A stretch of 64,000 nt of DNA from Semisulcospira habei. Lineage: Eukaryota > Mollusca > Gastropoda > Semisulcospiridae. Positions 1 through 64,000 of the stretch are shown one piece after another. A model generated the notes under the pieces. The model saw only the letters and a program-made list of their open reading frames with translations, searched no databases and was not told where the DNA came from. The position numbers and the translations under genes are program-made. Position 1 is the stretch's first letter, and every line of letters starts with the position of its first letter. The stretch covers positions 176,879,039 through 176,943,038 of the forward strand of contig BTPG01000005.1 in assembly GCA_036245525.1 (NCBI GenBank), read 5' to 3'.

Positions 1-127
1 TAATTAGGGTAAGTAATTAATAAGTTCTTAATGTAAGTAGTTAATAAGTTCCTATTGTAACTCACTTTAAGGTAACCTTTAAGTGAGTTGTGACTTATTG
101 TTTTTACTTGGTATTTTCTTATCCAGC

Positions 128-676
128 TGTTTTTTTCAGTGCCTGTATAGTGTAATAACCACCAGTTGATTTTCTAATTCCTCAGAAACCACATGAGTAC
201 ATTAAGCCCACTTGTACAAATCCCCCTCTTTTGAAAAGTAATATGTCCCCCTGTTGATCTTTGACACAACTTAGCGATTTGAAAGGGTGTAGCTATAAAG
301 GCCATAAAGACGGGTGAGAGTCTTTTCAAAATGCGGCTCGTGTCTGAATTGAAAAGGAATGGAATGCGGCCGCGGCGTGAGGCAACACAAAAGGCGATCA
401 ACCGTGACACCACCTGGCAGCTCATGCTTACGATAAAATTGTACTGACATGAGTGTCTGTAAGTGTGTGTGTGTGTGTGTGTGTGTTTGTGTGTGTATGT
501 GTGTGTGTGTCTGTTTATGTATGTCTGTGCGTGTGTACGTCTGTTTGATTGTGTGTTTGTTTGTGTGTACGTCTGTGTGTTAGATATTACTTGTTAGTTT
601 CTTATACAACTGTTTTTCCAGCTCCCTGTATAGTGCAGAGTATAGGCCACCGTTTGATTTCTCGGGAACCAGTCAT
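128..676. repeat. Two diverged copies of a 65-base word around a GT-rich tract
   Basis: Bases 128-192 and 606-676 share CTGTTTTT-CAG, CTGTATAGTG, CCACC-GTTGATTT and GGAACCA-type blocks in the same order. Between them lies a GT-rich low-complexity tract (462-590). The copies are clearly related but diverged. I see no gene between 1 and 1190, which is PPM1G intron 5. Confidence 0.6.
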
Positions 677-1195
677 AGAGTAAATATGAAGTCAATTTCG
701 AAACATGCTCTCTTCTTGAGTATATTGACACCTCTCAGCAAATAGCCTCTTTTCAAAAGCCTTAGAGCCAGCTTATTCATATAAGTGTCGCCTATCACAG
801 TTGAATAGCGGCGCCCGCGTGGCAACGATAAGGCAACACAGGTGGCTTACAAAATGACATGCGTCATAGAGTAAAACCCCTATCCAAACCTATTAACATG
901 TTCTGAGGTCAAATTTCTGATAAATAGACTATGAGGGAGCACTTAAGCATATCTCGGGGTCAATCTTTCAATTTAATGCATACGAGGTAGTGCTTGTACA
1001 TATTTAAGGGTGACTGTGCAAACGTTTCAGCTCTGATGAATTAATTGCGACGTGGTAAATATCTTTATTCGCTTTACATATATTACTTCAGTGTAGGCAG
1101 GCCGCGTTCTAGTCATGCGCAGTCCCAGTCAGAGTGCTAGCAACGGGCTGTGTGTACATACATAGTAACATTGCGACAGCGGACATATGAGCTAA

Positions 1196-1443
1196 TTAAG
1201 AGAGAGAAAGAAGGAGAGAATTAAAGTATTATTAACACAATGACTGAGTTAACCCCTTAAGTATTATTTTTGATTTTCATAAAAATGTGGCTGTTTAAAT
1301 AATGATGATTTAGGGGTAACTTCCAATGGTATTTACTCTGTGCTGGAGACATGGATATGGTTGGCCAAAAAATATATAATTAAGGGGTTAACTCAGTCAT
1401 TGTGTTAATGAAGCTTTAATTCTCTCCTTCTTTCTCTCTCTAT
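1196..1443. mobile_element. Foldback/MITE-like element with 60-base inverted ends
   Basis: Bases 1200-1260 (AGAGAGAAAGAAGGAGAG through AACCCCTTAA) are repeated inverted at 1380-1443 with only a few mismatches. The 120-base interior has no open frame. This looks like a non-autonomous palindromic element. Confidence 0.75.
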
Positions 1444-2326
1444 TTTTTACCTATTTCCTGAGCTCTTGTGACCTTGACCTTTCTGAGGCCAGATACGTCT
1501 TAATACTCTTATCATCAGGTATCTCTGTAGCAAGTTTGGATTTGAAGCTGTGAATAGCATTTGAGAAAAAAAAAAACATCTTTTGTCAAAATGTTTATTT
1601 TTTACCTATTTTCTGAGTTCTTGTGACCCTTGACCTTTTCGAGGAGTCATCCAAATTAGTATGCATAGATAGGTCTTACTATCAGGTATCTCTGTAGCAA
1701 GTTTGGGTTTGAAGTTGTGAATAGTATTTGAGAAAAATATCTTTTGTCAAAATATGGCGATTTGGACCTATTTCTTGGGCTCTTGTGACCCTCGACCTTT
1801 CCGAGGGACCAATCAAATTAGTATGCATAGAAAGGTCTTACCATCAAGTATCTTTGTACCAAGTTTGGGTTTGAAGTTGTGGATAGTATTTGAGAAAAAA
1901 ACTTTTTTTTGTCAAACTATTTTTAATTTATTCACCCCCCCCTACCCCCCCCCCCCCCCCCCCTTGAGTTCTTGTGACCTTTGACCTTTCTGAGGGATCA
2001 ACCAAATTAGTATGTGTATGAAGGTCTTACCATCAGGTATATTTGTACCAAGTTTGGGTTTGAAGTTGGGAATAGTATTTGAGAAAAAATAAATTATATC
2101 CCAAAATAGCTTTTTTTTGTGTGCATATTTCCCGATCCCATGTGACCTTGACCTTTGTGAGAGGTCACTGAAATTGGTATGATTAGAAAGGTCTTGCCAC
2201 AAAGTATCCGTGGGCCAAGTTTGAAGACTGTAGCTTGAATAGTCTCCGAGAAAATGCCAATGTTAAAGTTTAAGACGGACGACGGCGGACGAACGACAGA
2301 CATCGGATGGACAACCACTGGCACAG
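1441..2326 (+). repeat. R1 repeat, copy A (about five 155-base units)
   Basis: R1 is an interspersed element built from imperfect ~155-base units. Each unit contains TTGTGACC-TTGACCTTT, then CAAATTAGTATGCATAG, GGTCTTACCATCAGGTATC, ACCAAGTTTGGGTTTGAAG and TATTTGAGAAAAAA. Five units are seen here. The right end stops almost exactly at the PPM1G exon 5 donor. A poly-C run lies at 1937-1963. Confidence 0.8.
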
Positions 2327-2334
2327 TTACTGAC

Positions 2335-2510
2335 CTGTCTTCCTGCCACTCATATTCTTCATCAGGATCATCATCATCATCATCACTGTCATCATCCATG
2401 TCGACTTCATTGTTCAGACCACAGCTTGCCTTACCCCCTCCACTGCCACCAGCACCACTACTGCCACAGCCAGATCCTGATGGATCTGCCTCCTCTGCAT
2501 CGTCTGTAGC
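2335..2510 (-). CDS. PPM1G: PPM1G exon 5 (acidic run)
   Basis: This is a 176-base exon with acceptor TTTTTGTCCTCAG and donor GTCAGT. It starts in phase 0 with ATDDAEEADPSGSG, passes through a Gly/Ser tract, and ends in a poly-Asp stretch followed by PDEEYEWQED. This matches the second half of the PPM1G acidic insertion, immediately before the VVAL segment that restarts the phosphatase fold in the family. That segment is not found between 1 and 2334, so exon 6 should lie outside the window. The donor sits within about ten bases of an R1 repeat that fills the start of the next intron. Confidence 0.88.
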
Positions 2511-2559
2511 CTGAGGACAAAAAGTGTTGTTTTACCTACCTTCCCAGGGTTCAAAATTA

Positions 2560-2560
<1 letters not shown>

Positions 2561-2609
<49 letters not shown>
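2561..2609. repeat. (TG)n microsatellite
   Basis: This is an uninterrupted TG run of 24 units next to the PPM1G exon 5 acceptor side. Confidence 0.97.
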
Positions 2610-2611
<2 letters not shown>

Positions 2612-3509
2612 CGCCCCAGAAATCAGCGCTCCGCCCTATGCTCAGATAAAGTTGGGGCCACGCCCGCCCAATCAACATTTCTAGTCTGTTAGATTACACT
2701 TTTTTCTTTGCTGATATCTTATCGTTTTCTGGGCACTTTTGTTTGTTTTCTCTCCATCACGGGCTGAAATTGGATTGTCTGTAATAACAAACGTTTCTCA
2801 AAACTTACGCTTAAAATGGGACTGAACCAAAAGCAGACCAAGGGAAGCTACTTGGGAAATACAGATATGACGTAATTTCTTTTCCTGGAAGCTGACAAGT
2901 TTGTGTTCAAAAGATCTTGAAATTTCCACCATCTGTAGTCTTTCACTGTAAATTTGAAAGTTAGGATTAAGATGGAGGCAACGTTACAGTAATGTAAAGT
3001 CCGACATGATGGGTCCCAAGTTTTGCTCCTCCGCCCCAGCATTTGCTAATTTTGAACTCTGCTTCCTTGTGCATGTAGTCAATCCTTACAGTGATGGTGG
3101 ACGCATGCACAAGGAGGAGGGGTGAGGGGTAGGGGTGCATTTACATACTGTACATCAAATTCAAAGATCAAACCAGTATCAACTGCTTTACTTAACCCCT
3201 GTGTGGAAAGTTTGATCTCAATGTACTGTAAAATGCTGGCTTAAAGGGGCACAAACTGAACTTTCTGAAGGTTTCAGTTTGCAAAAAACTTTTACTGGGC
3301 TTCAGTATGCATACCCACTTAGACAATGACCACCCTATTGTCCCACCGAATGCTTTCTTTTGTCCGTTCAAAGCAAAAAGAGGCCACCGGAATCTTGTGT
3401 CGGGACACCGTGAAAAGATTGCTTCTGATGATAGGCAATGGTAGCTGATGTCACAACTATTCTATACGACCTTAGGTCATCTGCATAATTATAACCAATC
3501 AGAGACAAG
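2610..3509. other. Intronic stretch, no gene seen
   Basis: No exon or known repeat is recognised here. A 12-base perfect hairpin (TCCTTGTGCATG at 3064-3075, complement at 3104-3115) is the only clear structure. Confidence 0.5.
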
Positions 3510-3725
3510 ATGGCAGATAAACCAGCGAAGAAAAAAAGAAAGTATCATCGACTCGCGCAGACAATGACAGACTCGAAATTGAAGAGAAGAAAGAGGAAGA
3601 GAGACAAGATACCCCTAAGTAGAATTGACATCAGACAAGGGAATATGGACATGTGGCAACATGTAAAGCAAGAGCTTGGCTTGACCACCCGTCTGGAATT
3701 TGTCGCTTTCCCGCTCTGTGAATCA
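3510..3725 (+). CDS. Candidate first exon, basic protein with W-LGLTT-LE motif
   Basis: ATG at 3510 opens 72 codons that end in CE-S exactly at a strong donor (GTAAGT at 3726). The N-terminus is very basic (PAKKKRKY, KLKRRKRKRDK), suggesting nuclear or DNA-binding localisation. It ends with MWQHVKQELGLTTRLEFV. That W-x(n)-LG-TT-LE pattern also closes the candidate exon at 42846-43115 inside the large transposon, again right at a splice donor. I do not recognise a named family. It lies on the strand opposite PPM1G, within its intron 4, so a transposon gene is more likely than a host gene. The matching downstream exon was not found. Confidence 0.4.
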
Positions 3726-4366
3726 GTAAGTAATCTACAGTCTTTGTGATTTTCAGAATTCATGATTTTCAGTAGAATTTATCTCTTACTGATTTTGCAA
3801 GATTTTAAACCCGTTTTATCATCTAGTTATGAGCTAGTTATCAGATTTCATGCTGCAAGGACCTGAAAACTATGGTACGAGTCAAAGTTGTACATTGCTG
3901 GTCTTGACTTGTTTTCGTCTGTGCGGGCTCTCATTTACTCGATTCACAGAGGTAGTGTTTCTGGGGTGATGCTGCATTTGTTGTTTCCAATGATGCTTTC
4001 AGTTACGTAGACTTTGATGTGTGAGATGTGAAATTGACTGCAGTGCAGAAAGTGGGTATAAATACCAATGTTCTGTTTCACATTTCCGAGGGATAAAGGA
4101 TCAAAGGTCAAACTAGGCACTGTGGACGCTCGCTCAGTCGCTTTGCAGACGATAAATCCGCAACTCGGGTACAAAAACAATACACCCTGCACACGAATTT
4201 CGACATTTGGCATTGTAGTTACATGATAAAGCTCTAAGATAGTAAGGACCCATTACACATATTGTCAACAGTATCTGTTGCAGTTTTCTGACTGTGTTGA
4301 GATGCTTGATCCTTGATAACTTTAAACGCTGACATTTTTACAAAATGTCTCGGTCAAATTTAACAT

Positions 4367-4367
4367 G

Positions 4368-4398
<31 letters not shown>

Positions 4399-4600
4399 GA
4401 CCCTCTATGACCTTGACCTTTGATTAGTTTAACATAAGTCACTAATTTATCTATGGGCAGTGTGGCACAAAGTGTAAAAATGGGGTATTTCACATTTCTA
4501 AACAAGAAAGGCAAAGCCCTTATGGCTCACGTATATGACCGATGCACATGAGTAACTTTTGTGACAACAAGTATAAAGGGCTGGCTTCAGCACCAGCAAA
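4367..4600 (+). repeat. Poly-A run and partial R1 repeat
   Basis: A 30-base A run is followed by CTCTATGACCTTGACCTTT and, at 4506-4530, by AAAGGCAAAGCCCTTATGG then CTCACGTATATGACC. The latter is the start signature of the R1 family (GGCTCACGTG end). Confidence 0.55.
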
Positions 4601-4923
4601 ATGAGCTCACTGTTGCTGCCGCAAGGTGGCGTAAACACAGTAGAGGCTAAACTCAGCATTCTCAGTATTTTAGTTGATCCCTGTCCGTGCACATTATCTT
4701 GGGTCCTCGCGATATACTGCATGCCACGGGTCTGTTGTGGTCAGTTCACAGGCTTTCGTTTTCATCTGGTATATTGGACAGTAGGATTCGTTAATGTTGT
4801 TTACTGCGCTTAGTGTGTCCGGATTCTATTGTTTTCTAAATCATCCAATCGGGCACCGAGTTTAGGAGTGATATACCTGCGGCCTGTAGTGTAGCGCGAG
4901 TACTGAAGCCTATGCACACGAAC

Positions 4924-5385
4924 TATCTATCTATCTATCTATATCCCATAGTCTTGCCGACCATTGGGGCACCACTGATGACTTGGCAACCAGCTGTCTC
5001 CATTCCTCTCTGTTCTCTGCCATTCTCAGCGAATCGCCCAGCTTCAGTCCTGTCCACTCTGATATATTGTCCTCCCATCTTTTCCTCTGTCTTCCTCTCC
5101 TTCGTCCTCCTTGCACAGTGCCTTGCAGGATTGTTTTGGCAAGCCCTGAACGCGTGACCTGCCCATACCACTTCAGTTTGCGTTTTCTCACAATGGCTAA
5201 TAAGTCTTCATAGGGCCTGATTCTGCTTCCCACTTCCTCGTTTGTGATGTGATCTCTGTATGAAATGCCAGGCAGCCTTCAAAAACATCTCATTTCAGTG
5301 GCTTGTATCCTCCTTTCAAGGTCTGTTGTGAGGGTCCATGACTCGCAGGCATACAAGAGCACTGAGATGACCAAGGAGCGCATCA
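4924..5385 (-). mobile_element. 5'-truncated RTE-like LINE, 3' end fragment
   Basis: The minus strand encodes the C-terminal end of a non-LTR reverse transcriptase: LKWYGQVTRSGLAKTILQG, then a basic GRRRGRQRKRWEDNI segment. The 3' tail is a short TAGA microsatellite at 4924-4944. A 10-base target duplication GCACACGAAC flanks it (4914-4923 and 5386-5395). This is a dead-on-arrival LINE insertion in PPM1G intron 4. Confidence 0.85.
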
Positions 5386-5719
5386 GCACACGAACAGCTA
5401 TCACCTAAGACACTGAGAATATTGACTTTTCCCCTTATGAGAGCAGCGACACCGCGCGGCAGCAGGACAAGACAATTTTAGCTAAGTCGACCATTCTCAA
5501 AATGTCGCTTGTCTGCCACCCTCACCTGAAAAAAGTTTGTACTGGCCTACTGCATACAAATATAACTGTACATTTTTTTTTGCAGCTTTTTGGAATAAAG
5601 AATCCTCCTCCCAAATTGTCATTATTTTCAATGGTTTGTTTGTGAGATGCTTCTAAAGTCGAAAAAACACGAGATTTTTTCGTGATAACTCTTCACTAGT
5701 ATGTAATTTGAATCTGAAA

Positions 5720-7828
5720 ATGAGGGGTGTCTGTCGTTACCTTTATGGTCATAGTATTCCTCAAAGTTGAATATTGCAGACACAGCTAAAGAGACATCGC
5801 CCCGAAATAACCATAACAACATGTTGCTAGTGAATTCTTTTTCACAAAAATGAACTTTATCCGTTGAATTGAGTTAAAAGCAAATGTGTTGCAGAGGAAA
5901 AAAGGTAAGCATCATGATTCAGGTCATTTCATAACGCGCAACACTTTAGCTGTAATTTTTCACCGAAGGAAATTTGGATCGTTCTGGTCCTACTTTTAAC
6001 AGAAGGCACTCATACGTCCGCCATATTGCCGAAGCGAGGATATGTGCCGATGGAGGAGAGGAGGACAAGTAAGTTCAAGTTTCTGGTCATCAGATGCGCA
6101 ATCGTAATGCACGACACCTGAATAACGACAGACACTTTATGTAGCTCTGATTCTTTTGTAGTTATGTATCTGCTTGTGTTTCTGTTGATTTAATTCATTA
6201 TTCCACACGTTTGTACATAAATTGACTTTTCCATTGATGTACACTCGGTGCTTCGTGTTGGAAAGGCCAGAAGTTAAATAGTAAGAAGTTTAAAAAGGCG
6301 TGAATGACCGAATGCAATTTCAGGTCATTGTACTAGACTGGTCTTAGTACTCTTAGTAATACCAACACTCCTTAACCTCGTCACAACGCACAACCTCCGA
6401 ACCATGCTTGGCAGTATTTAAGACCATTTGGCTCATTTGTTTTTAAGTTTGATTGACTAGTAATAGCGTAAGTTATCGTCTCACATTGTTTTACCTTGGG
6501 AAGACACGTTTGAAGGCCTTTTTTTTTTTGCAGGGCCTGGGTGTGTGTTTGGTCAAACACGTAACACCGGACCATAAATGTCGTCTAATTCCAATTAAAT
6601 CTTTAAAAAAAAATTGTGTTTGTTGATTGCAGAGCACAAATGGAACTGATGTGTTTCTTCTTGTATTTTTGTTTAGTGTGTGTTCTTTTCTATGAAAACT
6701 TTTATGTTGAAGTAGTGTCGCACGATATCAATGACCAAAATCAGATTAATGATTTACCTCTCCAATGCATTTTTGAAGGACATCAGCTGAATTATGACAA
6801 GCAAAGATATATACAGCATTTTTATATACAGTGGAGTCCGCTTAACACGAATTTCTGGGGATACGGAAAATCACTTCGTGTTAAACGTATTTCGTGTTAA
6901 CCAATATGGCCTCAAAATTGATCACGGCCCTCCCGGCAAGGAAAAAGTGTGTAAGAGATGCGTGGATGAATGAGTACGAGGTGAAAAGTGCACATTATCA
7001 TACTAAATACGCTTACCTTACCTTCAGCTCGCTAGGAAAACACAAGGAGACGTGTACAGCTCACGTATTTAATGTAAAATCCATCAGGTAAAATCCATAT
7101 TAAAGTAAAAGCAACACAGGCTGAAGTACAATCTCGCATCGGTAAAAGCAACACGGTCAAAGCCATTTAAAAAACGCCATGATCGAAGTCTGTCTTGCTT
7201 TATTGACAGCCCTTGTAGAGAGACAATCGTGGATCTCATTAATCTTGTTTTTTCACTTCAACTTCTGTAATCCACTTCTGTTTTACCTTGGGGGTAGCCA
7301 CGATCGGTGGTTAACTGAAGTGAGGGAGTGTTGGGTTGTGTTGGTACACAAATGATGCATGAAATGAATACAGTTCAGAAACTCTAGCCAATGAGAAGAC
7401 GGATTTCAACAACTGAAGGCTATTCAGCCAATCACAGGCTAGAGTTCATTCTAATCTGTGTCATGTGTACTTCAGCACGAGGGCGACACGTGCAGTGCCC
7501 CTTTCATGAATTGGTTTTCGGTGTTTGAGACTGGAATCTGTGTTCGTGTTAACAGGTGAATAATAGTGAAATTGCTCTCATTGGGAACCGAAAACAGCTT
7601 CGTGTTAAGCGAAATTTCGTGTTAAGCATTTCGTGTCATCAGTGAAATTTTAATACAGAATAAGAAGGCCGTCGGCCGGGAATGCAAAAACGGTTCGTGT
7701 TAACCGGAAATTCGTGTTAAGCGAGTTCGTGTTAACTGGACTCCACTGTATCACACAAAAATTGGTAAAAACTCATCAATATACTTTGCAAGTCAGCTTA
7801 GTTCTGGTCATCAGTAACGTGCGACACC
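5720..7828 (+). repeat. Array of GGTCAT...AACG-GCGACACC words (motif iv)
   Basis: Related words occur at 5725-5752 (inverted), 5920-5945, 6084-6120, 6121-6135 and 7803-7828, with the pattern GGTCAT-CA-(G)TAACG-GCGACACC. The array is interrupted by the pogo-like MITE. It resembles the arrays in the two larger DNA transposons, so 5.4-10.8 kb may hold another member of that family. A tiny open start (ATG at 6050 with a donor GTAAGT at 6069) sits inside it. Element ends were not found. Confidence 0.4.
6829..7748. mobile_element. Pogo/Tigger-like MITE
   Basis: The element starts CAGTGGAGTCC and ends with its exact complement, flanked by TA on both sides (6827-6828, 7749-7750). That fits the Tc1/mariner-pogo pattern. 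Both ends carry several copies of TTCGTGTTAA in direct and inverted orientation, about nine in all. The interior has no transposase frame, so it is non-autonomous. Confidence 0.8.
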
Positions 7829-7829
7829 A

Positions 7830-10772
7830 TGGATGCTACAATGTAAAATCCAAAAAAGAACTTGCTGGATACTGGTTCATTGGAGGTGTGTGTATGTATG
7901 TAAACAAGGCCTGGTGTAACACTGTCATTGTACGAGCCACATTATGCACGCCGGACATAGAGCTACTATGTGTGTCACTACGTCCATTCTATCTTCCATG
8001 GGAATTTCCTCAGTTGTTTTTCTCTGTGGTATCAATTCACCCCCGTGCTAATGCTACCAGAGCACAAGAATATATTAGTGAACACGTACACAAGCTTGAC
8101 TCGATATCGCCAGATGCACCCAAGTTTATTCTAGGTGATTTTAACCACTGCTCGCTTAACAGGACTCCGAGGACTTACCACCAATATGTTGACTGTCCCA
8201 CCCGCCTAAATAAAACTTTGGACTGTTGTTACGGATCTGTACCCTCAGCCTACAAATCCTATTTGATGCCTCCCCTTGGAACAGCTGACCACAACATGGT
8301 GTTACTTGCTCCCGTGTACAAGCCTGTGTTTCAGCGTGCGCAACGTGTAGTTAAGACTGTGAGAAACTGGACCACTGATTGTATTGCTGACTTACAAGGA
8401 TGTTTTGATTGTACAGAATGGGACGTGTTTTATAACAGTTGTGACAGTCTGTCTGAGCTTGTTGATGTTGTATCATCTTACATTTCCTTCTGTGTAGACT
8501 CGGTTATCCCCACGAAACAGATAATTGTGTTTGCAAACAACAAGCCGTGGATAACAAAAGAATTGAAAAACATTCTCAACAAAAAGAAAAGGTTTTTTTT
8601 TATATTTTTTATCAGGGTACGGCAGAGGAAAAGAAACGGTGAATAAGGAAGTGAAAGCTGCAATCAGACAGGCCAGGCTGGCATACAAACACAAGGTGGA
8701 AATGAAACTCGTTAGTGGTAATTTGCGTGCCGCTTGGCAAGGCATAAAGATTATGTCTGCTGTCAACAATGCCAACGATACACACAAATCGAAGATCGGT
8801 CTTGCTGGCTTCTGTGACGATACGTTGCCTGATGCTCTAAACTCCTTTTTTACCCGTTTCGAAACACGCGTCTGATGTAGCTGATCTGAGGAAGTCACTG
8901 ACACAGGATGTCTCTATTGTTATTGAACAAGAGAGTGTTGAAAAGTGTTTGAAAATGATTAATGTGAACAAGAGTCCCGGTCCTGATGGGATCTGTGGCA
9001 GGACGTTGAAGTTCTGTGCTGAACAGCTTAGTGGTGTTTTTCAACACCTTTTCCAGCTCTCCCTAGATAACTGCTCTATTCCCTCCGCATGGAAAACCTC
9101 AACCGTCATTCCACTTCCTAAGAAAGATAACCCCAAACAACTAACGACTTCCGACCAGTGGCATTAACCTCCCTTGTCATGAAAACGGAGAAGATTGTCC
9201 GAGCTTTTGTTTTGTCTGCAACTGAAAGTAAAATGGATCCATTGCAGTTTGCTTACCGGGCTGGAAAGGGTGTTGAAGATGCCAAGCTGTTCATTTTAGA
9301 CAAACTGTACACTCATCTGGAGAGACCCAGTGCACATGCCAGGATCCTATTTGCTGACTTCTCCTCTGCCTTTAATACCATGCAGCCACACCTGTTAGCC
9401 CAGAGATTACTGTCTAATTTCAACCTTCACCCACAGCTTGTTTTGTAGATTACAGATTTCCTTATCGGTAGACCACAACGTGTTTTGTTAATGGTCACTT
9501 CTCTAGTACTGCTGCCACGTGCACCGGGTCCCCCCAGGGGTGCTGCTTGTCTCCACTCCTTTACGTCCTGTACACTGACGATTGTAGGAGTTGTCATGCT
9601 GACAATTACATTCATTATCAAGTTTTCAGATGACGGCCCCTTACTTTCCCTTCAGCAAGGGTCATCTGATGAACGTGGACCCTCATTGACTGACTTTGTT
9701 CAATGGTGCGATGATTCTTTTTTAGAGCTTAACGTGGGTAAGACATGTGACCTTATTGTTGATTTTAGGATGAAGAAGCAGGATCACAGTAAGACTATTA
9801 TACATGATAAGGAAGTTGCCATTGTCCAGAAGTATAAATACTTGGGCACCATCTTCGATGATAAACTGAGTTGGGATGACAATACTGAAACTGTTGTGAA
9901 GATAGGCCAACAGAGATTGTATTTTCTGAGAAAGCTGAACTCTTCCTCTGTTGACAGGACCATTTTAACTTTGTTTTTACAAATCTTTCTTAGAAAGCGT
10001 CCTGACTTTTTCGTTCATTTGCTGGTTCCCAAATCTTAGTGTTAAAAACAAAAACAGTCTTCAGAGAATTGTTCTGCTGGTTCCCAAATCTTAGTGTTAA
10101 AAACAAAAACAGTCTTCAGAGAATTGTTCATCTCAGCTCCAACTTCCAAGGTCATTGGGGAAGAACAGAGAAGTTTAGCCGTGTTCTGCGATCGTCAGAT
10201 TGTAAGAAAAGCTACTTCCATCCTGGCTAGTGATGCTCACGTGATGAAAGACCTCTTTGAATTGCTCCCGTCTGGCCGCCGATACAGACAACCATCATGT
10301 AAAACCAAACGCAGGAAACTGCCTTTCATCCCTGTTGCCGTCCGACTCTTAAATATTTTGTAAATCTACACAGCTGTTAAAAGTGTGTGTGCGTGTGTGT
10401 GTGTTTATGCAGCTGTTTCATCACGTGGGTATCGCTGGCCTGGTTGGACAGTTGTAGAGGGTGTAAGTGGAAAGTAAGACGTTAATGTGTTAGACGTTAA
10501 TGTGTTCGCTGATAATGACGTTTTAAATAATGCTCTTTAAGTTTAAATAATGTTTTAGTAATTGTATTAGTTTAGAATTTTAATATGTCTTAATATTAGT
10601 ATTATAAGTCTTACAGATTTAGAATATTAATATCAGGTACAAACGGGATATTAGAATGTCCTGATATTAATTAATGTTTATTGAATGACTTTTATTTGAT
10701 TGTTCTCCCCGTTCACACAAATGTAATTGCCCTTTAAAGTTTAAGGGATAAATAAAGTTATTCGAATTGAAT
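7830..10772 (+). pseudogene. 5'-truncated non-LTR retrotransposon with endonuclease and RT, frameshifted
   Basis: The frame at 7714-8646 carries the late part of an APE-type endonuclease (FILGDFNHC; TADHN near its end) and the linker to the RT. The RT then follows in pieces: SPGPDGICGRT at 8979, DPLQFAYRAGKG and LFADFSSAFNTMQPHLL at 9240-9400, and a weak YTDD-like region. It ends with KYKYLGTIFDDKLSW and a C-terminal RRLPF segment near 10350. Several frameshifts and a poly-T insertion near 8593 break it. The 3' end reads GGGATAAATAAAGTTATTCG then AATTGAATTA, with a polyadenylation-type AATAAA. The architecture fits the Jockey/CR1-like superfamily; the exact clade is uncertain. The 5' junction near 7830 is approximate. 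Confidence 0.75.
10021..10128 (+). repeat. 55-base tandem duplication inside the LINE
   Basis: The segment from GCTGGTTCCCAAATCTTAG to CAGAGAATTGTTC occurs twice with a period of 55 bases (10021 and 10076). It shifts the LINE frame. Confidence 0.95.
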
Positions 10773-10907
10773 TAGTGTCAGGTATATACAGTCATAGAAA
10801 AATAAGTATTCCAAATGAGAGATGAGATTTCACAAAAATGTAATGTTTTCTCTGGGACCTTTTGAGATTTGCTCAAATACATGTTTTCTCAAAATTTAAG
10901 CTTTGTC

Positions 10908-11995
10908 ACACAAGTCAAAATCCTGCGACCCTTGACCGTTGCGATGAGCTGACTAAATTAGTATGCATAGAATAGAAATGTCTTGCCATCAGCAAACTTC
11001 ATGCCAAATGTGATTGAAAAGCTTGCACAAACTTTAATAAAAACGACAATTCTAACCAAAAAAAAAAAAAAAAAGGCATTTTTCACATTTACCGACCTCT
11101 TGTGAACCTTGACCTTTTTGAGAGGTCATCCAAATGAGTATGCATAGATAGGTCTGACCATCAGGTACTTCTGTACCAAGTCTGTGTTTGCAGTTGAAAA
11201 TAGTATTTACAGAAAAAAACATTGTTTGGTCAAAATATGTCTTTTTTACACCTATTTTTGGATCATCCCACGACCCTTAACCTTTGTGATGGGTCAACTA
11301 AATTAGATATGAAAGTCTCATCATCTGCTACTTTGTTTGATCCAAACTTGAATGAAAACTTTTTTAAAAAGTTGATAAAAACTACAATTTTATCAAAAAT
11401 TGGCTTTTTTTTTTTTTTTTTTTTTACACACGTATATCAACCTCTTGTGACCCTTGACCTTTCGGAGGGGTCATCCAAATTAGTATGCATAAATAGGTCT
11501 TACCATCAGGTATCTTTGTACTAAGTTTGGGTTTCGTAGTTGTGCATAGTAATTAGTATTTTGAGAAAAAAACATCTTTTGTCAAAATATGGCTATTTCC
11601 CCCCCTTTTCCTGATCTCTTGTGACCCTTGACCTTTCCGAAGGATCAACCAAATTTGTATGCATATGAAGGTCTTACCATCAGGTATCTTTGTACCAAGT
11701 TTGGGTTGAAGTTGTGAATAGTATTTGAGAAAAAAATCAATTTTGTCAAAATATGGCTATTTTTGACATATTGTCTCATCCTGTGACTTTGACCTTTGAG
11801 AGTGGTCACTCAGATTGGTATGTTTAGAAAGGTCTTGCCACAAAGTATCCTTGGGCCAAGTTTGAAGACTGTGAGTGTGACTTGAATAGCCTCCCATAAA
11901 ATGCCAACGTTAAAGTTTACCACTGACAATGGTGGATGGATGACAGACGACCACTGGTATAGAACAGACTCACTTTTGCTTCGCACGTGAGCAAA
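10908..11995 (+). repeat. R1 repeat, copy B
   Basis: About six 155-base R1 units follow one another. The copy ends with GACGACCACTGG and TTTGCTTCGCACGTGAGC, the family's right end (CACGTGAGCC). A 23-base T run lies near 11405. Confidence 0.8.
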
Positions 11996-12013
11996 AAATC
12001 ATGCAAGGAAAGA

Positions 12014-12375
12014 TGGTTGGTTGTACATTGCTTAACGTCCCGACAGCAACAAGACTTTCTCAGGACGTGCCTGCACTGCTTGTGAAAAAAACCCAACTAA
12101 ACAGAATATTGAATGTATGTTGCCAGCCGGTCTAATACGCTAAATAAACCTAAGACTGTTTAGCAACACACATCCAATATCAAGAGCTACAGGCAGCGCA
12201 GACAGGAGGGAGAGTTTAAAAAAGGAAAATACAGGTGAATGGACCAAGGGTAGACAGAAACACATGCCCCAGAATAGAGGAGAAAACCCACCCTGTGGGG
12301 CTGACCAGAGGACCCTGGGAACTAACAAGTAGTTAACCCCACCAAAGTCCCCCAGGGCAGACCCAGGTGGGGGCT
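12014..12375 (-). mobile_element. SINE-like retroposon, copy 1
   Basis: This copy shares its full length with 14706-15090 and 37497-37878. Read on the minus strand, it starts CCCCCACCTGGGTCTGCC and ends GTTAAGCAATGTACAACCAA. It lacks about 30 bases present in copy 3 (around GGGGCCTAAATAAAGC). No coding frame is conserved. Confidence 0.75.
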
Positions 12376-13493
12376 GTAAGGAAGTTCAGCTGAACAGATG
12401 TGAACATGTATTGCGACTTTTGGTAAAGATAAAATAAAGATAAAATAAGTCTGTAAAGAGAGTCATTATGTGAATCATTCAAGGCCAAGGCCCTGCCATA
12501 GGTATCGGTTCAATGCAGTCAAGGATCAACCGAATTAGTGTTATTTTTTATTACTCAGCAGACTAACAAAGCCACAGAAAAACACAATCTTTAGGGAGCT
12601 TCGGAGACCCTTGATTTTTATGCAGGGCTCCCATTTTAGTGCGTCTCCGATGCACTGAAGCTCAAAAAGACGTAATGAAACACGTTACAAAGGCGTAGGC
12701 AGACGCACTATAATTCAGTGCATTTTCCTCCAAGACACACTAAAGTATGCTTGTGCCACCATGCATACCTCAACAGTGTCAGTTGTTCTGTTTTTAGTGA
12801 CGATTTGGCTTGCTTAGCCGTGGATGCGTTCAGATTTGACTGGCAATGGGGTGCGCACGAGTACATAACTGGACGGGAAACCTGTTAGTTTATGAGTGGT
12901 GTCAGAATAATTATCACAATGTGCGCACTGCATCAGTGCATGTTGAACGTATTATTTTCTGTGACGTCAGCCATTCATACTATTATGGGATACAGCATCG
13001 TTTTGCATTGACTTTTGATTCTGAGCTGTGTCAAATTGTGGAAAATGGTGCTCAACATCGCACACATAAAGACATTAATTTCAGCTTGGTTCCAGATCGA
13101 CCATATACATAAAGTCCCATGACACATGTCTCGATCTGGTTTTCGTCAATCATTTCTTTGTGCATTCCCAGTATTTTCACTTTAGTAATTCGGCCACGTA
13201 CTGCTTTCATCAGTGGATCAAACCTGACCACATGCCCTCACTCTGGTTGGGGGCTTCGCGGCTTTACTTATTTTTTTGTTTATATTTGCTTTTGTCAATT
13301 GCGTTTTTGTGCGTCATTCGTTGCATACTTGTTTTCCTGTGTGTATATTATTTCGCGGTCTGCTACGGTTTGTTAGAAAATAGGCCGTTTAGTGCTGTTC
13401 ACCGTTTTGCTGTTCATTGCATTTTTTTTTTTTTGGTTCTTATTAGTAGATTATTCAGACATCGTTCAAAGTGGGTTTTTGGTCGGTTCTTGA

Positions 13494-13825
13494 TGGTAGA
13501 TTATTGTTGCATGTTTTACCATTGACTGTGTTGATGGCAGAGGTTTGGATGTGTAGTTTTCTCTCCCCTACGGCTTAGTTTGGTTTATCCCCTGAAAGGA
13601 CTGTGCATCTTTGAAGACCTTGTGTAAACACATTTTGACTATCATGAAATGGCCATGTTCCATTGCTCTTACTGAAATGGTAGATTATTCTAGCATTGTT
13701 TTGCCATTCACTGCGTTTGTTGGAAGGGGGGCTTGGATGTATAGTTTTCTTTCCCCTGCAGTTTAGTTTGGTTTGTCATGTTAAATAACTGTGTCTTTTG
13801 TGAGACGTATTGTAAAAATACATTT
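13494..13825. repeat. Two-copy tandem repeat, period about 183 bases
   Basis: TGGTAGATTATT, TTTTGCCATTCACTG-like, GTTTGGATGTGTAGTTTTCT and CCCCTACGGCTTAGTTTGG blocks recur in order from 13494 and from 13677. No conserved frame is seen. Confidence 0.75.
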
Positions 13826-13967
13826 AAAGAAGAGGGAGGGAGAAAGAAATGAGTTAATATATATTTTTTTAAAAGGTGTTGATTTTTTTCTTAAATGTAG
13901 GGGGTCAGGTCTAGCGCGGCAGATTAAGTTTACAGTTGCCAGAGGGTCAGCAGGATTTCCCGGGGGC

Positions 13968-14006
13968 GGGGGGGGGGGGGGGGGGGGGGGGGTGGGGGGG
14001 GGGGGG
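13968..14006. repeat. Poly-G tract
   Basis: This is an almost pure G run of about 38 bases with a single T. Assembly length may be unreliable here. Confidence 0.9.
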
Positions 14007-14705
14007 CGTCACAGAAATTATGAAGTCTTAGATGATCACATACTTTGTAACATACACGCAAATTTCTGTTGCTGCGCATACGGTGTTGTTGCATCGTTGG
14101 CGTTCGGCACTCTTACAAAAGCTTTGTTCTGCTTGGCACGCGCGGCTGTGAAACATGTTCACGGTGACGCACTGGTGCGTTTTTCAGTGCGTAAAGATAA
14201 AGCTTAGTGCGTCACAGCCCTGAAAGTCTAAAATTTTGCCCACCAGCCTTTGGCTAGTGACTTCCAAGTTTTACTAGCCAAACTGAAAATGTTACTAGCC
14301 AAAACTGAAAATTTTACTACTGAAAATAACCCCCCAACTCAACAATATAATGTACCACAAGTGTTCGACGCCCAATGTTAGTGAGCGTTTTCTGCCCAGA
14401 GGCATTGAAAACAAATATTTGAACAGACAATCATAACCAAGTTAATGTTTATGTCCTGACTTCAGGCTTTTGATAGTATCAAGAATAAACTGACAAAGTC
14501 TCTATGTGAACTGTGGTGGAATTTTTTATTTATTTATTTTTTTTAAGTAGAGCTGGGCTTCTGTTTGCACAACAGGTTAAAGGGTCGGTAGACCCCCAGG
14601 TATAAATTTTAGAGGGTACACAGACCCCCATCCTAGCATTATAGAGGGTCCACAGATTTATTTAAGAAAAACTGCATCATCTGTATGTTCCTTAAAATAA
14701 ATTAT

Positions 14706-15090
14706 CCCCACCTGGGTCTGCCCTGGGGGACTTGGGTGGGGTTAACTACATTTTAGTTCCCAGGGTCACCCTGGTCAGCCCCACAGGGTGGACTTTTCCC
14801 TATATTCTGGGGCATGTGTTTCTGTCTATCCTTGGTCCATTCACCTGTATTTGTCTTTTTAAAACTCTCCCAACTGTCTGCACTGCCTGTAGCTCTTGAT
14901 ATTGGATGTGTGTTGCTAAATGGTCTTAGCTTTGTTTAGGCCCCATGGCGTAGGTTTATTTAACGTATTGGACCAGCTGGTGACATACATTCAATATTCT
15001 GTTTCTTTTTTTTTTCATAAGCAGTGCAGGCACGTCCTGAGAAAGCCTTGTTGCTGTGGGGACGATAAACAATGTACAATCAATCAGTTA
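14706..15090 (+). mobile_element. SINE-like retroposon, copy 2, with 14-base target duplication
   Basis: The element starts CCCCACCTGGGTCTGCCC and ends AACAATGTACAATCAATCAG. It is flanked by TTAAAATAAATTAT at 14692-14705 and 15091-15104. A long exact target duplication, a CAAT-type 3' tail and no coding frame mark it as a SINE. A tRNA-type head is not obvious. Confidence 0.85.
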
Positions 15091-15345
15091 TTAAAATAAA
15101 TTATCTCATTTCGCTCTCTCCTCTTTAAATGTGTTGTGACAGTGTGTGTGTCCTTTCCATGATACTGATTCTTTAACTGGTGAGCTATCACACAAAAGCC
15201 CGTCTCCCTCGCTCTCTCACACACAGAAAAAACATATATCTATTATTTATTCGTATGATCGTTTGATAATGTATTGTAACAGAGAATATAGCGTTTTCTG
15301 CTGAATGCGACAGATTGACAACCAAAGTGTGACTTGTCTAAACTC

Positions 15346-15359
15346 TCTCTCTCTCTGTC

Positions 15360-15390
<31 letters not shown>

Positions 15391-15421
15391 TTTGTGTGTT
15401 GTGTGTGTGTGTGTGTGTGTA
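15346..15421. repeat. (CT)n/(GT)n microsatellite
   Basis: CT/TCTG units pass into two GT runs with a TTTT interruption. Long frames on the opposite strand are products of this repeat. Confidence 0.95.
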
Positions 15422-16276
15422 AACTGATGTACTTCAACGTTTGTTTCAACCTGTTTAACCACTCTGAAAGACGTGTTTCTCCAATTTTTGCCTAATAACT
15501 GTGTACCAGAAGATGGATCGACCACGATTTAAAAAAAACTGACAAACTTATTTCTGTTCAAATTTCTGGACTTGCTTTTTGAGTTTGCCTCAGTGCTCAT
15601 TGCGCATGCCATTCGAGTGCCGTCGTGCTTTAGCCATAGAAATACACTCAGCACAGCCATGGACTCTGAAAACTGTGTCGTAGCGGCGGTGCCACACACA
15701 CGGCCCAGGGGTAGCATTTCTGGTACTGTCGCTTGTCGATGGAGATGGCGATGTCGAAGTGCAACTTTCTTCTTAGCGATTATCAAGATCAGACAGTGCC
15801 GGATTGAAGAATCCGACGCATTCCAGCTCTTCCTTTGCTTTTTCTCCGTCATGTACAACTTCGTTCTAGATCGAAAGCGAAACGCACGATGCCGTATCCC
15901 ATAATAGTATGTACGGTGACGTCACAGCAAGTAACGCGTTCAACATGTAGCGTGCACTTTGTAATAACATGCTGACACCACACATAAACTAACAGTTTGC
16001 CCGCCCTGTTACACTTGCACGGACCCCGGCGTCGGGTCGATTCTGAACGCAGCCGCGACTGAGTGAGCCGCTAAACGAACCAATTCGTCACTAAAAATAG
16101 AACGACTGTCACCGACCACTGTTATGGTACGCACAGTTCGAGTGACGTGTTCGGCTACTGCCGCAAAGTGATGTTAGAGGCGACTCGCGGTGCGGTCAGG
16201 TCACGCGCCGGCTTACCTGATGTTCTCGGCTGGCGGTTAGCCGTTGGATTGGAAAACGCACGAGTGCACTCGCATT

Positions 16277-16347
16277 TGGCGAGTGGGTATTTTTTTTTAC
16301 TCGCCAAAAAAAAATTTCACTCGCCATGGCGAGTAAATTACTCGCCA
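16277..16347. repeat. Cluster of ACTCGCCA words in both orientations
   Basis: Five ACTCGCCA/TGGCGAGT words occur within 71 bases, separated by A or T runs. The cluster includes a perfect TCGCCATGGCGA palindrome at 16321-16332. Confidence 0.85.
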
Positions 16348-16439
16348 TTTTCAGGGCTGCGTCATAGTACATTTTTTTTACGTCAGTCTGACGCAGAGCT
16401 CGGAACACTAGTGCGTCAGAGGTGGCTTTAGAGGGTCAG

Positions 16440-17596
16440 ATATGCACATTTCTGCGTAATAATCATCACTGTTAAAAACCAACAACTACATACAAATGAT
16501 GCAGTTTTCTTACATCAAAATTTTGACTCTTTACAAAGTTTGAAATAATTTTCAAAAGTATGGGACCCTTTGGGCCCCCTGTTAGCAAAAGTAAGCCACA
16601 GGAAAGTAAGGGGCTCATGAACCATTAGTCGCACAGATTAAACAATATAAACAAAATGTCTGATTCTGCAAAACATTGTTTGCGGGAGGCAGAAGATACT
16701 GTTGCATGATTTACGGACAAGACTGCGAAACATAGGAACTCTCCTTCGCGGGAGGAAGCAGCTTTAGCTAAAAGAAGAACAGCGAGCTGCAAACAGCAGA
16801 GTGAACATATCGCACTAGACCACTATGCAGCAAAGAGAGGTTGATGCAATGCGTACCATGCTAAAAACAGCCAACCACGTGTGTTTGGTGAAAAGTTCAT
16901 GACCTGTGTCGGGACCGCGCTGATGCGTCGAGTTCCGCCTACTGCTGCTTTGAGACAAATTAGGTCTGAAAAGAAGAGGGCACGTCAGGCCCCGTGGACA
17001 TGAAAGTGGATATGAAAGCTGAGGGCCCGAAGCCAAAGTAAGGGGCTTTTTGCCCCCCCCCCCCCCCCCCCCTGGTTATTTCAAACCCTGCTTTATTATG
17101 CTGAGATGTGGGTCTGACTCTAAAATTTACACCCGAGGGTCTACAGACCCTTCAAGCTGTTGTGAAAACAGGAACCCTGTTTCAAGTTCAAAAGTATAAT
17201 AGAAGGTCTTGTGATCAACTACTTTTGTGCCATGTTTAATAAAAGTGTTTATGTTGACAAAAACTAACATTTCATAATTTTGCTGGCATCCTGTGACCTT
17301 TTAGATGGGTCACCCTACTTATCCCAGTCATCCCATGAAAGTTATATTCATCTGTTTGTGGGAATAAATGTCACACGTCTGTGTCATATATGCATTTTTA
17401 CCCACCATGTGCATACAGATACATACATGAAAGACTGAAAATACAATGACCCCTGAGAAGCCCTGTAAATAGACTCACCTTTCAAACCATAAATTACAAC
17501 CTTAAAATTTACCATCTTCATACAGACACTGTATGATGGTGGATCTCAGACCACATCCCAACTTTCACTATTTAGCTTGAGCCCAAATCTACTTAC
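16440..17596. other. Intronic stretch with R1 remnant
   Basis: No exon is recognised. A poly-C run lies at 17057-17072. A weak R1-like remnant (GGTCTTGTGATCAACTAC, CATCCTGTGACCTTTTAG) lies at 17205-17330. Confidence 0.45.
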
Positions 17597-18336
17597 TTCT
17601 GAAGATGAACTGCCTATGGGTTGTTCATCTGACTTGCTTGCTGGCTCGTCTGCTGCACTGGAAGAGCTACATGATGAGTGTCCTGCTGAACTGTTGGAGG
17701 AAACACCGGAGGAGCTCCCACAAGGAGCTGATGATGATGATGCATCGCATGGACTTGAAGTAGCACCACTACATGAAGCGTCTGCAATGTCTTTACTGGA
17801 TGAGGGCCCAGCACTGGAGCCCTCACCTAAACCACTGTCTTTGCTGTCTGTTGGTACAGGGCCATGACTACTGTTGCTGGATCCAGAGGGTTTTGCGCAG
17901 TTCACCGAAGCAAGGTCACTAGTGCAGTCTTTGTCTTCACCTGACTCTGACTTCTGACTGTCCTGCAGTTCTTTCTCTTTGTTTAGATTGTTCTCATTGT
18001 CAGCTAAGCCGTTGGTCAGCCTGTCTCTAACGCTTGAGGGCGAAGGACCATCTGAACTGTCCGATGCATCAGCTGCATTGTCTCTGGAACTGCAAGGAGC
18101 TGCATCACCATCTGTGTCTGCTTTGCTGGAGCCTGCGCCATCTGATCTAGCGCGCACAACTGGACTTTGGAAAGCTTCCCGCTTGCGCAGAGCTTTGTTT
18201 GATGCACTGCCTGTTATGGTCTGGTACTTGGCTAGCAGCTCATCAAGTGGTAGGTCAGCCTCAGCTCTCAAGACATCAGCTTCCCCATGTCCAACTGGAT
18301 CACCATCTGCACAGTTTAACTTTATGACAGAGGAGA
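17597..18336 (-). CDS. PPM1G: PPM1G exon 4 (Ser/Asp-rich insert)
   Basis: This is a 740-base exon with acceptor TTTGCACTCGCAG and donor GTAAGT. The first part reads SSVIKLNCADGDPVG, then ADLPLDELLAKYQTITG, which corresponds to the EELLTRYGQ helix of vertebrate PPM1G. The remainder, about 200 residues, is low-complexity Ser, Asp, Ala, Gly and Lys, as expected for the disordered acidic insert that replaces a loop in this PP2C. An open frame runs 51 bases past the donor, but the GTAAGT site and in-phase joining to exon 5 favour splicing there. The insert is longer and more serine-rich than the human one as I remember it. The serine runs could be kinase targets, which is inference only. Confidence 0.9.
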
Positions 18337-18502
18337 CTGCGAGTGCAAAGTATTAAAATGCAAGGGAAGTAACAAAGAAATATTGCATTGAATTGAAACA
18401 TTTAAGGACAAGCACAGCACAGATTATAAATGTTTGCGTGAAAACACGTTTTCAAATTAGACATGACATACAGACACTGACTACATGGCAAGAACAGTAA
18501 AG

Positions 18503-18733
18503 CACTCATGGCTCATGTGCCTGACAAAGACGCAGTTCTCAGACCTGTGACCTTGACCAAAGTTAATTAAAAGTTAAAATCTCAATTAAACTTTAAAATT
18601 ACAAAGGATGGTCGCTGTGCTGGAACAGTCACACATTCGGTCAACCAGTGAATTTTCATACACTTACTGTCCTCCCTTGACCTTTGACCTAAAGTCACAA
18701 GTGGTCAACCAAATTTAGTATTCATTGAAAGAT
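18503..18733 (+). repeat. R1 repeat, copy C, left part
   Basis: The copy begins with AAAGCACTCATGGCTCATG and carries two TGACCTTGACC blocks. It is cut by the DIRS element. The repeat resumes at 25729 with ATACCTTTGTGCCACGTTTG and runs to about 26110. Confidence 0.7.
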
Positions 18734-18850
18734 AATTGTTAGCAATACAGCGAGACTTACCTGTAAGGTGAAGCTGATTGCAAATTCTTACGAATTTGTT
18801 GTAGACCAGAACTAGTGCACTTGAGAAACGCGCGCTGCCTATCCCCTCAG
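18734..18850 (-). repeat. DIRS terminal inverted repeat (3' side of element)
   Basis: The inner 36 bases (18815-18850, GTGCACTTGAGAAACGCGCG onward) are the exact complement of 25660-25695. The outer 87 bases (18734-18820) are copied inverted in the internal complementary region. Confidence 0.9.
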
Positions 18851-18971
18851 TATTGAAAGACAGCTCATTACCACTGACAAAAAAACCCTGGAACCAGTGC
18901 ACCTTACACTGAAGTGAAAGGACTGGGTAGACTAGAGCACAGTGCTCTTCAACACAATGTGGGGTGGGCAA

Positions 18972-19095
18972 GTGCACTAGTTCCGGTCTACAACAAATTC
19001 GTAAGAATTTGCAATCAGCTTCACCTTACAGGTAAGCCTCGCTGAATTGCTAACAATTCTTACTCATTTCCTGTATCCCGTCACTAAGTGCACTT
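18972..19095 (-). repeat. DIRS internal complementary region
   Basis: Bases 18972-19058 are the complement of the outer left terminus (18734-18820, few mismatches). Bases 19055-19095 are the complement of the outer right terminus (25688-25728). The two parts overlap at AATT (19055-19058), which marks the junction expected when the element circularises. Confidence 0.92.
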
Positions 19096-19165
19096 GAGAT
19101 TTGAGAGCAACAGTGGTAATGAGCGTAACGGCTAAGTCATGCTGAAAAGACCATCAGCCTTACCT

Positions 19166-19900
19166 CTACTTCTTTGCCAGATACCTGTCCATCACCACCT
19201 GCCCTAAGGTGGGTTTCTCACTTGGAACCCGGCAGTAAAAGCGTGAGAAGGTGGTGGCATTTGTCCATCCCGCAGCTTTCATGATGACATCTATGGAAGC
19301 ACCCATATCTTTTGCTGCTGAGGTGCTGGCCATTCTGGTGGAGTGAGCAGAATAATGCACAGTGTCCACCTGTGCTCTCTCTAGAGTCCATTTTAGCCAC
19401 CTTGCCACAGTATTTGAGCTTGGCCTGCTGTGCGGAGCGAGCATTGCAACAAACTTGTTTTGTCCGTCAGCTCCAGTTTTCCTTGGCGTTTCAAATATTC
19501 TTTTAACGTCTGAATCACACACAATGAACTGTCTGTTGGGAAAGCATGAAGTTCAATGGGTTCCTGATGTTTTCCCCTTCTTGAATGCTTTAATAGTTTA
19601 GATACATAAAATATGCACTTGCGTTCTGACAAGTGCATGTTAGTAACATCTAGCGCTCGTAGCGTTTGGCACCTCTGTCCAGAGAGCAAAGCAATAAGCA
19701 TTACAAGTTTTAACGTGAGCTCTTTGAACATGTTTGTTAAGAGGCACCCACGTCTTGAGCATATCCAACACCACATTTACATCCCATGTGCTATGGTATT
19801 TGGGAAACATTGGTTTCCTCTCAAACACACCCTTCATGAATCTCTTAACTACGTCGGTAGATCCTAATGGTACTCCATCGTATGTACCTAAATACAGCTG
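19166..19900 (-). pseudogene. DIRS tyrosine recombinase domain, frameshifted
   Basis: The recombinase would cut and rejoin the circular DNA copy into the genome. The first catalytic Arg region reads LLSGQRCQTLRALDV (about 19690). The box-II motif reads HSTRMASTSAA, followed by AAGWTNATTFSRFY with the likely nucleophile Tyr, near the C-terminus at 19230-19330. The protein ends RYLAKK at 19166. The frame changes near 19735 and again near 19440-19500, so at least three ORFs must be read to cover the domain. Upstream helix sequence (WDVNVVLDML, 19750-19800) is in another frame. Confidence 0.88.
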
Positions 19901-20636
19901 AGCGCTGACCGCGCTGTAGCTATAGTATTATAGGACAACTCATTGAGTGCCAGTGATGCAAGAAAGTTGACTGCCTCGGCTAACGGCGGTGAAACATGAT
20001 CCACCGATCTCTCACTCGCGTACCGTCTCCAGCGAGTGATGTATCCTTCGTACAAGCTACGGGTGGCTGGTCGCCATGATAACATGATGATGTCGGTTGC
20101 ATCTGAAGAAAATCCCTCACCTCTGTATCTATCCCTGACACCTTGCAAATGAGTAGTTTTATTTTTTTCCGCAGAGGGTGTCTTTGTGTCAGGTCGCTTG
20201 GTTGATATAACAAAGTCTCTCTTGCTGACAGCAGTACTGATTCTGCTACCAGCATTTGCATCAGCACCGGCCAAAACATCTGGTTTCTCCACGCTGGTGC
20301 CACTACAACTCCCCTGGCTTTGTACTTGTTTATCTTTGCCAGGACCGCCGGTAACAGACTGAAAGGGGGGAAAACATAGACAGTATAATCACCCCAACCA
20401 ATGGAGAAAGCGTCCACAGCGAAAGCCCCAGGGTCTGGGAGAAACGATACATACTTGGGAAACTGAGCATTGATTCTAGATGCAAACAGGTCAACTGACG
20501 GTCTGACATTTAAAAACCGGAGTGACTCTTTAAGGAGTTCAGGGTCAATTCTCCACTCTGTCCACTGTGCAACTGTCTGGACAGACGGTCTGCTTCTACA
20601 TTCTCGGTACCTGGTATGTGTGCTGCACTCAACCAT
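19888..20636 (-). pseudogene. DIRS methyltransferase-like segment and recombinase N-terminus
   Basis: The frame ending at 19980 carries PSVDLFASRINAQFPKYVSF, PDPGAFAVDAFSIGW and VFPPFSLL. This is the conserved block between RNase H and recombinase that is described as related to Dam-type adenine methyltransferases in DIRS1 elements. That assignment is from memory. A frameshift near 20165, at a poly-T tract, moves the frame to the 19888-20292 ORF. That ORF holds the recombinase core-binding region (RSLYEGYITRWRRYASER). A further one-base shift near 20575 separates it from the RNase H frame. Confidence 0.7.
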
Positions 20637-21010
20637 AGCTTCCTCTGGTCACACCAGAGCCAGATCTCCCGAGTAACTTCATTCAGCAAACTCGCTTTCA
20701 TTGTGCCCATCTTGTTTACGCAAGCAACCACCGTGGTGTTGTCTGTCAGTACACGCACATGTATGTCTCTCATCTCTCGTAGGAGCGATTTTAAACCAAA
20801 GAGAATAGCTTTAAGCTCAAGAAAGTTTATGTGTTGCTTTTTGTCATTCATTCCAAAGACCCTCAGCTGTTCGGGATGTGCCATCAACCACAGCCCCCCA
20901 GCCTGAAAGCGAGCTATCTGTTTTCAACGTAACGGTAGGGTCTTCCCTTTGTAGGGGAGCTTTTTGGTGTCTGATGTTATTAACCCACCATTGCAGCTCA
21001 AGAACCGAGT
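20510..21010 (-). pseudogene. DIRS RNase H domain, frameshifted
   Basis: The first acidic motif is in TLKTDSSLSGWGAV (about 20930). The second is in HINFLELKAI (about 20830), and a third Asp is in VRVLTDNTTVVACVNK. The domain closes with HIPGTENVEADRLSR. The frame shifts by one base near 20850, between EGLWNE and KKQHINF. RNase H degrades the RNA strand of the RNA-DNA hybrid during replication. Confidence 0.85.
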
Positions 21011-22060
21011 CTTGCGTTATAGGCATGATTTTCTCCCAGTTTCCTTTGTTTTCTTTGAGAGCCCGGGTTTTGCCTTGTTCGAGGGCCCTATAATAGAGAG
21101 GGCCTAGGGGTACTGCCAAAAAACTTGCTACCATCAGCCCTATGACAGAAGCTACTGCTCTAATTTTGGCTACTGGTTTTCTCATTATTTCGGAACACGC
21201 TTCGCTCAGTTTTTGCTTACGTTCGTTTGTCAACGTTCGTTTGTCAGTCTCACCGACATGTCTGTAGAATCAATCACGAATCCCAAGTATGTAATCCCTT
21301 GCGTGGGTAAGAATTGAGATTTGTCACCGTGGACCGTGAACCCCACTGCATCAAACAGTCTAATCGTGTCGATAACATTTTGAACTGTGTCTTCTTTTGT
21401 CTTTCCCACCAAGAGACCGTCGTCAATGAAGGACGTGATTGAATGGCCCAAATCATGCAGCCTTGCCAGGATTGGTTTTGTGAGTTTCGTAAACTTTCTG
21501 GGTATCGGGCCAGGGCGCATTGGCGCTGCATAGAAACAATACAATTTGTCTCTCCAGCGAAATTTTAGGTACTTCTGGTATTCAGTATGAATAGGGATGG
21601 AGTAGTATGCATCTCGAAGATCAATGGATGCGAAATTGCAGTCCTTAGTGACAAGATTAAGAGCAGTATGAATGGTTTCTATTTTGAATTTCTGGTACTC
21701 AATGTCCCTGTTCAGAGAACGAAGGTTAAATATGACCCGGTGGGTATGGTCACGTTTTTCTCTGAGGAAAATGGGAGAGACAAATTGATCTGCTTCATTG
21801 CAAGACTCCTTAATGACCCCTTTTCGTAGCAGGTCTTTGACTTCTGCATCCACCGTTTTGTTTTCTGCTTCATTGAAATATAACTGTGCTTTACACAGCT
21901 TAGTGTCAGATGTCTGATCGAAACTAAGTTTCACACCAATGACCGTTTCTAGCACTTCCTGGTTGGAAGTAAGAGTTTCCCAAATTTTCAATTTTGTACC
22001 AATCTGGCCTGCTTTGAAGGACGTTTCCTGTTCTGGTACGCACGCACCCAAGGTATGCAC
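20844..22060 (-). pseudogene. DIRS reverse transcriptase, broken by a 14-base duplication
   Basis: RT motifs in order are HRVIFNLRSLN, FASIDLRDAYYSIPI, LYCFYAAPMRPGPIPRKFTK, a FIDDGLLVG catalytic box in the place of YxDD, and ITYLGFVID. FIDD-type boxes are common in DIRS RT. At 21219-21246 a 14-base word (ACGTTCGTTTGTCA) is duplicated in tandem and throws the frame out just after LTNER. Thumb and connection sequence (RKPVAKIRAVASVIGLMV) continues in the next frame. The start overlaps the end of the gag-like frame (21988-22060). Confidence 0.9.
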
Positions 22061-23218
22061 AGTTCAAAAGTACTGACCTCATTTGTAGTGGGGAGTGGCA
22101 GGCGGTGTTCGTCTAGAACTTTCGGGGAAAATTTCCCACGCGGGGGTAGGCTTTCCCGCCTCACCCCCGCTTCCAGCCCTTTCTGTGTCAACCTAAAAAA
22201 AGAGTCGTCACCATTGGTTCTGCCTGCTAGTGGCTGCGTGTGGTGCCAGCCATGACTACGCATATCTTGACCGATTTTGTCTGTTTCGCGGGCTTCTTGG
22301 AGGGATTTCCCAAAATCTGTGCCACGAGGGTAGAGCCACTCAGAGGTCATTGCCACGTGCGGAGCACAAATGCCGGCAATTTTGCGCGGCAAACACGGTC
22401 GCTGCAAGTCTCTGCACTTCTGTGAGAGGTCCTTGCTGGCATGTCCGGTCAAAGCCAACGTGTCCGAAAGATTTGTTATGCAATCGGAGATTGAGGCCCT
22501 GACCTGGGTCAGGTTGACCCCCGGTGCGGTCAGGCTGTCCCTTACGGTCAAAAGCTTATTGATGCACAAGGTCACCGCGACAGCTGCCTTAGAAAAGATA
22601 GTTTGAGTATTGTACATTCGTATGTCCGCCTGCCGCGTGTGGGGTTTTAGCACACGAAACACCACTTCATTTGTGCGGGGCACACTCAAATTTTTGCAGT
22701 TTTCGGGAATTTTGTACTTTTCCAGCTTTTCTTGGAGATTTTTATGCAGCAGCTTGGAACCAAAACGGGAATTAAGTAGGTTTGCCAACCTTTCTTGGAC
22801 CGGTGGTCCCGCCTCTTCTGAGACAGCAAAGGCTGCCTCCATATCGGCAAAAATATCATCTACTATAGTCTCCTCAGTTTCAGGTCCCCCTTCAGCAAGC
22901 AGTTCCCTTTCTATATTTTCTGCATCTGCATTTCGCTGTTCCGCCTCCCTACCAGACGTGCTGGCACTGTAGACGGAAAACCGTCTGCGTTTAGCTGAAG
23001 GACCAGGGGACTGGGTGTCTTGCGGTCTTTTGTTTTTTTTCCAAAGTGCTAACCTTCTCCGTGAGAAGTTGCACCGCTTTACAGAGAGCTGTAAAACTTT
23101 TCGTTTCGCTCTTTTCCCGTGTTGGTGACACTCGGGTCAGGTAACCCTCGCCAAACGAAATCTCCTCATCCACGTCTAAGACGTTGTCGTCCGAAATCAT
23201 ATCTTCTAAATCCGACAT
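21988..23218 (-). pseudogene. DIRS gag-like ORF with one frameshift
   Basis: The likely start is ATG at 23218 (MSDLEDMISDDN), with an acidic N-terminus and a short coiled segment (KAVQLLTEKVSTLEKK). A one-base shift in an A8 run near 23030-23040 moves the frame from the first ORF (22991-23218) into KRPQDTQSPGPSAKRRRF, and the ORF then runs to 21988. The middle contains many Leu-rich helices and a CINKLLTVRDSL segment. It occupies the gag position upstream of RT; no zinc knuckle is visible. The shift may be decay or a sequencing error in the homopolymer. Confidence 0.7.
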
Positions 23219-23281
23219 CACAACCACAGCTACACAGACCAATAATCCACACAGGAAAAAATACTCCTTGAGGTACAACAC

Positions 23282-25574
23282 TTAGCAAGAAATTTAGAAG
23301 ATCCCTTCAAGATGTTCGAGTGAGGAGGGGAGCAGATGTCGCCTCAGACCACCATCTGCTTACCTTAAGAATGAAGCTCAAGCTAAAGAAAAGCCGCACA
23401 GAGACAACAAGAAGACAGCGCTATAATGTAGGCCTCCTGAGAGAAACTGGAGTTAGAGAAGAGTTCAAACTGGTGCTGTCCAACCGGTTTCAAGCGCTAC
23501 AGGAGCTAGTAAATGAAGAGGAGGCGGTCACCACAGAGCAGCAGTGGAAGGCAGTTAGAGAGGCGCTGAACTCAACCTGCAAAGACACTGTAGGGTTCAG
23601 GAAACACCACCACAAGGACTGGCTGTCGGCACAGACCTTGAAGAAGATAGAAGTGAGGAAGCAGAAGAAAGCAGCGGTCAACAACAGTCGCACGAGAGCA
23701 GCCAAAGTAAGGGCACAGGGGGAATACTCGGAAGCCAACCGCGAGGTGAAGAGGAGTATCAGGGCAGACAAGAGGGCCTACACAGACAGCCTGGCAGCAG
23801 AGGCAGAAAAGGCAGCAGGCAGCGGCAACATGAAACAGCTCTACGACATTACCAGAAGATTGTCGGGTAAGTATGGCCATACAGAAAGACCAGTAAAAGA
23901 CAAAGAAGGCAAGCCTATTGCAGACAGAGCAGACCAACTCGACAGATGGGCCGAGTATTTTGAAGAGTTACTGAACAGACCTAGCCCACCCGACCCCCCC
24001 GACATCCAGCCGGCAGAGACCGACCTACCCATCAGCTGTGACAGACCCAGACGGGAAGAGATCAGAAAAGCAGTGGCATTTTTGAAGAATGGCAAAGCAG
24101 CAGGGCCAGATGGCATCCCAGCGGAGTCTCTGAAAGCAGACCTAGAGACAACAGTTGAGATGCTGTACCCACTGTTAGGAAAGATCTGGGAAGAGGAGGT
24201 GATGCCAGCTGACTGGAAGGAGGGGTACCTAATCAAGCTTCCCAAGAAAGGCGACCTCAGCAAGTGTTCCAACTACAGAGGAATCACCTTGCTGTCAGTA
24301 CCAGGAAAGGTCTTCAACAGGATCATCCTAGAGAGAATGAAGAGCTCCGTTGACCCCCAGCTGAGAGACCAGCAAGCAGGATTCAGGAAGAACCGATCAT
24401 GTACAGACCAGATCGCCACTCTCCGCATCATCGTGGAACAGTCTCTGGAGTGGAGCTCCCCGCTGTACGTCAACTTTGTGGATTATGAGAAAGCATTTGA
24501 CAGCGTGGACCGAGAGACTCTGTGGAAACTCCTACGACACTACGGTGTACCCACAAAGCTCGTCCGCCTGATCAAGAGCAGCTATGATGGCATGACATGT
24601 CACGTGATCCACGAAGGGCAGTTCACCAGAGAGCTCCAGGTCAGAACTGGTGTCAGGCAGGGGTGTCTGCTGTCTCCGTTCCTCTTCCTACTGGCCATAG
24701 ACTGGGTCATGAAGATGACCACAGAGCACAGACGAAGTGGAATACAGTGGACACTGTGGACACAGCTTGACGACCTCGATTTTGCAGATGACTTGGCTTT
24801 ACTGTCCCACACTCATCAACAAATGCAGGACAAGACCACGAGGCTTGCTGACATCTCGTCCCAAGTGGGCCTCACCATTCACAAACAGAAAACAAAGACA
24901 ATGAGGCTGAACACAACCAGGGAAGAACCAGTCTTGCTTGCTGGCACCCCGTTGGAGGAGGTGGAGTCCTTCACCTATCTCGGGAGCATCATAGACAAAA
25001 AAGGCGGCACTGATGCAGATGTCAGAGCACGAATCGGTAAAGCCAGAGCAGCCTTTCTCCAGTTGAAAAAAGTGTGGAGTTCCAGAGAGCTGTCACAACA
25101 CACCAAAGTCCGGATTTTCAACTCCAATGTAAAAGCAGTTCTCCTATATGGAGCAGAGACATGGAGATTGACAAAAACCACAGTCAACAGAGTACAGACC
25201 TTCATGAACAGTTGCCTTAGAAGAATTTTGAAAATCCACTGGCCAGAGAAGATCAGCAACGTCAGACTCTGGGAGAGAACAGAGCAGATAACAGCAGAGA
25301 ATGAAATTGGGCGAAGAAGATGGGGATGGATCGGTCACAGTCTGAGAAAGCCAGCTTCCAGTATCACTAGGCAGGCATTGTCATGGAACCCCCAGGGAAA
25401 GAGGAAAAGAGGTAGGCCGAGAAACTCCTGGCGTCGAGACCTCCAAGCAGACATCAAGAGACTGGGAACCACCTGGAGTAGAATCGAAGGAGAAGCACAG
25501 GACAGGAGTTGCTGGAGGTCTCTCGTCGACGGCCTATACCCGGGTAGGGGTGACAGGCGTAAGTAAGTAAGTAA
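23282..25574 (+). mobile_element. RTE-type LINE inserted in the DIRS element, long intact RT frame
   Basis: The insertion has a 12-base target duplication GAGGTACAACAC (23270-23281 and 25575-25586) and an AAGT microsatellite 3' tail (25558-25574). The frame begins upstream of 23320, with LQDVRVRRGADVASDHHLL, the last motif of an APE endonuclease. It stays open for 748 codons through the [78 protein letters not shown]. The C-terminus is basic (QGKRKRGRPRNSW). It is 5'-truncated, so it lacks most of the endonuclease, but it has no internal stop. It is probably recent. A second fragment of the same family lies at 47141-47962. Confidence 0.92.
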
Positions 25575-25659
25575 GAGGTACAACACACCGTACACACGAC
25601 ACTCAACAACGCGGTAAGTAATGAGGGTACACCCGACCTGGTCGGCGGCTAGGCGCGAA

Positions 25660-25728
25660 CTGAGGGGATAGGCAGCGCGCGTTTCTCAAGTGCACTTAGT
25701 GACGGGATACAGGAAATGAGTAAGAATT
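25660..25728 (-). repeat. DIRS terminal inverted repeat (5' side of element)
   Basis: CTGAGGGGATAGGCAGCGCG through GAGTAAGAATT. The first 36 bases pair with 18815-18850, and the last 41 bases pair with the internal complementary region. Confidence 0.9.
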
Positions 25729-26110
25729 ATCGGAATTATACCTTTGTGCCACGTTTGACTGAAAATTTTTCAAAAATGCAAACGTATCAATTATCATTCT
25801 AATTTAAATTTTAACAAAAAAGGCATTATGGCTCACGTGTATTATATCCACATAATAAGTGTGATCTTTGTGACCTTTCCAACAGGTCACTGAAATGAGC
25901 AAGCATTCAAATGTCTAAACATGAGTAAAGGGTTGGCTTTTGCACCAGTTAAATCCAAGTTTTCTCAAAATGTATGCATTTTTTTTACACATTTGTTTCT
26001 CAAAACGTATGCATTTTTTTTACACATTTGTTGACCCTCCATTACCCTTGACCTTTGTGACGGGGTGATTAAATTAGCATGCATAGAATGGTGTTATCAT
26101 CAGCCGATTT
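25729..26110 (+). repeat. R1 repeat, copy C, right part
   Basis: This continues the unit interrupted at 18733. It has another GGCTCACGTG start at 25829 and a 36-base direct duplication (CATTTTTTTTACACATTTGT blocks at about 25976 and 26011). Confidence 0.65.
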
Positions 26111-26524
26111 ATACGGACTCAGTTTTGCTATTGCATCCGAGCCAAGCTGGGGTTTAATCTGAAAATTTAATAAAATGTGGTGTACTTGTCCTTTCTCTTT
26201 GCTTCTTACTTTGTTTGGATTTTTTTTTGGGGGGGAGGGGTGGGAGGAGGGATACCATTGCATTTTACACTCTCGTCAGTCACCTTTTTAGTCTGTATTC
26301 TTAAGCAGGTTTTTTTCTTTGCAGGTTATTTTCAAGGACAGTTTAGTGGTTAAAACTGGAACTACCACCCCCCCCCCCACCCCCCTTTCTGCAATGATTG
26401 AGGCAACAAAAGATAGTGCAGCAGAGATGTCTGACCTTGGTCTCTGAAAAAGCTGGGATATCCTGATCAAATATCTCACGGACTGTTTGCCATTGCATTA
26501 AACATGAAATTATATGGGCCTTAC

Positions 26525-26719
26525 CTTCCTCCTCTTCTTCGTTTTCATCTTCCCCAGCCAGTGCCTTCAGCTCTTTGATCACATTTTCCTCTACCAGTTG
26601 TGCATCAAATTTGAGAAATGCTTCCACCAGACCTTCTCCCAGCTCTCCTTTCTTATACTGCTCTGTCTCCTTGATGCAGTTTGGCAAGTGGAGAGCACAA
26701 TATTGGGCCACCTCCGCAC
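26525..26719 (-). CDS. PPM1G: PPM1G exon 3
   Basis: This is a 195-base exon with acceptor TTTGTAACAG and donor GTAAGG. It begins with the two bases that complete Gly, then AEVAQYCALHLP. It continues through a helical stretch with EAFLKFDAQL and IKELKALAGE, and ends in a short Glu run (ENEEEEE). This matches the first PP2C subdomain of PPM1G just before the family-specific acidic insertion. The acidic end continues in exon 4. The ATG at 26711, inside the exon, is not a start; the true frame enters from the acceptor. Confidence 0.92.
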
Positions 26720-27319
26720 CTGTTACAAAACGCAGTCATAGTACTAATATGACTGTCATTACTGTCAGTGTCAAGTCAAAGGCACACTCACAATCCACAA
26801 GATGCCACATATCTACACAGACCTAATCATTAATATAGAAAAGGAAAAAGAATTAGAAGAAATTTTTTTTTCTATGAGTATGAATGCTGACAAAATGCAA
26901 CATTCTTAATCTTAAGTAATACAGGGGTGAGGAAAAAGTAAATTTGTAACTAGCTGGCCGGGTTATTATTATATTAATGCCAGTAAACTACTAGTACTAG
27001 CCCAACACACATTCTGAATCTCTCTCTTGGCTTGACTTCGCGAACGAAGATTTTATAGGAGTTGACCACGACGTCTGCAGGCTTGTTTGTGGCTGCGGAG
27101 GCCAATCCGAGACAGGCAGGTTCGACCGCAGTGGCTGCAGGGGAAGGTATGGCCAGGGTTCTGAGCTGCAGCATCTCTGTTTTTTCTCCTGAGCCGCTTG
27201 TCCTTAAGGCTAGCTCTGTGAGAGTCCTCAAAGGAGACAGCTGCCTTGTAAATGGTGGAGCGCCAGGTGTCACGGTCCGCAGCAAGCGAAGACCACTGGT
27301 GGTGGTCGATTTGGCAAGC

Positions 27320-29436
27320 TCGCCGAACAGTGTGATCTTTGGTAGGCGATGATCCTCCATCCTGGAGACATGCCCCGCCCAGCGGAGCTGTGTCCGCAGC
27401 AGCAAAGCCTCGATGCTCACAGTTTCAGCCTGTTCAAGGACCTCGACGTTGGTGACATAGTCACTCCAGTGAATGCCCAGGATGGTACGCAGGCAGCGCT
27501 GGTGGAAGCGTTCGAGGAGTCGTAGTTGGCTGCGGTAGAGGGCCCAGGACTCGGAACCATACAGCAGGGTGGTGAGGACCACAGCTCTGTACACGCTGAT
27601 CTTGGTGCCTGTTTTCAGCTGTTGATTGTGCCACACCCGCTTGAAAAATCGCCCGAAAGCGCTGTTCGCTTTTGCCAGCCTGTTGTCAAGCTCCTTGTCC
27701 AGCTTGGCGTCCGACGTGATAATGCAGCCAAGGTAGGTAAACTGGTGCACTGACTTTAGTTCAGACTCGCCAATGGTGATGTGAGGAGGGCGATACACTG
27801 TCTTGGGTGCCGGCTGATGGAGGACCTCTGTCTTTTTCAGACTGACCTCGAGTCCAAAGAGATGGGCAGCATCTGCGAAGCAAGACGTGATGCGCTGCAA
27901 GGCTCTCTCTGTGTGTGCAACGAAGGCAGCGTCATCAGCAAAAAGCAGCTCACGAATCAGTTGGTCTAGGGTTTTCGTGTGGGCCTGCAGTCGTCTGAGG
28001 TTGAACAGGCTGCCATCGAGACGATACCTGATGTACACTGCATCGTCATCATCGAGGTCCACTGTGGCCTGCTTCAACATCATGCTAAAAAAGATGGTGA
28101 AGAGGGTCGGTGCCAGCACGCAGCTCTGCTTTACGCCGTTGAGAATAGGGAATGGTTCTGAGAGGTCATTGTTGAGTCTGACCTGGCCTTGCTGGTCCTC
28201 GTGTAGCTGGACAATCATATTGAGGAACTTTGGGGGACAGCCAAGTCGCTCCAGGATCTGCCACATGCCTTGCCTGCTCACAGTGTCGAACGCTTTTGTT
28301 AGGTCGACAAATGTTACGTACAGCCCTTTGTTCTGCTCGCGGCACTTCTCCTGTAGCTGTCTCAGCACAAAGACCATATCGGTGGTGCTCCTGTTTGCTC
28401 TGAAGCCACACTGCCCCTCTGGGAGTTGGTCTTCAGCGATGGCAGGTACCAGCCGATTCAGGAGCAGCCTTGCAAGGATTTTCCCAGCAATGGACAGCAG
28501 GGTATTTCCCCAATAGTTGGAACAGTCAGACTTCTCGCCTTTGTTCTTGTACAGGGTGATAACGACTGCATCACGGAGATCTTTTGGTAGTGTTCCTTCC
28601 TCCCAGCAGCAGAGAAAGAGGTCATGGAGCTTGTTGTGCAGTGCTGTGCCTCCATGTTTCCAGATCTCTGGCGGTATTCCATCAATGCCTGCTGCTTTGC
28701 CACTCTTGAGCTGGTGGTTGGCTGTGAGGGTCTCTTCAGCGGTGGGCGGTTCGTCCAATTCAACCTTTACTGGGAGGTGTGGGATTTGTAGGACGACTGC
28801 TTCTTGAACAGTGCGCTCAGCGCTGAAGAGGCTCTGAAAGTATTCCGACCAGCGGTTCAAGATGGAGGTATTATCTGTGAGGAGTGCCTGGCCATTCGCG
28901 CTTCGCAGAGGACTTTGTACCAGGTGCCTAGGGCCATACACTGCTTTCAGTGCTTCGTAGAAGCCCCTGTAGTCACCGTTGTCAGCGCAAAGCTGGGTCC
29001 TCTGTGCAAGTCTGGTCCACCACTCATTCTGGAGATCTCTGAGCTTGCGCTGGAGACTACTGCAGACGAGGCGGAAGGCAGACTTCTTCACAGGGCAGGA
29101 AGGCTGGGCTAGGTGGGCCTGATGGGCGGCTCTTTTTTTTGCTAGGTGTTCCTGGATCTCTACATCGTTTTCGTCAAACCAGTCTTTGTTTTTCTTTCTG
29201 GCGAAACCCAAGACTTCTGCAGAGGATTTTGCAATAGCAGTTTTCAGTTGTTCCCAAAGTGTTTCAGGGGAGGAGTCTACTGGGTCCGCCGTGTCTTTGA
29301 GCCTGCGCTGTAAATCTGTCTGAAAGGCAGCTTTCACATCGTCACGCTGAAGGCTGGCAACATCAAGCTTTTTCTTGGGGGGGCCCCCATTTCTTGGGTT
29401 TTGGCTTGAAGTGGAGCTTGAGTTTGCAGCGGACAA
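27320..29436 (-). pseudogene. LINE copy 1 reverse transcriptase, C-terminus frameshifted
   Basis: RT motifs are AAGIDGIPPEIWKHGG, SDCSNYWGNTLLS (copy 2 has the usual NYRG), EGQCGFRANRSTTDM, VTFVDLTKAFDTV, GVKQSCVLAPTLFTIF (copy 2 has GVKQGC), LFADDAAFVAH and QFTYLGCII. A 73-base deletion at 27310, with GCA microhomology at its edges, pushes the last ~100 codons into a wrong frame that stays open to 26974. The Arg-to-Trp and Gly-to-Ser changes in conserved motifs also suggest this RT is inactive. Confidence 0.85.
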
Positions 29437-30208
29437 GGCGGTGGTCAGTGTGGCACTCTGCGCTGGGCATCACTCTGGTGAGGAGGACGTCACTGCGGTC
29501 CCTCTGACGCACTAGGACATAGTCGATAAGGTGCCAGTGTTTGGAGCGAGGATGCATCCAGGTGGTCTTTCGACTGTCCTTTTGCTGAAAAGTAGTGTTG
29601 GTGATGACCAGTTGCTGCTCCGCACAGAACTCCAACAGTAGGCGGCCATTGTCATTGCAGTTCCCCATACCATGCTTGCCGAGGACTCCTTTCCAGGCTT
29701 CAGAGTCTTGGCCCACTCTGGCGTTGAAGTCGCCAAGGATGATGACTTTGTCGTCTGCAGGGGTACTCTGTAGGAGGCTGCGCAGGTCAGTGTAAAACTT
29801 GTCCTTTTCAGCAGGCTCTGCCAGGAGGGTTGGGGAGTACACACTGAGAAGGGTGACGTGTTGCTGGTGTCTCAGTGGGAGGCGCATGGACATGATGCGG
29901 TCTGAGTGGCCCATTGGTAGGTTTTCCAGCTTAGTCGCAATGGATGTCTTGACCATGAAACCCACGCCTGAGAGCCGTCTTTCTGATGCAGGCCTGCCTG
30001 ACCAGTAGAGGGTGTACCCAGCACCAAGTTCTTGGAGGCTGCCTTCGTCCGGAAGGCGTACTTCGCTGAGCGCGGCGATGTCGATGTTTAACCTCCGCAA
30101 TTCATGGGCAATGAGGGCGGAGCGACGTTCAGGGCGTCCGCTGTCTGCTTTGTCGAGCATGGTTCGGACGTTCCAGCATGCTACGTTGAGTCCGGTCGTG
30201 GCCGTCAT
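29363..30208 (-). CDS. LINE copy 1 APE endonuclease domain
   Basis: This frame encodes the target-nicking endonuclease, with the family motifs in order: LNVACWNVRTML, IDIAALSEVRLP, GVGFMVKTSI, VTLLSVYSPTL, IILGDFNARVGQD, WHLIDYVLV and a final CHTDHRLVRCKLKL. These supply the Asn, Glu, Asp-x-Asn and His residues of the APE active site, so the domain looks intact. The ATG at 30208 (MTATTGLNVAC) directly precedes the first motif. The frame ends by a shift at a homopolymer rather than at a natural C-terminus. Confidence 0.88.
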   Translation of the reverse strand: MTATTGLNVACWNVRTMLDKADSGRPERRSALIAHELRRLNIDIAALSEVRLPDEGSLQELGAGYTLYWSGRPASERRLSGVGFMVKTSIATKLENLPMGHSDRIMSMRLPLRHQQHVTLLSVYSPTLLAEPAEKDKFYTDLRSLLQSTPADDKVIILGDFNARVGQDSEAWKGVLGKHGMGNCNDNGRLLLEFCAEQQLVITNTTFQQKDSRKTTWMHPRSKHWHLIDYVLVRQRDRSDVLLTRVMPSAECHTDHRLVRCKLKLHFKPKPKKWGPPQEKA

Positions 30209-30995
30209 GAGAGTGGATCCGTTATTCTTTCTTGTTTTTTGACCGCAGGAGAAGATGCCCGTTGACTGCGGCTAGCCAACTGGGGTTGCGAGGGGACGAG
30301 CTTTGGTTAGGCCACCTTTTCTAGGCCCCTCTCCGTGTGGAGCAAGCAGTGCTGTCCCTAGAGAAGGCTGCTTGGTCGTTCAGGGTGTGCCGAGTGATGT
30401 TGTCATCCCCAGGTCAACATCAGGCGACCAATATCCTGAACCGCCTGCATGCAGGTTTGAGACTGCGGCTTCCAGTGACATCTTTCACCTGCCGTTTCGC
30501 CCCTCGCCCGTCGCTACAGGACTTGGAATGGTCAGTGTCATGGTCCGTGGACGTTTCCGAAAGCCTGCGCGGTGGAGCTTTTTGGTGGAGTGCAGTGTGC
30601 GCAGTACTGGCCCCACCCTTTAAACCCTTGGTTCATCTTCCATGGCCTAGCAAGCTGGGACGATGGCATCGAGGTCCTCGGGTCGTAGGTTTTATATCAG
30701 ACTGTCCTTGTCCTAGTCTCTGGCTCAAAAGCCTTCCCCGGAGACACGGGGGCTTTGATGTCAGGAGTTTCCTCCCTTAGCCTTTCCGCAGCCAAGCGGC
30801 CAGGCCTGCAAGGCAGCAGGCGACTCGTGGAGGGCGTGGTCGTCTATGTCCCGTGCAGATGTGAACATCTGCCCACATTCTGAGTGATAGCCTGTCATAT
30901 GTTTATACCATATGTCCACACTACAAAAGTGAACGTGAAAAAAATAGTTGCTATATTTTGCCCCTTGCAAATAAACTGCATTCATCATACAGATA

Positions 30996-31883
30996 TCTCT
31001 TCCACGGTACCCTACATCACCACCAGAGATGAGCACAGCACTGTGAGCAAGAAAGCCCTGACACTGGCCATGCTCGAAGAAAAGTATCCCCAGGAAGCAT
31101 GGATACGGGCATACACCGATGGATCAGCCACAGATGCAGTTCAGGATGGAGGGGCTGGGGTGTACATTCAGTACCCAAACGGAAATGGCAGGCAGAGGCA
31201 GTACCAACAGGCCTTCACTGCACAAATTACAGAGCTGAGGTGGAAGCCCTAGTCCGCGCAGCTAACACCCTTAGTGGCACTGCAGACCCTGATGCCCAGA
31301 TTGTCTTCCTTGCTGATGCCATGTCTGTCCTTGAGGCAGCAACAGCAGGCAAACTGCCACGTCTACAAGAGGCACTGCAAAACATCAAGTGCACCAGACT
31401 GGTGCTGCAGTGGATCCCTTCACACTGTGGCATCTACGGCAATGATGAAGCTGACAGAATGGCAAAAGTGGGCGCAGAGAAAGAACAAGATGAAAATGGA
31501 GTCAGCTTCACAGAGATGAAGACCATCATTAAGTCTGTGTACAGACCACCACAACGGCCCCTAGACAGTTACCATCAGCTGTCCAGACAAGAGCAGGTGA
31601 CCATCTTTCGTCTGAGGACCGGGCACAACCGACTCAATTTCCACCTGCACAGACGCTTCCACCTCGTGCCATCTCCCCTGTGCCCTTGTGGAGAAGCAGA
31701 GCAGACCGCAGAGCACATCCTCCAGGACTGTGGGAACCACCAGCCGCTGAGGGAGGAGATATGGCCGAAGCCCGCCACTCTACAAGAGAAACTGTACGGG
31801 CCTGTGGAGGCGCTACAGAAGACCACAGATTTCATTTTGAGAGCCAAACTCCAAGTGTGACGGCGTTCGAGAAGAAGAAGAAG
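30996..31883 (+). mobile_element. I-group LINE, 3' fragment with RNase H
   Basis: The fragment is 888 bases with a 12-base target duplication ATCATACAGATA (30984-30995 and 31884-31895) and a GAA-repeat 3' tail. It encodes a LINE RNase H: AYTDGSATDAVQDGGAG, then FLADAMSVLEAA, then IPSHCGIYGNDEADRMAK. This is followed by a Cys/His motif, CPCGEAEQTAEHILQDC. One frameshift near 31245 separates the first Asp motif from the rest. An RNase H domain in a LINE points to the I/Nimb group. The insertion lies beside the full-length LINE, about 110 bases away. Confidence 0.88.
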
Positions 31884-31975
31884 ATCATACAGATAAAAAA
31901 AAGAACAAACAAACAAAACAAAACAAAAAACGCACACACACACAAAAAAAAAATGAAACATGAAAGAAAACTTGT

Positions 31976-32520
31976 GTGGTATTGGCTGTTCTTTGCATTT
32001 CTGGACCTCCTGTGACCCTTGACCGTACCGAGGGGTCAGCCAACTTAGTATGCACGGAAAAGGTCTTACCCTCAGGTATCTCTGTACCAAGTTTTGGTTT
32101 GAAATTGAAAACAGTATTTGAGAAGCAGCAATTTTTTCTGAAAATATCGCCATTTTGACCTATTTCTGGAACCCCCGTGACCCTTGACATTTCCAAGGGG
32201 TCCACCAAATCACTATGCATAGAAAGGTCTTAGTACTCTTACCATCAGGTATCTCTGTACCAAGTTTGCATTTGCAGTTGAAAACAGTAATTAGCATTTG
32301 AAATTAGACAGTTTCTGTCCAAATATGGCTATTTTGGACCTATTTTTGGACCCTCTGTGATCTTGGACCTTTGAGCAAGGTCACTGAAATTAGTATGTTT
32401 AGACAGGTCTTGCCACAAAGTACCCTTGCTACTGAGTAAATGCCAATGTTAAAGTTTTGCCATAGACGATGGCCGACCACTAGCCCATTACATAGACTCG
32501 CTTCACTATCGCATGAGCCA
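31976..32520 (+). repeat. R1 repeat, copy D
   Basis: Three to four R1 units, ending with GACCACTAGCCC and TCGCATGAGCCAAAAAC. An A-rich/CACACA stretch precedes it (31896-31955). Confidence 0.75.
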
Positions 32521-32825
32521 AAAACATAGACCTCAAGCCTGTTCCATCAGCAATTACAATCAAAGGCAAAGTAACAATATCACAACTTTAAATTTTACAT
32601 TTTATTAGGTTATTGCTCAGCTTCTTGGGACCAGTGACATTCAAAGCAACAGAAGATCTATTTTGTTAATCTGCTGAAATGTTTATACTGATTACTACTG
32701 ATAATGTACGTAGCAGGCAAGTACAACTAGCTCTGATTAAGGGTTGCTATACACAGACTTCCATGCTACGCAGAAGGGCTTCTGGACAAAGTTAAAATAG
32801 GAGGGTTTGATCAATAGAAAAAAAA

Positions 32826-33525
32826 GAAAAGAAAGGCAAAGCCCTTATGGCTCACGTGTAATGACAGTTCCACATGTGACAATAAGTAAAAGGATGGCTT
32901 CTGCACCAACAGAATCCACGTTTTCTCAAAATTTAATCAGTTTTCACACATCTGTAAAACCCCTGTGACCCTTGTGATGAGTCGACTAAATTAGTATACA
33001 TAGGAAGGTCAGCTACCTCAGTACCTGTGTGCCAAATTTGATTGAAAAGTTTGCAAAAATGTTGATAATACTACAATTCTATATAAAAAAAATAATATTT
33101 TAAAAATTGGCATTTTATACACATTTGTCGACCTTTTGTGACCCTTGACCTTTTCAGAGGGGTCATCCAAATTAGTATATATAGGTCTTACCATCAGGTA
33201 TTTCTGTAGCAAGTTTGGGTTTGAAGTTGTAAATAGTATTTGAGAAAAAAACATTTCTTTTCAAAATATGGCTATTTTTTTTTACATATTTCCTGATCTA
33301 ATGTGACCCTTGACCATTCTGAGGGGTCCCCCAAATTAGTATGCATCATCAGGTATCTCTGTAGCAAGTTTGGGTTTGAAGTTGTGAATTTAGTATTTGA
33401 GAAAAAAACATCCTTTGTCAAAATATGGCCATTTAAAACAAAATCTATTTCCTGAGCTCTTGTGAGTGTGACCCTTGCACTTTCTGTAGTATGCATAGAA
33501 AGGTCTTACCATCAGGTATCTTTGT
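32826..33525 (+). repeat. R1 repeat, copy E, first part
   Basis: It starts AAAGGCAAAGCCCTTATGG and then CTCACGTGTAATGAC. Units run up to ATCAGGTATCTTTGT, where the large DNA transposon inserted. It resumes at 49038 (TTGTACCAAGTTTGG), is split again by a CR1/L2-like LINE at 49222-51619, and ends at 51719 with CTCACGTGAGCC. Confidence 0.85.
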
Positions 33526-33722
33526 GAGTCATTCCACACTGATGATGAACTTTTAGGGGGTTCTCACTTAACAGCATTTCTCATCCAAAAGAAACAACCA
33601 ACTGCACTCAGAACCATTGCTGGGATTATACAGATGTTGATTTAGCAGGTCAACCAAAGAAACTGTTAAAAGTTAAGTCTACTGTTAACTATAAACGAAA
33701 AAAGAGCGAAATTCAACTCAAA

Positions 33723-33884
33723 ATGGCTGCGCAAAACGGGAACGCCGAAAGGAGGCAACTTTGGAGGCTACTTGAGAGGTTTCTGTTACGTAAATTAACC
33801 TTTCAACGGCACAGTGTTATGAAACTGTTGTTGTTTTTCTTTGATATTTCTGAAATCTTTTATTTCAGTAAAGGGATTTTGTAA
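33723..33884 (+). CDS. Small ORF near left end of the large transposon
   Basis: The 53-codon frame starts MAAQNGNAERRQLWRLLERF and lies about 200 bases from the left terminus. In the nested copy (43407 onward) the first 25 codons are kept but the frame stops early. It could be a first exon or chance; there is no family match. Confidence is low. Confidence 0.25.
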   Translation: MAAQNGNAERRQLWRLLERFLLRKLTFQRHSVMKLLLFFFDISEIFYFSKGIL

Positions 33885-36718
33885 AATTTTTCGTTTTCAA
33901 AGAGCGTAACTGCATAACAAGCGGCGTCACACATCGTTGGACATACAAAATAAATCTACAAGTCATTCTTGCTGGTCACAGAACAAACAAAGCCACGAAA
34001 ATCACTAACATATTAAAAAAACTCAAGTTGTACAACTATACACATTGAATGTATAAAGAAATGACCGGCTTCTAAGTTATGGTGTCGCAGATGTTACACA
34101 GTTACGCTGTATTTTTAAAAACGAAACAATGACGAAACCATCGTCTGCTGAGCGGGAAGCCTTCACCCACAACAAGGGTACATATTAGCACATGATTTGA
34201 TGACGTTTCGCCCAAGGTTTCCATATGGTCAAGAGTACGACTAGGCGTCGAGTGCCGGTTTTGCTACCTAACTGACAAAACAAAGCCTTCAAATTCAAAA
34301 CCAGGCATGCATCTCACACAACCATATCTCAACTGGTTAGAAATTGAACATACCTTCTAATCCTGTGTCATTTTTGCATACATCCGATGGGATAAAAGAG
34401 TTATTGTTTTGTGCGATCGAGCGGCGGAAGCCAAAATTTTGAAACGTGACATCACTCATGTGTGTTCGCTTTCAGATAAAAAATTCCGGGGAATGAAATA
34501 GAATTTCAAAACCAAGTTTAGGCCTATAGAGAGCCAATGCAAGTTACTATTTTGTTACCATATCGTCGAATTTTACTTGTGTCTAAGTTAAAAGTAGTTT
34601 GAGGGCAAGTAAAGGCTAGAATGAACATAACGCGTGTCGTCAATTTCACACGTGCAAAATCTCGCTGTGAACCAGAACACAAAAAACGTACCCTGAGGCA
34701 CCTAATTAACATATCCTAGACAACATTACTCTTCATTCTGATTACTGTAAACAAATTCAAAATCGTTTTGAGAATTGAACGAAGGCTGCGTTTTAAACTT
34801 CTTCAAACCAAAAGTTGTAAATTTTGTGTTACGTGCAATCACGGGAAAAAATCTCGCAATCATTAACACACGTGATTTTCTGGAATCGTCGGCCATTTTG
34901 AGATTTGCGTTTGGTCAGTCCTACGTACCTCATATCTACAGGTGACATCGATGGAGCAGGGAAGCGAGAAGGTTAAGTTTTGGTTGTAAACCGTTATGTT
35001 CATGCAAAATTGATGACTGAGCACTATAAATGTTTAAAAAAAGCAATGTAAGTTTGTAAGTGTACTGTTTTTCTAATTACTTCAAATGAATGTTGACGCA
35101 AACAAATGTAAAATCAATCAGCTCAATGACCGCGTGTTTTGAACAAAGGAAGAAAACATTACTTGATGGAATTTGCCTCCATCCGACGATGACGGCTTAG
35201 TTTTGGTTGTAACAGTTATGTTCAAGTTTCTGAATGCGATATTCAATATTTCAAAGGATAAAACAGAACAAGTAATGTATGTTCGGATTAGTTTTGTAGC
35301 GCAACACTTTGAAACAATAATTATTACCTTTTACCGTCATCTTGCCGTTGTGGCCGCTTGTACATAACTTTACACATGGTTGAAGGTTGTCAGCGTCATG
35401 TTCAGGCAATTACAGCGTTATTTTCAAAGTTTAAAAAGAACACTACGTATCACACATTTTCGTTGATTCAGTATTGTTGTCTTTATCCTTCCTGATATAA
35501 AAAATAGAGTAAACGTCTTTTGCTCCTGCTGTTTGATTGTTCATAACTTTACACAGTTTGGCCAGGTAAATCTTTATGTAAAGTTATGTTCAAACCATGA
35601 GTTTTGCATTTTGGGGGAAGGACAAGTCATACATTTTCTTTTACCAATTGTTGTTGATAGGAAGAGATTTTGTGTTATTTGATTTATACTTCGGGTCATA
35701 GATTATGAGTTGCTGAATTATAGCGTTTGTACATATCATATAAACATGACACAGTGCAACAGGAAACAGAGTGTGCTATAGCACCTTCAATAAAAAAAAA
35801 TGGTTGTTTTTCTCATCTTAAGCTGTGATAATGTTCCCATTGTCTTTATGTACTTTATATTATTGTTTGTTTGTTATGTAACATACGATTAAGTAAGAAT
35901 AACCCTGTTCTGGCAGTATTGGACTTAACATAACATGACGTAACTTAGGGTGGTTGGGTTGGAAAGTTCTGTTAGTGTTACACTGTGCTTCCTGCTATTT
36001 TTGTTAGTGTTCTATATAAGTACAGATAGTCTGCATTTTTAAAAAAAAACTTTTCTGCACCCAAGAAATGACAAATTTTAAGAAATGCCTTGAACATAAC
36101 TTGACAACAATTATGTTGTCAAGTTATGTACAGTTAAAACAGTGCTCAGCTAACATTTTCCTTCATAGTAACAGTCTCTTTTAAAGTGGAAGACAGGTTT
36201 GATTATTTTGTCTATTGTAACTTATGTACAAACTATTATTCTAGCTAGATGACTGTGAACATAACTTGACAAACTAGACTGACATGTAAAGTTATGTTCA
36301 TTACTGTAGCACAATTCCTAGTATACTGTCTTTTGGATACCCACTTTGCTAGTTGTTATTTATCAAAATACAGCTTGGGTACTAAAATATAAATTGTTAC
36401 AAACAGAATATACATTTTTCTGTTTTAAATAGTTTGTACATAACATGACAACATCATGTGTTGTCAAGTTATGTTCAACCACAGTTATGTTTGGTTCACA
36501 CATTGTCTTCCAAGTTGCAGTCTGATCATGCCTTTTACTCTTTGTTGTGCTGGCCAAGCTTGATAGCTGCCATGATATATCATAATTTAATAATAACCAG
36601 CCATTTTAGTACAAAACTGTTGAAAAATAACCAGACATATTAGGCTGATGCTAGCTAAAAACAAATCGCAAACATGGGCACAAATTGAAATTATTTGACC
36701 CTCTCTGTTTCAGTTCTT

Positions 36719-36901
36719 CAGGATTTGTTCCTGAATCGAATGTTTCCGAGGCTAAAGGGTCTTTCCCAGCAGTGAAAGCACCCAGAAAATGGATGCTAAA
36801 CACGTGTCGTGGTGCAGTACCCTGACAGGTTGTACCCTGGTGAGCAAGATTATGTCCGCATACTTGTGCTTATGAATGATAGCAGCCAGGAATCTTTTTA
36901 A
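36719..36901 (+). CDS. Candidate transposon exon, possibly frameshifted
   Basis: After a good acceptor (CTCTCTGTTTCAG) one frame reads SSGFVPESNVSEAKGSFPAV, then KAPRKWMLNTCRGAVP, to a stop. The neighbouring frame takes over as RLYPGEQDYVRILVLMNDSS to a stop at 36901. The two together look like one exon with a one-base shift. It lies 260 bases upstream of the terminal exon at 37162. No family is recognised. Confidence 0.3.
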
Positions 36902-37161
36902 AGTATTTGAAATCATAAAAATGTGGATTTTGAACATGTTTTAGCTCCATTTAAGTTTGAGATGGAGACATTAAAAAATTATAAAAGGTTGTAAGGTCCG
37001 GCCCGAAACAAGTGGGACTGGTTGTCACTGGCCAATAAAGAAAAGGAGTTTGAAGTTTCCTTAGGAAACTTGATCAGCAGGAAGCTTGTTATGGGTTGCT
37101 TCAAGAAAGTGCTGTGATCATTATGCAACAGAAATAAAGCAGTCTCTTTTTTCTGTTTCAG

Positions 37162-37358
37162 GAGTGATTGTCGGAGTAGATCCTCTGAGGGTCAAATTCC
37201 TCAAGCCTCACCAGACAAAACAAGGAGTATTTGTTTACCCTGAAATAGATGACATCCAAGAAGTAGGGGATGATATGATTGTAGCGTCGAATGTAGATTT
37301 CCTGCCACTCTCCAACAGTGCACGCGAGTGGAGAGTGGTTGGGTTTGATCAATTTTAA
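37162..37358 (+). CDS. Terminal exon of the large transposon's gene, paralogous to 60080-60282
   Basis: An acceptor TTCTGTTTCAG is followed by GVIVGVDPLRVKFLKPHQ, then FVYPEIDDIQEVGDDMIVAS and a C-terminus SAREWRVVGFDQF, with stop at 37358. The exon at 60080-60282 on the other strand has the same length and order: GVV, RFLHPH, FFVYPAVADVQIV, DMIIA and KEWRVEGYDF. Both enter in the same phase (AG before GA-GTG). The pattern of short strands with FVYP-D resembles an SH3/Tudor-like barrel, but that is only an impression. This is the strongest protein link between the two DNA transposons here. Confidence 0.7.
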
Positions 37359-37496
37359 TTTGTTTCTGCCATGTTTACCTCAAGTAAAAAGCTAACTAAA
37401 GTGAGTACTTTCTGTGCCAGTGGTCTGCTGAAAACCATTGGTCGTGGTAAACTTAGGTCAATTGGTGCTAGATTATATTTGTTTGAAAGTGGTACA

Positions 37497-37878
37497 TGAT
37501 TGATTGTACATTGCTTAACGTCCCGACAGCAACAAGGCTTTCTCAGGACGTGCCTGCACTGCTTGTGAAAAAAATACTAAACAGAACATTGAATGTATGT
37601 CGCCAGCCGGTCAAATACATTAAATAAACCTAACACATGGGGCCTAAATAAAGCTAAGACCATTTAGCAACACACATCCAATATCAAGAGCTACAGGCAG
37701 TGCAGACAGTAGGGAGAATTTTAAAAAGGCAAATACAGGTGAATGGACAAAGGGTAGACAGAAACACATGCCCCAGAATAGAGAGAAAAACCCACCCTGT
37801 GGGGCTGACCAGGGTGACCCTGGGAACTAAAAAATACCTAACCCCACCCAAGTCCCCCAGGGCAGACCCGGGTGGGGG
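37497..37878 (-). mobile_element. SINE-like retroposon, copy 3, with 13-base target duplication
   Basis: Same family as 12014-12375 and 14706-15090, flanked by TGAAAGTGGTACA at 37484-37496 and 37879-37891. It is inserted in the large DNA transposon just after its terminal exon. Confidence 0.85.
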
Positions 37879-37965
37879 TGAAAGTGGTACAGAAAAGTGT
37901 TTCTTTGTTGAGGTATTTGGGCAAAAGGTAGGCTCCGATGTCATACGGCCCATTATGATATAGCA

Positions 37966-39633
37966 AATAATAATAATAATAATAATTACGGTATTTATAA
38001 TGCGCTTATCTTATAATAATTATAACTCTAAGCGCACACTCACAACTCTAGCACGCATGCGCACGCTTTAGACAATGACTCACGTACCACAAACAGTGAA
38101 GTACATTACGACGGTCAGCTTGGGGTGGGGAGTGTGGTGATATAGTGCTAAAACTGTTGAAAGAGGTGAGTTTTGAGGGCGGACTGGAAGGAGGAGAGAG
38201 AGTGTTTCTGACGGAGAGAGAGTGGGAGAGTGTTCCAGGTGGATGGACCGTAGACGGAGAAGGAGCGGGGGCCGAAAGTGTTAAGTTTGGTGCGAGGGAT
38301 GTGGATGCGGAGAGGGTCGGAGGCAGAGCGGAGAGAGCGGGAAGGTGTGTAGGGGTGAAGTAAGTTAGAGAGATAGGCAGGAGCGCAGTTGTTCAGGGAT
38401 TTGTAGCAGAGAGACAGAACTTTGTATTGGATGCGTTGGGGGATTGAGAGCCAGTGGAGGAGTTTGAGCAGGGGTGTGATGTGGTCGGATTTTTTCTTTC
38501 TGAGGACGAGGCGGGCAGCATTGTTCTGGACACGCTGGAGAGTGAAGATGGTGGAGTGAGGGAGACCGGAAAGGAGAGAGTTGCAATAGTCGATGCGAGA
38601 TAAGATGAGAGAGACAGCAAGTTTGGTGGCAGCTTCGGTAGTGAGGTATTTTCTGATCTGACTGATGCGGCGGAGGTGGAAATAGCATGCCTGGGTCGTG
38701 GCGGAGACGAAGCTGGTCATGGACAGAGAGGAATCGAGGATGACGCCGAGGTTCTTGGCCGAGTCAGAGAGGGAGATGGGGGTGCTATCGAGTTGAAGGT
38801 GGAGAGAGGGAGGGAGCTGGGAGAGTTTCTGGCGAGTGCCTACCAGCATGGCTTCCGTTTTGTCGTCGTTCAGTTTCAGTTTGTTTGCTGTCATCCAGTT
38901 TTTCACGTCTTCGTAGCAGTCAGCCGTGCGAGTCAGTAGTGACTGAGTGTTGTCGAGTTTGTCATTGTCTTGCAGTTGTGCGTCGTCAGCGTAGAGGTGG
39001 TGGTGTATGCGGTGAGACTGGATGATGTTGGACAGAGGAGAGGTGTAGAGTGTGAAAAGGACCGGGCCCAGGACGGATCCCTGTGGAACTCCGCAGGAGA
39101 GCGTTACCGGGTTGGAAGAGACGCCGTTGATGGTGACGTACTGCTGTCTGTCGGAGAGGTAGGAGAGAAACCAGGAGTGAGCAGAGTTGGTGATGCCGAA
39201 GGAGTGGTGGAGTCGGTGGAGGAGGATAGAGTGGTCTATAGTGTCAAAGGCGGCAGAGAGATCGAGTAGTGTAAGAAGGGAGATGTTGCCAGAGTCGGTG
39301 GAGAGAAGCAGCTCGTTCAAGATATGTAGGAGGGCTGTTTCAGTGCTGTGATGTTTGCGATAGGCAGACTGGAATGGACTGAGGAGGTTGTTGTCGGTGA
39401 GATGGAGGTTGAGCTGGTTGAGAACAACCTTCTCAAGAAGCTTGGACAGGAAAGAGAGATTGGAGACTGGGCGATAGTTCTTGAGTTCGTTTGGGTCGAG
39501 GTTGTGTTTTTTGAGGAGAGGACGGACGATGGCGGACTTGAAGATATCGGGGACGGAGCCGTTTTCTAGAGATGCGTTGATGATGTCGGTAATGAAGGGT
39601 AGAAGTTTTGGAAGGCCGTCATGGTAGAGAGAG
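37966..39633 (-). mobile_element. CR1/L2-like LINE, 5'-truncated, copy 1
   Basis: The RT frame is open from the truncation point near 39633 to the stop at 38148. It reads [67 protein letters not shown] and [13 protein letters not shown], and ends [13 protein letters not shown]. This is the CR1/L2/Rex1 style of RT. The 3' tail is a TAA microsatellite at 37966-37986. It is 95 percent or more identical by eye to the copy at 49222-51619. The possible duplication AGCAA is too short to rely on. The RT lacks its first part because of truncation. Confidence 0.9.
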
Positions 39634-40944
39634 CATGAGCAATGGCTAACTAACGTCAGTGTTCAAGAGTGTTAAATGTATTGTTGGTGTTCTAAAATGT
39701 ATTGAAAGTTTAAACTTTTTTCACTTGGTGTTTTCTCACATTGTGGAACCACATTGTGCAGAGATTTGAACCCCATGTTGTAAAGTTATGTACAAACATA
39801 TATGTACAGATTTGTTTTGCTACTTGCGTTAAACATTGTAGACACAATTATTAAATCTGGTAAATGCTGGGGTTTACTGAACACATAATTTGATGTAATT
39901 TTCCATTTTTATTGTTTATTTTGACTTCAGACTTCAGTGTTGATAATACCAACATGTTTCGGTTGTAAAGTTATGTTCAACTTGCCATTTTCACACATTA
40001 TTCTCTTGTATTTTCAATTTCAAACCTGATAATTACATCACTGCTGCTCTGTAGTGCAGTAGAAAGCTACAGGCGATTGTGATTTTTATTTTCTGGTTCT
40101 TGTCCTTTTGTGGAGGCACTTTTTTGCTGAAATTTAAAGCTCGTGGTGTAAAGTTATACAAACAATTACAATATGTATTTGCTGCTTTCGTTCCTAATTT
40201 AGACACAATTTTGGGATAAATAAAAGTGTATTTGTTAAAAACACATCACTTGAGTAGTGTTTTGTTATTTTTGGATTTATGCATGTTAGTTAAAGAGCCT
40301 CAAGTTTGTTTGTCACGGCGTAAAGTTATGTTCAAGCATTGTGTTTTTCTGTGAATGGTGTATTTTTCCTAAATTATTCTGTAATCTACAAGAGTTTAGT
40401 ACACAATAAAGGGAAAACACACCATCTTAATTGACTTTCTTTGCTGTGTTGTCAAGGATTTAAAAATTTTTGTTCATAAAATAGACTGTGTTCACACTTA
40501 TCTCAATTAGGATAGTTTAGAATCTATCAATGTGCAATTGAAATTGTGTGTTTAATACCACACACAATTTTTAAAATATAATTTATGCATTTTTTTTTTT
40601 CATAAATGTATAGCTGAGTGTAAAGTTATGTTCAAACAATTTCAGTGTTGCACCATTGTGTATCTATTCACCCCATCAAACTTTCTTTGAAATTTAAGCA
40701 TAGCCTAGTAAGGAAAGAACAACATGATAATTTTATACAGCATGAATCTACCTTGTGAAAGCTAGAAAATGACTAAGTGCCAAAAGGTGCTCTCACAAAG
40801 AGGACAACTGGGTTGAAAATCAAAGTGTGACATAAAGTACCAGAAAATGTATTAAGTGATGTACACTGTATTGGCAATGTGTTTGTAAAAGAAAAAGATA
40901 ATATCTGAAATGGTTTTTGAGAAAATGGCTGTTAAGATTTGTAA

Positions 40945-42440
40945 GTCTGGATATTGCGACATAGTGCCTTTAAATTAGTGGGATAAAAAAACACAAATCA
41001 GTTTCTAAACAGTTAAAATAATAAGTAGTGGTCACAATTGACCTATCCAAACAATTACTGCTTTTTGGCTTAGAATGTTATAATCCCTGAACATGATTTG
41101 TGTTGCAATACCTGACATCCGACCATATTCAATTTTTAAAACATTTTTAAAACATCCTACAACCAAGAAAAACACACTTTGTCATGTTATATACCACTCA
41201 CAGGAATACATGCACACATTAGAGCACAATGGGAGTCTATCTTTGCTGCCCAAATATATTTATTGGCAGTCAGGGCCAGAATTTGTAACTTATGTCGAAC
41301 ATCAGGATTGCAGCAGATATCCCCAGAATAGTTATCAGAAACCACAAACACAAAGCCTTTCCCCCAGTTTCAAGCTACAATATTTAACAAACAAAACAGA
41401 TATGAAGAACAAACTGCATACAGCTTTCTGATGTAATATACATGATGAAACATGACGTGCTAAACAGTCTGCGCCCGAAAAAATAAAACAAATATTCAAA
41501 TAAGTTTTATCTGTGTACAGGCTGATGCACTATTTTAACTCTGACCCTCAGATTTAGAAGGTCCTAATGGCTATGCAACTGCTTGTCCAAAATGGCTCAT
41601 TTTAACAGTGCCTTTGCCCCCAAAAGTTCTACAATCCATATGTGTTGAACGTCAGGATTGCAGCAGCAAATGTTGGCACAAGCCTGACGTCCGATACATT
41701 TTTTATCATTGCATTATTATGTTATGAAATTCACCTGTTTCTTGATCTCATTATCTTACATTTGCGTCACAACAACTGCACGTCTCCATCAAACGACAAA
41801 AATACATCGGTGACCCGTGTTCATTCAAATAACTCATTTACCAACTTGCATCGATTGGAGGTCAGATTTGCGACATGTGTTCGCGATCGAACGTCAGGTT
41901 GCTACAGCCATAAAATTTGTTATCACAAGAAATCATCTTCATTCTCCAACCTACTGCCTAAAATCGGTGCTGGAGTCTCGGGCGATTCAAACTCTTGAAA
42001 ATGTTTGTCTATGAGTATGATTACACTCGAACGTCAGAAGTGATCGAACGTCAGATTTATGAAAACAGTTGCGACAAAATGTCACGAGTTGTAGCTCTCC
42101 ATTGACAAACCGGACATTCAAAACAACCACGCTGGAATGTGGCCCATAATGCATCTATCATAACCGGACGATCGTAGACCAAAAAAACCCAAAACAACTT
42201 TGTTAAACTTATCAAATAGTTGAACGTCGGATCTTGCGACAAAAACTGGCCGCTCACAATTTTTTTGCCAGCTTAGAAAACTGTGACGGAAAAGTAAATT
42301 TAAAGCATATAAAATATTCAACGAAAGCGAAACAACGCAATGACACCATTTTCGGTTTGGGTCAGCGTGCCTTTCGCTAGCACAAGTTTGCGGAAATTAA
42401 GATGCTGCTGTTGCGACAAATCTGACATCCGACAGTGGCT
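40945..42440. repeat. Array of TCGAACGTCAG...TTGCGACA words (motif ii)
   Basis: About nine copies or half-copies: 40950-40962, 41101-41124, 41294-41316, 41645-41667, 41684-41695, 41887-41907, 42027-42080, 42220-42243, 42410-42434. The consensus is near TGAACGTC(A/G)GATNTTGCGACA, in both orientations. It lies between motif arrays i and iii of the large transposon. Confidence 0.8.
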
Positions 42441-42845
42441 ACTTTCAAGAGCAATAAACAAAAGCATGGCTTGCCTTCAAATCTGGGAAATACACGGATT
42501 ATAAGATCAATCTTCCCTGAACATATGGGCATGGTTGGCACCAGGTTTGTTATTGTTGCTTTTACACGCGAGATCAAAACAGACCGACGGCATGTCATTG
42601 TCCCGGGTCGATTTTTATTGGTGAATTCTGGCGTTTTACAGTATACTCACCAAACGGCTTTACCTTAGGTGCAGAAATTATTGCCAGTATATCTTCAATC
42701 ATTCACACACACACTGCACTTGTTAAAGTCAACACGTGTCTTTTTAAACAGATTTTAGTTTCACGCAAAAGAGATCACTCACTTTTTGCTCACCTTTTGG
42801 CACTTAGTCAAATGTGTTTTATAAATGTGTGACGTTGTCTTGTAA

Positions 42846-43115
42846 ATGTTATGTACAAACCATAACGGTTTTTCGCCAATTACATCCAAACGACTGCTCA
42901 TGGGGAAATTCTTTTGGGGGGGCATGTTACTTATGACTAAAAACATCACAATAATGCAAAATGATGCTCATATGTTTAAGTTCAAAATCAGAGACCCATG
43001 TCACACTCTTTGGACACCCAGTCGTACTCTTGACCATATATGGAAGTGTGTACACAACAAGGTGAACGTGAAATGGTCCCAAATTCTAGGATATACGACA
43101 TCATTGGAAGAAAAG
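42846..43115 (+). CDS. Candidate exon of the large transposon, W-LGYTT-LE motif
   Basis: The open frame ends NKVNVKWSQILGYTTSLEEK directly at a donor (GTAAGC at 43116), phase 0. The next exon of the same gene is probably 46177-46254 (phase 0, ILETNGDEALAKFLKIHE). Together they give a W-x(4)-LG-TT-LE-x(n)-DE-L-KFLK pattern. In the nested copy the same exon end (to 44063) and next exon (44519-44578) are preserved. The start codon is uncertain; only the last ~50 residues look conserved. No known family is identified. Confidence 0.5.
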
Positions 43116-44518
43116 GTAAGCTGAACTGATCATATTATTCTCCTATCTACTATTTTACATGGTTATCTGCATATTTTATTTTGTGATTGTAGAGAAATAC
43201 CTAGTTTGAGAGTCATTCCACACTGATGATGACTTTTTAGGGGGCTCTCACTTAACAGCATTTCTCATCCAAAAGAAACGACCAACTGCACTCAGAACCA
43301 TTGCTGGGATTATACAGATGTTGATTAAGCAGGTCAAGCAAAGAAACTGTTAAAAGTTAAGTCTACTATTAACTATGAACGAAAAAAGAGCGAAATTCAA
43401 CTCAAAATGGCTGCGCAAAACAGGAACGCCGAAAGGAGGCAACTTTGGTGGCTACTTGAGAGGTTTCTGTTACGTAAATTAACCTTTTAACCGCACAGTG
43501 TTATGAAACTGTTGTTGTTTTTCTTTGATATTTCTGAAATCTTTTATTTCAGTAAAGGGATTTTGTAAAATTTTTCGTTTTCAAAGAGCGTAACTGCGTA
43601 ACAAGCGGCGTCACACGTCTCCGGACATACAAAATAAACTACAAGTCATTCTTGCTGGTCACAGAACAAACAAAGCCACGAAAATCACTAACATATTAAA
43701 AAACTAAAGTTGTACAACTACACAAATTGAATGTATATATGCACAGAATAAAGAGATGACCGGCTTCTAAGTTATGGTGTCGCAGATGTTACACAGTTAC
43801 GCTGTATTTTTCAAAACGAAACAATGACGAAACCGTCGTCTGCTGAGCGGGAAGCCTTCACCCACAACAAGGGTACATATTAGCACATGATTTGATGACG
43901 TTTCGCCCAAGGTTTCCATATATGGAAGTGTGTACACAACAATAAAGTGTGACGTGTCACACATGCAACACGCGGTTACACAGTTACGCACAAAGTGAGA
44001 CTTGAGGTGGTGAATGTGAAATGGTACCAAATCCTGGGATATACAACATCATTGGAAGAAAAGGTAAGCTGAACTGATCATATTGTAGAGAAATACCAAG
44101 TTTGAATGACGCGTTGCATTGACTATGCTGGTGTCGCATGTTACGCAGTGCAGTGAACTGCTTGTTTTCACGAAGAATAGTGCTTTAGATACCTTTTGGG
44201 GGGCTTTTATCAGAGAAACCTTATCGTTTAAGCTGTTTTCAAGTTGCAAAATCTGGGTAAAAGCATGTTACTTCATAAAAATCTAACATGCGTAACTGCA
44301 TTACACTTTTCACGAGTCGCATGTAATGCAGTTACCTGAAGATGATGTAGCATGTTATGTTGTTATTATGTAACACAAAAAAGAACGTTTTCACGTATGT
44401 TTACTTTGCATTGACCTTACCTTTGTCCACAGCACGAATTTGGATTAAGTGTAAATATTCTAGCGTTTTTAATAATCTTTTCCTGGTGTTTATCACATAA
44501 AAAGCCTTTTCTTCCCAG

Positions 44519-44578
44519 ATTTTGGAGACTAATGGTGATGAAGCGCTGGTGAAGTTCTTAAAGATTCATGAGAGGTAG
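44519..44578 (+). CDS. Last exon in the nested copy
   Basis: Acceptor TTTCTTCCCAG, then ILETNGDEALVKFLKIHER and a stop. It pairs in phase 0 with the exon ending at 44063 (VNVKWYQILGYTTSLEEK). Confidence 0.5.
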   Translation: MLETNGDEALVKFLKIHER

Positions 44579-44840
44579 TACACATTTCCCCCATGTTGAA
44601 GACATTATCATGGGTCTCTGTGGAGGATGTCACGCTTTTGGATCCGCCCACCATCAACGTCCGTGGACAACACTTCTTTTTATAAATTTTGTTGGGGTTA
44701 TCAGGATGCTTCGGGATTTTGGTGGTGGTGGGGAGGGGTGTATGGAATAAATACATGAATGTCAGAAATAAATGATTTCCACTGTCCCAAGTATTTTGCA
44801 TTTGTTGAGTTCTTAAATCTTGCCCCCGAGGATGGATGTA

Positions 44841-45592
44841 TGTTTGTGTCGCATGTTACACAGTTACAGATCAGTGTTGATGTTGTATAACATCAAAGCA
44901 AGTACAAGTTTTTGTCTCTTTTACCTTTAGCATCATCATTGACCACTGAAAGTACATTTTATGTTACATATTTGTTTCATATTTGTTGACCCTAAAGTTT
45001 GAAACAAAAACGTTTTATAATGGGAGTGTAACTGTGTTACGGTGTCGCGAACAAAAACTATACCTCTTTCCGAAAAAAATTGCATCTAATAACTCAAGAA
45101 TTGTTTTTTACCTTCTCCTTGTTGTGTTCAAGTAAGCCATGATTGATAAGACATTTTGTATGATTTGTACATTGCTCACAGCTGAATTTCTGTCACGGTG
45201 TAACACAGTTACTTTGTAGTTTGTGTCGCATGTTACACAGTTACAGATTAGTGTTGATGTTGTATAACATCAAAGCAAGTACAAGTTTTTGTCTCTTTTA
45301 CCTTTAGCATCGTCACTGACCACTGAAAGTAAATATGTTACATATTTGTTTCATATTTTTTTACCCTAAAGTTTGAAACAAAAACGTTTTAGTATGGGGG
45401 TGTAACTGTGTTACGGTGTCGTGAAGAAAAAATATACCTCTTTCCAAAACAAATTTCATCTAATAACTCAAGAATTGTTTTTTACCTTTCTCCTTGTTGT
45501 GTTCAAGTAAGCCAGGATTGATAAGACATTTTGCATGATTTGTGCATTGCTCACAGCTGAATTTCTGTCACAGTGTAACGCAGTTACACCGC
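44841..45592. repeat. Tandem duplication, period 377 bases
   Basis: The blocks 44841-45217 and 45218-45592 match closely (GTTGATGTTGTATAACATC, ACCCTAAAGTTTGAAAC, TAACTCAAGAATTG). Each carries three motif-iii words. Confidence 0.88.
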
Positions 45593-46176
45593 AGTGACAT
45601 ATTTCATATTTACCTGTCTATTGGCAGTTTGGTATGTTGGTCTGCTTTTCTTTTTACAGGTTATAAACTACACATATTAACACAATAATTAACAATGGTG
45701 CTAACATTTAAAGTTGAGTTTGTTTTTTTAGCAGTGATTCCCCCTTTTAGTCATCATTAGTGTGGAATGACTCTTGAATGATGCGATGCATTGACTATGC
45801 TGGTGTCGCATGTTACGCAGTGCACAGAACTGCTTGTTTTCAGGAAGAATAATGCTTTAGATATCTTTTTGGGGGCATTTATCAGAGAAACCTTATCGTT
45901 TAAGCTGTTTTCAAGTTGCAAAATCTGGGTAAAAGCATGTTACTTCATAAAAATCGAACATGCGTAACTGCATTACACTTTTCACGAGTCCCGTGTAATG
46001 CAGTTACGTTGTTACTCTGTAACACAAAAAAGAACGTTTTTCACGTATGTTTACTTTGCATTGACCTTATTTTTATCCATAGCACACCTTTGGATTAAGT
46101 GTAAACATTCTAGCGTTTTTAATAATCTTTTCCTGGTGTTTATCACATAAATACTTAAAAAGCCTTTTCTTCCCAG

Positions 46177-46254
46177 ATTTTGGAGACTAATGGTGATGAA
46201 GCGCTGGCAAAGTTCTTAAAGATTCACGAGACAGTACACATTTCCACGTGTTGA
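46177..46254 (+). CDS. Last exon of the large transposon's W-LGYTT gene
   Basis: Acceptor TTTCTTCCCAG, then ILETNGDEALAKFLKIHE plus a short tail TVHISTC and a stop. Nearly identical to 44519-44578, with a lost stop and seven extra codons. Acidic then basic, helical in look. The function is unknown. Confidence 0.5.
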   Translation: MLETNGDEALAKFLKIHETVHISTC

Positions 46255-46327
46255 AGACATTATCATGGGTCTCTGTGGGGGATGTCACGCAACATATTTC
46301 ATATTTACCCTTCTATTGGCAGTTTGG

Positions 46328-46657
46328 TAATAATAATAATAATAATAATAATTATATTTATAAAGCGCAAACTCCCTGCAGTGCAGGCTCTAAGCGCTGT
46401 ACAATGCAAATCAAAGTTAAAACCTAAACACAAATCAATAAACAAAAAACCCCACAAAATACAAATATTACAATACAAATTCTAAAATTAACAGCACATA
46501 AACACACCCAAAGCACAAACAACCATCGCAACAAGGACTGGGACAGGATCATCACGATGTTATTGTGAAACAGAAAAGAGACTGGAATTTAGTAAGACAG
46601 AGTAGTGGCTCTGGAAAAGATGAGTTTTAAGCTGACTTTTGAAAGAAATTACTGTCG
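46328..46657 (-). mobile_element. LINE 3' end fragment (CR1/L2-like)
   Basis: TAA microsatellite tail at 46328-46352, then AAAGCGCAAACTCCCTGCAG and CTCTAAGCGCTGTACAATG. On the minus strand the far end encodes a short SFKSQLKTHLF-like C-terminus. The empty site (GGCAGTTTGGTATGTTGG) is seen in the nested copy at 45626. It is a different subfamily from 37966-39633. Confidence 0.7.
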
Positions 46658-46705
46658 GTGTGTATGTTGGTCTGCTTTTCTTTTTACAGGTTATAAACTA
46701 CACAT

Positions 46706-48926
46706 TCATTCATTCAATCCTCTCTGCGCCGTCTGGTGCTTGAGGCGACGGCAAGGGAGCGCCACTTTTGTCTGTCAGCTGCTATTTTGGGTGCTGTTTG
46801 CAGAGTAAGGCCTCTGTTCTTGAGCTCTCGCTCCACGGTTCGGCGCCACGTCTCCTTTGGTCGCCCACGGTTTCTCTTCCCCTGTGGTGTCCATCTCAGT
46901 GCCACCCTTGGTAATAAGTCGGGTGACATTCTGCAAACGTGGCCTAGCCATCTCCATCTCCGTGTGGCGATGGTTTCAGCGATGCTGTCTGCGCCTGCTC
47001 TCTTCCGTAGTTCGTTTGTAATCATGTTTGGCCAGAAGACCTTCATGATCCGTCGCAGGCACTTGTTCTGGAAGACTTCCAGCTTGCGTTCCGTAGCAGT
47101 AGTGGATTTCCAGCACTCTGACCCATAGAGAAGGACACTCTAGCTTGCTTACTTACTTACTTACTTACGCCTGTCACCCCTACCCGGGTATAGGCCGTCG
47201 ACGAGAGACCTCCAGCAACTCCTGTCCTGTGCTTCTCCTTCGATTCTACTCCAGGTGGTTCCCAGTCTCTTGATGTCTGCTTGGAGGTCTCGACGCCAGG
47301 AGTTTCTCGGCCTACCTCTTTTCCTCTTTCCCTGGGGGTTCCATGACAATGCCTGCCTAGTGATACTGGAAGCTGGCTTTCTCAGAGTGACCGATCCATT
47401 CCCATCTTCTTCGCCCAATTTCATTCTCTGCTGTTATCTGCTCTGTTCTCTCCCAGAGTCTGACGTTGCTGATCTTCTCTGGCCAGTGGATTTTCAAAAT
47501 TCTTCTAAGGCAACTGTTCATGAAGGTCTGTACTCTGTTGACTGTGGTTTTTGTCAATCTCCAAGTCTCTGCTCCATATAGGAGAACTGCTTTTACATTG
47601 GAGTTGAAAATCCGGACTTTGGTGTGTTGTGACAGCTCTCTGTAACTCCACACTTTTTTCAACTGGAGAAAGGCTGCTCTGGCTTTACCGATTCGTGCTC
47701 TGACATCTGCATCAGTGCCGCCTTTTTTGTCTATGATGCTCCCGAGATAGGTGAAGGACTCCACCTCCTCCAACGGGGTGCCAGCAAGCAAGACTGGTTC
47801 CTCCCTGGTTGCGTTCAGCCTCATTGTCTTTGTTTTCTGTTTGTGAATGGTGAGGCCCACTTGGGACGAGATGTCAGCAAGCCTCGTGGTCTTGTCCTGC
47901 ATTTGTTGATGAGTGTGGGACAGTAATGCCAAGTCGTCTGCAAAATCGAGGTCGTCAAGCTAAAGGACACTCAGCACGTTACTTAAAAATACGAAGCTTG
48001 GTGTGGATGCTCAGGTTTGTGGTCCTCCAGATGGGTTTCAGCATTGCGAAGGCTTGGTTGGCTTTGCTGATTCTTGTGGTGATCTCCCTTGTGCAGTCTC
48101 CATCTGTGGTAACCTTGCTGCCCAGGTACGTGAACTCGTCCACCTCTTGCAGAGGTTGGTCATTGATGGTGATTGGGTCGCCCACTATGGTGTTCTTCCT
48201 CATGACTTGAGTCTTCCTAATGTTGACCCCGAGACCTATGGAGCTTGCTGACTGTGTCAACTGTTGTGTCTTCTGTTGCATGTCCTGGTTTCTGCTTGCC
48301 AGCAGCCCGATATCATCGGCGTAGTCGAGGTCATCCAGCATTGAGGTCAGCGTCCACTGAATTCCCTGCCTCCTTCCCTCTGTGGTGCGGCGCATGATCC
48401 AATCAATTGCCATTGAGAAGAGGATCGGCGAAAGAATACATCCTTGTTTCACTCCGGTTTCCACCTTAAACGGTTCGGTGAGCTGGTTGTTTACTTAGGA
48501 AAGTAAAGATAGGAGACACCAGAAATCAGCGCTACGACGTGGCCAAGTTGAAAGACCCAAAAGTGAAAGAAGAGTTTAGGCTGGCCCTCAGGAATAGATT
48601 TAGTGTTTTGGAAGATGAGACAGCGCTGACTATTGAAGATTTCAACAGAGCCATGAAGGAAACAGGAGGGGAAGTTTTAGGATACAGAAAGAGCAGGAAG
48701 ACAGAGTGGATCTCAGAAGACACGTGGGCTCGCATAGAAGAGAGAAGACAGATCAAGAAGAAACTTTTGGACACCAAATCACCAAGACTGAAGGAAAGAA
48801 TATCAAGAGAATACAGAGAGAAAGATCAAGCGGTGAAGACATCAGCGAGAAGAGACAAGAGAATGCACACAGAAAGGCTGGCAGAAGAAGCGGAGGCAGC
48901 TGCAAAACAGAGAGACATGAAGACAG
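46706..48926 (-). mobile_element. RTE-like LINE with 5' inversion (twin priming), hit by another LINE
   Basis: A 12-base target duplication TAAACTACACAT lies at 46694-46705 and 48927-48938, and the ATTC-repeat tail is at 46706-46720. From 46714 to about 48494 the minus strand encodes the RT C-terminal half: GVKQGCILSPILFSMA, LDDLDYADDIGLLA, EFTYLGSKVTTDG, then RWRWLGHVCRMSPD and the basic tail. From about 48495 to 48926 the strand switches: the plus strand encodes the linker before the RT (RYDVAKLKDPKVKEEFRLAL, KAVKTSARRDKR-like). The middle RT part is missing. This is the usual product of twin-primed LINE integration. The 822-base LINE at 47141-47962 later interrupted it. Confidence 0.88.
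47141..47962 (-). mobile_element. RTE-type LINE fragment nested in another LINE
   Basis: Target duplication AAGGACACTC (47131-47140 and 47963-47972), AAGT-type tail at 47144-47168. The minus strand carries [34 protein letters not shown] and the GKRKRGRPRNSW end. Same family as 23282-25574 and nearly identical to it. One base change near 47385 breaks the C-terminal frame. Confidence 0.92.
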
Positions 48927-49037
48927 TAAACTACACATATTAACACAATAATTAACAATGGTGCTAACATTTAAAGTTGAGTTTGTTTTTTTAGCAGTGA
49001 TTTCCCCCTTTTAGTCATCATTAGTGTGGAATGACTC

Positions 49038-49221
49038 TTGTACCAAGTTTGGATTTGAAGTTGTAAATAGTATTTGAGAAAAAAATAAATTATGTCAATA
49101 TTATGATTTCATATATTTCCTGATCCCGTGACCTTGACCTTTGTGAGAGGTCACTGAAATTAGTATTTTAGAAAGGTCTTGCCACAAAGTATCCTTGGGC
49201 TAAGTTTGAAAACTGTAGCTT
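49038..49221 (+). repeat. R1 repeat, copy E, second part
   Basis: It resumes with TTGTACCAAGTTTGG after the large transposon and ends ACTGTAGCTT, where the CR1/L2-like LINE inserted. Confidence 0.85.
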
Positions 49222-51619
49222 TCTCGACTCTGACACCTCTTCTGTGCTTCCCTCTGACCACTTCGCTATTCTCGTCTCCCTCAATCTACCTCCCCCGAAA
49301 AAAACCAAGCTCGTTGTCTCTCGTCGCAAACTAAAATCTGTCAACCGCGAGAGCTTCTTCGACGAAGCTGTCGACCTTCTCTCGGACCCCACCCCCTCTC
49401 CCGATCTTGCATCCCATTTCGATTCCTCCCTTCGAAAACTTCTAGACACCCATGCCCCTGTCACCACCTGCTCCATACCCAACCGACTCCCCGCCCCCTG
49501 ATGACATAGCTGAGGCCAAGCGCGAGCGCCGACAAGCGGAACGCCTCTGGCGCTCATCTGACCTCACCGTTCACAGACAGATCTTCCAAACAACCAGATC
49601 CAAAGTCTGCAAAATGATCTCCGAATCTAAACGCAAACACCTTCAAAACCAAATCCTGGAATCCACCTCTTCCAAAACCCTCTACGCCACCATGAACACA
49701 CTCCTAGGCACTTCTAATGACTCTCCTCTCCCCAACACACACAGCAAAGAAGAACTCCCGTCTGCTTTCTCTACCTATTTTTCGGACAAAATCCAAAATC
49801 TGCGCGACACACTCGACACCCTGCCTCCTCCGGCTTGCCCTCCCGACCCCACCTTTTCCGGCACTCCCCTCTCGTCCTTCCGCACCGTCTCTCAGGATGA
49901 AGTCCTCAAGACCATAAAGTCCATGCCCTTCAAAACCTGCGAACTTGACCCCCTCCCAGCTTCTCTCTACCGTGACGGCCTTCCAAAACTTCTACCCTTC
50001 ATTACCAACATCATCAACGCATCTCTAGAAAACGGCTCCGTCCCCGATATCTTCAAGTCCGCCATCGTCCGTCCTCTCCTCAAAAAACACAACCTCGACC
50101 CAAACGAACTCAAGAACTATCGCCCAGTCTCCAATCTCTCTTTCCTGTCCAAGCTTCTTGAGAAGGTTGTTCTCAACCAGCTCAACCTCCATCTCACCGA
50201 CAACAACCTCCTCAGTCCATTCCAGTCTGCCTACCGCAAACATCACAGCACTGAAACAGCCCTTCTACATATCTTAAACGAGGTGCTTCTCTCCACTGAC
50301 TCTGGCAACATCTCCCTTCTTACACTACTCGATCTCTCTGCCGCCTTTGACACTATAGACCACTCTATCCTCCTCCACCACTCCTTCGGCATCACTGACT
50401 CTGCTCACTCCTGGTTTCTCTCCTACCTCTCTGACAGACAGCAGTCCGTCACCATCAACGGCGTCTCTTCCAACCCGGTAACGCTCTCCTGCGGAGTTCC
50501 ACAGGGATCCGTCCTGGGCCCGGTCCTTTTCACACTCTACACCTCTCCTCTGTCCAACATCATCCAGTCTCACCGCATACACCACCACCTCTACGCTGAC
50601 GACTCACAACTGCAAGACAAAGACAAACTCGACAACACTCAGTCACTACTGACTCGCACGACTGACTGCTACAAAGACGTGAAAAACTGGATGACAGCAA
50701 ACAAGCTGAAACTGAACGACGACAAAACGGAAGCCATGCTGGTAGGCACTCGCCAAAAACTCTCCCAGCTCCCTCCCTCTCTCCACCTTCAACTCGATAG
50801 CACCCCCATCTCCCTCTCTGACTCGGCCAAGAACCTCGGCGTCATCCTCGATTCCTCTCTGTCCATGACCAACTTCGTCTCCGCCACGACCCAGGCATGC
50901 TATTTCCACCTTCGCCGCATCAGTCAGATCAGAAAATACCTCACTACCGAAGCTGCCACCAAACTTGCTGTCTCTCTCATCTTATCTCGCATCGACTATT
51001 GCAACTCTCTCCTTTCCGGTCTCCCTCACTCCACCATCTTCACTCTCCAACGCGTCCAGAACAATGCTGCCCGTCTCGTCCTCAGAAAGAAAAAATCCGA
51101 CCACATCACACCCCTGCTCAAAATCCTTCACTGGCTCCCCATCCCCCAACGCATCCAATACAAAGTTCTGTCTCTCTGCTACAAATCCCTGAACAACTGC
51201 GCTCCTGCCTATCTCTCCAACTTACTTCACCCCTACACACCTTCCCGCTCCCTCCGCTCTGCCTCCGACCCTCTCCGCCTCCACATCCCTCGCACCAAAC
51301 TTAACACTTTCGGTCCCCGCTCCTTCTCCGTCTACGGTCCATCCATCTGGAACACTCTCCCTCCGTCAGAAACACTCTCTCTCCTCCTTCCAGTCCGCCC
51401 TCAAAACTCACCTCTTTCAACAGTTTTAGCACTATATCACCGCACTCCCCACCCCAAGCTGACCGTCGTAATGTATTTCACTGTTTGTGGTACGTGAGTC
51501 ATTGTCTAAAGCGTGCACATGCGTGCGCGAGTTGTGAGTGTGCGCTTAGAGTTATAATTATTATAAGATAAGCGCATTATAAATACCGTAATTATTTTTT
51601 TATTATTATTATTATTATT
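49222..51619 (+). mobile_element. CR1/L2-like LINE, 5'-truncated, copy 2
   Basis: Duplication TAGCTT (49216-49221 and 51620-51625) and an ATT microsatellite tail. The frame at 49244-49501 has the end of the endonuclease (LPSDHFAILVSL). A frameshift near 49497 leads into the 49452-51497 frame with a near-complete [85 protein letters not shown]. Against copy 1 it has lost HRL after LLH and is shifted near the C-terminus (from WNTLP on). So RT is almost full but this copy is probably inactive. Confidence 0.92.
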
Positions 51620-51719
51620 TAGCTTGAATAGTGTCCGAGGAAATGCCAAAGTTAACCTTTACCATGGATGACCACTGGCTCAGAACATAATCACTTTTGC
51701 TTCTCACGTGAGCCAAAAA
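51620..51719 (+). repeat. R1 repeat, copy E, third part
   Basis: AGCTTGAATAGTGTCCGAGG through TCTCACGTGAGCCAAAAAG, the R1 right end. Confidence 0.85.
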
Positions 51720-52200
51720 GGTACTGTAACCCATATCATACTGAGGCTAAACGTTTCAAATTTGTACACTGCCAATGCAAGCTACATTATAACTCACAGA
51801 TAAGAATATAGACCAATGGCTTTAGTTCAAGGGTGGTGCCAGAATAGCTTTGCACCTACTCAGTGACGGCTTAGAGGCGCCAAACTATTCTGCCACTCCC
51901 CTTGAACTATTTTAGTCACACTTATTTCACACACTGGTGTATTCCGAATGATAAGGGTTAACATATCATTTTTAAATTTTAAGTACTTTTACTAAGTTTT
52001 AGGGCTCTCATGCTGGAGCGTGTGGGTGGAGTTCCCAAACCCCGTAAGTGTAAAAGTTAAAACCCTAAAATCCACCCCTGCAGACCTTTGTTTTGCAGCG
52101 CTCTGCAAAAGATGACAACTTCTATGCTAACTTAAAAAAATGTTTCAAAACATATTAATAATAATTCAGAAGGCCTTGGCTTCCTGCAAATCATACGCAC
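51720..52200. other. Intronic stretch, nothing recognised
   Basis: No exon, repeat or hairpin is recognised in PPM1G intron 2 between the R1 end and exon 2. Confidence 0.5.
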
Positions 52201-52276
52201 CTCCATGCCCATCATAAACAGCAAATAATGATGTGCTTTTGTCGGAGTCAAAATCTGGCAGACAGTTATGGGCATC
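52201..52276 (-). CDS. PPM1G: PPM1G exon 2 (PP2C motif DGHGG)
   Basis: This is a 76-base exon with acceptor TTGTTGTAG and donor GTGCGT. It encodes DAHNCLPDFDSD followed by FAVYDGHG plus one base of a Gly codon. The Asp of DAH and the Asp-Gly of YDGHGG are PP2C motifs; the latter Asp binds the catalytic metal pair in this family. It joins in frame to exon 1 (phase 0) and exon 3 (phase 1, completing the second Gly of DGHGG). The next exon downstream lies 25.5 kb away, beyond the nested transposon block. Confidence 0.93.
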
Positions 52277-52399
52277 CTACAACAACAGCAAAAACCAAGC
52301 AATGTATTTCAATGTAAATCAATGCAATTTGTTTTACACTTAACCTAACCACAAGCTGGTAAATCTTCCAAATCACTGCTGCTCATACATACAAGCCCG

Positions 52400-53340
52400 T
52401 ACACAAAAAAATTTCTCACTTGCTCCAGAACAATGGAAAAGGCAGGTCTGTGGGGTGGTGTAGTTCAGCAATTTCTGGCGGTACAAGTCACAGAATGGTA
52501 CAGCCGTCTTGTTAGTTGTCACCAAGGCTTTTCTTGGGATAGCCGAAATCAGCGAAATGAGAAGAAAATGCAGTTTTTTCCCCACATACTGGTGCTTTTC
52601 CTGTTCTAAGATTACTAAGAACATAACCAGCCACACACAACTTTACCAGGTGTTTAGGGATTGACCACGAGAGTAGATCATGAAGGAAAATGTGTCAGAA
52701 GCATCTTAGATTGCCTATGAAATTGATTTTTCATAATAACTTAATAAGCCTTGTTCCAGCTCTTAATACATTACAGCTCGCAGCAAAGACGTTCCAGCTT
52801 GTAGTATTTGCATTTCAGCTCGTACATAATGAGCAAAACTGCAAAAATACACCTTGCGTAGCCTTCAGATTCGCTGGGCTACTCTAGGGGAACCATGCTC
52901 AGATCAGAACATTCATGTAAAGTTCAGAAAGAAATATGGCCAATATTACCCGTTGTGTTACAACTCTTACAGTATACATTTCATGGATATATGTTCCCGC
53001 TTGTAATAAAATCTGTATCATGGGCAATTGAAGATGCTTCAGACACATTTTCCTTCAGTTATGAATAATGATCTTGTCTCATGGTCAACATTTGCCTAAA
53101 CTAGTAAATTTGTGTCTGGTTATGTTCTTCGTATGGGAAAAGCATCAAATTGTGAGGTGAAAAAAACCCAGCATTTTCTTCACATTTCGGCTAACCATGG
53201 AAAAGGCTGGTGCCTTGCCGACACCTGACGAGACAGCGGTACCATTCTGCGACTTGTAGCGCCAGAAATCGCCGAGCTACATCGCCCAGCAGACTTGCCT
53301 TTTCCTTCGTCCTGGTGCAAGTGAGAAATTCGGATGGGTA
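52400..53340. mobile_element. Foldback element with ~320-base inverted arms
   Basis: Bases 52405-52730 recur inverted at about 53030-53330. Paired blocks include TTTCTCACTTGC-CCAG, AATTTCTGGCGGTACAAGTC, CAGAATGGTAC, AAGAACATAACCAG and GGAAAATGTGTC-GAAGCATCTT. The loop is about 300 bases with repeated CCAGCT(C/T)GTA words. No transposase is present. It fills most of PPM1G intron 1. Confidence 0.75.
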
Positions 53341-53663
53341 GGAGCTGGAACGTAAACGCGCACGAGCCGCTACGGTAGGGAACACTTACCAGCGTGTGCT
53401 AAATCAGCAGAATGAACATAATGTTCACCAACGGTTTCCTTTTTGAAAGAGTGGTGGGGACCAATTTATTAGATAAATAGATGCCCACAGTTAACATATA
53501 ATGACAGTTAATCGGAATGACAGCGCCTGCATCGTAAACAATATTAATCCAGATCACTCTGTCTTTGGGGGCACACTTTAGTGCTAAAACAGGGAAGCTG
53601 TCGCGGTGCAGACGCCGTTGATGATGCGACAAAATTTATCGAGAGAGAAAATGGCCGCTCTAC

Positions 53664-53774
53664 CTCTTGGCTTATCCGCCATCCTTGCATAGATGAGGCG
53701 CCGTAAGTAAACTCTGTGCACGCCTTGTCACTTGAAATCTTGTCCGTAACAGGAGATGAAAGATAAGCACCCAT
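53664..53774 (-). CDS. PPM1G: PPM1G exon 1 (start codon)
   Basis: The exon encodes 37 residues from ATG at 53774 and ends with SQE followed by the donor GTAGAG. The MGAYLS beginning and the MQGWRIS segment match the start of animal PPM1G. Gly2 is in the position that is N-myristoylated in some PP2C family members, but that modification is not shown here. This start was chosen because it gives the family N-terminus exactly; an upstream in-frame ATG would add only four residues (MYSST before MGAY). The exon lies 384 bases from the divergent NRBP1 start codon. It is a phase-0 exon and joins cleanly to exon 2, which starts with DAHNC. Confidence 0.93.
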
Positions 53775-54158
53775 AGTGCTACTGTACAATAAATAGACAC
53801 TAACAGCGACTATTTATAAACATAAAGATAGTAAACATTCCGGCACGTGTATTTTCCTTTCGCGGGTACACCGTCTGTCACGTGACAGAAGAAACGCATA
53901 AAACAAATTTAAATTAAAAACAAAATCTGTATTTTTAAATAATTAATTCATGTTTCTTTTTACACATTGTATTTTTAAGATTAATTATATAATTTTCTTG
54001 AATTGTTTACAAAGATTTATTTTACATAAATTATGTCCAATCGTCGTTCATTTAGTCATTCGTGATGTTTAGTTCTCTCTCATCTCTCTTGTGAAAATCT
54101 GCTACGCGACACAGGTCTAACCGTTTTTACTTAGCAATCGGTGTGTATTTCCAGCAGA
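53775..54158 (+). promoter_or_regulatory. Divergent PPM1G/NRBP1 promoter region
   Basis: This is the 384-base gap between two divergent start codons. It contains two CACGTG E-boxes: one at 53844-53849 and one inside the 10-base palindrome GTCACGTGAC at 53877-53886. The right two-thirds is AT-rich without an obvious TATA box. TTTCCAG just before the NRBP1 ATG could be a splice acceptor, in which case a non-coding first exon would lie further left. Two 5' UTRs and two promoters in so little space suggest a shared bidirectional promoter; this is inferred from layout. Confidence 0.6.
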
Positions 54159-54302
54159 ATGTCAAACGACGCTGAGTCTGAGAAACCGAACATTGTGCCC
54201 AAACCCCCAAATGAGACAGCAGAGAGCGGGGATGACACCGACGACGAAAGTGAAGTATTGGAGGAGAGTCCTTGTGGTCGATGGCAGAAAAGACGTGAGG
54301 AG
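54159..54302 (+). CDS. NRBP1: NRBP1 exon 1 (start codon)
   Basis: This exon has 48 codons from ATG at 54159 to REE at 54302, followed by GTGTGG as donor. NRBP1 is a catalytically dead kinase-like adaptor that binds small GTPases and ubiquitin-ligase components and is linked to ER-Golgi traffic. The segment SEVLEESPCGRWQKRREE is nearly identical to the conserved region just before the pseudokinase domain in animal NRBP proteins. The N-terminal 30 residues are acidic and poorly conserved, as in other animals. The donor is weak after the GT, but the phase-0 junction to exon 2 gives the family sequence REE-VEQRDVPG without gaps. Confidence 0.92.
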
Positions 54303-54448
54303 GTGTGGTTCTGTTTTCATGTTTTACCACATCACCGCTACTCTATTATAGTTGGGACTATGTCATAGTGAATGTGCGTGTTTTTTGTTTTAGTTTTTAT
54401 AGTCGTCACGGTTATTTCAGTATAACGTTAGAAACTGTTACCTCAAAA

Positions 54449-56611
54449 TCTCTTGGCTTGACTTCGCGAACGAAGATTTTATAGGAGTTGCCCACGACGT
54501 CTGCAGGCTTGTTCGTGGCTGCGGAGGCCAATCCGAGACAGGCAGGTTCGACCGCAGTGGCTGCAGGGGAAGGTATGGCCAGGGTTCTGAGCTGCGGCAT
54601 CTCTGTTTTTTCTCCTGAGCCGCTTGTCCTTAAGGCTAGCTCTGTGAGAGTCCTCAAAGGAGACAGCTGCCTTGTAAATGGTGGAGCGCCAGGTGTCACG
54701 GTCGGCAGCAAGCGAAGACCACTGGTGGTGGTCGATTTGGCAGGCACTAAGTGACTTCTTGAGACAGTCTTTGTATCTCTTCTTTGGTGCCCCTCTGTCA
54801 CGGTGTCCAGTAGCAAGCTCGCCGAACAGGGTGATCTTTGGTAGGCGATGATCCTCCATCCTGGAGACATGCCCCGCCCAGCGGAGCTGTGTCCGCAGCA
54901 GCAAAGCCTCGATGCTCACAGTTTCAGCCTGTTCAAGGACCTCGACGTTGGTGACATAGTCACTCCAGTGAATGCCCAGGATGGTACGCAGGCAGCGCTG
55001 GTGGAAGCGTTCGAGGAGTCGTAGTTGGCTGCGGTAGAGGGCCCAGGACTCGGAACCATACAGCAGGGTGGTGAGGACCACAGCTCTGTACACGCTGATC
55101 TTGGTGCCTGTTTTCAGCTGTTGATTGTGCCACACCCGCTTGAAAAGTCGTCCGAAAGCGCTGTTCGCTTTTGCCAGCCTGCTGTCAAGCTCCTTGTCCA
55201 GCTTGGCGTCCGACGTGATAATGCAGCCAAGGTAAGTAAACTGGTGCACTGACTTTAGTTCAGACTCGCCAATGGTGATGTGAGGAGGGCGATACACTGT
55301 CTTGGGTGCCGGCTGATGGAGGACCTCTGTCTTTTTCAGACTGACCTCGAGTCCAAAGAGCTGGGCAGCATCTGCGAAGCAAGACGTGATGCGCTGCAGG
55401 ACTCTCTCTGTGTGTGCAACGAGGGCAGCATCATCAGCAAAAAGCAGCTCACGAATCAGTTGGTCTAGGGTTTTCGTGTGGGCCTGCAGTCGTCTGAGGT
55501 TGAACAGGCTGCCATCGAGACGATACCTGATGTACACTGCATCGTCATCATCGAGGTCCACTGTGGCCTGCTTCAACATCATGCTAAAAAAGATGGTGAA
55601 GAGGGTCGGTGCCAGCACGCAGCCCTGCTTTACGCCGTTGAGAATAGGGAATGGTTCCGAGAGGTCATTGTTGAGTCTGACCTGGCCTTGCTGGTCCTCG
55701 TGTAGCTGGACAATCATGTTGAGGAACTTTGGGGGACAGCCAAGTCGCTCCAGGATCTGCCACATGCCTTGCCTGCTCACAGTGTCGAACGCTTTTGTTA
55801 GGTCGACAAATGTTACGTACAGACCTTTGTTCTGCTCGCGGCACTTCTCCTGTAGCTGTCTCAGCACAAAGACCATATCGGTGGTGCTCCTGTTTGCTCT
55901 GAAGCCACACTGGCCCTCTGGGAGTTGGTCTTCAGCGATGGCAGGTACCAGCCGATTCAGGAGCAGCCTTGCAAGGATTTTCCCAGCAATGGACATCAGG
56001 GTAATTCCCCGATAGTTGGAACAGTCAGACTTCTCGCCTTTGTTCTTGTACAGGGTGATAACGACTGCATCACGGAGATCTTTTGGTAGTGTTCCTTCCT
56101 CCCAGCAGCAGAGAAAGAGGTCATGGAGCTTGTTGTGCAGTGCTGTGCCTCCATGTTTCCAGATCTCTGGCGGTATTCCATCGATGCCTGCTGCTTTGCC
56201 ACTCTTGAGCTGGTGGATGGCTGTGAGGGTCTCTTCAGCGGTGGGCGGTTCGTCCAACTCAACCTTTACTGGGAGGTGTGGGATTTGTAGGACGACTGCT
56301 TCTTGAACAGTGCGCTCAGCGCTGAAGAGGCTCTGAAAGTATTCCGACCAGCGGTTCAAGATGGAGGTATTATCTGTGAGGAGTGCCTGGCCATTTGCGC
56401 TTCGCAGGGGACTGGGTGGAGTGCAGTGTGCGCAGTACTGGCCCCACCCTTTAAACCCTTGGTTCATCTGCCATGGCCTAGCAAGCTGGGACGATGGCAT
56501 CGAGGTCCTCGGGTCGTAGGTTTTATATCAGACTGTCCTTGTCCTAGTCTCTGGCTCAAAAGCCTTCCCCGGAGACACGGGGGCTTTGATGTCAGGGGTT
56601 TCCTCCCTTAG
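54449..56611 (-). mobile_element. APE-type LINE, copy 2, with internal deletion and intact ends
   Basis: A 12-base target duplication GTTACCTCAAAA (54437-54448 and 56612-56623). Minus strand: 5' leader (about 56415-56611), then straight into the RT frame (about 56415-54479). The endonuclease and upper linker present in copy 1 (about 28917-30583) are missing. The RT is otherwise intact (NYRGITLMSIAGK, VTFVDLTKAFDTV, GVKQGCVLAPTLF, LFADDAALVAH), and the C-terminus keeps a C2H2-like finger (FPCSHCGRTC...H). Without an endonuclease it should not have moved on its own, yet it has both ends and a target duplication. Confidence 0.9.
54479..56500 (-). CDS. LINE copy 2 reverse transcriptase with C-terminal zinc finger
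   Basis: The open frame of 673 codons runs from the deletion junction to the natural stop. All seven RT blocks are present, with the catalytic FADD box. The last 45 residues contain a Cys-x2-Cys...His finger and a basic end, typical of this LINE family. The N-terminal ~30 codons are translated leader sequence, not true protein. Compared with copy 1 there is no frameshift. It probably derives from an active source element. Confidence 0.85.
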   Translation of the reverse strand: MPSSQLARPWQMNQGFKGWGQYCAHCTPPSPLRSANGQALLTDNTSILNRWSEYFQSLFSAERTVQEAVVLQIPHLPVKVELDEPPTAEETLTAIHQLKSGKAAGIDGIPPEIWKHGGTALHNKLHDLFLCCWEEGTLPKDLRDAVVITLYKNKGEKSDCSNYRGITLMSIAGKILARLLLNRLVPAIAEDQLPEGQCGFRANRSTTDMVFVLRQLQEKCREQNKGLYVTFVDLTKAFDTVSRQGMWQILERLGCPPKFLNMIVQLHEDQQGQVRLNNDLSEPFPILNGVKQGCVLAPTLFTIFFSMMLKQATVDLDDDDAVYIRYRLDGSLFNLRRLQAHTKTLDQLIRELLFADDAALVAHTERVLQRITSCFADAAQLFGLEVSLKKTEVLHQPAPKTVYRPPHITIGESELKSVHQFTYLGCIITSDAKLDKELDSRLAKANSAFGRLFKRVWHNQQLKTGTKISVYRAVVLTTLLYGSESWALYRSQLRLLERFHQRCLRTILGIHWSDYVTNVEVLEQAETVSIEALLLRTQLRWAGHVSRMEDHRLPKITLFGELATGHRDRGAPKKRYKDCLKKSLSACQIDHHQWSSLAADRDTWRSTIYKAAVSFEDSHRASLKDKRLRRKNRDAAAQNPGHTFPCSHCGRTCLSRIGLRSHEQACRRRGQLL

Positions 56612-56623
56612 GTTACCTCAAAA

Positions 56624-57105
56624 TACTAACAAGGCAAACTGTGTGCACGTGCTAAACGGGTTCGGATGTCTCGTACTGGTGTTAAGAAAGCAATACAATT
56701 AACTTCAACAGTGCCAGAAGTATGTCGCATTTTGTTCATTAGAAACATTTTTATTGTTTTCAATAACTTGCAATGTATGTTTGCAAACTTTGACTTACTG
56801 AGATTCACACATGTTGAAACTTAGGAATGTGTTGTCAAGACACCAGAATCAGACAGTTAAAGGGAGGGGGGGGGGGGGGGGGGAGGAGTGAGGCAGAACT
56901 AACAAGGACTTACCATCACAGTGTCATACCTCAGCCACTCATTAATTTGGTATCATTTGGAGTTAGAGCTAGGTCCCAAAAACTTATAATGTAGCCATTA
57001 TCTAGTGTAACTTGACGCTCATCCAAGAAAAACAAACATACAGTATAAAACTATAATAGTATGTGTTGTTGCACATCACAAATTTGTTATTCTGTTGCTG
57101 TGTAG
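56624..57105. other. NRBP1 intron 1 remainder
   Basis: No gene is seen. A poly-G run lies at 56863-56883. Confidence 0.5.
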
Positions 57106-57228
57106 GTTGAACAGCGTGATGTTCCAGGCATTGACAATGCGTTTCTTGCTATGGATGTCGAGGAGGGTGTGGAGGTTGTCTGGAATGAAGTCCAGTTTTC
57201 AGAAAAGAGAAACTTCAAAGCTCAACAG
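57106..57228 (+). CDS. NRBP1: NRBP1 exon 2 (start of pseudokinase domain)
   Basis: This 41-codon exon has acceptor GCTGTGTAG and donor GTAATT, phase 0 on both sides. It reads VEQRDVPGIDNAFLAMD, then EEGVEVVWNEVQFSE, the first strands of the NRBP pseudokinase domain. The remaining kinase-like domain was not found between 57229 and 64000, so intron 2 is at least 6.8 kb and the gene continues off the right edge. A LINE copy (54449-56611) sits in intron 1 and a DNA transposon (57620-61652) in intron 2. The exon itself has no damage. Confidence 0.92.
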
Positions 57229-57296
57229 GTAATTAAGCAAACCATGTAATGAGTTTGCAACATTTTTATATTATTATTAGATACTGTTATCAAGGG

Positions 57297-57408
57297 CTCT
57301 TCATTTCACACCTGTTGGCACAGAGTTCTGGCCAGATGGTGCGCATAACTTAGTTGACATTGAGTTGACAATTTCAATGATTGATAATGATATGATTGAG
57401 GTGTGAGT
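57297..57408 (+). CDS. Possible relic of the same terminal-exon module
   Basis: A frame following an AG (TATTATTATTAG) reads ALHFTPVGTEFWPDGAHNLV then DIELTISMIDNDMIEV and a stop. The order (hydrophobic-F-P, FWPD, D-I, then an Ile-rich strand) recalls the terminal exons at 37162 and 60080, but similarity is weak. It lies in NRBP1 intron 2, outside the neighbouring transposon's ends. Confidence 0.2.
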
Positions 57409-58077
57409 GACTTCTTTTTGATCCTTTTGATAATTACAGTACATAAACTTCATATTTTCCAAAATTCAACATGATGCTTGTGATTGTTAATTGTCTGTAT
57501 CCATCATTCCATGTTATTGCTGATGTAGCAAAATTGTAACTTGAGCTCTGCTGGATAAATGTTAGAAATTTATTTATGTGATATCACTCTGGTCCAGCTT
57601 ATATTATAAAGTTATATATGAGTTCATCTACAGTACTGAGCACCAAAAGTGGGAAAATAGGATAAAATTTAAAAAAAATGCTACAGATGAAACAATGCCA
57701 TTTTTAGACACGTCTGACAAAGTATAATACAAATCGAAAAAAGAAAATAATCTTTTCTGTGTTGACACAATTGAGGATCGACTGAGGGGGGTATGATTCC
57801 CGTTTCAGATGCACCATAGGGACACATGCAATGCACCCACTCTAATTAAATTTAATATGCACCATTTTGTGAACATGTAATGTTCAGTCAAAGAGTAAAT
57901 ATACTTTTTGAGATGATTTTAGAAAATAAATCACGTCGTACCAAATCATTTCACCACAAAAGCAAGAACAGCTGTTTTCCAGTAGTCAAGCACCAGCAAG
58001 GTATAAAACAAGTGAAACAATATGGGAACCAAAAACAATAAAATTATAATAGTTGCATCTCCTAAATATTACACTTG

Positions 58078-59499
58078 CAGGGCCTCAGATCCACGAGGGC
58101 TTCAATAGGACATTTGTCCTGAACAACATTGGTTCAATAGGTCATTTGTCCTGCCTGAGAAAAACCAATAGGACATTTTTGTCCTCAAACCATTGAATCA
58201 ATAAGACATTTTGGTACACAAAATTTTTTATGTTTATTGAATATATGAGAAAAAATAAATAATTTAAAAGCATTGGTTATTTCACAGACACACACACACA
58301 CACACACAGCTTGGTATTTGTTCGGTCAGTGGACTCGTCGACTTTGAGAGTGACAACATGAGAGTTTTCAATGTGTTCTGCCACTTGTGTTTCGATAGTG
58401 TCAGACATTGCCTTCAAAAATTTATAGAATGATTCAGTGCTTTCATATTTTGTTGACTCTGAGATTTAATTTGTTTGACAAATGGTGTTTCCACGGACTT
58501 CAGCAAGTTGAGCAATGACTTGAATTTACTGCATGCTAAATTCTCCTTGATAATCCAGTATGCAGCTCGTATGGCAACTGCAGCCCCTTTCTCTTGAGCA
58601 GATAGAAGGTGGATCGCTATCTCTTCAGTGTTTTTCTGAAAGGCAGGAACTTTCAAGCTGTCCCTGTGTTCTTTTGTTACTTCATGGTCTGAAAGCGCCG
58701 ACTTGCGAAAATTGATGCATCCGCTTGTGAAGGCATTTTTCATGTTTCCATTGTTAATGCAGGCAGTGCAAAACATCTTTTCGTTCTCATAACGTAACCA
58801 TTTAAAAGAAAGTGTCCACGCTTGCACAAACTTTCTAGTAGTAGTGGATTCTTCTTTTTCGGCTGGTTCTGCCTGTTTTGTTTGTGCATTATCACACGAT
58901 GTAGATGGCTGTGGATCGGGAGCGTCGCCGGTCATATCTAGATCTATCACATCTCTCACCTCTCTTCTTTCTTCTTCTGTTGCTTGAGAAGCGCTTGTTT
59001 GGTCAGATGCATTAGTTTCTTCTCTCACATCTTTAACGGTTTTACCAAAACCGAAGTTTTTCAGCTGTTGCTGCTTTGAATCAGCTTTTATTTTCTTTTT
59101 CGGAGGCATCGCCAGTCGGATTCGCGAGTATCGAAAACGAAAGCTGTGTAAGGGAAACCACTCTGCGCATGACAACCAACCAGTGCATGGTTACGACTGC
59201 TGGTGCAGACGCACTAACTAAGCCTATCCTTTATCGATCGGTTTCGCAAAGAGGAAAGGGCGAGTGCACTAGGCTAGTCCTTTTTCAAGTTGAATGTCGC
59301 GATGTAGGCCTAACGGCCAGTAACGGGTAACGCAGTTATTAAAATGAACGATGTCCGGCCTTTACGCAGCTTCGATCGGACAATGACCGCCTTCATTAAA
59401 AAGCAATAAGACATTTGACAGATTGAAGGCAAATTTAATAGGACATTTGGATTTTTTATCGGACAATTGTCCGATGTCCGACGTGGATCTGAGGCCCTG
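58078..59499 (-). mobile_element. hAT-type transposon, internally deleted
   Basis: Perfect 18-base terminal inverted repeats CAGGGCCTCAGATCCACG; the CAGGG start is typical of hAT. The flanking direct repeat visible is CACTTG (6 bases). Subterminal AATAGGACATTTGTCC-type words occur at least five times near the left end and twice near the right. It is inserted in the transposon at 57620-61652. Confidence 0.88.
58414..59109 (-). pseudogene. hAT transposase fragment with TTF-type zinc finger
   Basis: ATG at 59109 (MPPKKKIK) opens a 231-residue frame. It has a Ser/Glu-rich N-terminus, then a BED/TTF-like zinc-binding region: WLRYENEKMFCTACI, FTSGCINFRKSALSDHEVTK and EHRDSL, with the Cys-x2-Cys and His-x(n)-His spacing seen in ZMYM/ZNF862-like hAT proteins. 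After the stop at 58414 another frame continues for ~45 codons to VTLKVDESTDRTNT, which is the first catalytic Asp region of hAT transposases. It is then cut off at a GT repeat (58291-58308). The DDE core and dimerisation region are gone, so this copy cannot encode a working enzyme. Confidence 0.85.
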
Positions 59500-60079
59500 C
59501 ACTTGTTAGGTATGACGTTTCAGATGCCACGGGACACCATGAATGAAAAAACACTTGTTATTACGTGTCATTTCCAGTTGTTCTGGTCTGGGGGACATGC
59601 AGTCATTGATAGCATACGATACCTCATAAAATATAGGTATACAGAAAAAATATTGTAAACACTAATGGTAATGGTAGGCAGTTTGATCAGGATTGGCTTC
59701 TATATTTACCAATGTTACTAGAGGTGTGAAAGTGTGGGTCTGAGGGTATAGAGGTACAAGGCTTGTGTACACAAGATGAATGATTATTTGCAATGTACTT
59801 GTTGAGTTTTGTGTGTATTAATGAATGCTTTAGTTGAACTTTTTATAAAATAAGTGAACGTGTTAGAAAATTAAATGTACAATAAAACAAAACAAAAAGA
59901 ACACCCAAAAAAGATTTTGGGGGTGTCTGTAAATATGAACAGTCGCACACACACACATGCAAATGATCCAATGAATACAGTTCATCATTTATTGTAAATA
60001 TATGTGAAAAATAAAACCAGATAAGAAATTTAAAAAAAAAAAAAAACACTCATCAAAGCTTTGGCAGAAACACAGCTCA

Positions 60080-60282
60080 TCAAAAATCATAACCTTCCAC
60101 CCTCCATTCCTTCATACTGTTGCAACTCAAGGGAACAAGACCAACTTTAGCTATTATCATGTCCATGGACACGATCTGCACATCAGCAACTGCTGGGTAC
60201 ACAAAGAATGTCTTCTTTGTTGTGTGGGGATGTAAAAATCTGATGTAGCGCGTGTCCTTGTCAATATATTCTGTGACCACTC
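60080..60282 (-). CDS. Terminal exon of the second transposon, paralogous to 37162-37358
   Basis: An acceptor TTTATGTGTGCAG (ending at 60283), then GVVTEYIDKDTRYIRFLHPH, FFVYPAVADVQIVSMDMIIA and KEWRVEGYDF, with stop at 60080. Length (67 codons), phase and order match the exon at 37162-37358, with about a third of residues shared by eye. Both are last exons. No function is assigned. Confidence 0.7.
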
Positions 60283-60937
60283 CTGCACACATAAAGAACA
60301 GAAGTATCATTTTAAAAACTGCCAAGTCAGGCCCCAAATCAAAATCATTTAAAGAAGGAAAGAAAAAGTTTGGTCAAATATAAACAAAAAGTTTATGATT
60401 TAGTCTTTTCACAATCCTAAAAGTCTGCACGTTCATATTTCTGGTGCTGCATGGGACTTTACACACAAATGCAATCGTGACATCCCATGACACGTCCTAA
60501 ACAAACTTCACCTAACTCAGAATTTTTTTTAGGTTTTAAGGCATTTAGAAAAAAATCACTACACGATTGATAAACACTATGCATAATAATAGTCCTTGCA
60601 CACAAGATTAATTTTGGTGCTGTGTCAGATTTGTTTAAAAATGATGAAAATGTCCCAAAATTCATTACCGATGTTCCACGAGACACAGAGAGTAAACGTA
60701 AGCACAGTCTATTTAAAAACTGTTATTTCCTATAAAAATACAAACATGCAAATAATAATGATTTAGATTGAGGCATGGAACATAAAAGAATATAAAAATG
60801 ACAACCTGTAATGCAGATGATCCAAGATACTTGGTAACAGTTGGAGATTCAAACCGTATGAGGCGCACGCGTTTCAGGCGCATGGTGGTCGGGAGTCTGG
60901 ACGCGTCACTGTTTTTTGCGTACCAGGGCTAAAATGT

Positions 60938-61249
60938 CTATGGATTTTCTGTGTAAAAGTCATCAGTTTGTGTGGAATTTGCTAGGGAATTCCCACAACA
61001 CAAGCAAACTGGTCTGAAAGCGAGGTTTGAATGAGTTTCTGCGATTGTTTTGGAAGGCGTTTCAGACGTGACATTTGGGACATCGCAGAATAAAAAATTC
61101 TCAGCATCCAAATCCTTCGAATATTTGTAACCTATTATGGTGCAAAATGAAGTATTTTGGGTATAGTTTGTTGATGCACATAGTGGACAAGTGGATCTTA
61201 TCTTGTTGCCGACTTTGGAAAAGTGAAAAAATATGTTGCAGTGGGACAC
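60938..61249 (-). CDS. Cys-rich open frame, possible exon of the second transposon
   Basis: The frame contains STCPLCASTNYTQNTSFC and later VCLCCGNS, giving CxxC pairs that could bind zinc, and ends TDDFYTENP. It is upstream (on the minus strand) of the terminal exon. No donor site at its end is convincing, because it runs to a stop at 60938. It may be a separate short protein or chance. Confidence 0.3.
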   Translation of the reverse strand: MSHCNIFFHFSKVGNKIRSTCPLCASTNYTQNTSFCTIIGYKYSKDLDAENFLFCDVPNVTSETPSKTIAETHSNLAFRPVCLCCGNSLANSTQTDDFYTENP

Positions 61250-61656
61250 TTCCTTATGCGTCTAAAACGCCACTTTTCGTCCATAAGTGTGTCAATATCC
61301 AGTTCTAAAGTGAAAAAAAAGTTTAGCACTGATTTTTGAATGTATGAAGCCTAAATTAAAAAAATAATTTCTTGTAATGATGCACTGAGGTAGTCACAAT
61401 CTTCATTGAATCTGAGTTCACCCACTGATACCGTTCCCCCTTAGGGAAGTCATTTTGGGTCACTATTTCAACATTTTATTATCAGTTCACAATTAAATTT
61501 ATCATGCAGATAGCCCAAAATATACAAATTTATACATTAACATTATATTAATGCATTGCAACAACAGAAATGTCACTACATGCCTTATTTTGATCAAAAT
61601 CTGAATAGCACCACACTGACCCCTTATGGTGCTCAGTGCTGTAGATGAACTCATAT

Positions 61657-62695
61657 CTCATACGCTGAGATTTAGTACTAGTAGTGTTAGGATGAATCTG
61701 TTGTCCTCCAGTTCTTAAGGTTATGTCATTGGTCCATGATCCTTTTTGCCTTACTTTGGATACCAAATATTAGTCCTTATACTGTCCTCCATCCATTGTC
61801 CATCCTTTATGCGTTGCAGACTTTGACATTTTGATTTTCATTTTCTTTGACTCGAGTTAAAATTAAACAGAGAAGGAGACTTTGTTTTTCAAGGTAGATA
61901 AATTTATAAATTAAATGTTAGAAGTTCATGGGGAAAAGAGTTTATTTTGTGCAATCTGATGAAGTTTAGAGGCGAAAATGTGTGATTTGTTTGCATTTGC
62001 AGTCCCTGCTTGAGCTCTTCTGGTATTTTCTTAATTGGCTTTTGTTACTTCTGTTTGGAACACTGCATTTTGTTGAGACACAAATCTATGTTTGTAAAAG
62101 AGGAGATCAAATTCTGTACACAATGGTAATAAGTTGAATTAAAAAGTTATCAGAATGGTTATATTTTCTGTGTGTAAATGCCGCGAACACATCTCATAGT
62201 CATAAGTTGTGTCAGCAGCATTTTGTAACCCATTGCCTGCCTTTGTCGAAATGCCTGTTGGCTTTTGGCACATTCTTGTTTCTCATCAACTGTATCGATA
62301 TCTGCTTTTAATGTTTCATCACCAAAAAAACCCAAAAAAAAACAACCAACAACAAAAAATGGTTCAATGGGGTTACATGGTTTTTGTTCAAGACTTGAAA
62401 ATTTTTCACGTAATAACTTGGTCTTACTTTTTTATATATTTTTTAAAGCATTTTTATTTTATTTTATTATTTATCAATATCATTGAATAACACGCATCAT
62501 GAGGTGTGGGATGAAAGCTCAAAAATCAGTTTGCTGTTTCTTTTTGTTATTGTTTCATGTTTTAATTTAAAAGTTATCCGGTCAATGGCACCCTTATATT
62601 TCTCTTTCGCTGGATTTTTTTAAAATTTAACCTTCGCTGTACTTCATGTTGAAACTTACTATTTGCACTTCCTGGTAACCCCCCCCCCCCCCCCC

Positions 62696-62735
<40 letters not shown>

Positions 62736-63738
62736 CATACCACTCATAATTTTTAAGACCAAATTTCCATGCTGCGCGGTGCACTGCTGGCCATGTCTGA
62801 CATGTATACATACCGGTATGCAAGCCGAAACCAGAGATTGTGTACACAGTCCCAGCTGAATTCAGTGGCTTACAAACTATTTCTAACATACGGCCGCACA
62901 CATACATGCATACTTACATTCGCAGTCCCAGTTCCGTTTTCATGGTCTGTATGCACTGTGTATACGCACATAAGTGTACCAACCACTCGTCCGCATGCAT
63001 TTCAATTGCTCTATTGTGCCATCATACCTTCTCAGTGCATGGACAAGGATGTGCACGTAATATAGACAAAATAACATAATTGTATGTTATGGAATGCAAA
63101 CATGACATGCACATAACCTTTACCTATGGTGGTAAATCAATCAATACATTTTGGAAAAAAATCCATAAGACTTTCTTAGCTGCATTGTGTGTGCTGGCAC
63201 TGCAGAGTTTCTTCTCCAACTAAACATGTCAGTTTCAGATGGACAGTGCCAGACTGGATCCCACACTGGACACTTATGAATTACACACATTCTTTCCCCT
63301 GAGTGTGTATTGTTATCGGCCAGTGATACCATCTGCGGTGATGTAAACATGCTCAGAACCATGTGTTGGGAAAGGCAGTTGCTCATGGGGACATTAATCG
63401 CCACAAAGTGCAAATAAGATTTGATTTTGAATGTTAATACATGTAGTTCCATTTCTTATTAAGGAAATTAAACGTTTTGAGTTTGACAATGATGCCATAT
63501 TTACATATGTAATTTATCTATTTGAGGAATGTAATTTATGTATTTGAGGAATATCTGTACAATACAGTGTATTAAACTGAAGTATAAACAATGAGAGAGA
63601 TATCAGTATAAGTGTGGGGCACTTTTGCCCCATGAAATACATGTACGATGAAGTTTAATGGTGCATTAAAAAAAAAATCTGTTTACTTAATAAAAGAATA
63701 CTGGTAGTGGCATTTTAGGTACAGTTAGCATTGAATCG
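61657..63738. other. NRBP1 intron 2, low-complexity runs only
   Basis: No exon is recognised. A C run followed by an A run (about 62679-62731) would make artificial frames on the minus strand. A 4-base/poly-T-rich stretch lies around 62430-62480. Confidence 0.5.
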
Positions 63739-63862
63739 CCTGTGTTGGGTTACTTCGAGGGTTACATTGTGGTATTGTAGTCCAATGAAGATGATTAACA
63801 GACCGATAATCGGCATCAGAGGACTACAAACCATGATGTAACCCGGAAGTAACCCAACACAG
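63739..63862. mobile_element. Short palindromic MITE
   Basis: CTGTGTTGGGTTACTTC and GGGTTACAT blocks at 63740-63775 recur inverted at 63826-63861. Total length is about 123 bases. No target duplication is evident. Confidence 0.75.
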
Positions 63863-64000
63863 ATGGTTCAAAGCCATTGTCGTTAAGTCTAAATTAGGCA
63901 CAATTTGAAGCCTCGAATGTGCGTCTGACGTCAGGAGTAAAACGCCAAATTTCTGACATCAAACTGTATTTTCTGGGAAACACACAGGGGACACGACTCT

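Follow-up and report, generated by a model that had tools for sequence, protein, structure and literature searches.

Nested elements at the locus

The window analysed here is a stretch of 64,000 nt from Semisulcospira habei (GCA_036245525.1, contig BTPG01000005.1, positions 176,879,039-176,943,038, forward strand), and the feature under study spans its positions 33526-49037 (about 15.5 kb). A sequence-only reading had taken this feature for a single 15.5-kb DNA transposon, of about 8.2 kb without later insertions. We find instead smaller cut-and-paste transposons nested in one another, with LINE and SINE-like inserts (Table 1). We call the outer element E1, the sister copy nested within it E2, the inner element E3, and the third element E4.

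Table 1. Components of the nest, in window positions, and sequences of the outer-family ends
Feature	Positions	Strand	Details
E1 left arm	33526-34226	+	inverted end 33526-33548; TTGT 33522-33525; terminates in the ATAT copy adjoining E3
E3, inner DNA transposon	34227-43035	.	4.75-kb family plus inserts; ends GGTCAAGAGTACGACT; inverted ends 34227-34249 / 43013-43035; duplication ATAT 34223-34226 / 43036-43039
E3 word array, left half	35358-36481	.	TGTAAAGTTATGTTCAAAC and its reverse, several inverted pairs
SINE-like insert in E3	37497-37878	.	copies at 12013-12380, 14706-15086
LINE fragment in E3	37954-39631	-	reverse-transcriptase-like frame; borders by comparison with E3-type copy L029
E3 word array, right half	39776-40638	+	single orientation
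E4, third DNA transposon, inside E3	40771-42809	.	ends GACTAAGTGCCAAAAGGTG; duplication AAAT
E4 word array	within 40771-42809		CAAATCTGACGTTCGA
E1 right arm, piece 1	43036-43209	+	
E2, second outer-family copy, inside E1	43210-45773	+	TTGA 43206-43209 / 45774-45777
E1 right arm, piece 2	45778-46321	+	
Insert not in E2	46322-46662	.	TAA run at start; borders by eye
E1 right arm, piece 3	46663-46705	+	
RTE-like LINE fragments	46706-48938	.	TAAACTACACAT duplicated, 46694-46705 / 48927-48938
E1 right end	48939-49037	+	inverted end 49015-49037; TTGT 49038-49041
Outer-family ends			GAGTCATTCC
Outer-family end pattern			GAGTCATTCCACACT

The extremities described earlier are genuine. The inverted ends match at 22 of 23 bases, TTGT lies on both flanks, and the joined flanks form one unit of a satellite of about 165 bp, as had been claimed. 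With at most 3 mismatches, the outer ends have four matches in the window and none in 100 shuffles. These ends and their duplication are what speaks for a single element. However, the segment 34227-43035 is a separate element: it has inverted ends and a 4-base duplication of its own, E2 preserves its exact empty site (at about 43913-43925), and its ends recur across the genome (738 + 729 places, 1467 in all; control 0 + 0). Furthermore, 9 of 16 outer copies with both ends are complete and near-identical at about 2.62 kb (main form about 2,623 bp), which is too short to accommodate that segment. The sequence belonging to E1 itself, once the inserts are removed, amounts to about 1.57 kb and not 8.2 kb. 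We therefore regard one 15.5-kb transposon with an 8.2-kb core, forming a new superfamily, as extremely improbable and already refuted.

Empty sites are also available for other components: E2 holds an uninterrupted version of its own insertion site (44102-44105), and that of E4 is present in the E3-type copies L030 and L031. Identical flanks are missing in three E3-type copies (L031, L032, and L036). Within the RTE-like LINE region, 47152-47961 is 98.9% identical to 25575-24764. The outer element has taken in E3, E4, the sister copy E2, and the retroelements.

The outer family

Ends were counted across the 2-Gb genome from which the window comes. With at most 3 mismatches, those of the outer family occur at 156 + 150 places (306), for 1 + 0 in the control. 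We fetched 20 left-end loci and read 10 kb at each: a right end was found within that distance at 16, so that copies with the same ends do exist elsewhere in the genome, and 13 of these 16 have identical 4-base flanks (L010, L020, and L026 do not). The duplications are of four bases and vary in sequence. In hAT they span 8 bases, in MULE 7-12, and they are TA in Tc1/mariner and TTAA in piggyBac; the misfit to these superfamilies noted from the sequence therefore stands. The termini are GAGTC..GACTC, i.e., of the GA..TC type. The outer element is best explained as non-autonomous and its family as young. Long outer and E3 copies were considered as candidates for autonomous elements, and turned out to be ordinary copies with inserts that by eye are LINE, DIRS-like, or hAT-like.

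A RAG1-type transposase and the superfamily assignment

The earlier reading had recognised no transposase, and the window indeed lacks a DUF1280-type gene in both Pfam scans and tblastn. In its interior, Pfam scans of 33526-37700 and 39663-43209 in six frames (stops read as X), and of 43922-45773 in three, yielded no match above cut-off, the best being LemA (0.21) and DUF3694 (0.02). Exon-like stretches can be seen by eye in E3 (37163-37358) and elsewhere in E1 and E2. We searched the window and loci L009-L042 by tblastn with 119 proteins: 116 homologues, those encoded by L041 and L042, and the L022 ORF. At E<=0.001 matches were restricted to L022, L041, and L042, and for this reason E3 and E4 are not assigned to Chapaev; in the window, the best match at E<=10 had E 0.065.

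L022 is an outer copy whose right end lies beyond the sequence read, and it encloses an internally deleted transposase gene. On its left, the ORF is kept apart from outer position 167 by a nested copy in reverse orientation and by about 0.7 kb of other sequence (3973-4655). On the 3' side the gene fragment directly joins outer position 211, and by eye the junction shows no inverted end. A closely related intact frame (L041), of about 941 aa, matches Pfam DUF1280 and carries the motifs D, D, C(2)C, H(4)H, and E; in this frame and its homologues, C(2)C and H(3-4)H are placed between the second D and the E of the DDE core. Frames of 944-945 aa occur elsewhere in the genome, none of them linked to outer-family ends. 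Transposase frames lie at C5:149809260, C1:40602284, and C4:16601943. At the DNA level, the intact frame shows no similarity to the outer consensus.

The L022 ORF retrieved nothing from the protein database at E<=0.001 (1792 candidates), and the C-terminal half of the intact protein retrieved 116 homologues at E<=0.01, of which 25 (with P0001) and 45 were aligned. Named homologues include those of the molluscs Littorina, Haliotis, Plakobranchus, and Nucella. Some relatives combine RAG1_imp_bd or RING with DUF1280, and P0113 carries PF12560. RAG1 is a protein of our immune system. The fold was compared on P0003, a Littorina homologue that shares 51% identity with the L041 protein and stands in for the genome's own: it resembles RAG1, BbRAGL, and HzTransib (48 of 48 Foldseek matches at E<=0.001). 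Sequence identity to Transib, ProtoRAG, and RAG1 in these alignments is 11-14%, and a sequence profile search of the PDB did not find RAG1. The N-terminal zinc region, where Chapaev would have its Chapa (RAG1 N-terminal) zinc domain, has weak Pfam matches below cut-offs, to zf-AD (19.7 vs 28 bits) and to RAG1_imp_bd (8.8 bits, 13.3 in a longer frame, vs 23.3). In viral contigs, the outer end pattern had no match and the L022 protein one pattern match, which is not a relative.

Because L022 holds a deleted gene for a DUF1280, RAG1-fold transposase with CMCT motifs, the suggestion of a new superfamily finds no support and the evidence points to Chapaev. The outermost element of the nest most likely belongs to the Chapaev group (CMCT clade) and is probably moved in trans by the transposase of about 941 aa. 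As the link between ends and transposase is this one locus, we call the assignment to Chapaev, with atypical GA..TC ends, likely and go no further. The transposase would combine a RAG1-type catalytic core with a zinc region like the RAG1 N-terminus, and is predicted to cut at the GAGTCATTCC ends.

Chapaev makes 4-base target duplications. The transposase motifs and the domain pairings of its relatives are those of the CMC/CMCT group, and the duplication is short, in agreement with the 2-5 bp given for CMCT lineages in the passages available from PMC12730594. The same passages give CA..TG termini for most lineages, unlike the GA..TC found here; since they say most, these termini are not strictly defining. 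Two other differences are that the gene between outer-family ends is known here as a deleted copy and that the excerpts of Chapaev descriptions at hand make no mention of word arrays at about 180 bp such as those of the snail elements. Compared with Transib, ProtoRAG, and RAG1, the outer family has other ends and a 4-base instead of a 5-base duplication. N-RAG-TP of Aplysia californica likewise carries a RAG1-N-terminus-like region within a transposon, and there are mollusc homologues here too; as far as the excerpted text of PMC8355894 goes, it consists wholly of such sequence, whereas the intact relatives here have the full catalytic core.

Rather unlikely, in our view, is that the family belongs to another 4-base superfamily, such as Sola, and that L022 holds an unrelated Chapaev fragment that landed there or was captured. 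The termini are of the GAG type, as is the end of Sola, and E3 and E4, also 4-base families, lack Chapaev similarity. Sola shares the 4-base duplication (excerpt of PMC10741241). The left border of the L022 gene is hidden by other sequence. Of the 19 transposase matches on contig C1, not one is seen by eye to lie close to a listed end, the list comprising the 13 left ends with all 23 bases exact (right and variant ends are outside it); elements with other ends may therefore harbour the intact genes. Against a captured fragment, the gene in L022 joins outer sequence directly on its 3' side, and neither Pfam, inspection by eye, nor Chapaev-type queries found a second transposase in the fetched outer copies. 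The transposase that was found has a RAG1/CMCT core; Pfam scans of the window interior showed no Sola-like (DDD) transposase, with profiles that contained no Sola model.

If the link of L022 holds, the outer family is a young RAG1-type (Chapaev) family with atypical ends and intact-looking transposase genes still in the genome, useful for understanding the origin of RAG1's parts and as a source of RAG-like transposases.

Spaced words in three families

The internal word arrays reported earlier are real, yet they belong to three different families rather than to one element. Each family has its own word of 14-19 bp at a spacing of about 178-190 bp, and the spacers are little alike. Between 0 and 37 of 5000 random placements were as regular, E3 being represented here by copies of the family, and the regularity was weaker in a simpler test. 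No fitting precedent appeared in the titles and abstract openings of the literature retrieved.

The words may be protein-binding boxes serving transposition or chromatin placement. More specifically, and quite speculatively, each of the three 4-base families could have kept its own box over kilobases through turnover of the spacers, often in inverted pairs and with a period (178-190 bp) that matches the nucleosome repeat. Each family's transposase (RAG1-like at least in the outer family) or a partner protein would bind them, and all boxes would fall at one position of a nucleosome array, giving a chromatin-matched architecture. It is a real, if doubtful, possibility that the words have no function and are just remnants of an ancient tandem satellite that the elements picked up: the outer family does have a tandem duplication of about 374 bp containing words, the spacing is close to common satellite unit lengths, and spacers score slightly above shuffles (9.58 vs 8.57 and 9.69 vs 8.90). 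Such an origin fits less well with column counts, in which the word is sharply distinct from its surroundings, and with two E3 subfamilies, L029 and the L032 variant, which have word and period in common without any blastn match of at least 60 bases. In addition, the E3 words (7 copies) are less diverged than non-CpG positions overall (28/2024 vs 651/29409), a divergence as low being reached in 1 of 1162 shifts and 47 of 5000 random window sets. The presence of arrays in three families and in two non-aligning E3 subfamilies gives a testable hint of boxes spaced to nucleosome length.

Nested transposons in the window

The sequence-only reading had described 33526-49037 as a single DNA transposon. 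Its inverted ends are real, and the joined flanks give back one satellite unit, as had been claimed for the excision: the insertion site lies inside one unit of a ~165-bp satellite-like repeat. However, the outer end is present four times in the window, not twice, the extra pair being a sister copy (E2) nested in the right arm of the outer element (E1). Comparison of the two revealed that 34227-43035 is missing from E2. The observation was real whereas the first anatomy was wrong, and the outer element proper is about 1.57 kb long. The insertion of E2 into E1 is directly visible, since E2 retains the uninterrupted sequence (44102) of its own entry point.

The missing segment is a second transposon (E3), whose empty site in E2 is TTTCCATATATGG. 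It contains a third (E4), for which two E3-type copies, L030 and L031, show empty sites; locus L011 holds a second E4 copy, flanked by ATTT. Much of the remaining sequence consists of a SINE-like repeat and LINE pieces. A palindrome of the outer element, TTCCATATATGG, was hit twice, by E3 in the window (34223 and 43036) and by a LINE in outer copy L013 (near consensus 703-715).

Elements and repeats in the window and in fetched loci
Feature	Position	Ends	Flanks	Remarks
E1	33526-49037	22/23 bases match	TTGT	outer element
E2	43210-45773		TTGA	outer-family copy
E3	34227-43035	GGTCAAGAGTACGACT[A/G]GG[C/T]GTC, inverted	ATAT	inner element
E4	40771-42809	GACTAAGTGCCAAAAGGTG	AAAT	inside E3
Exon-like stretch of E3	37163-37358			acceptor site and stop; in the E3 copies compared
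~165-bp repeat	1441-2301, 10929-11948, 31996-33525, 49038-49221			dispersed
Similar pair	27023-30780, 54449-56611			pieces 98.6-99.0% identical between the stretches; a recent repeat or duplication
Possible element	58077-59500	GCAGGGCCTCAGATCCACG, inverted	ACTT	258-aa frame, hAT-like by eye
Further 4-base element	L034:4085-7229	GGGTCATTCTCTGG, resembling outer GAGTCATTC	ATAA	
Candidate 6.9-kb element	L028:270-7168	GACCGTGATAATTCAA	GATT	longest frame 130 aa
4.2-kb insert	L010, outer consensus 770-773	GGCCACACAGGGCAATT	3-base duplication (by eye)	
LTR retroelement	L024, ~2.9 to 9 kb			within an outer-family copy; possible envelope-like frame

Copies across the genome

Copies with the same outer ends, which the earlier reading had proposed to look for, do exist: the 1.98-Gb genome holds 156 + 150 ends with at most 3 mismatches (control: 1 + 0). 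We fetched the first 20 loci, in list order, of the 100 exact left ends listed. The right end was within the stretch read for 16 and absent from it in L016, L022, L024, and L027. Identical 4-base flanks were found in 13 of the 16 two-ended copies, the exceptions being L010, L020, and L026, the last with a long run of unknown bases. Nine two-ended copies measure 2,614-2,626 bp and are 95.6-99.8% identical to the consensus of those nine and E2.

The E3 end occurs at 738 + 729 places of the same genome (at most 2 mismatches; control: 0 + 0), and three two-ended copies are 4,747-4,753 bp long. Among 11 E3-type copies examined, 8 have identical 4-base flanks: AGTT in L029, ATCT in L030 and L037+L038, and ATAT in L033, L034, L035, L039+L040, and the window copy. 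In L031, L032, and L036, 3 of the 4 bases agree.

A RAG1-type transposase and its probable Chapaev placement

Similarity to the transposase discussed here was absent from every fetched outer or E3 copy except L022, which encloses an internally deleted transposase gene. The N-terminus of its ORF opens with LCRICG, followed by further C/H positions, and RAG1 was its sole PDB match at E<=10 (E=0.2). Pfam gave zf-AD (0.001) and RAG1_imp_bd (1.4, or 0.062 with a longer frame), all below curated cut-offs. Among the homologues, DUF1280 is preceded by RAG1_imp_bd in one case and by a RING finger in another. A 2015 paper (PMC4411706) states that, among transposable elements, the RAG1 N-terminal 'Chapa' domain and RING finger were known only in Chapaev and its Transib-superfamily relatives, and we place the transposase in Chapaev on this basis. 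The zinc domain alone would be only suggestive.

Insertion with a 4-base stagger is shown. Given the family sizes and identity, the RAG1-type transposase probably moves short non-autonomous derivatives in trans by cut-and-paste. Judging from L022, this particular transposase would act on GAGTCATTCC ends. Two results count against this link: on contig C1, the 19 transposase matches are never near the 13 exact left ends (by eye), and the outer consensus has no DNA in common with the intact transposase frame (~941 aa, L041), a result that would fit only with complete loss of the gene from that consensus. The most likely reading of the outer family is a new Chapaev-type one whose ends are atypical.

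Words repeated every ~180 bp

The word arrays of the first reading are a real pattern, but one split among three families rather than belonging to one element. Words were sought with an iterated motif at a threshold of 0.5 hits per shuffle under first-order Markov shuffling, and periods of 100 to 300 were tried in data and control alike. The outer consensus has 14 sites in 9 clusters at a period of 185.5, a regularity reached by 13/5000 random placements. E4 has 11 sites (187.5; 27/5000), and its second copy, which is not independent of it, 12 (189.5; 37/5000). The E3 family copy L029 has 18 sites (period 180), and L032, with the same ends and an interior giving no blastn match of at least 60 bases to that of L029, has 17 (178); each was matched in regularity by 0/5000 placements. 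Simpler word counts gave 0/20000 for both, 629/20000 for the outer element, and 72/20000 for E4.

The words may be transposase-binding sites, nucleosome-position marks, or satellite relics. No fitting report of words at this spacing was found among the titles and abstract openings of the papers listed. Spacers outside the word exceed shuffled scores only slightly (paired words in flanks kept), with means of 9.58 vs 8.57 and largest values of 22 vs 14 in L029, and 9.69 vs 8.90 and 19 vs 18 in L032. Across seven E3 copies, word divergence is below that of non-CpG positions overall (28/2024 vs 651/29409), and values as low arose in 1/1162 shifts and 47/5000 random sets.
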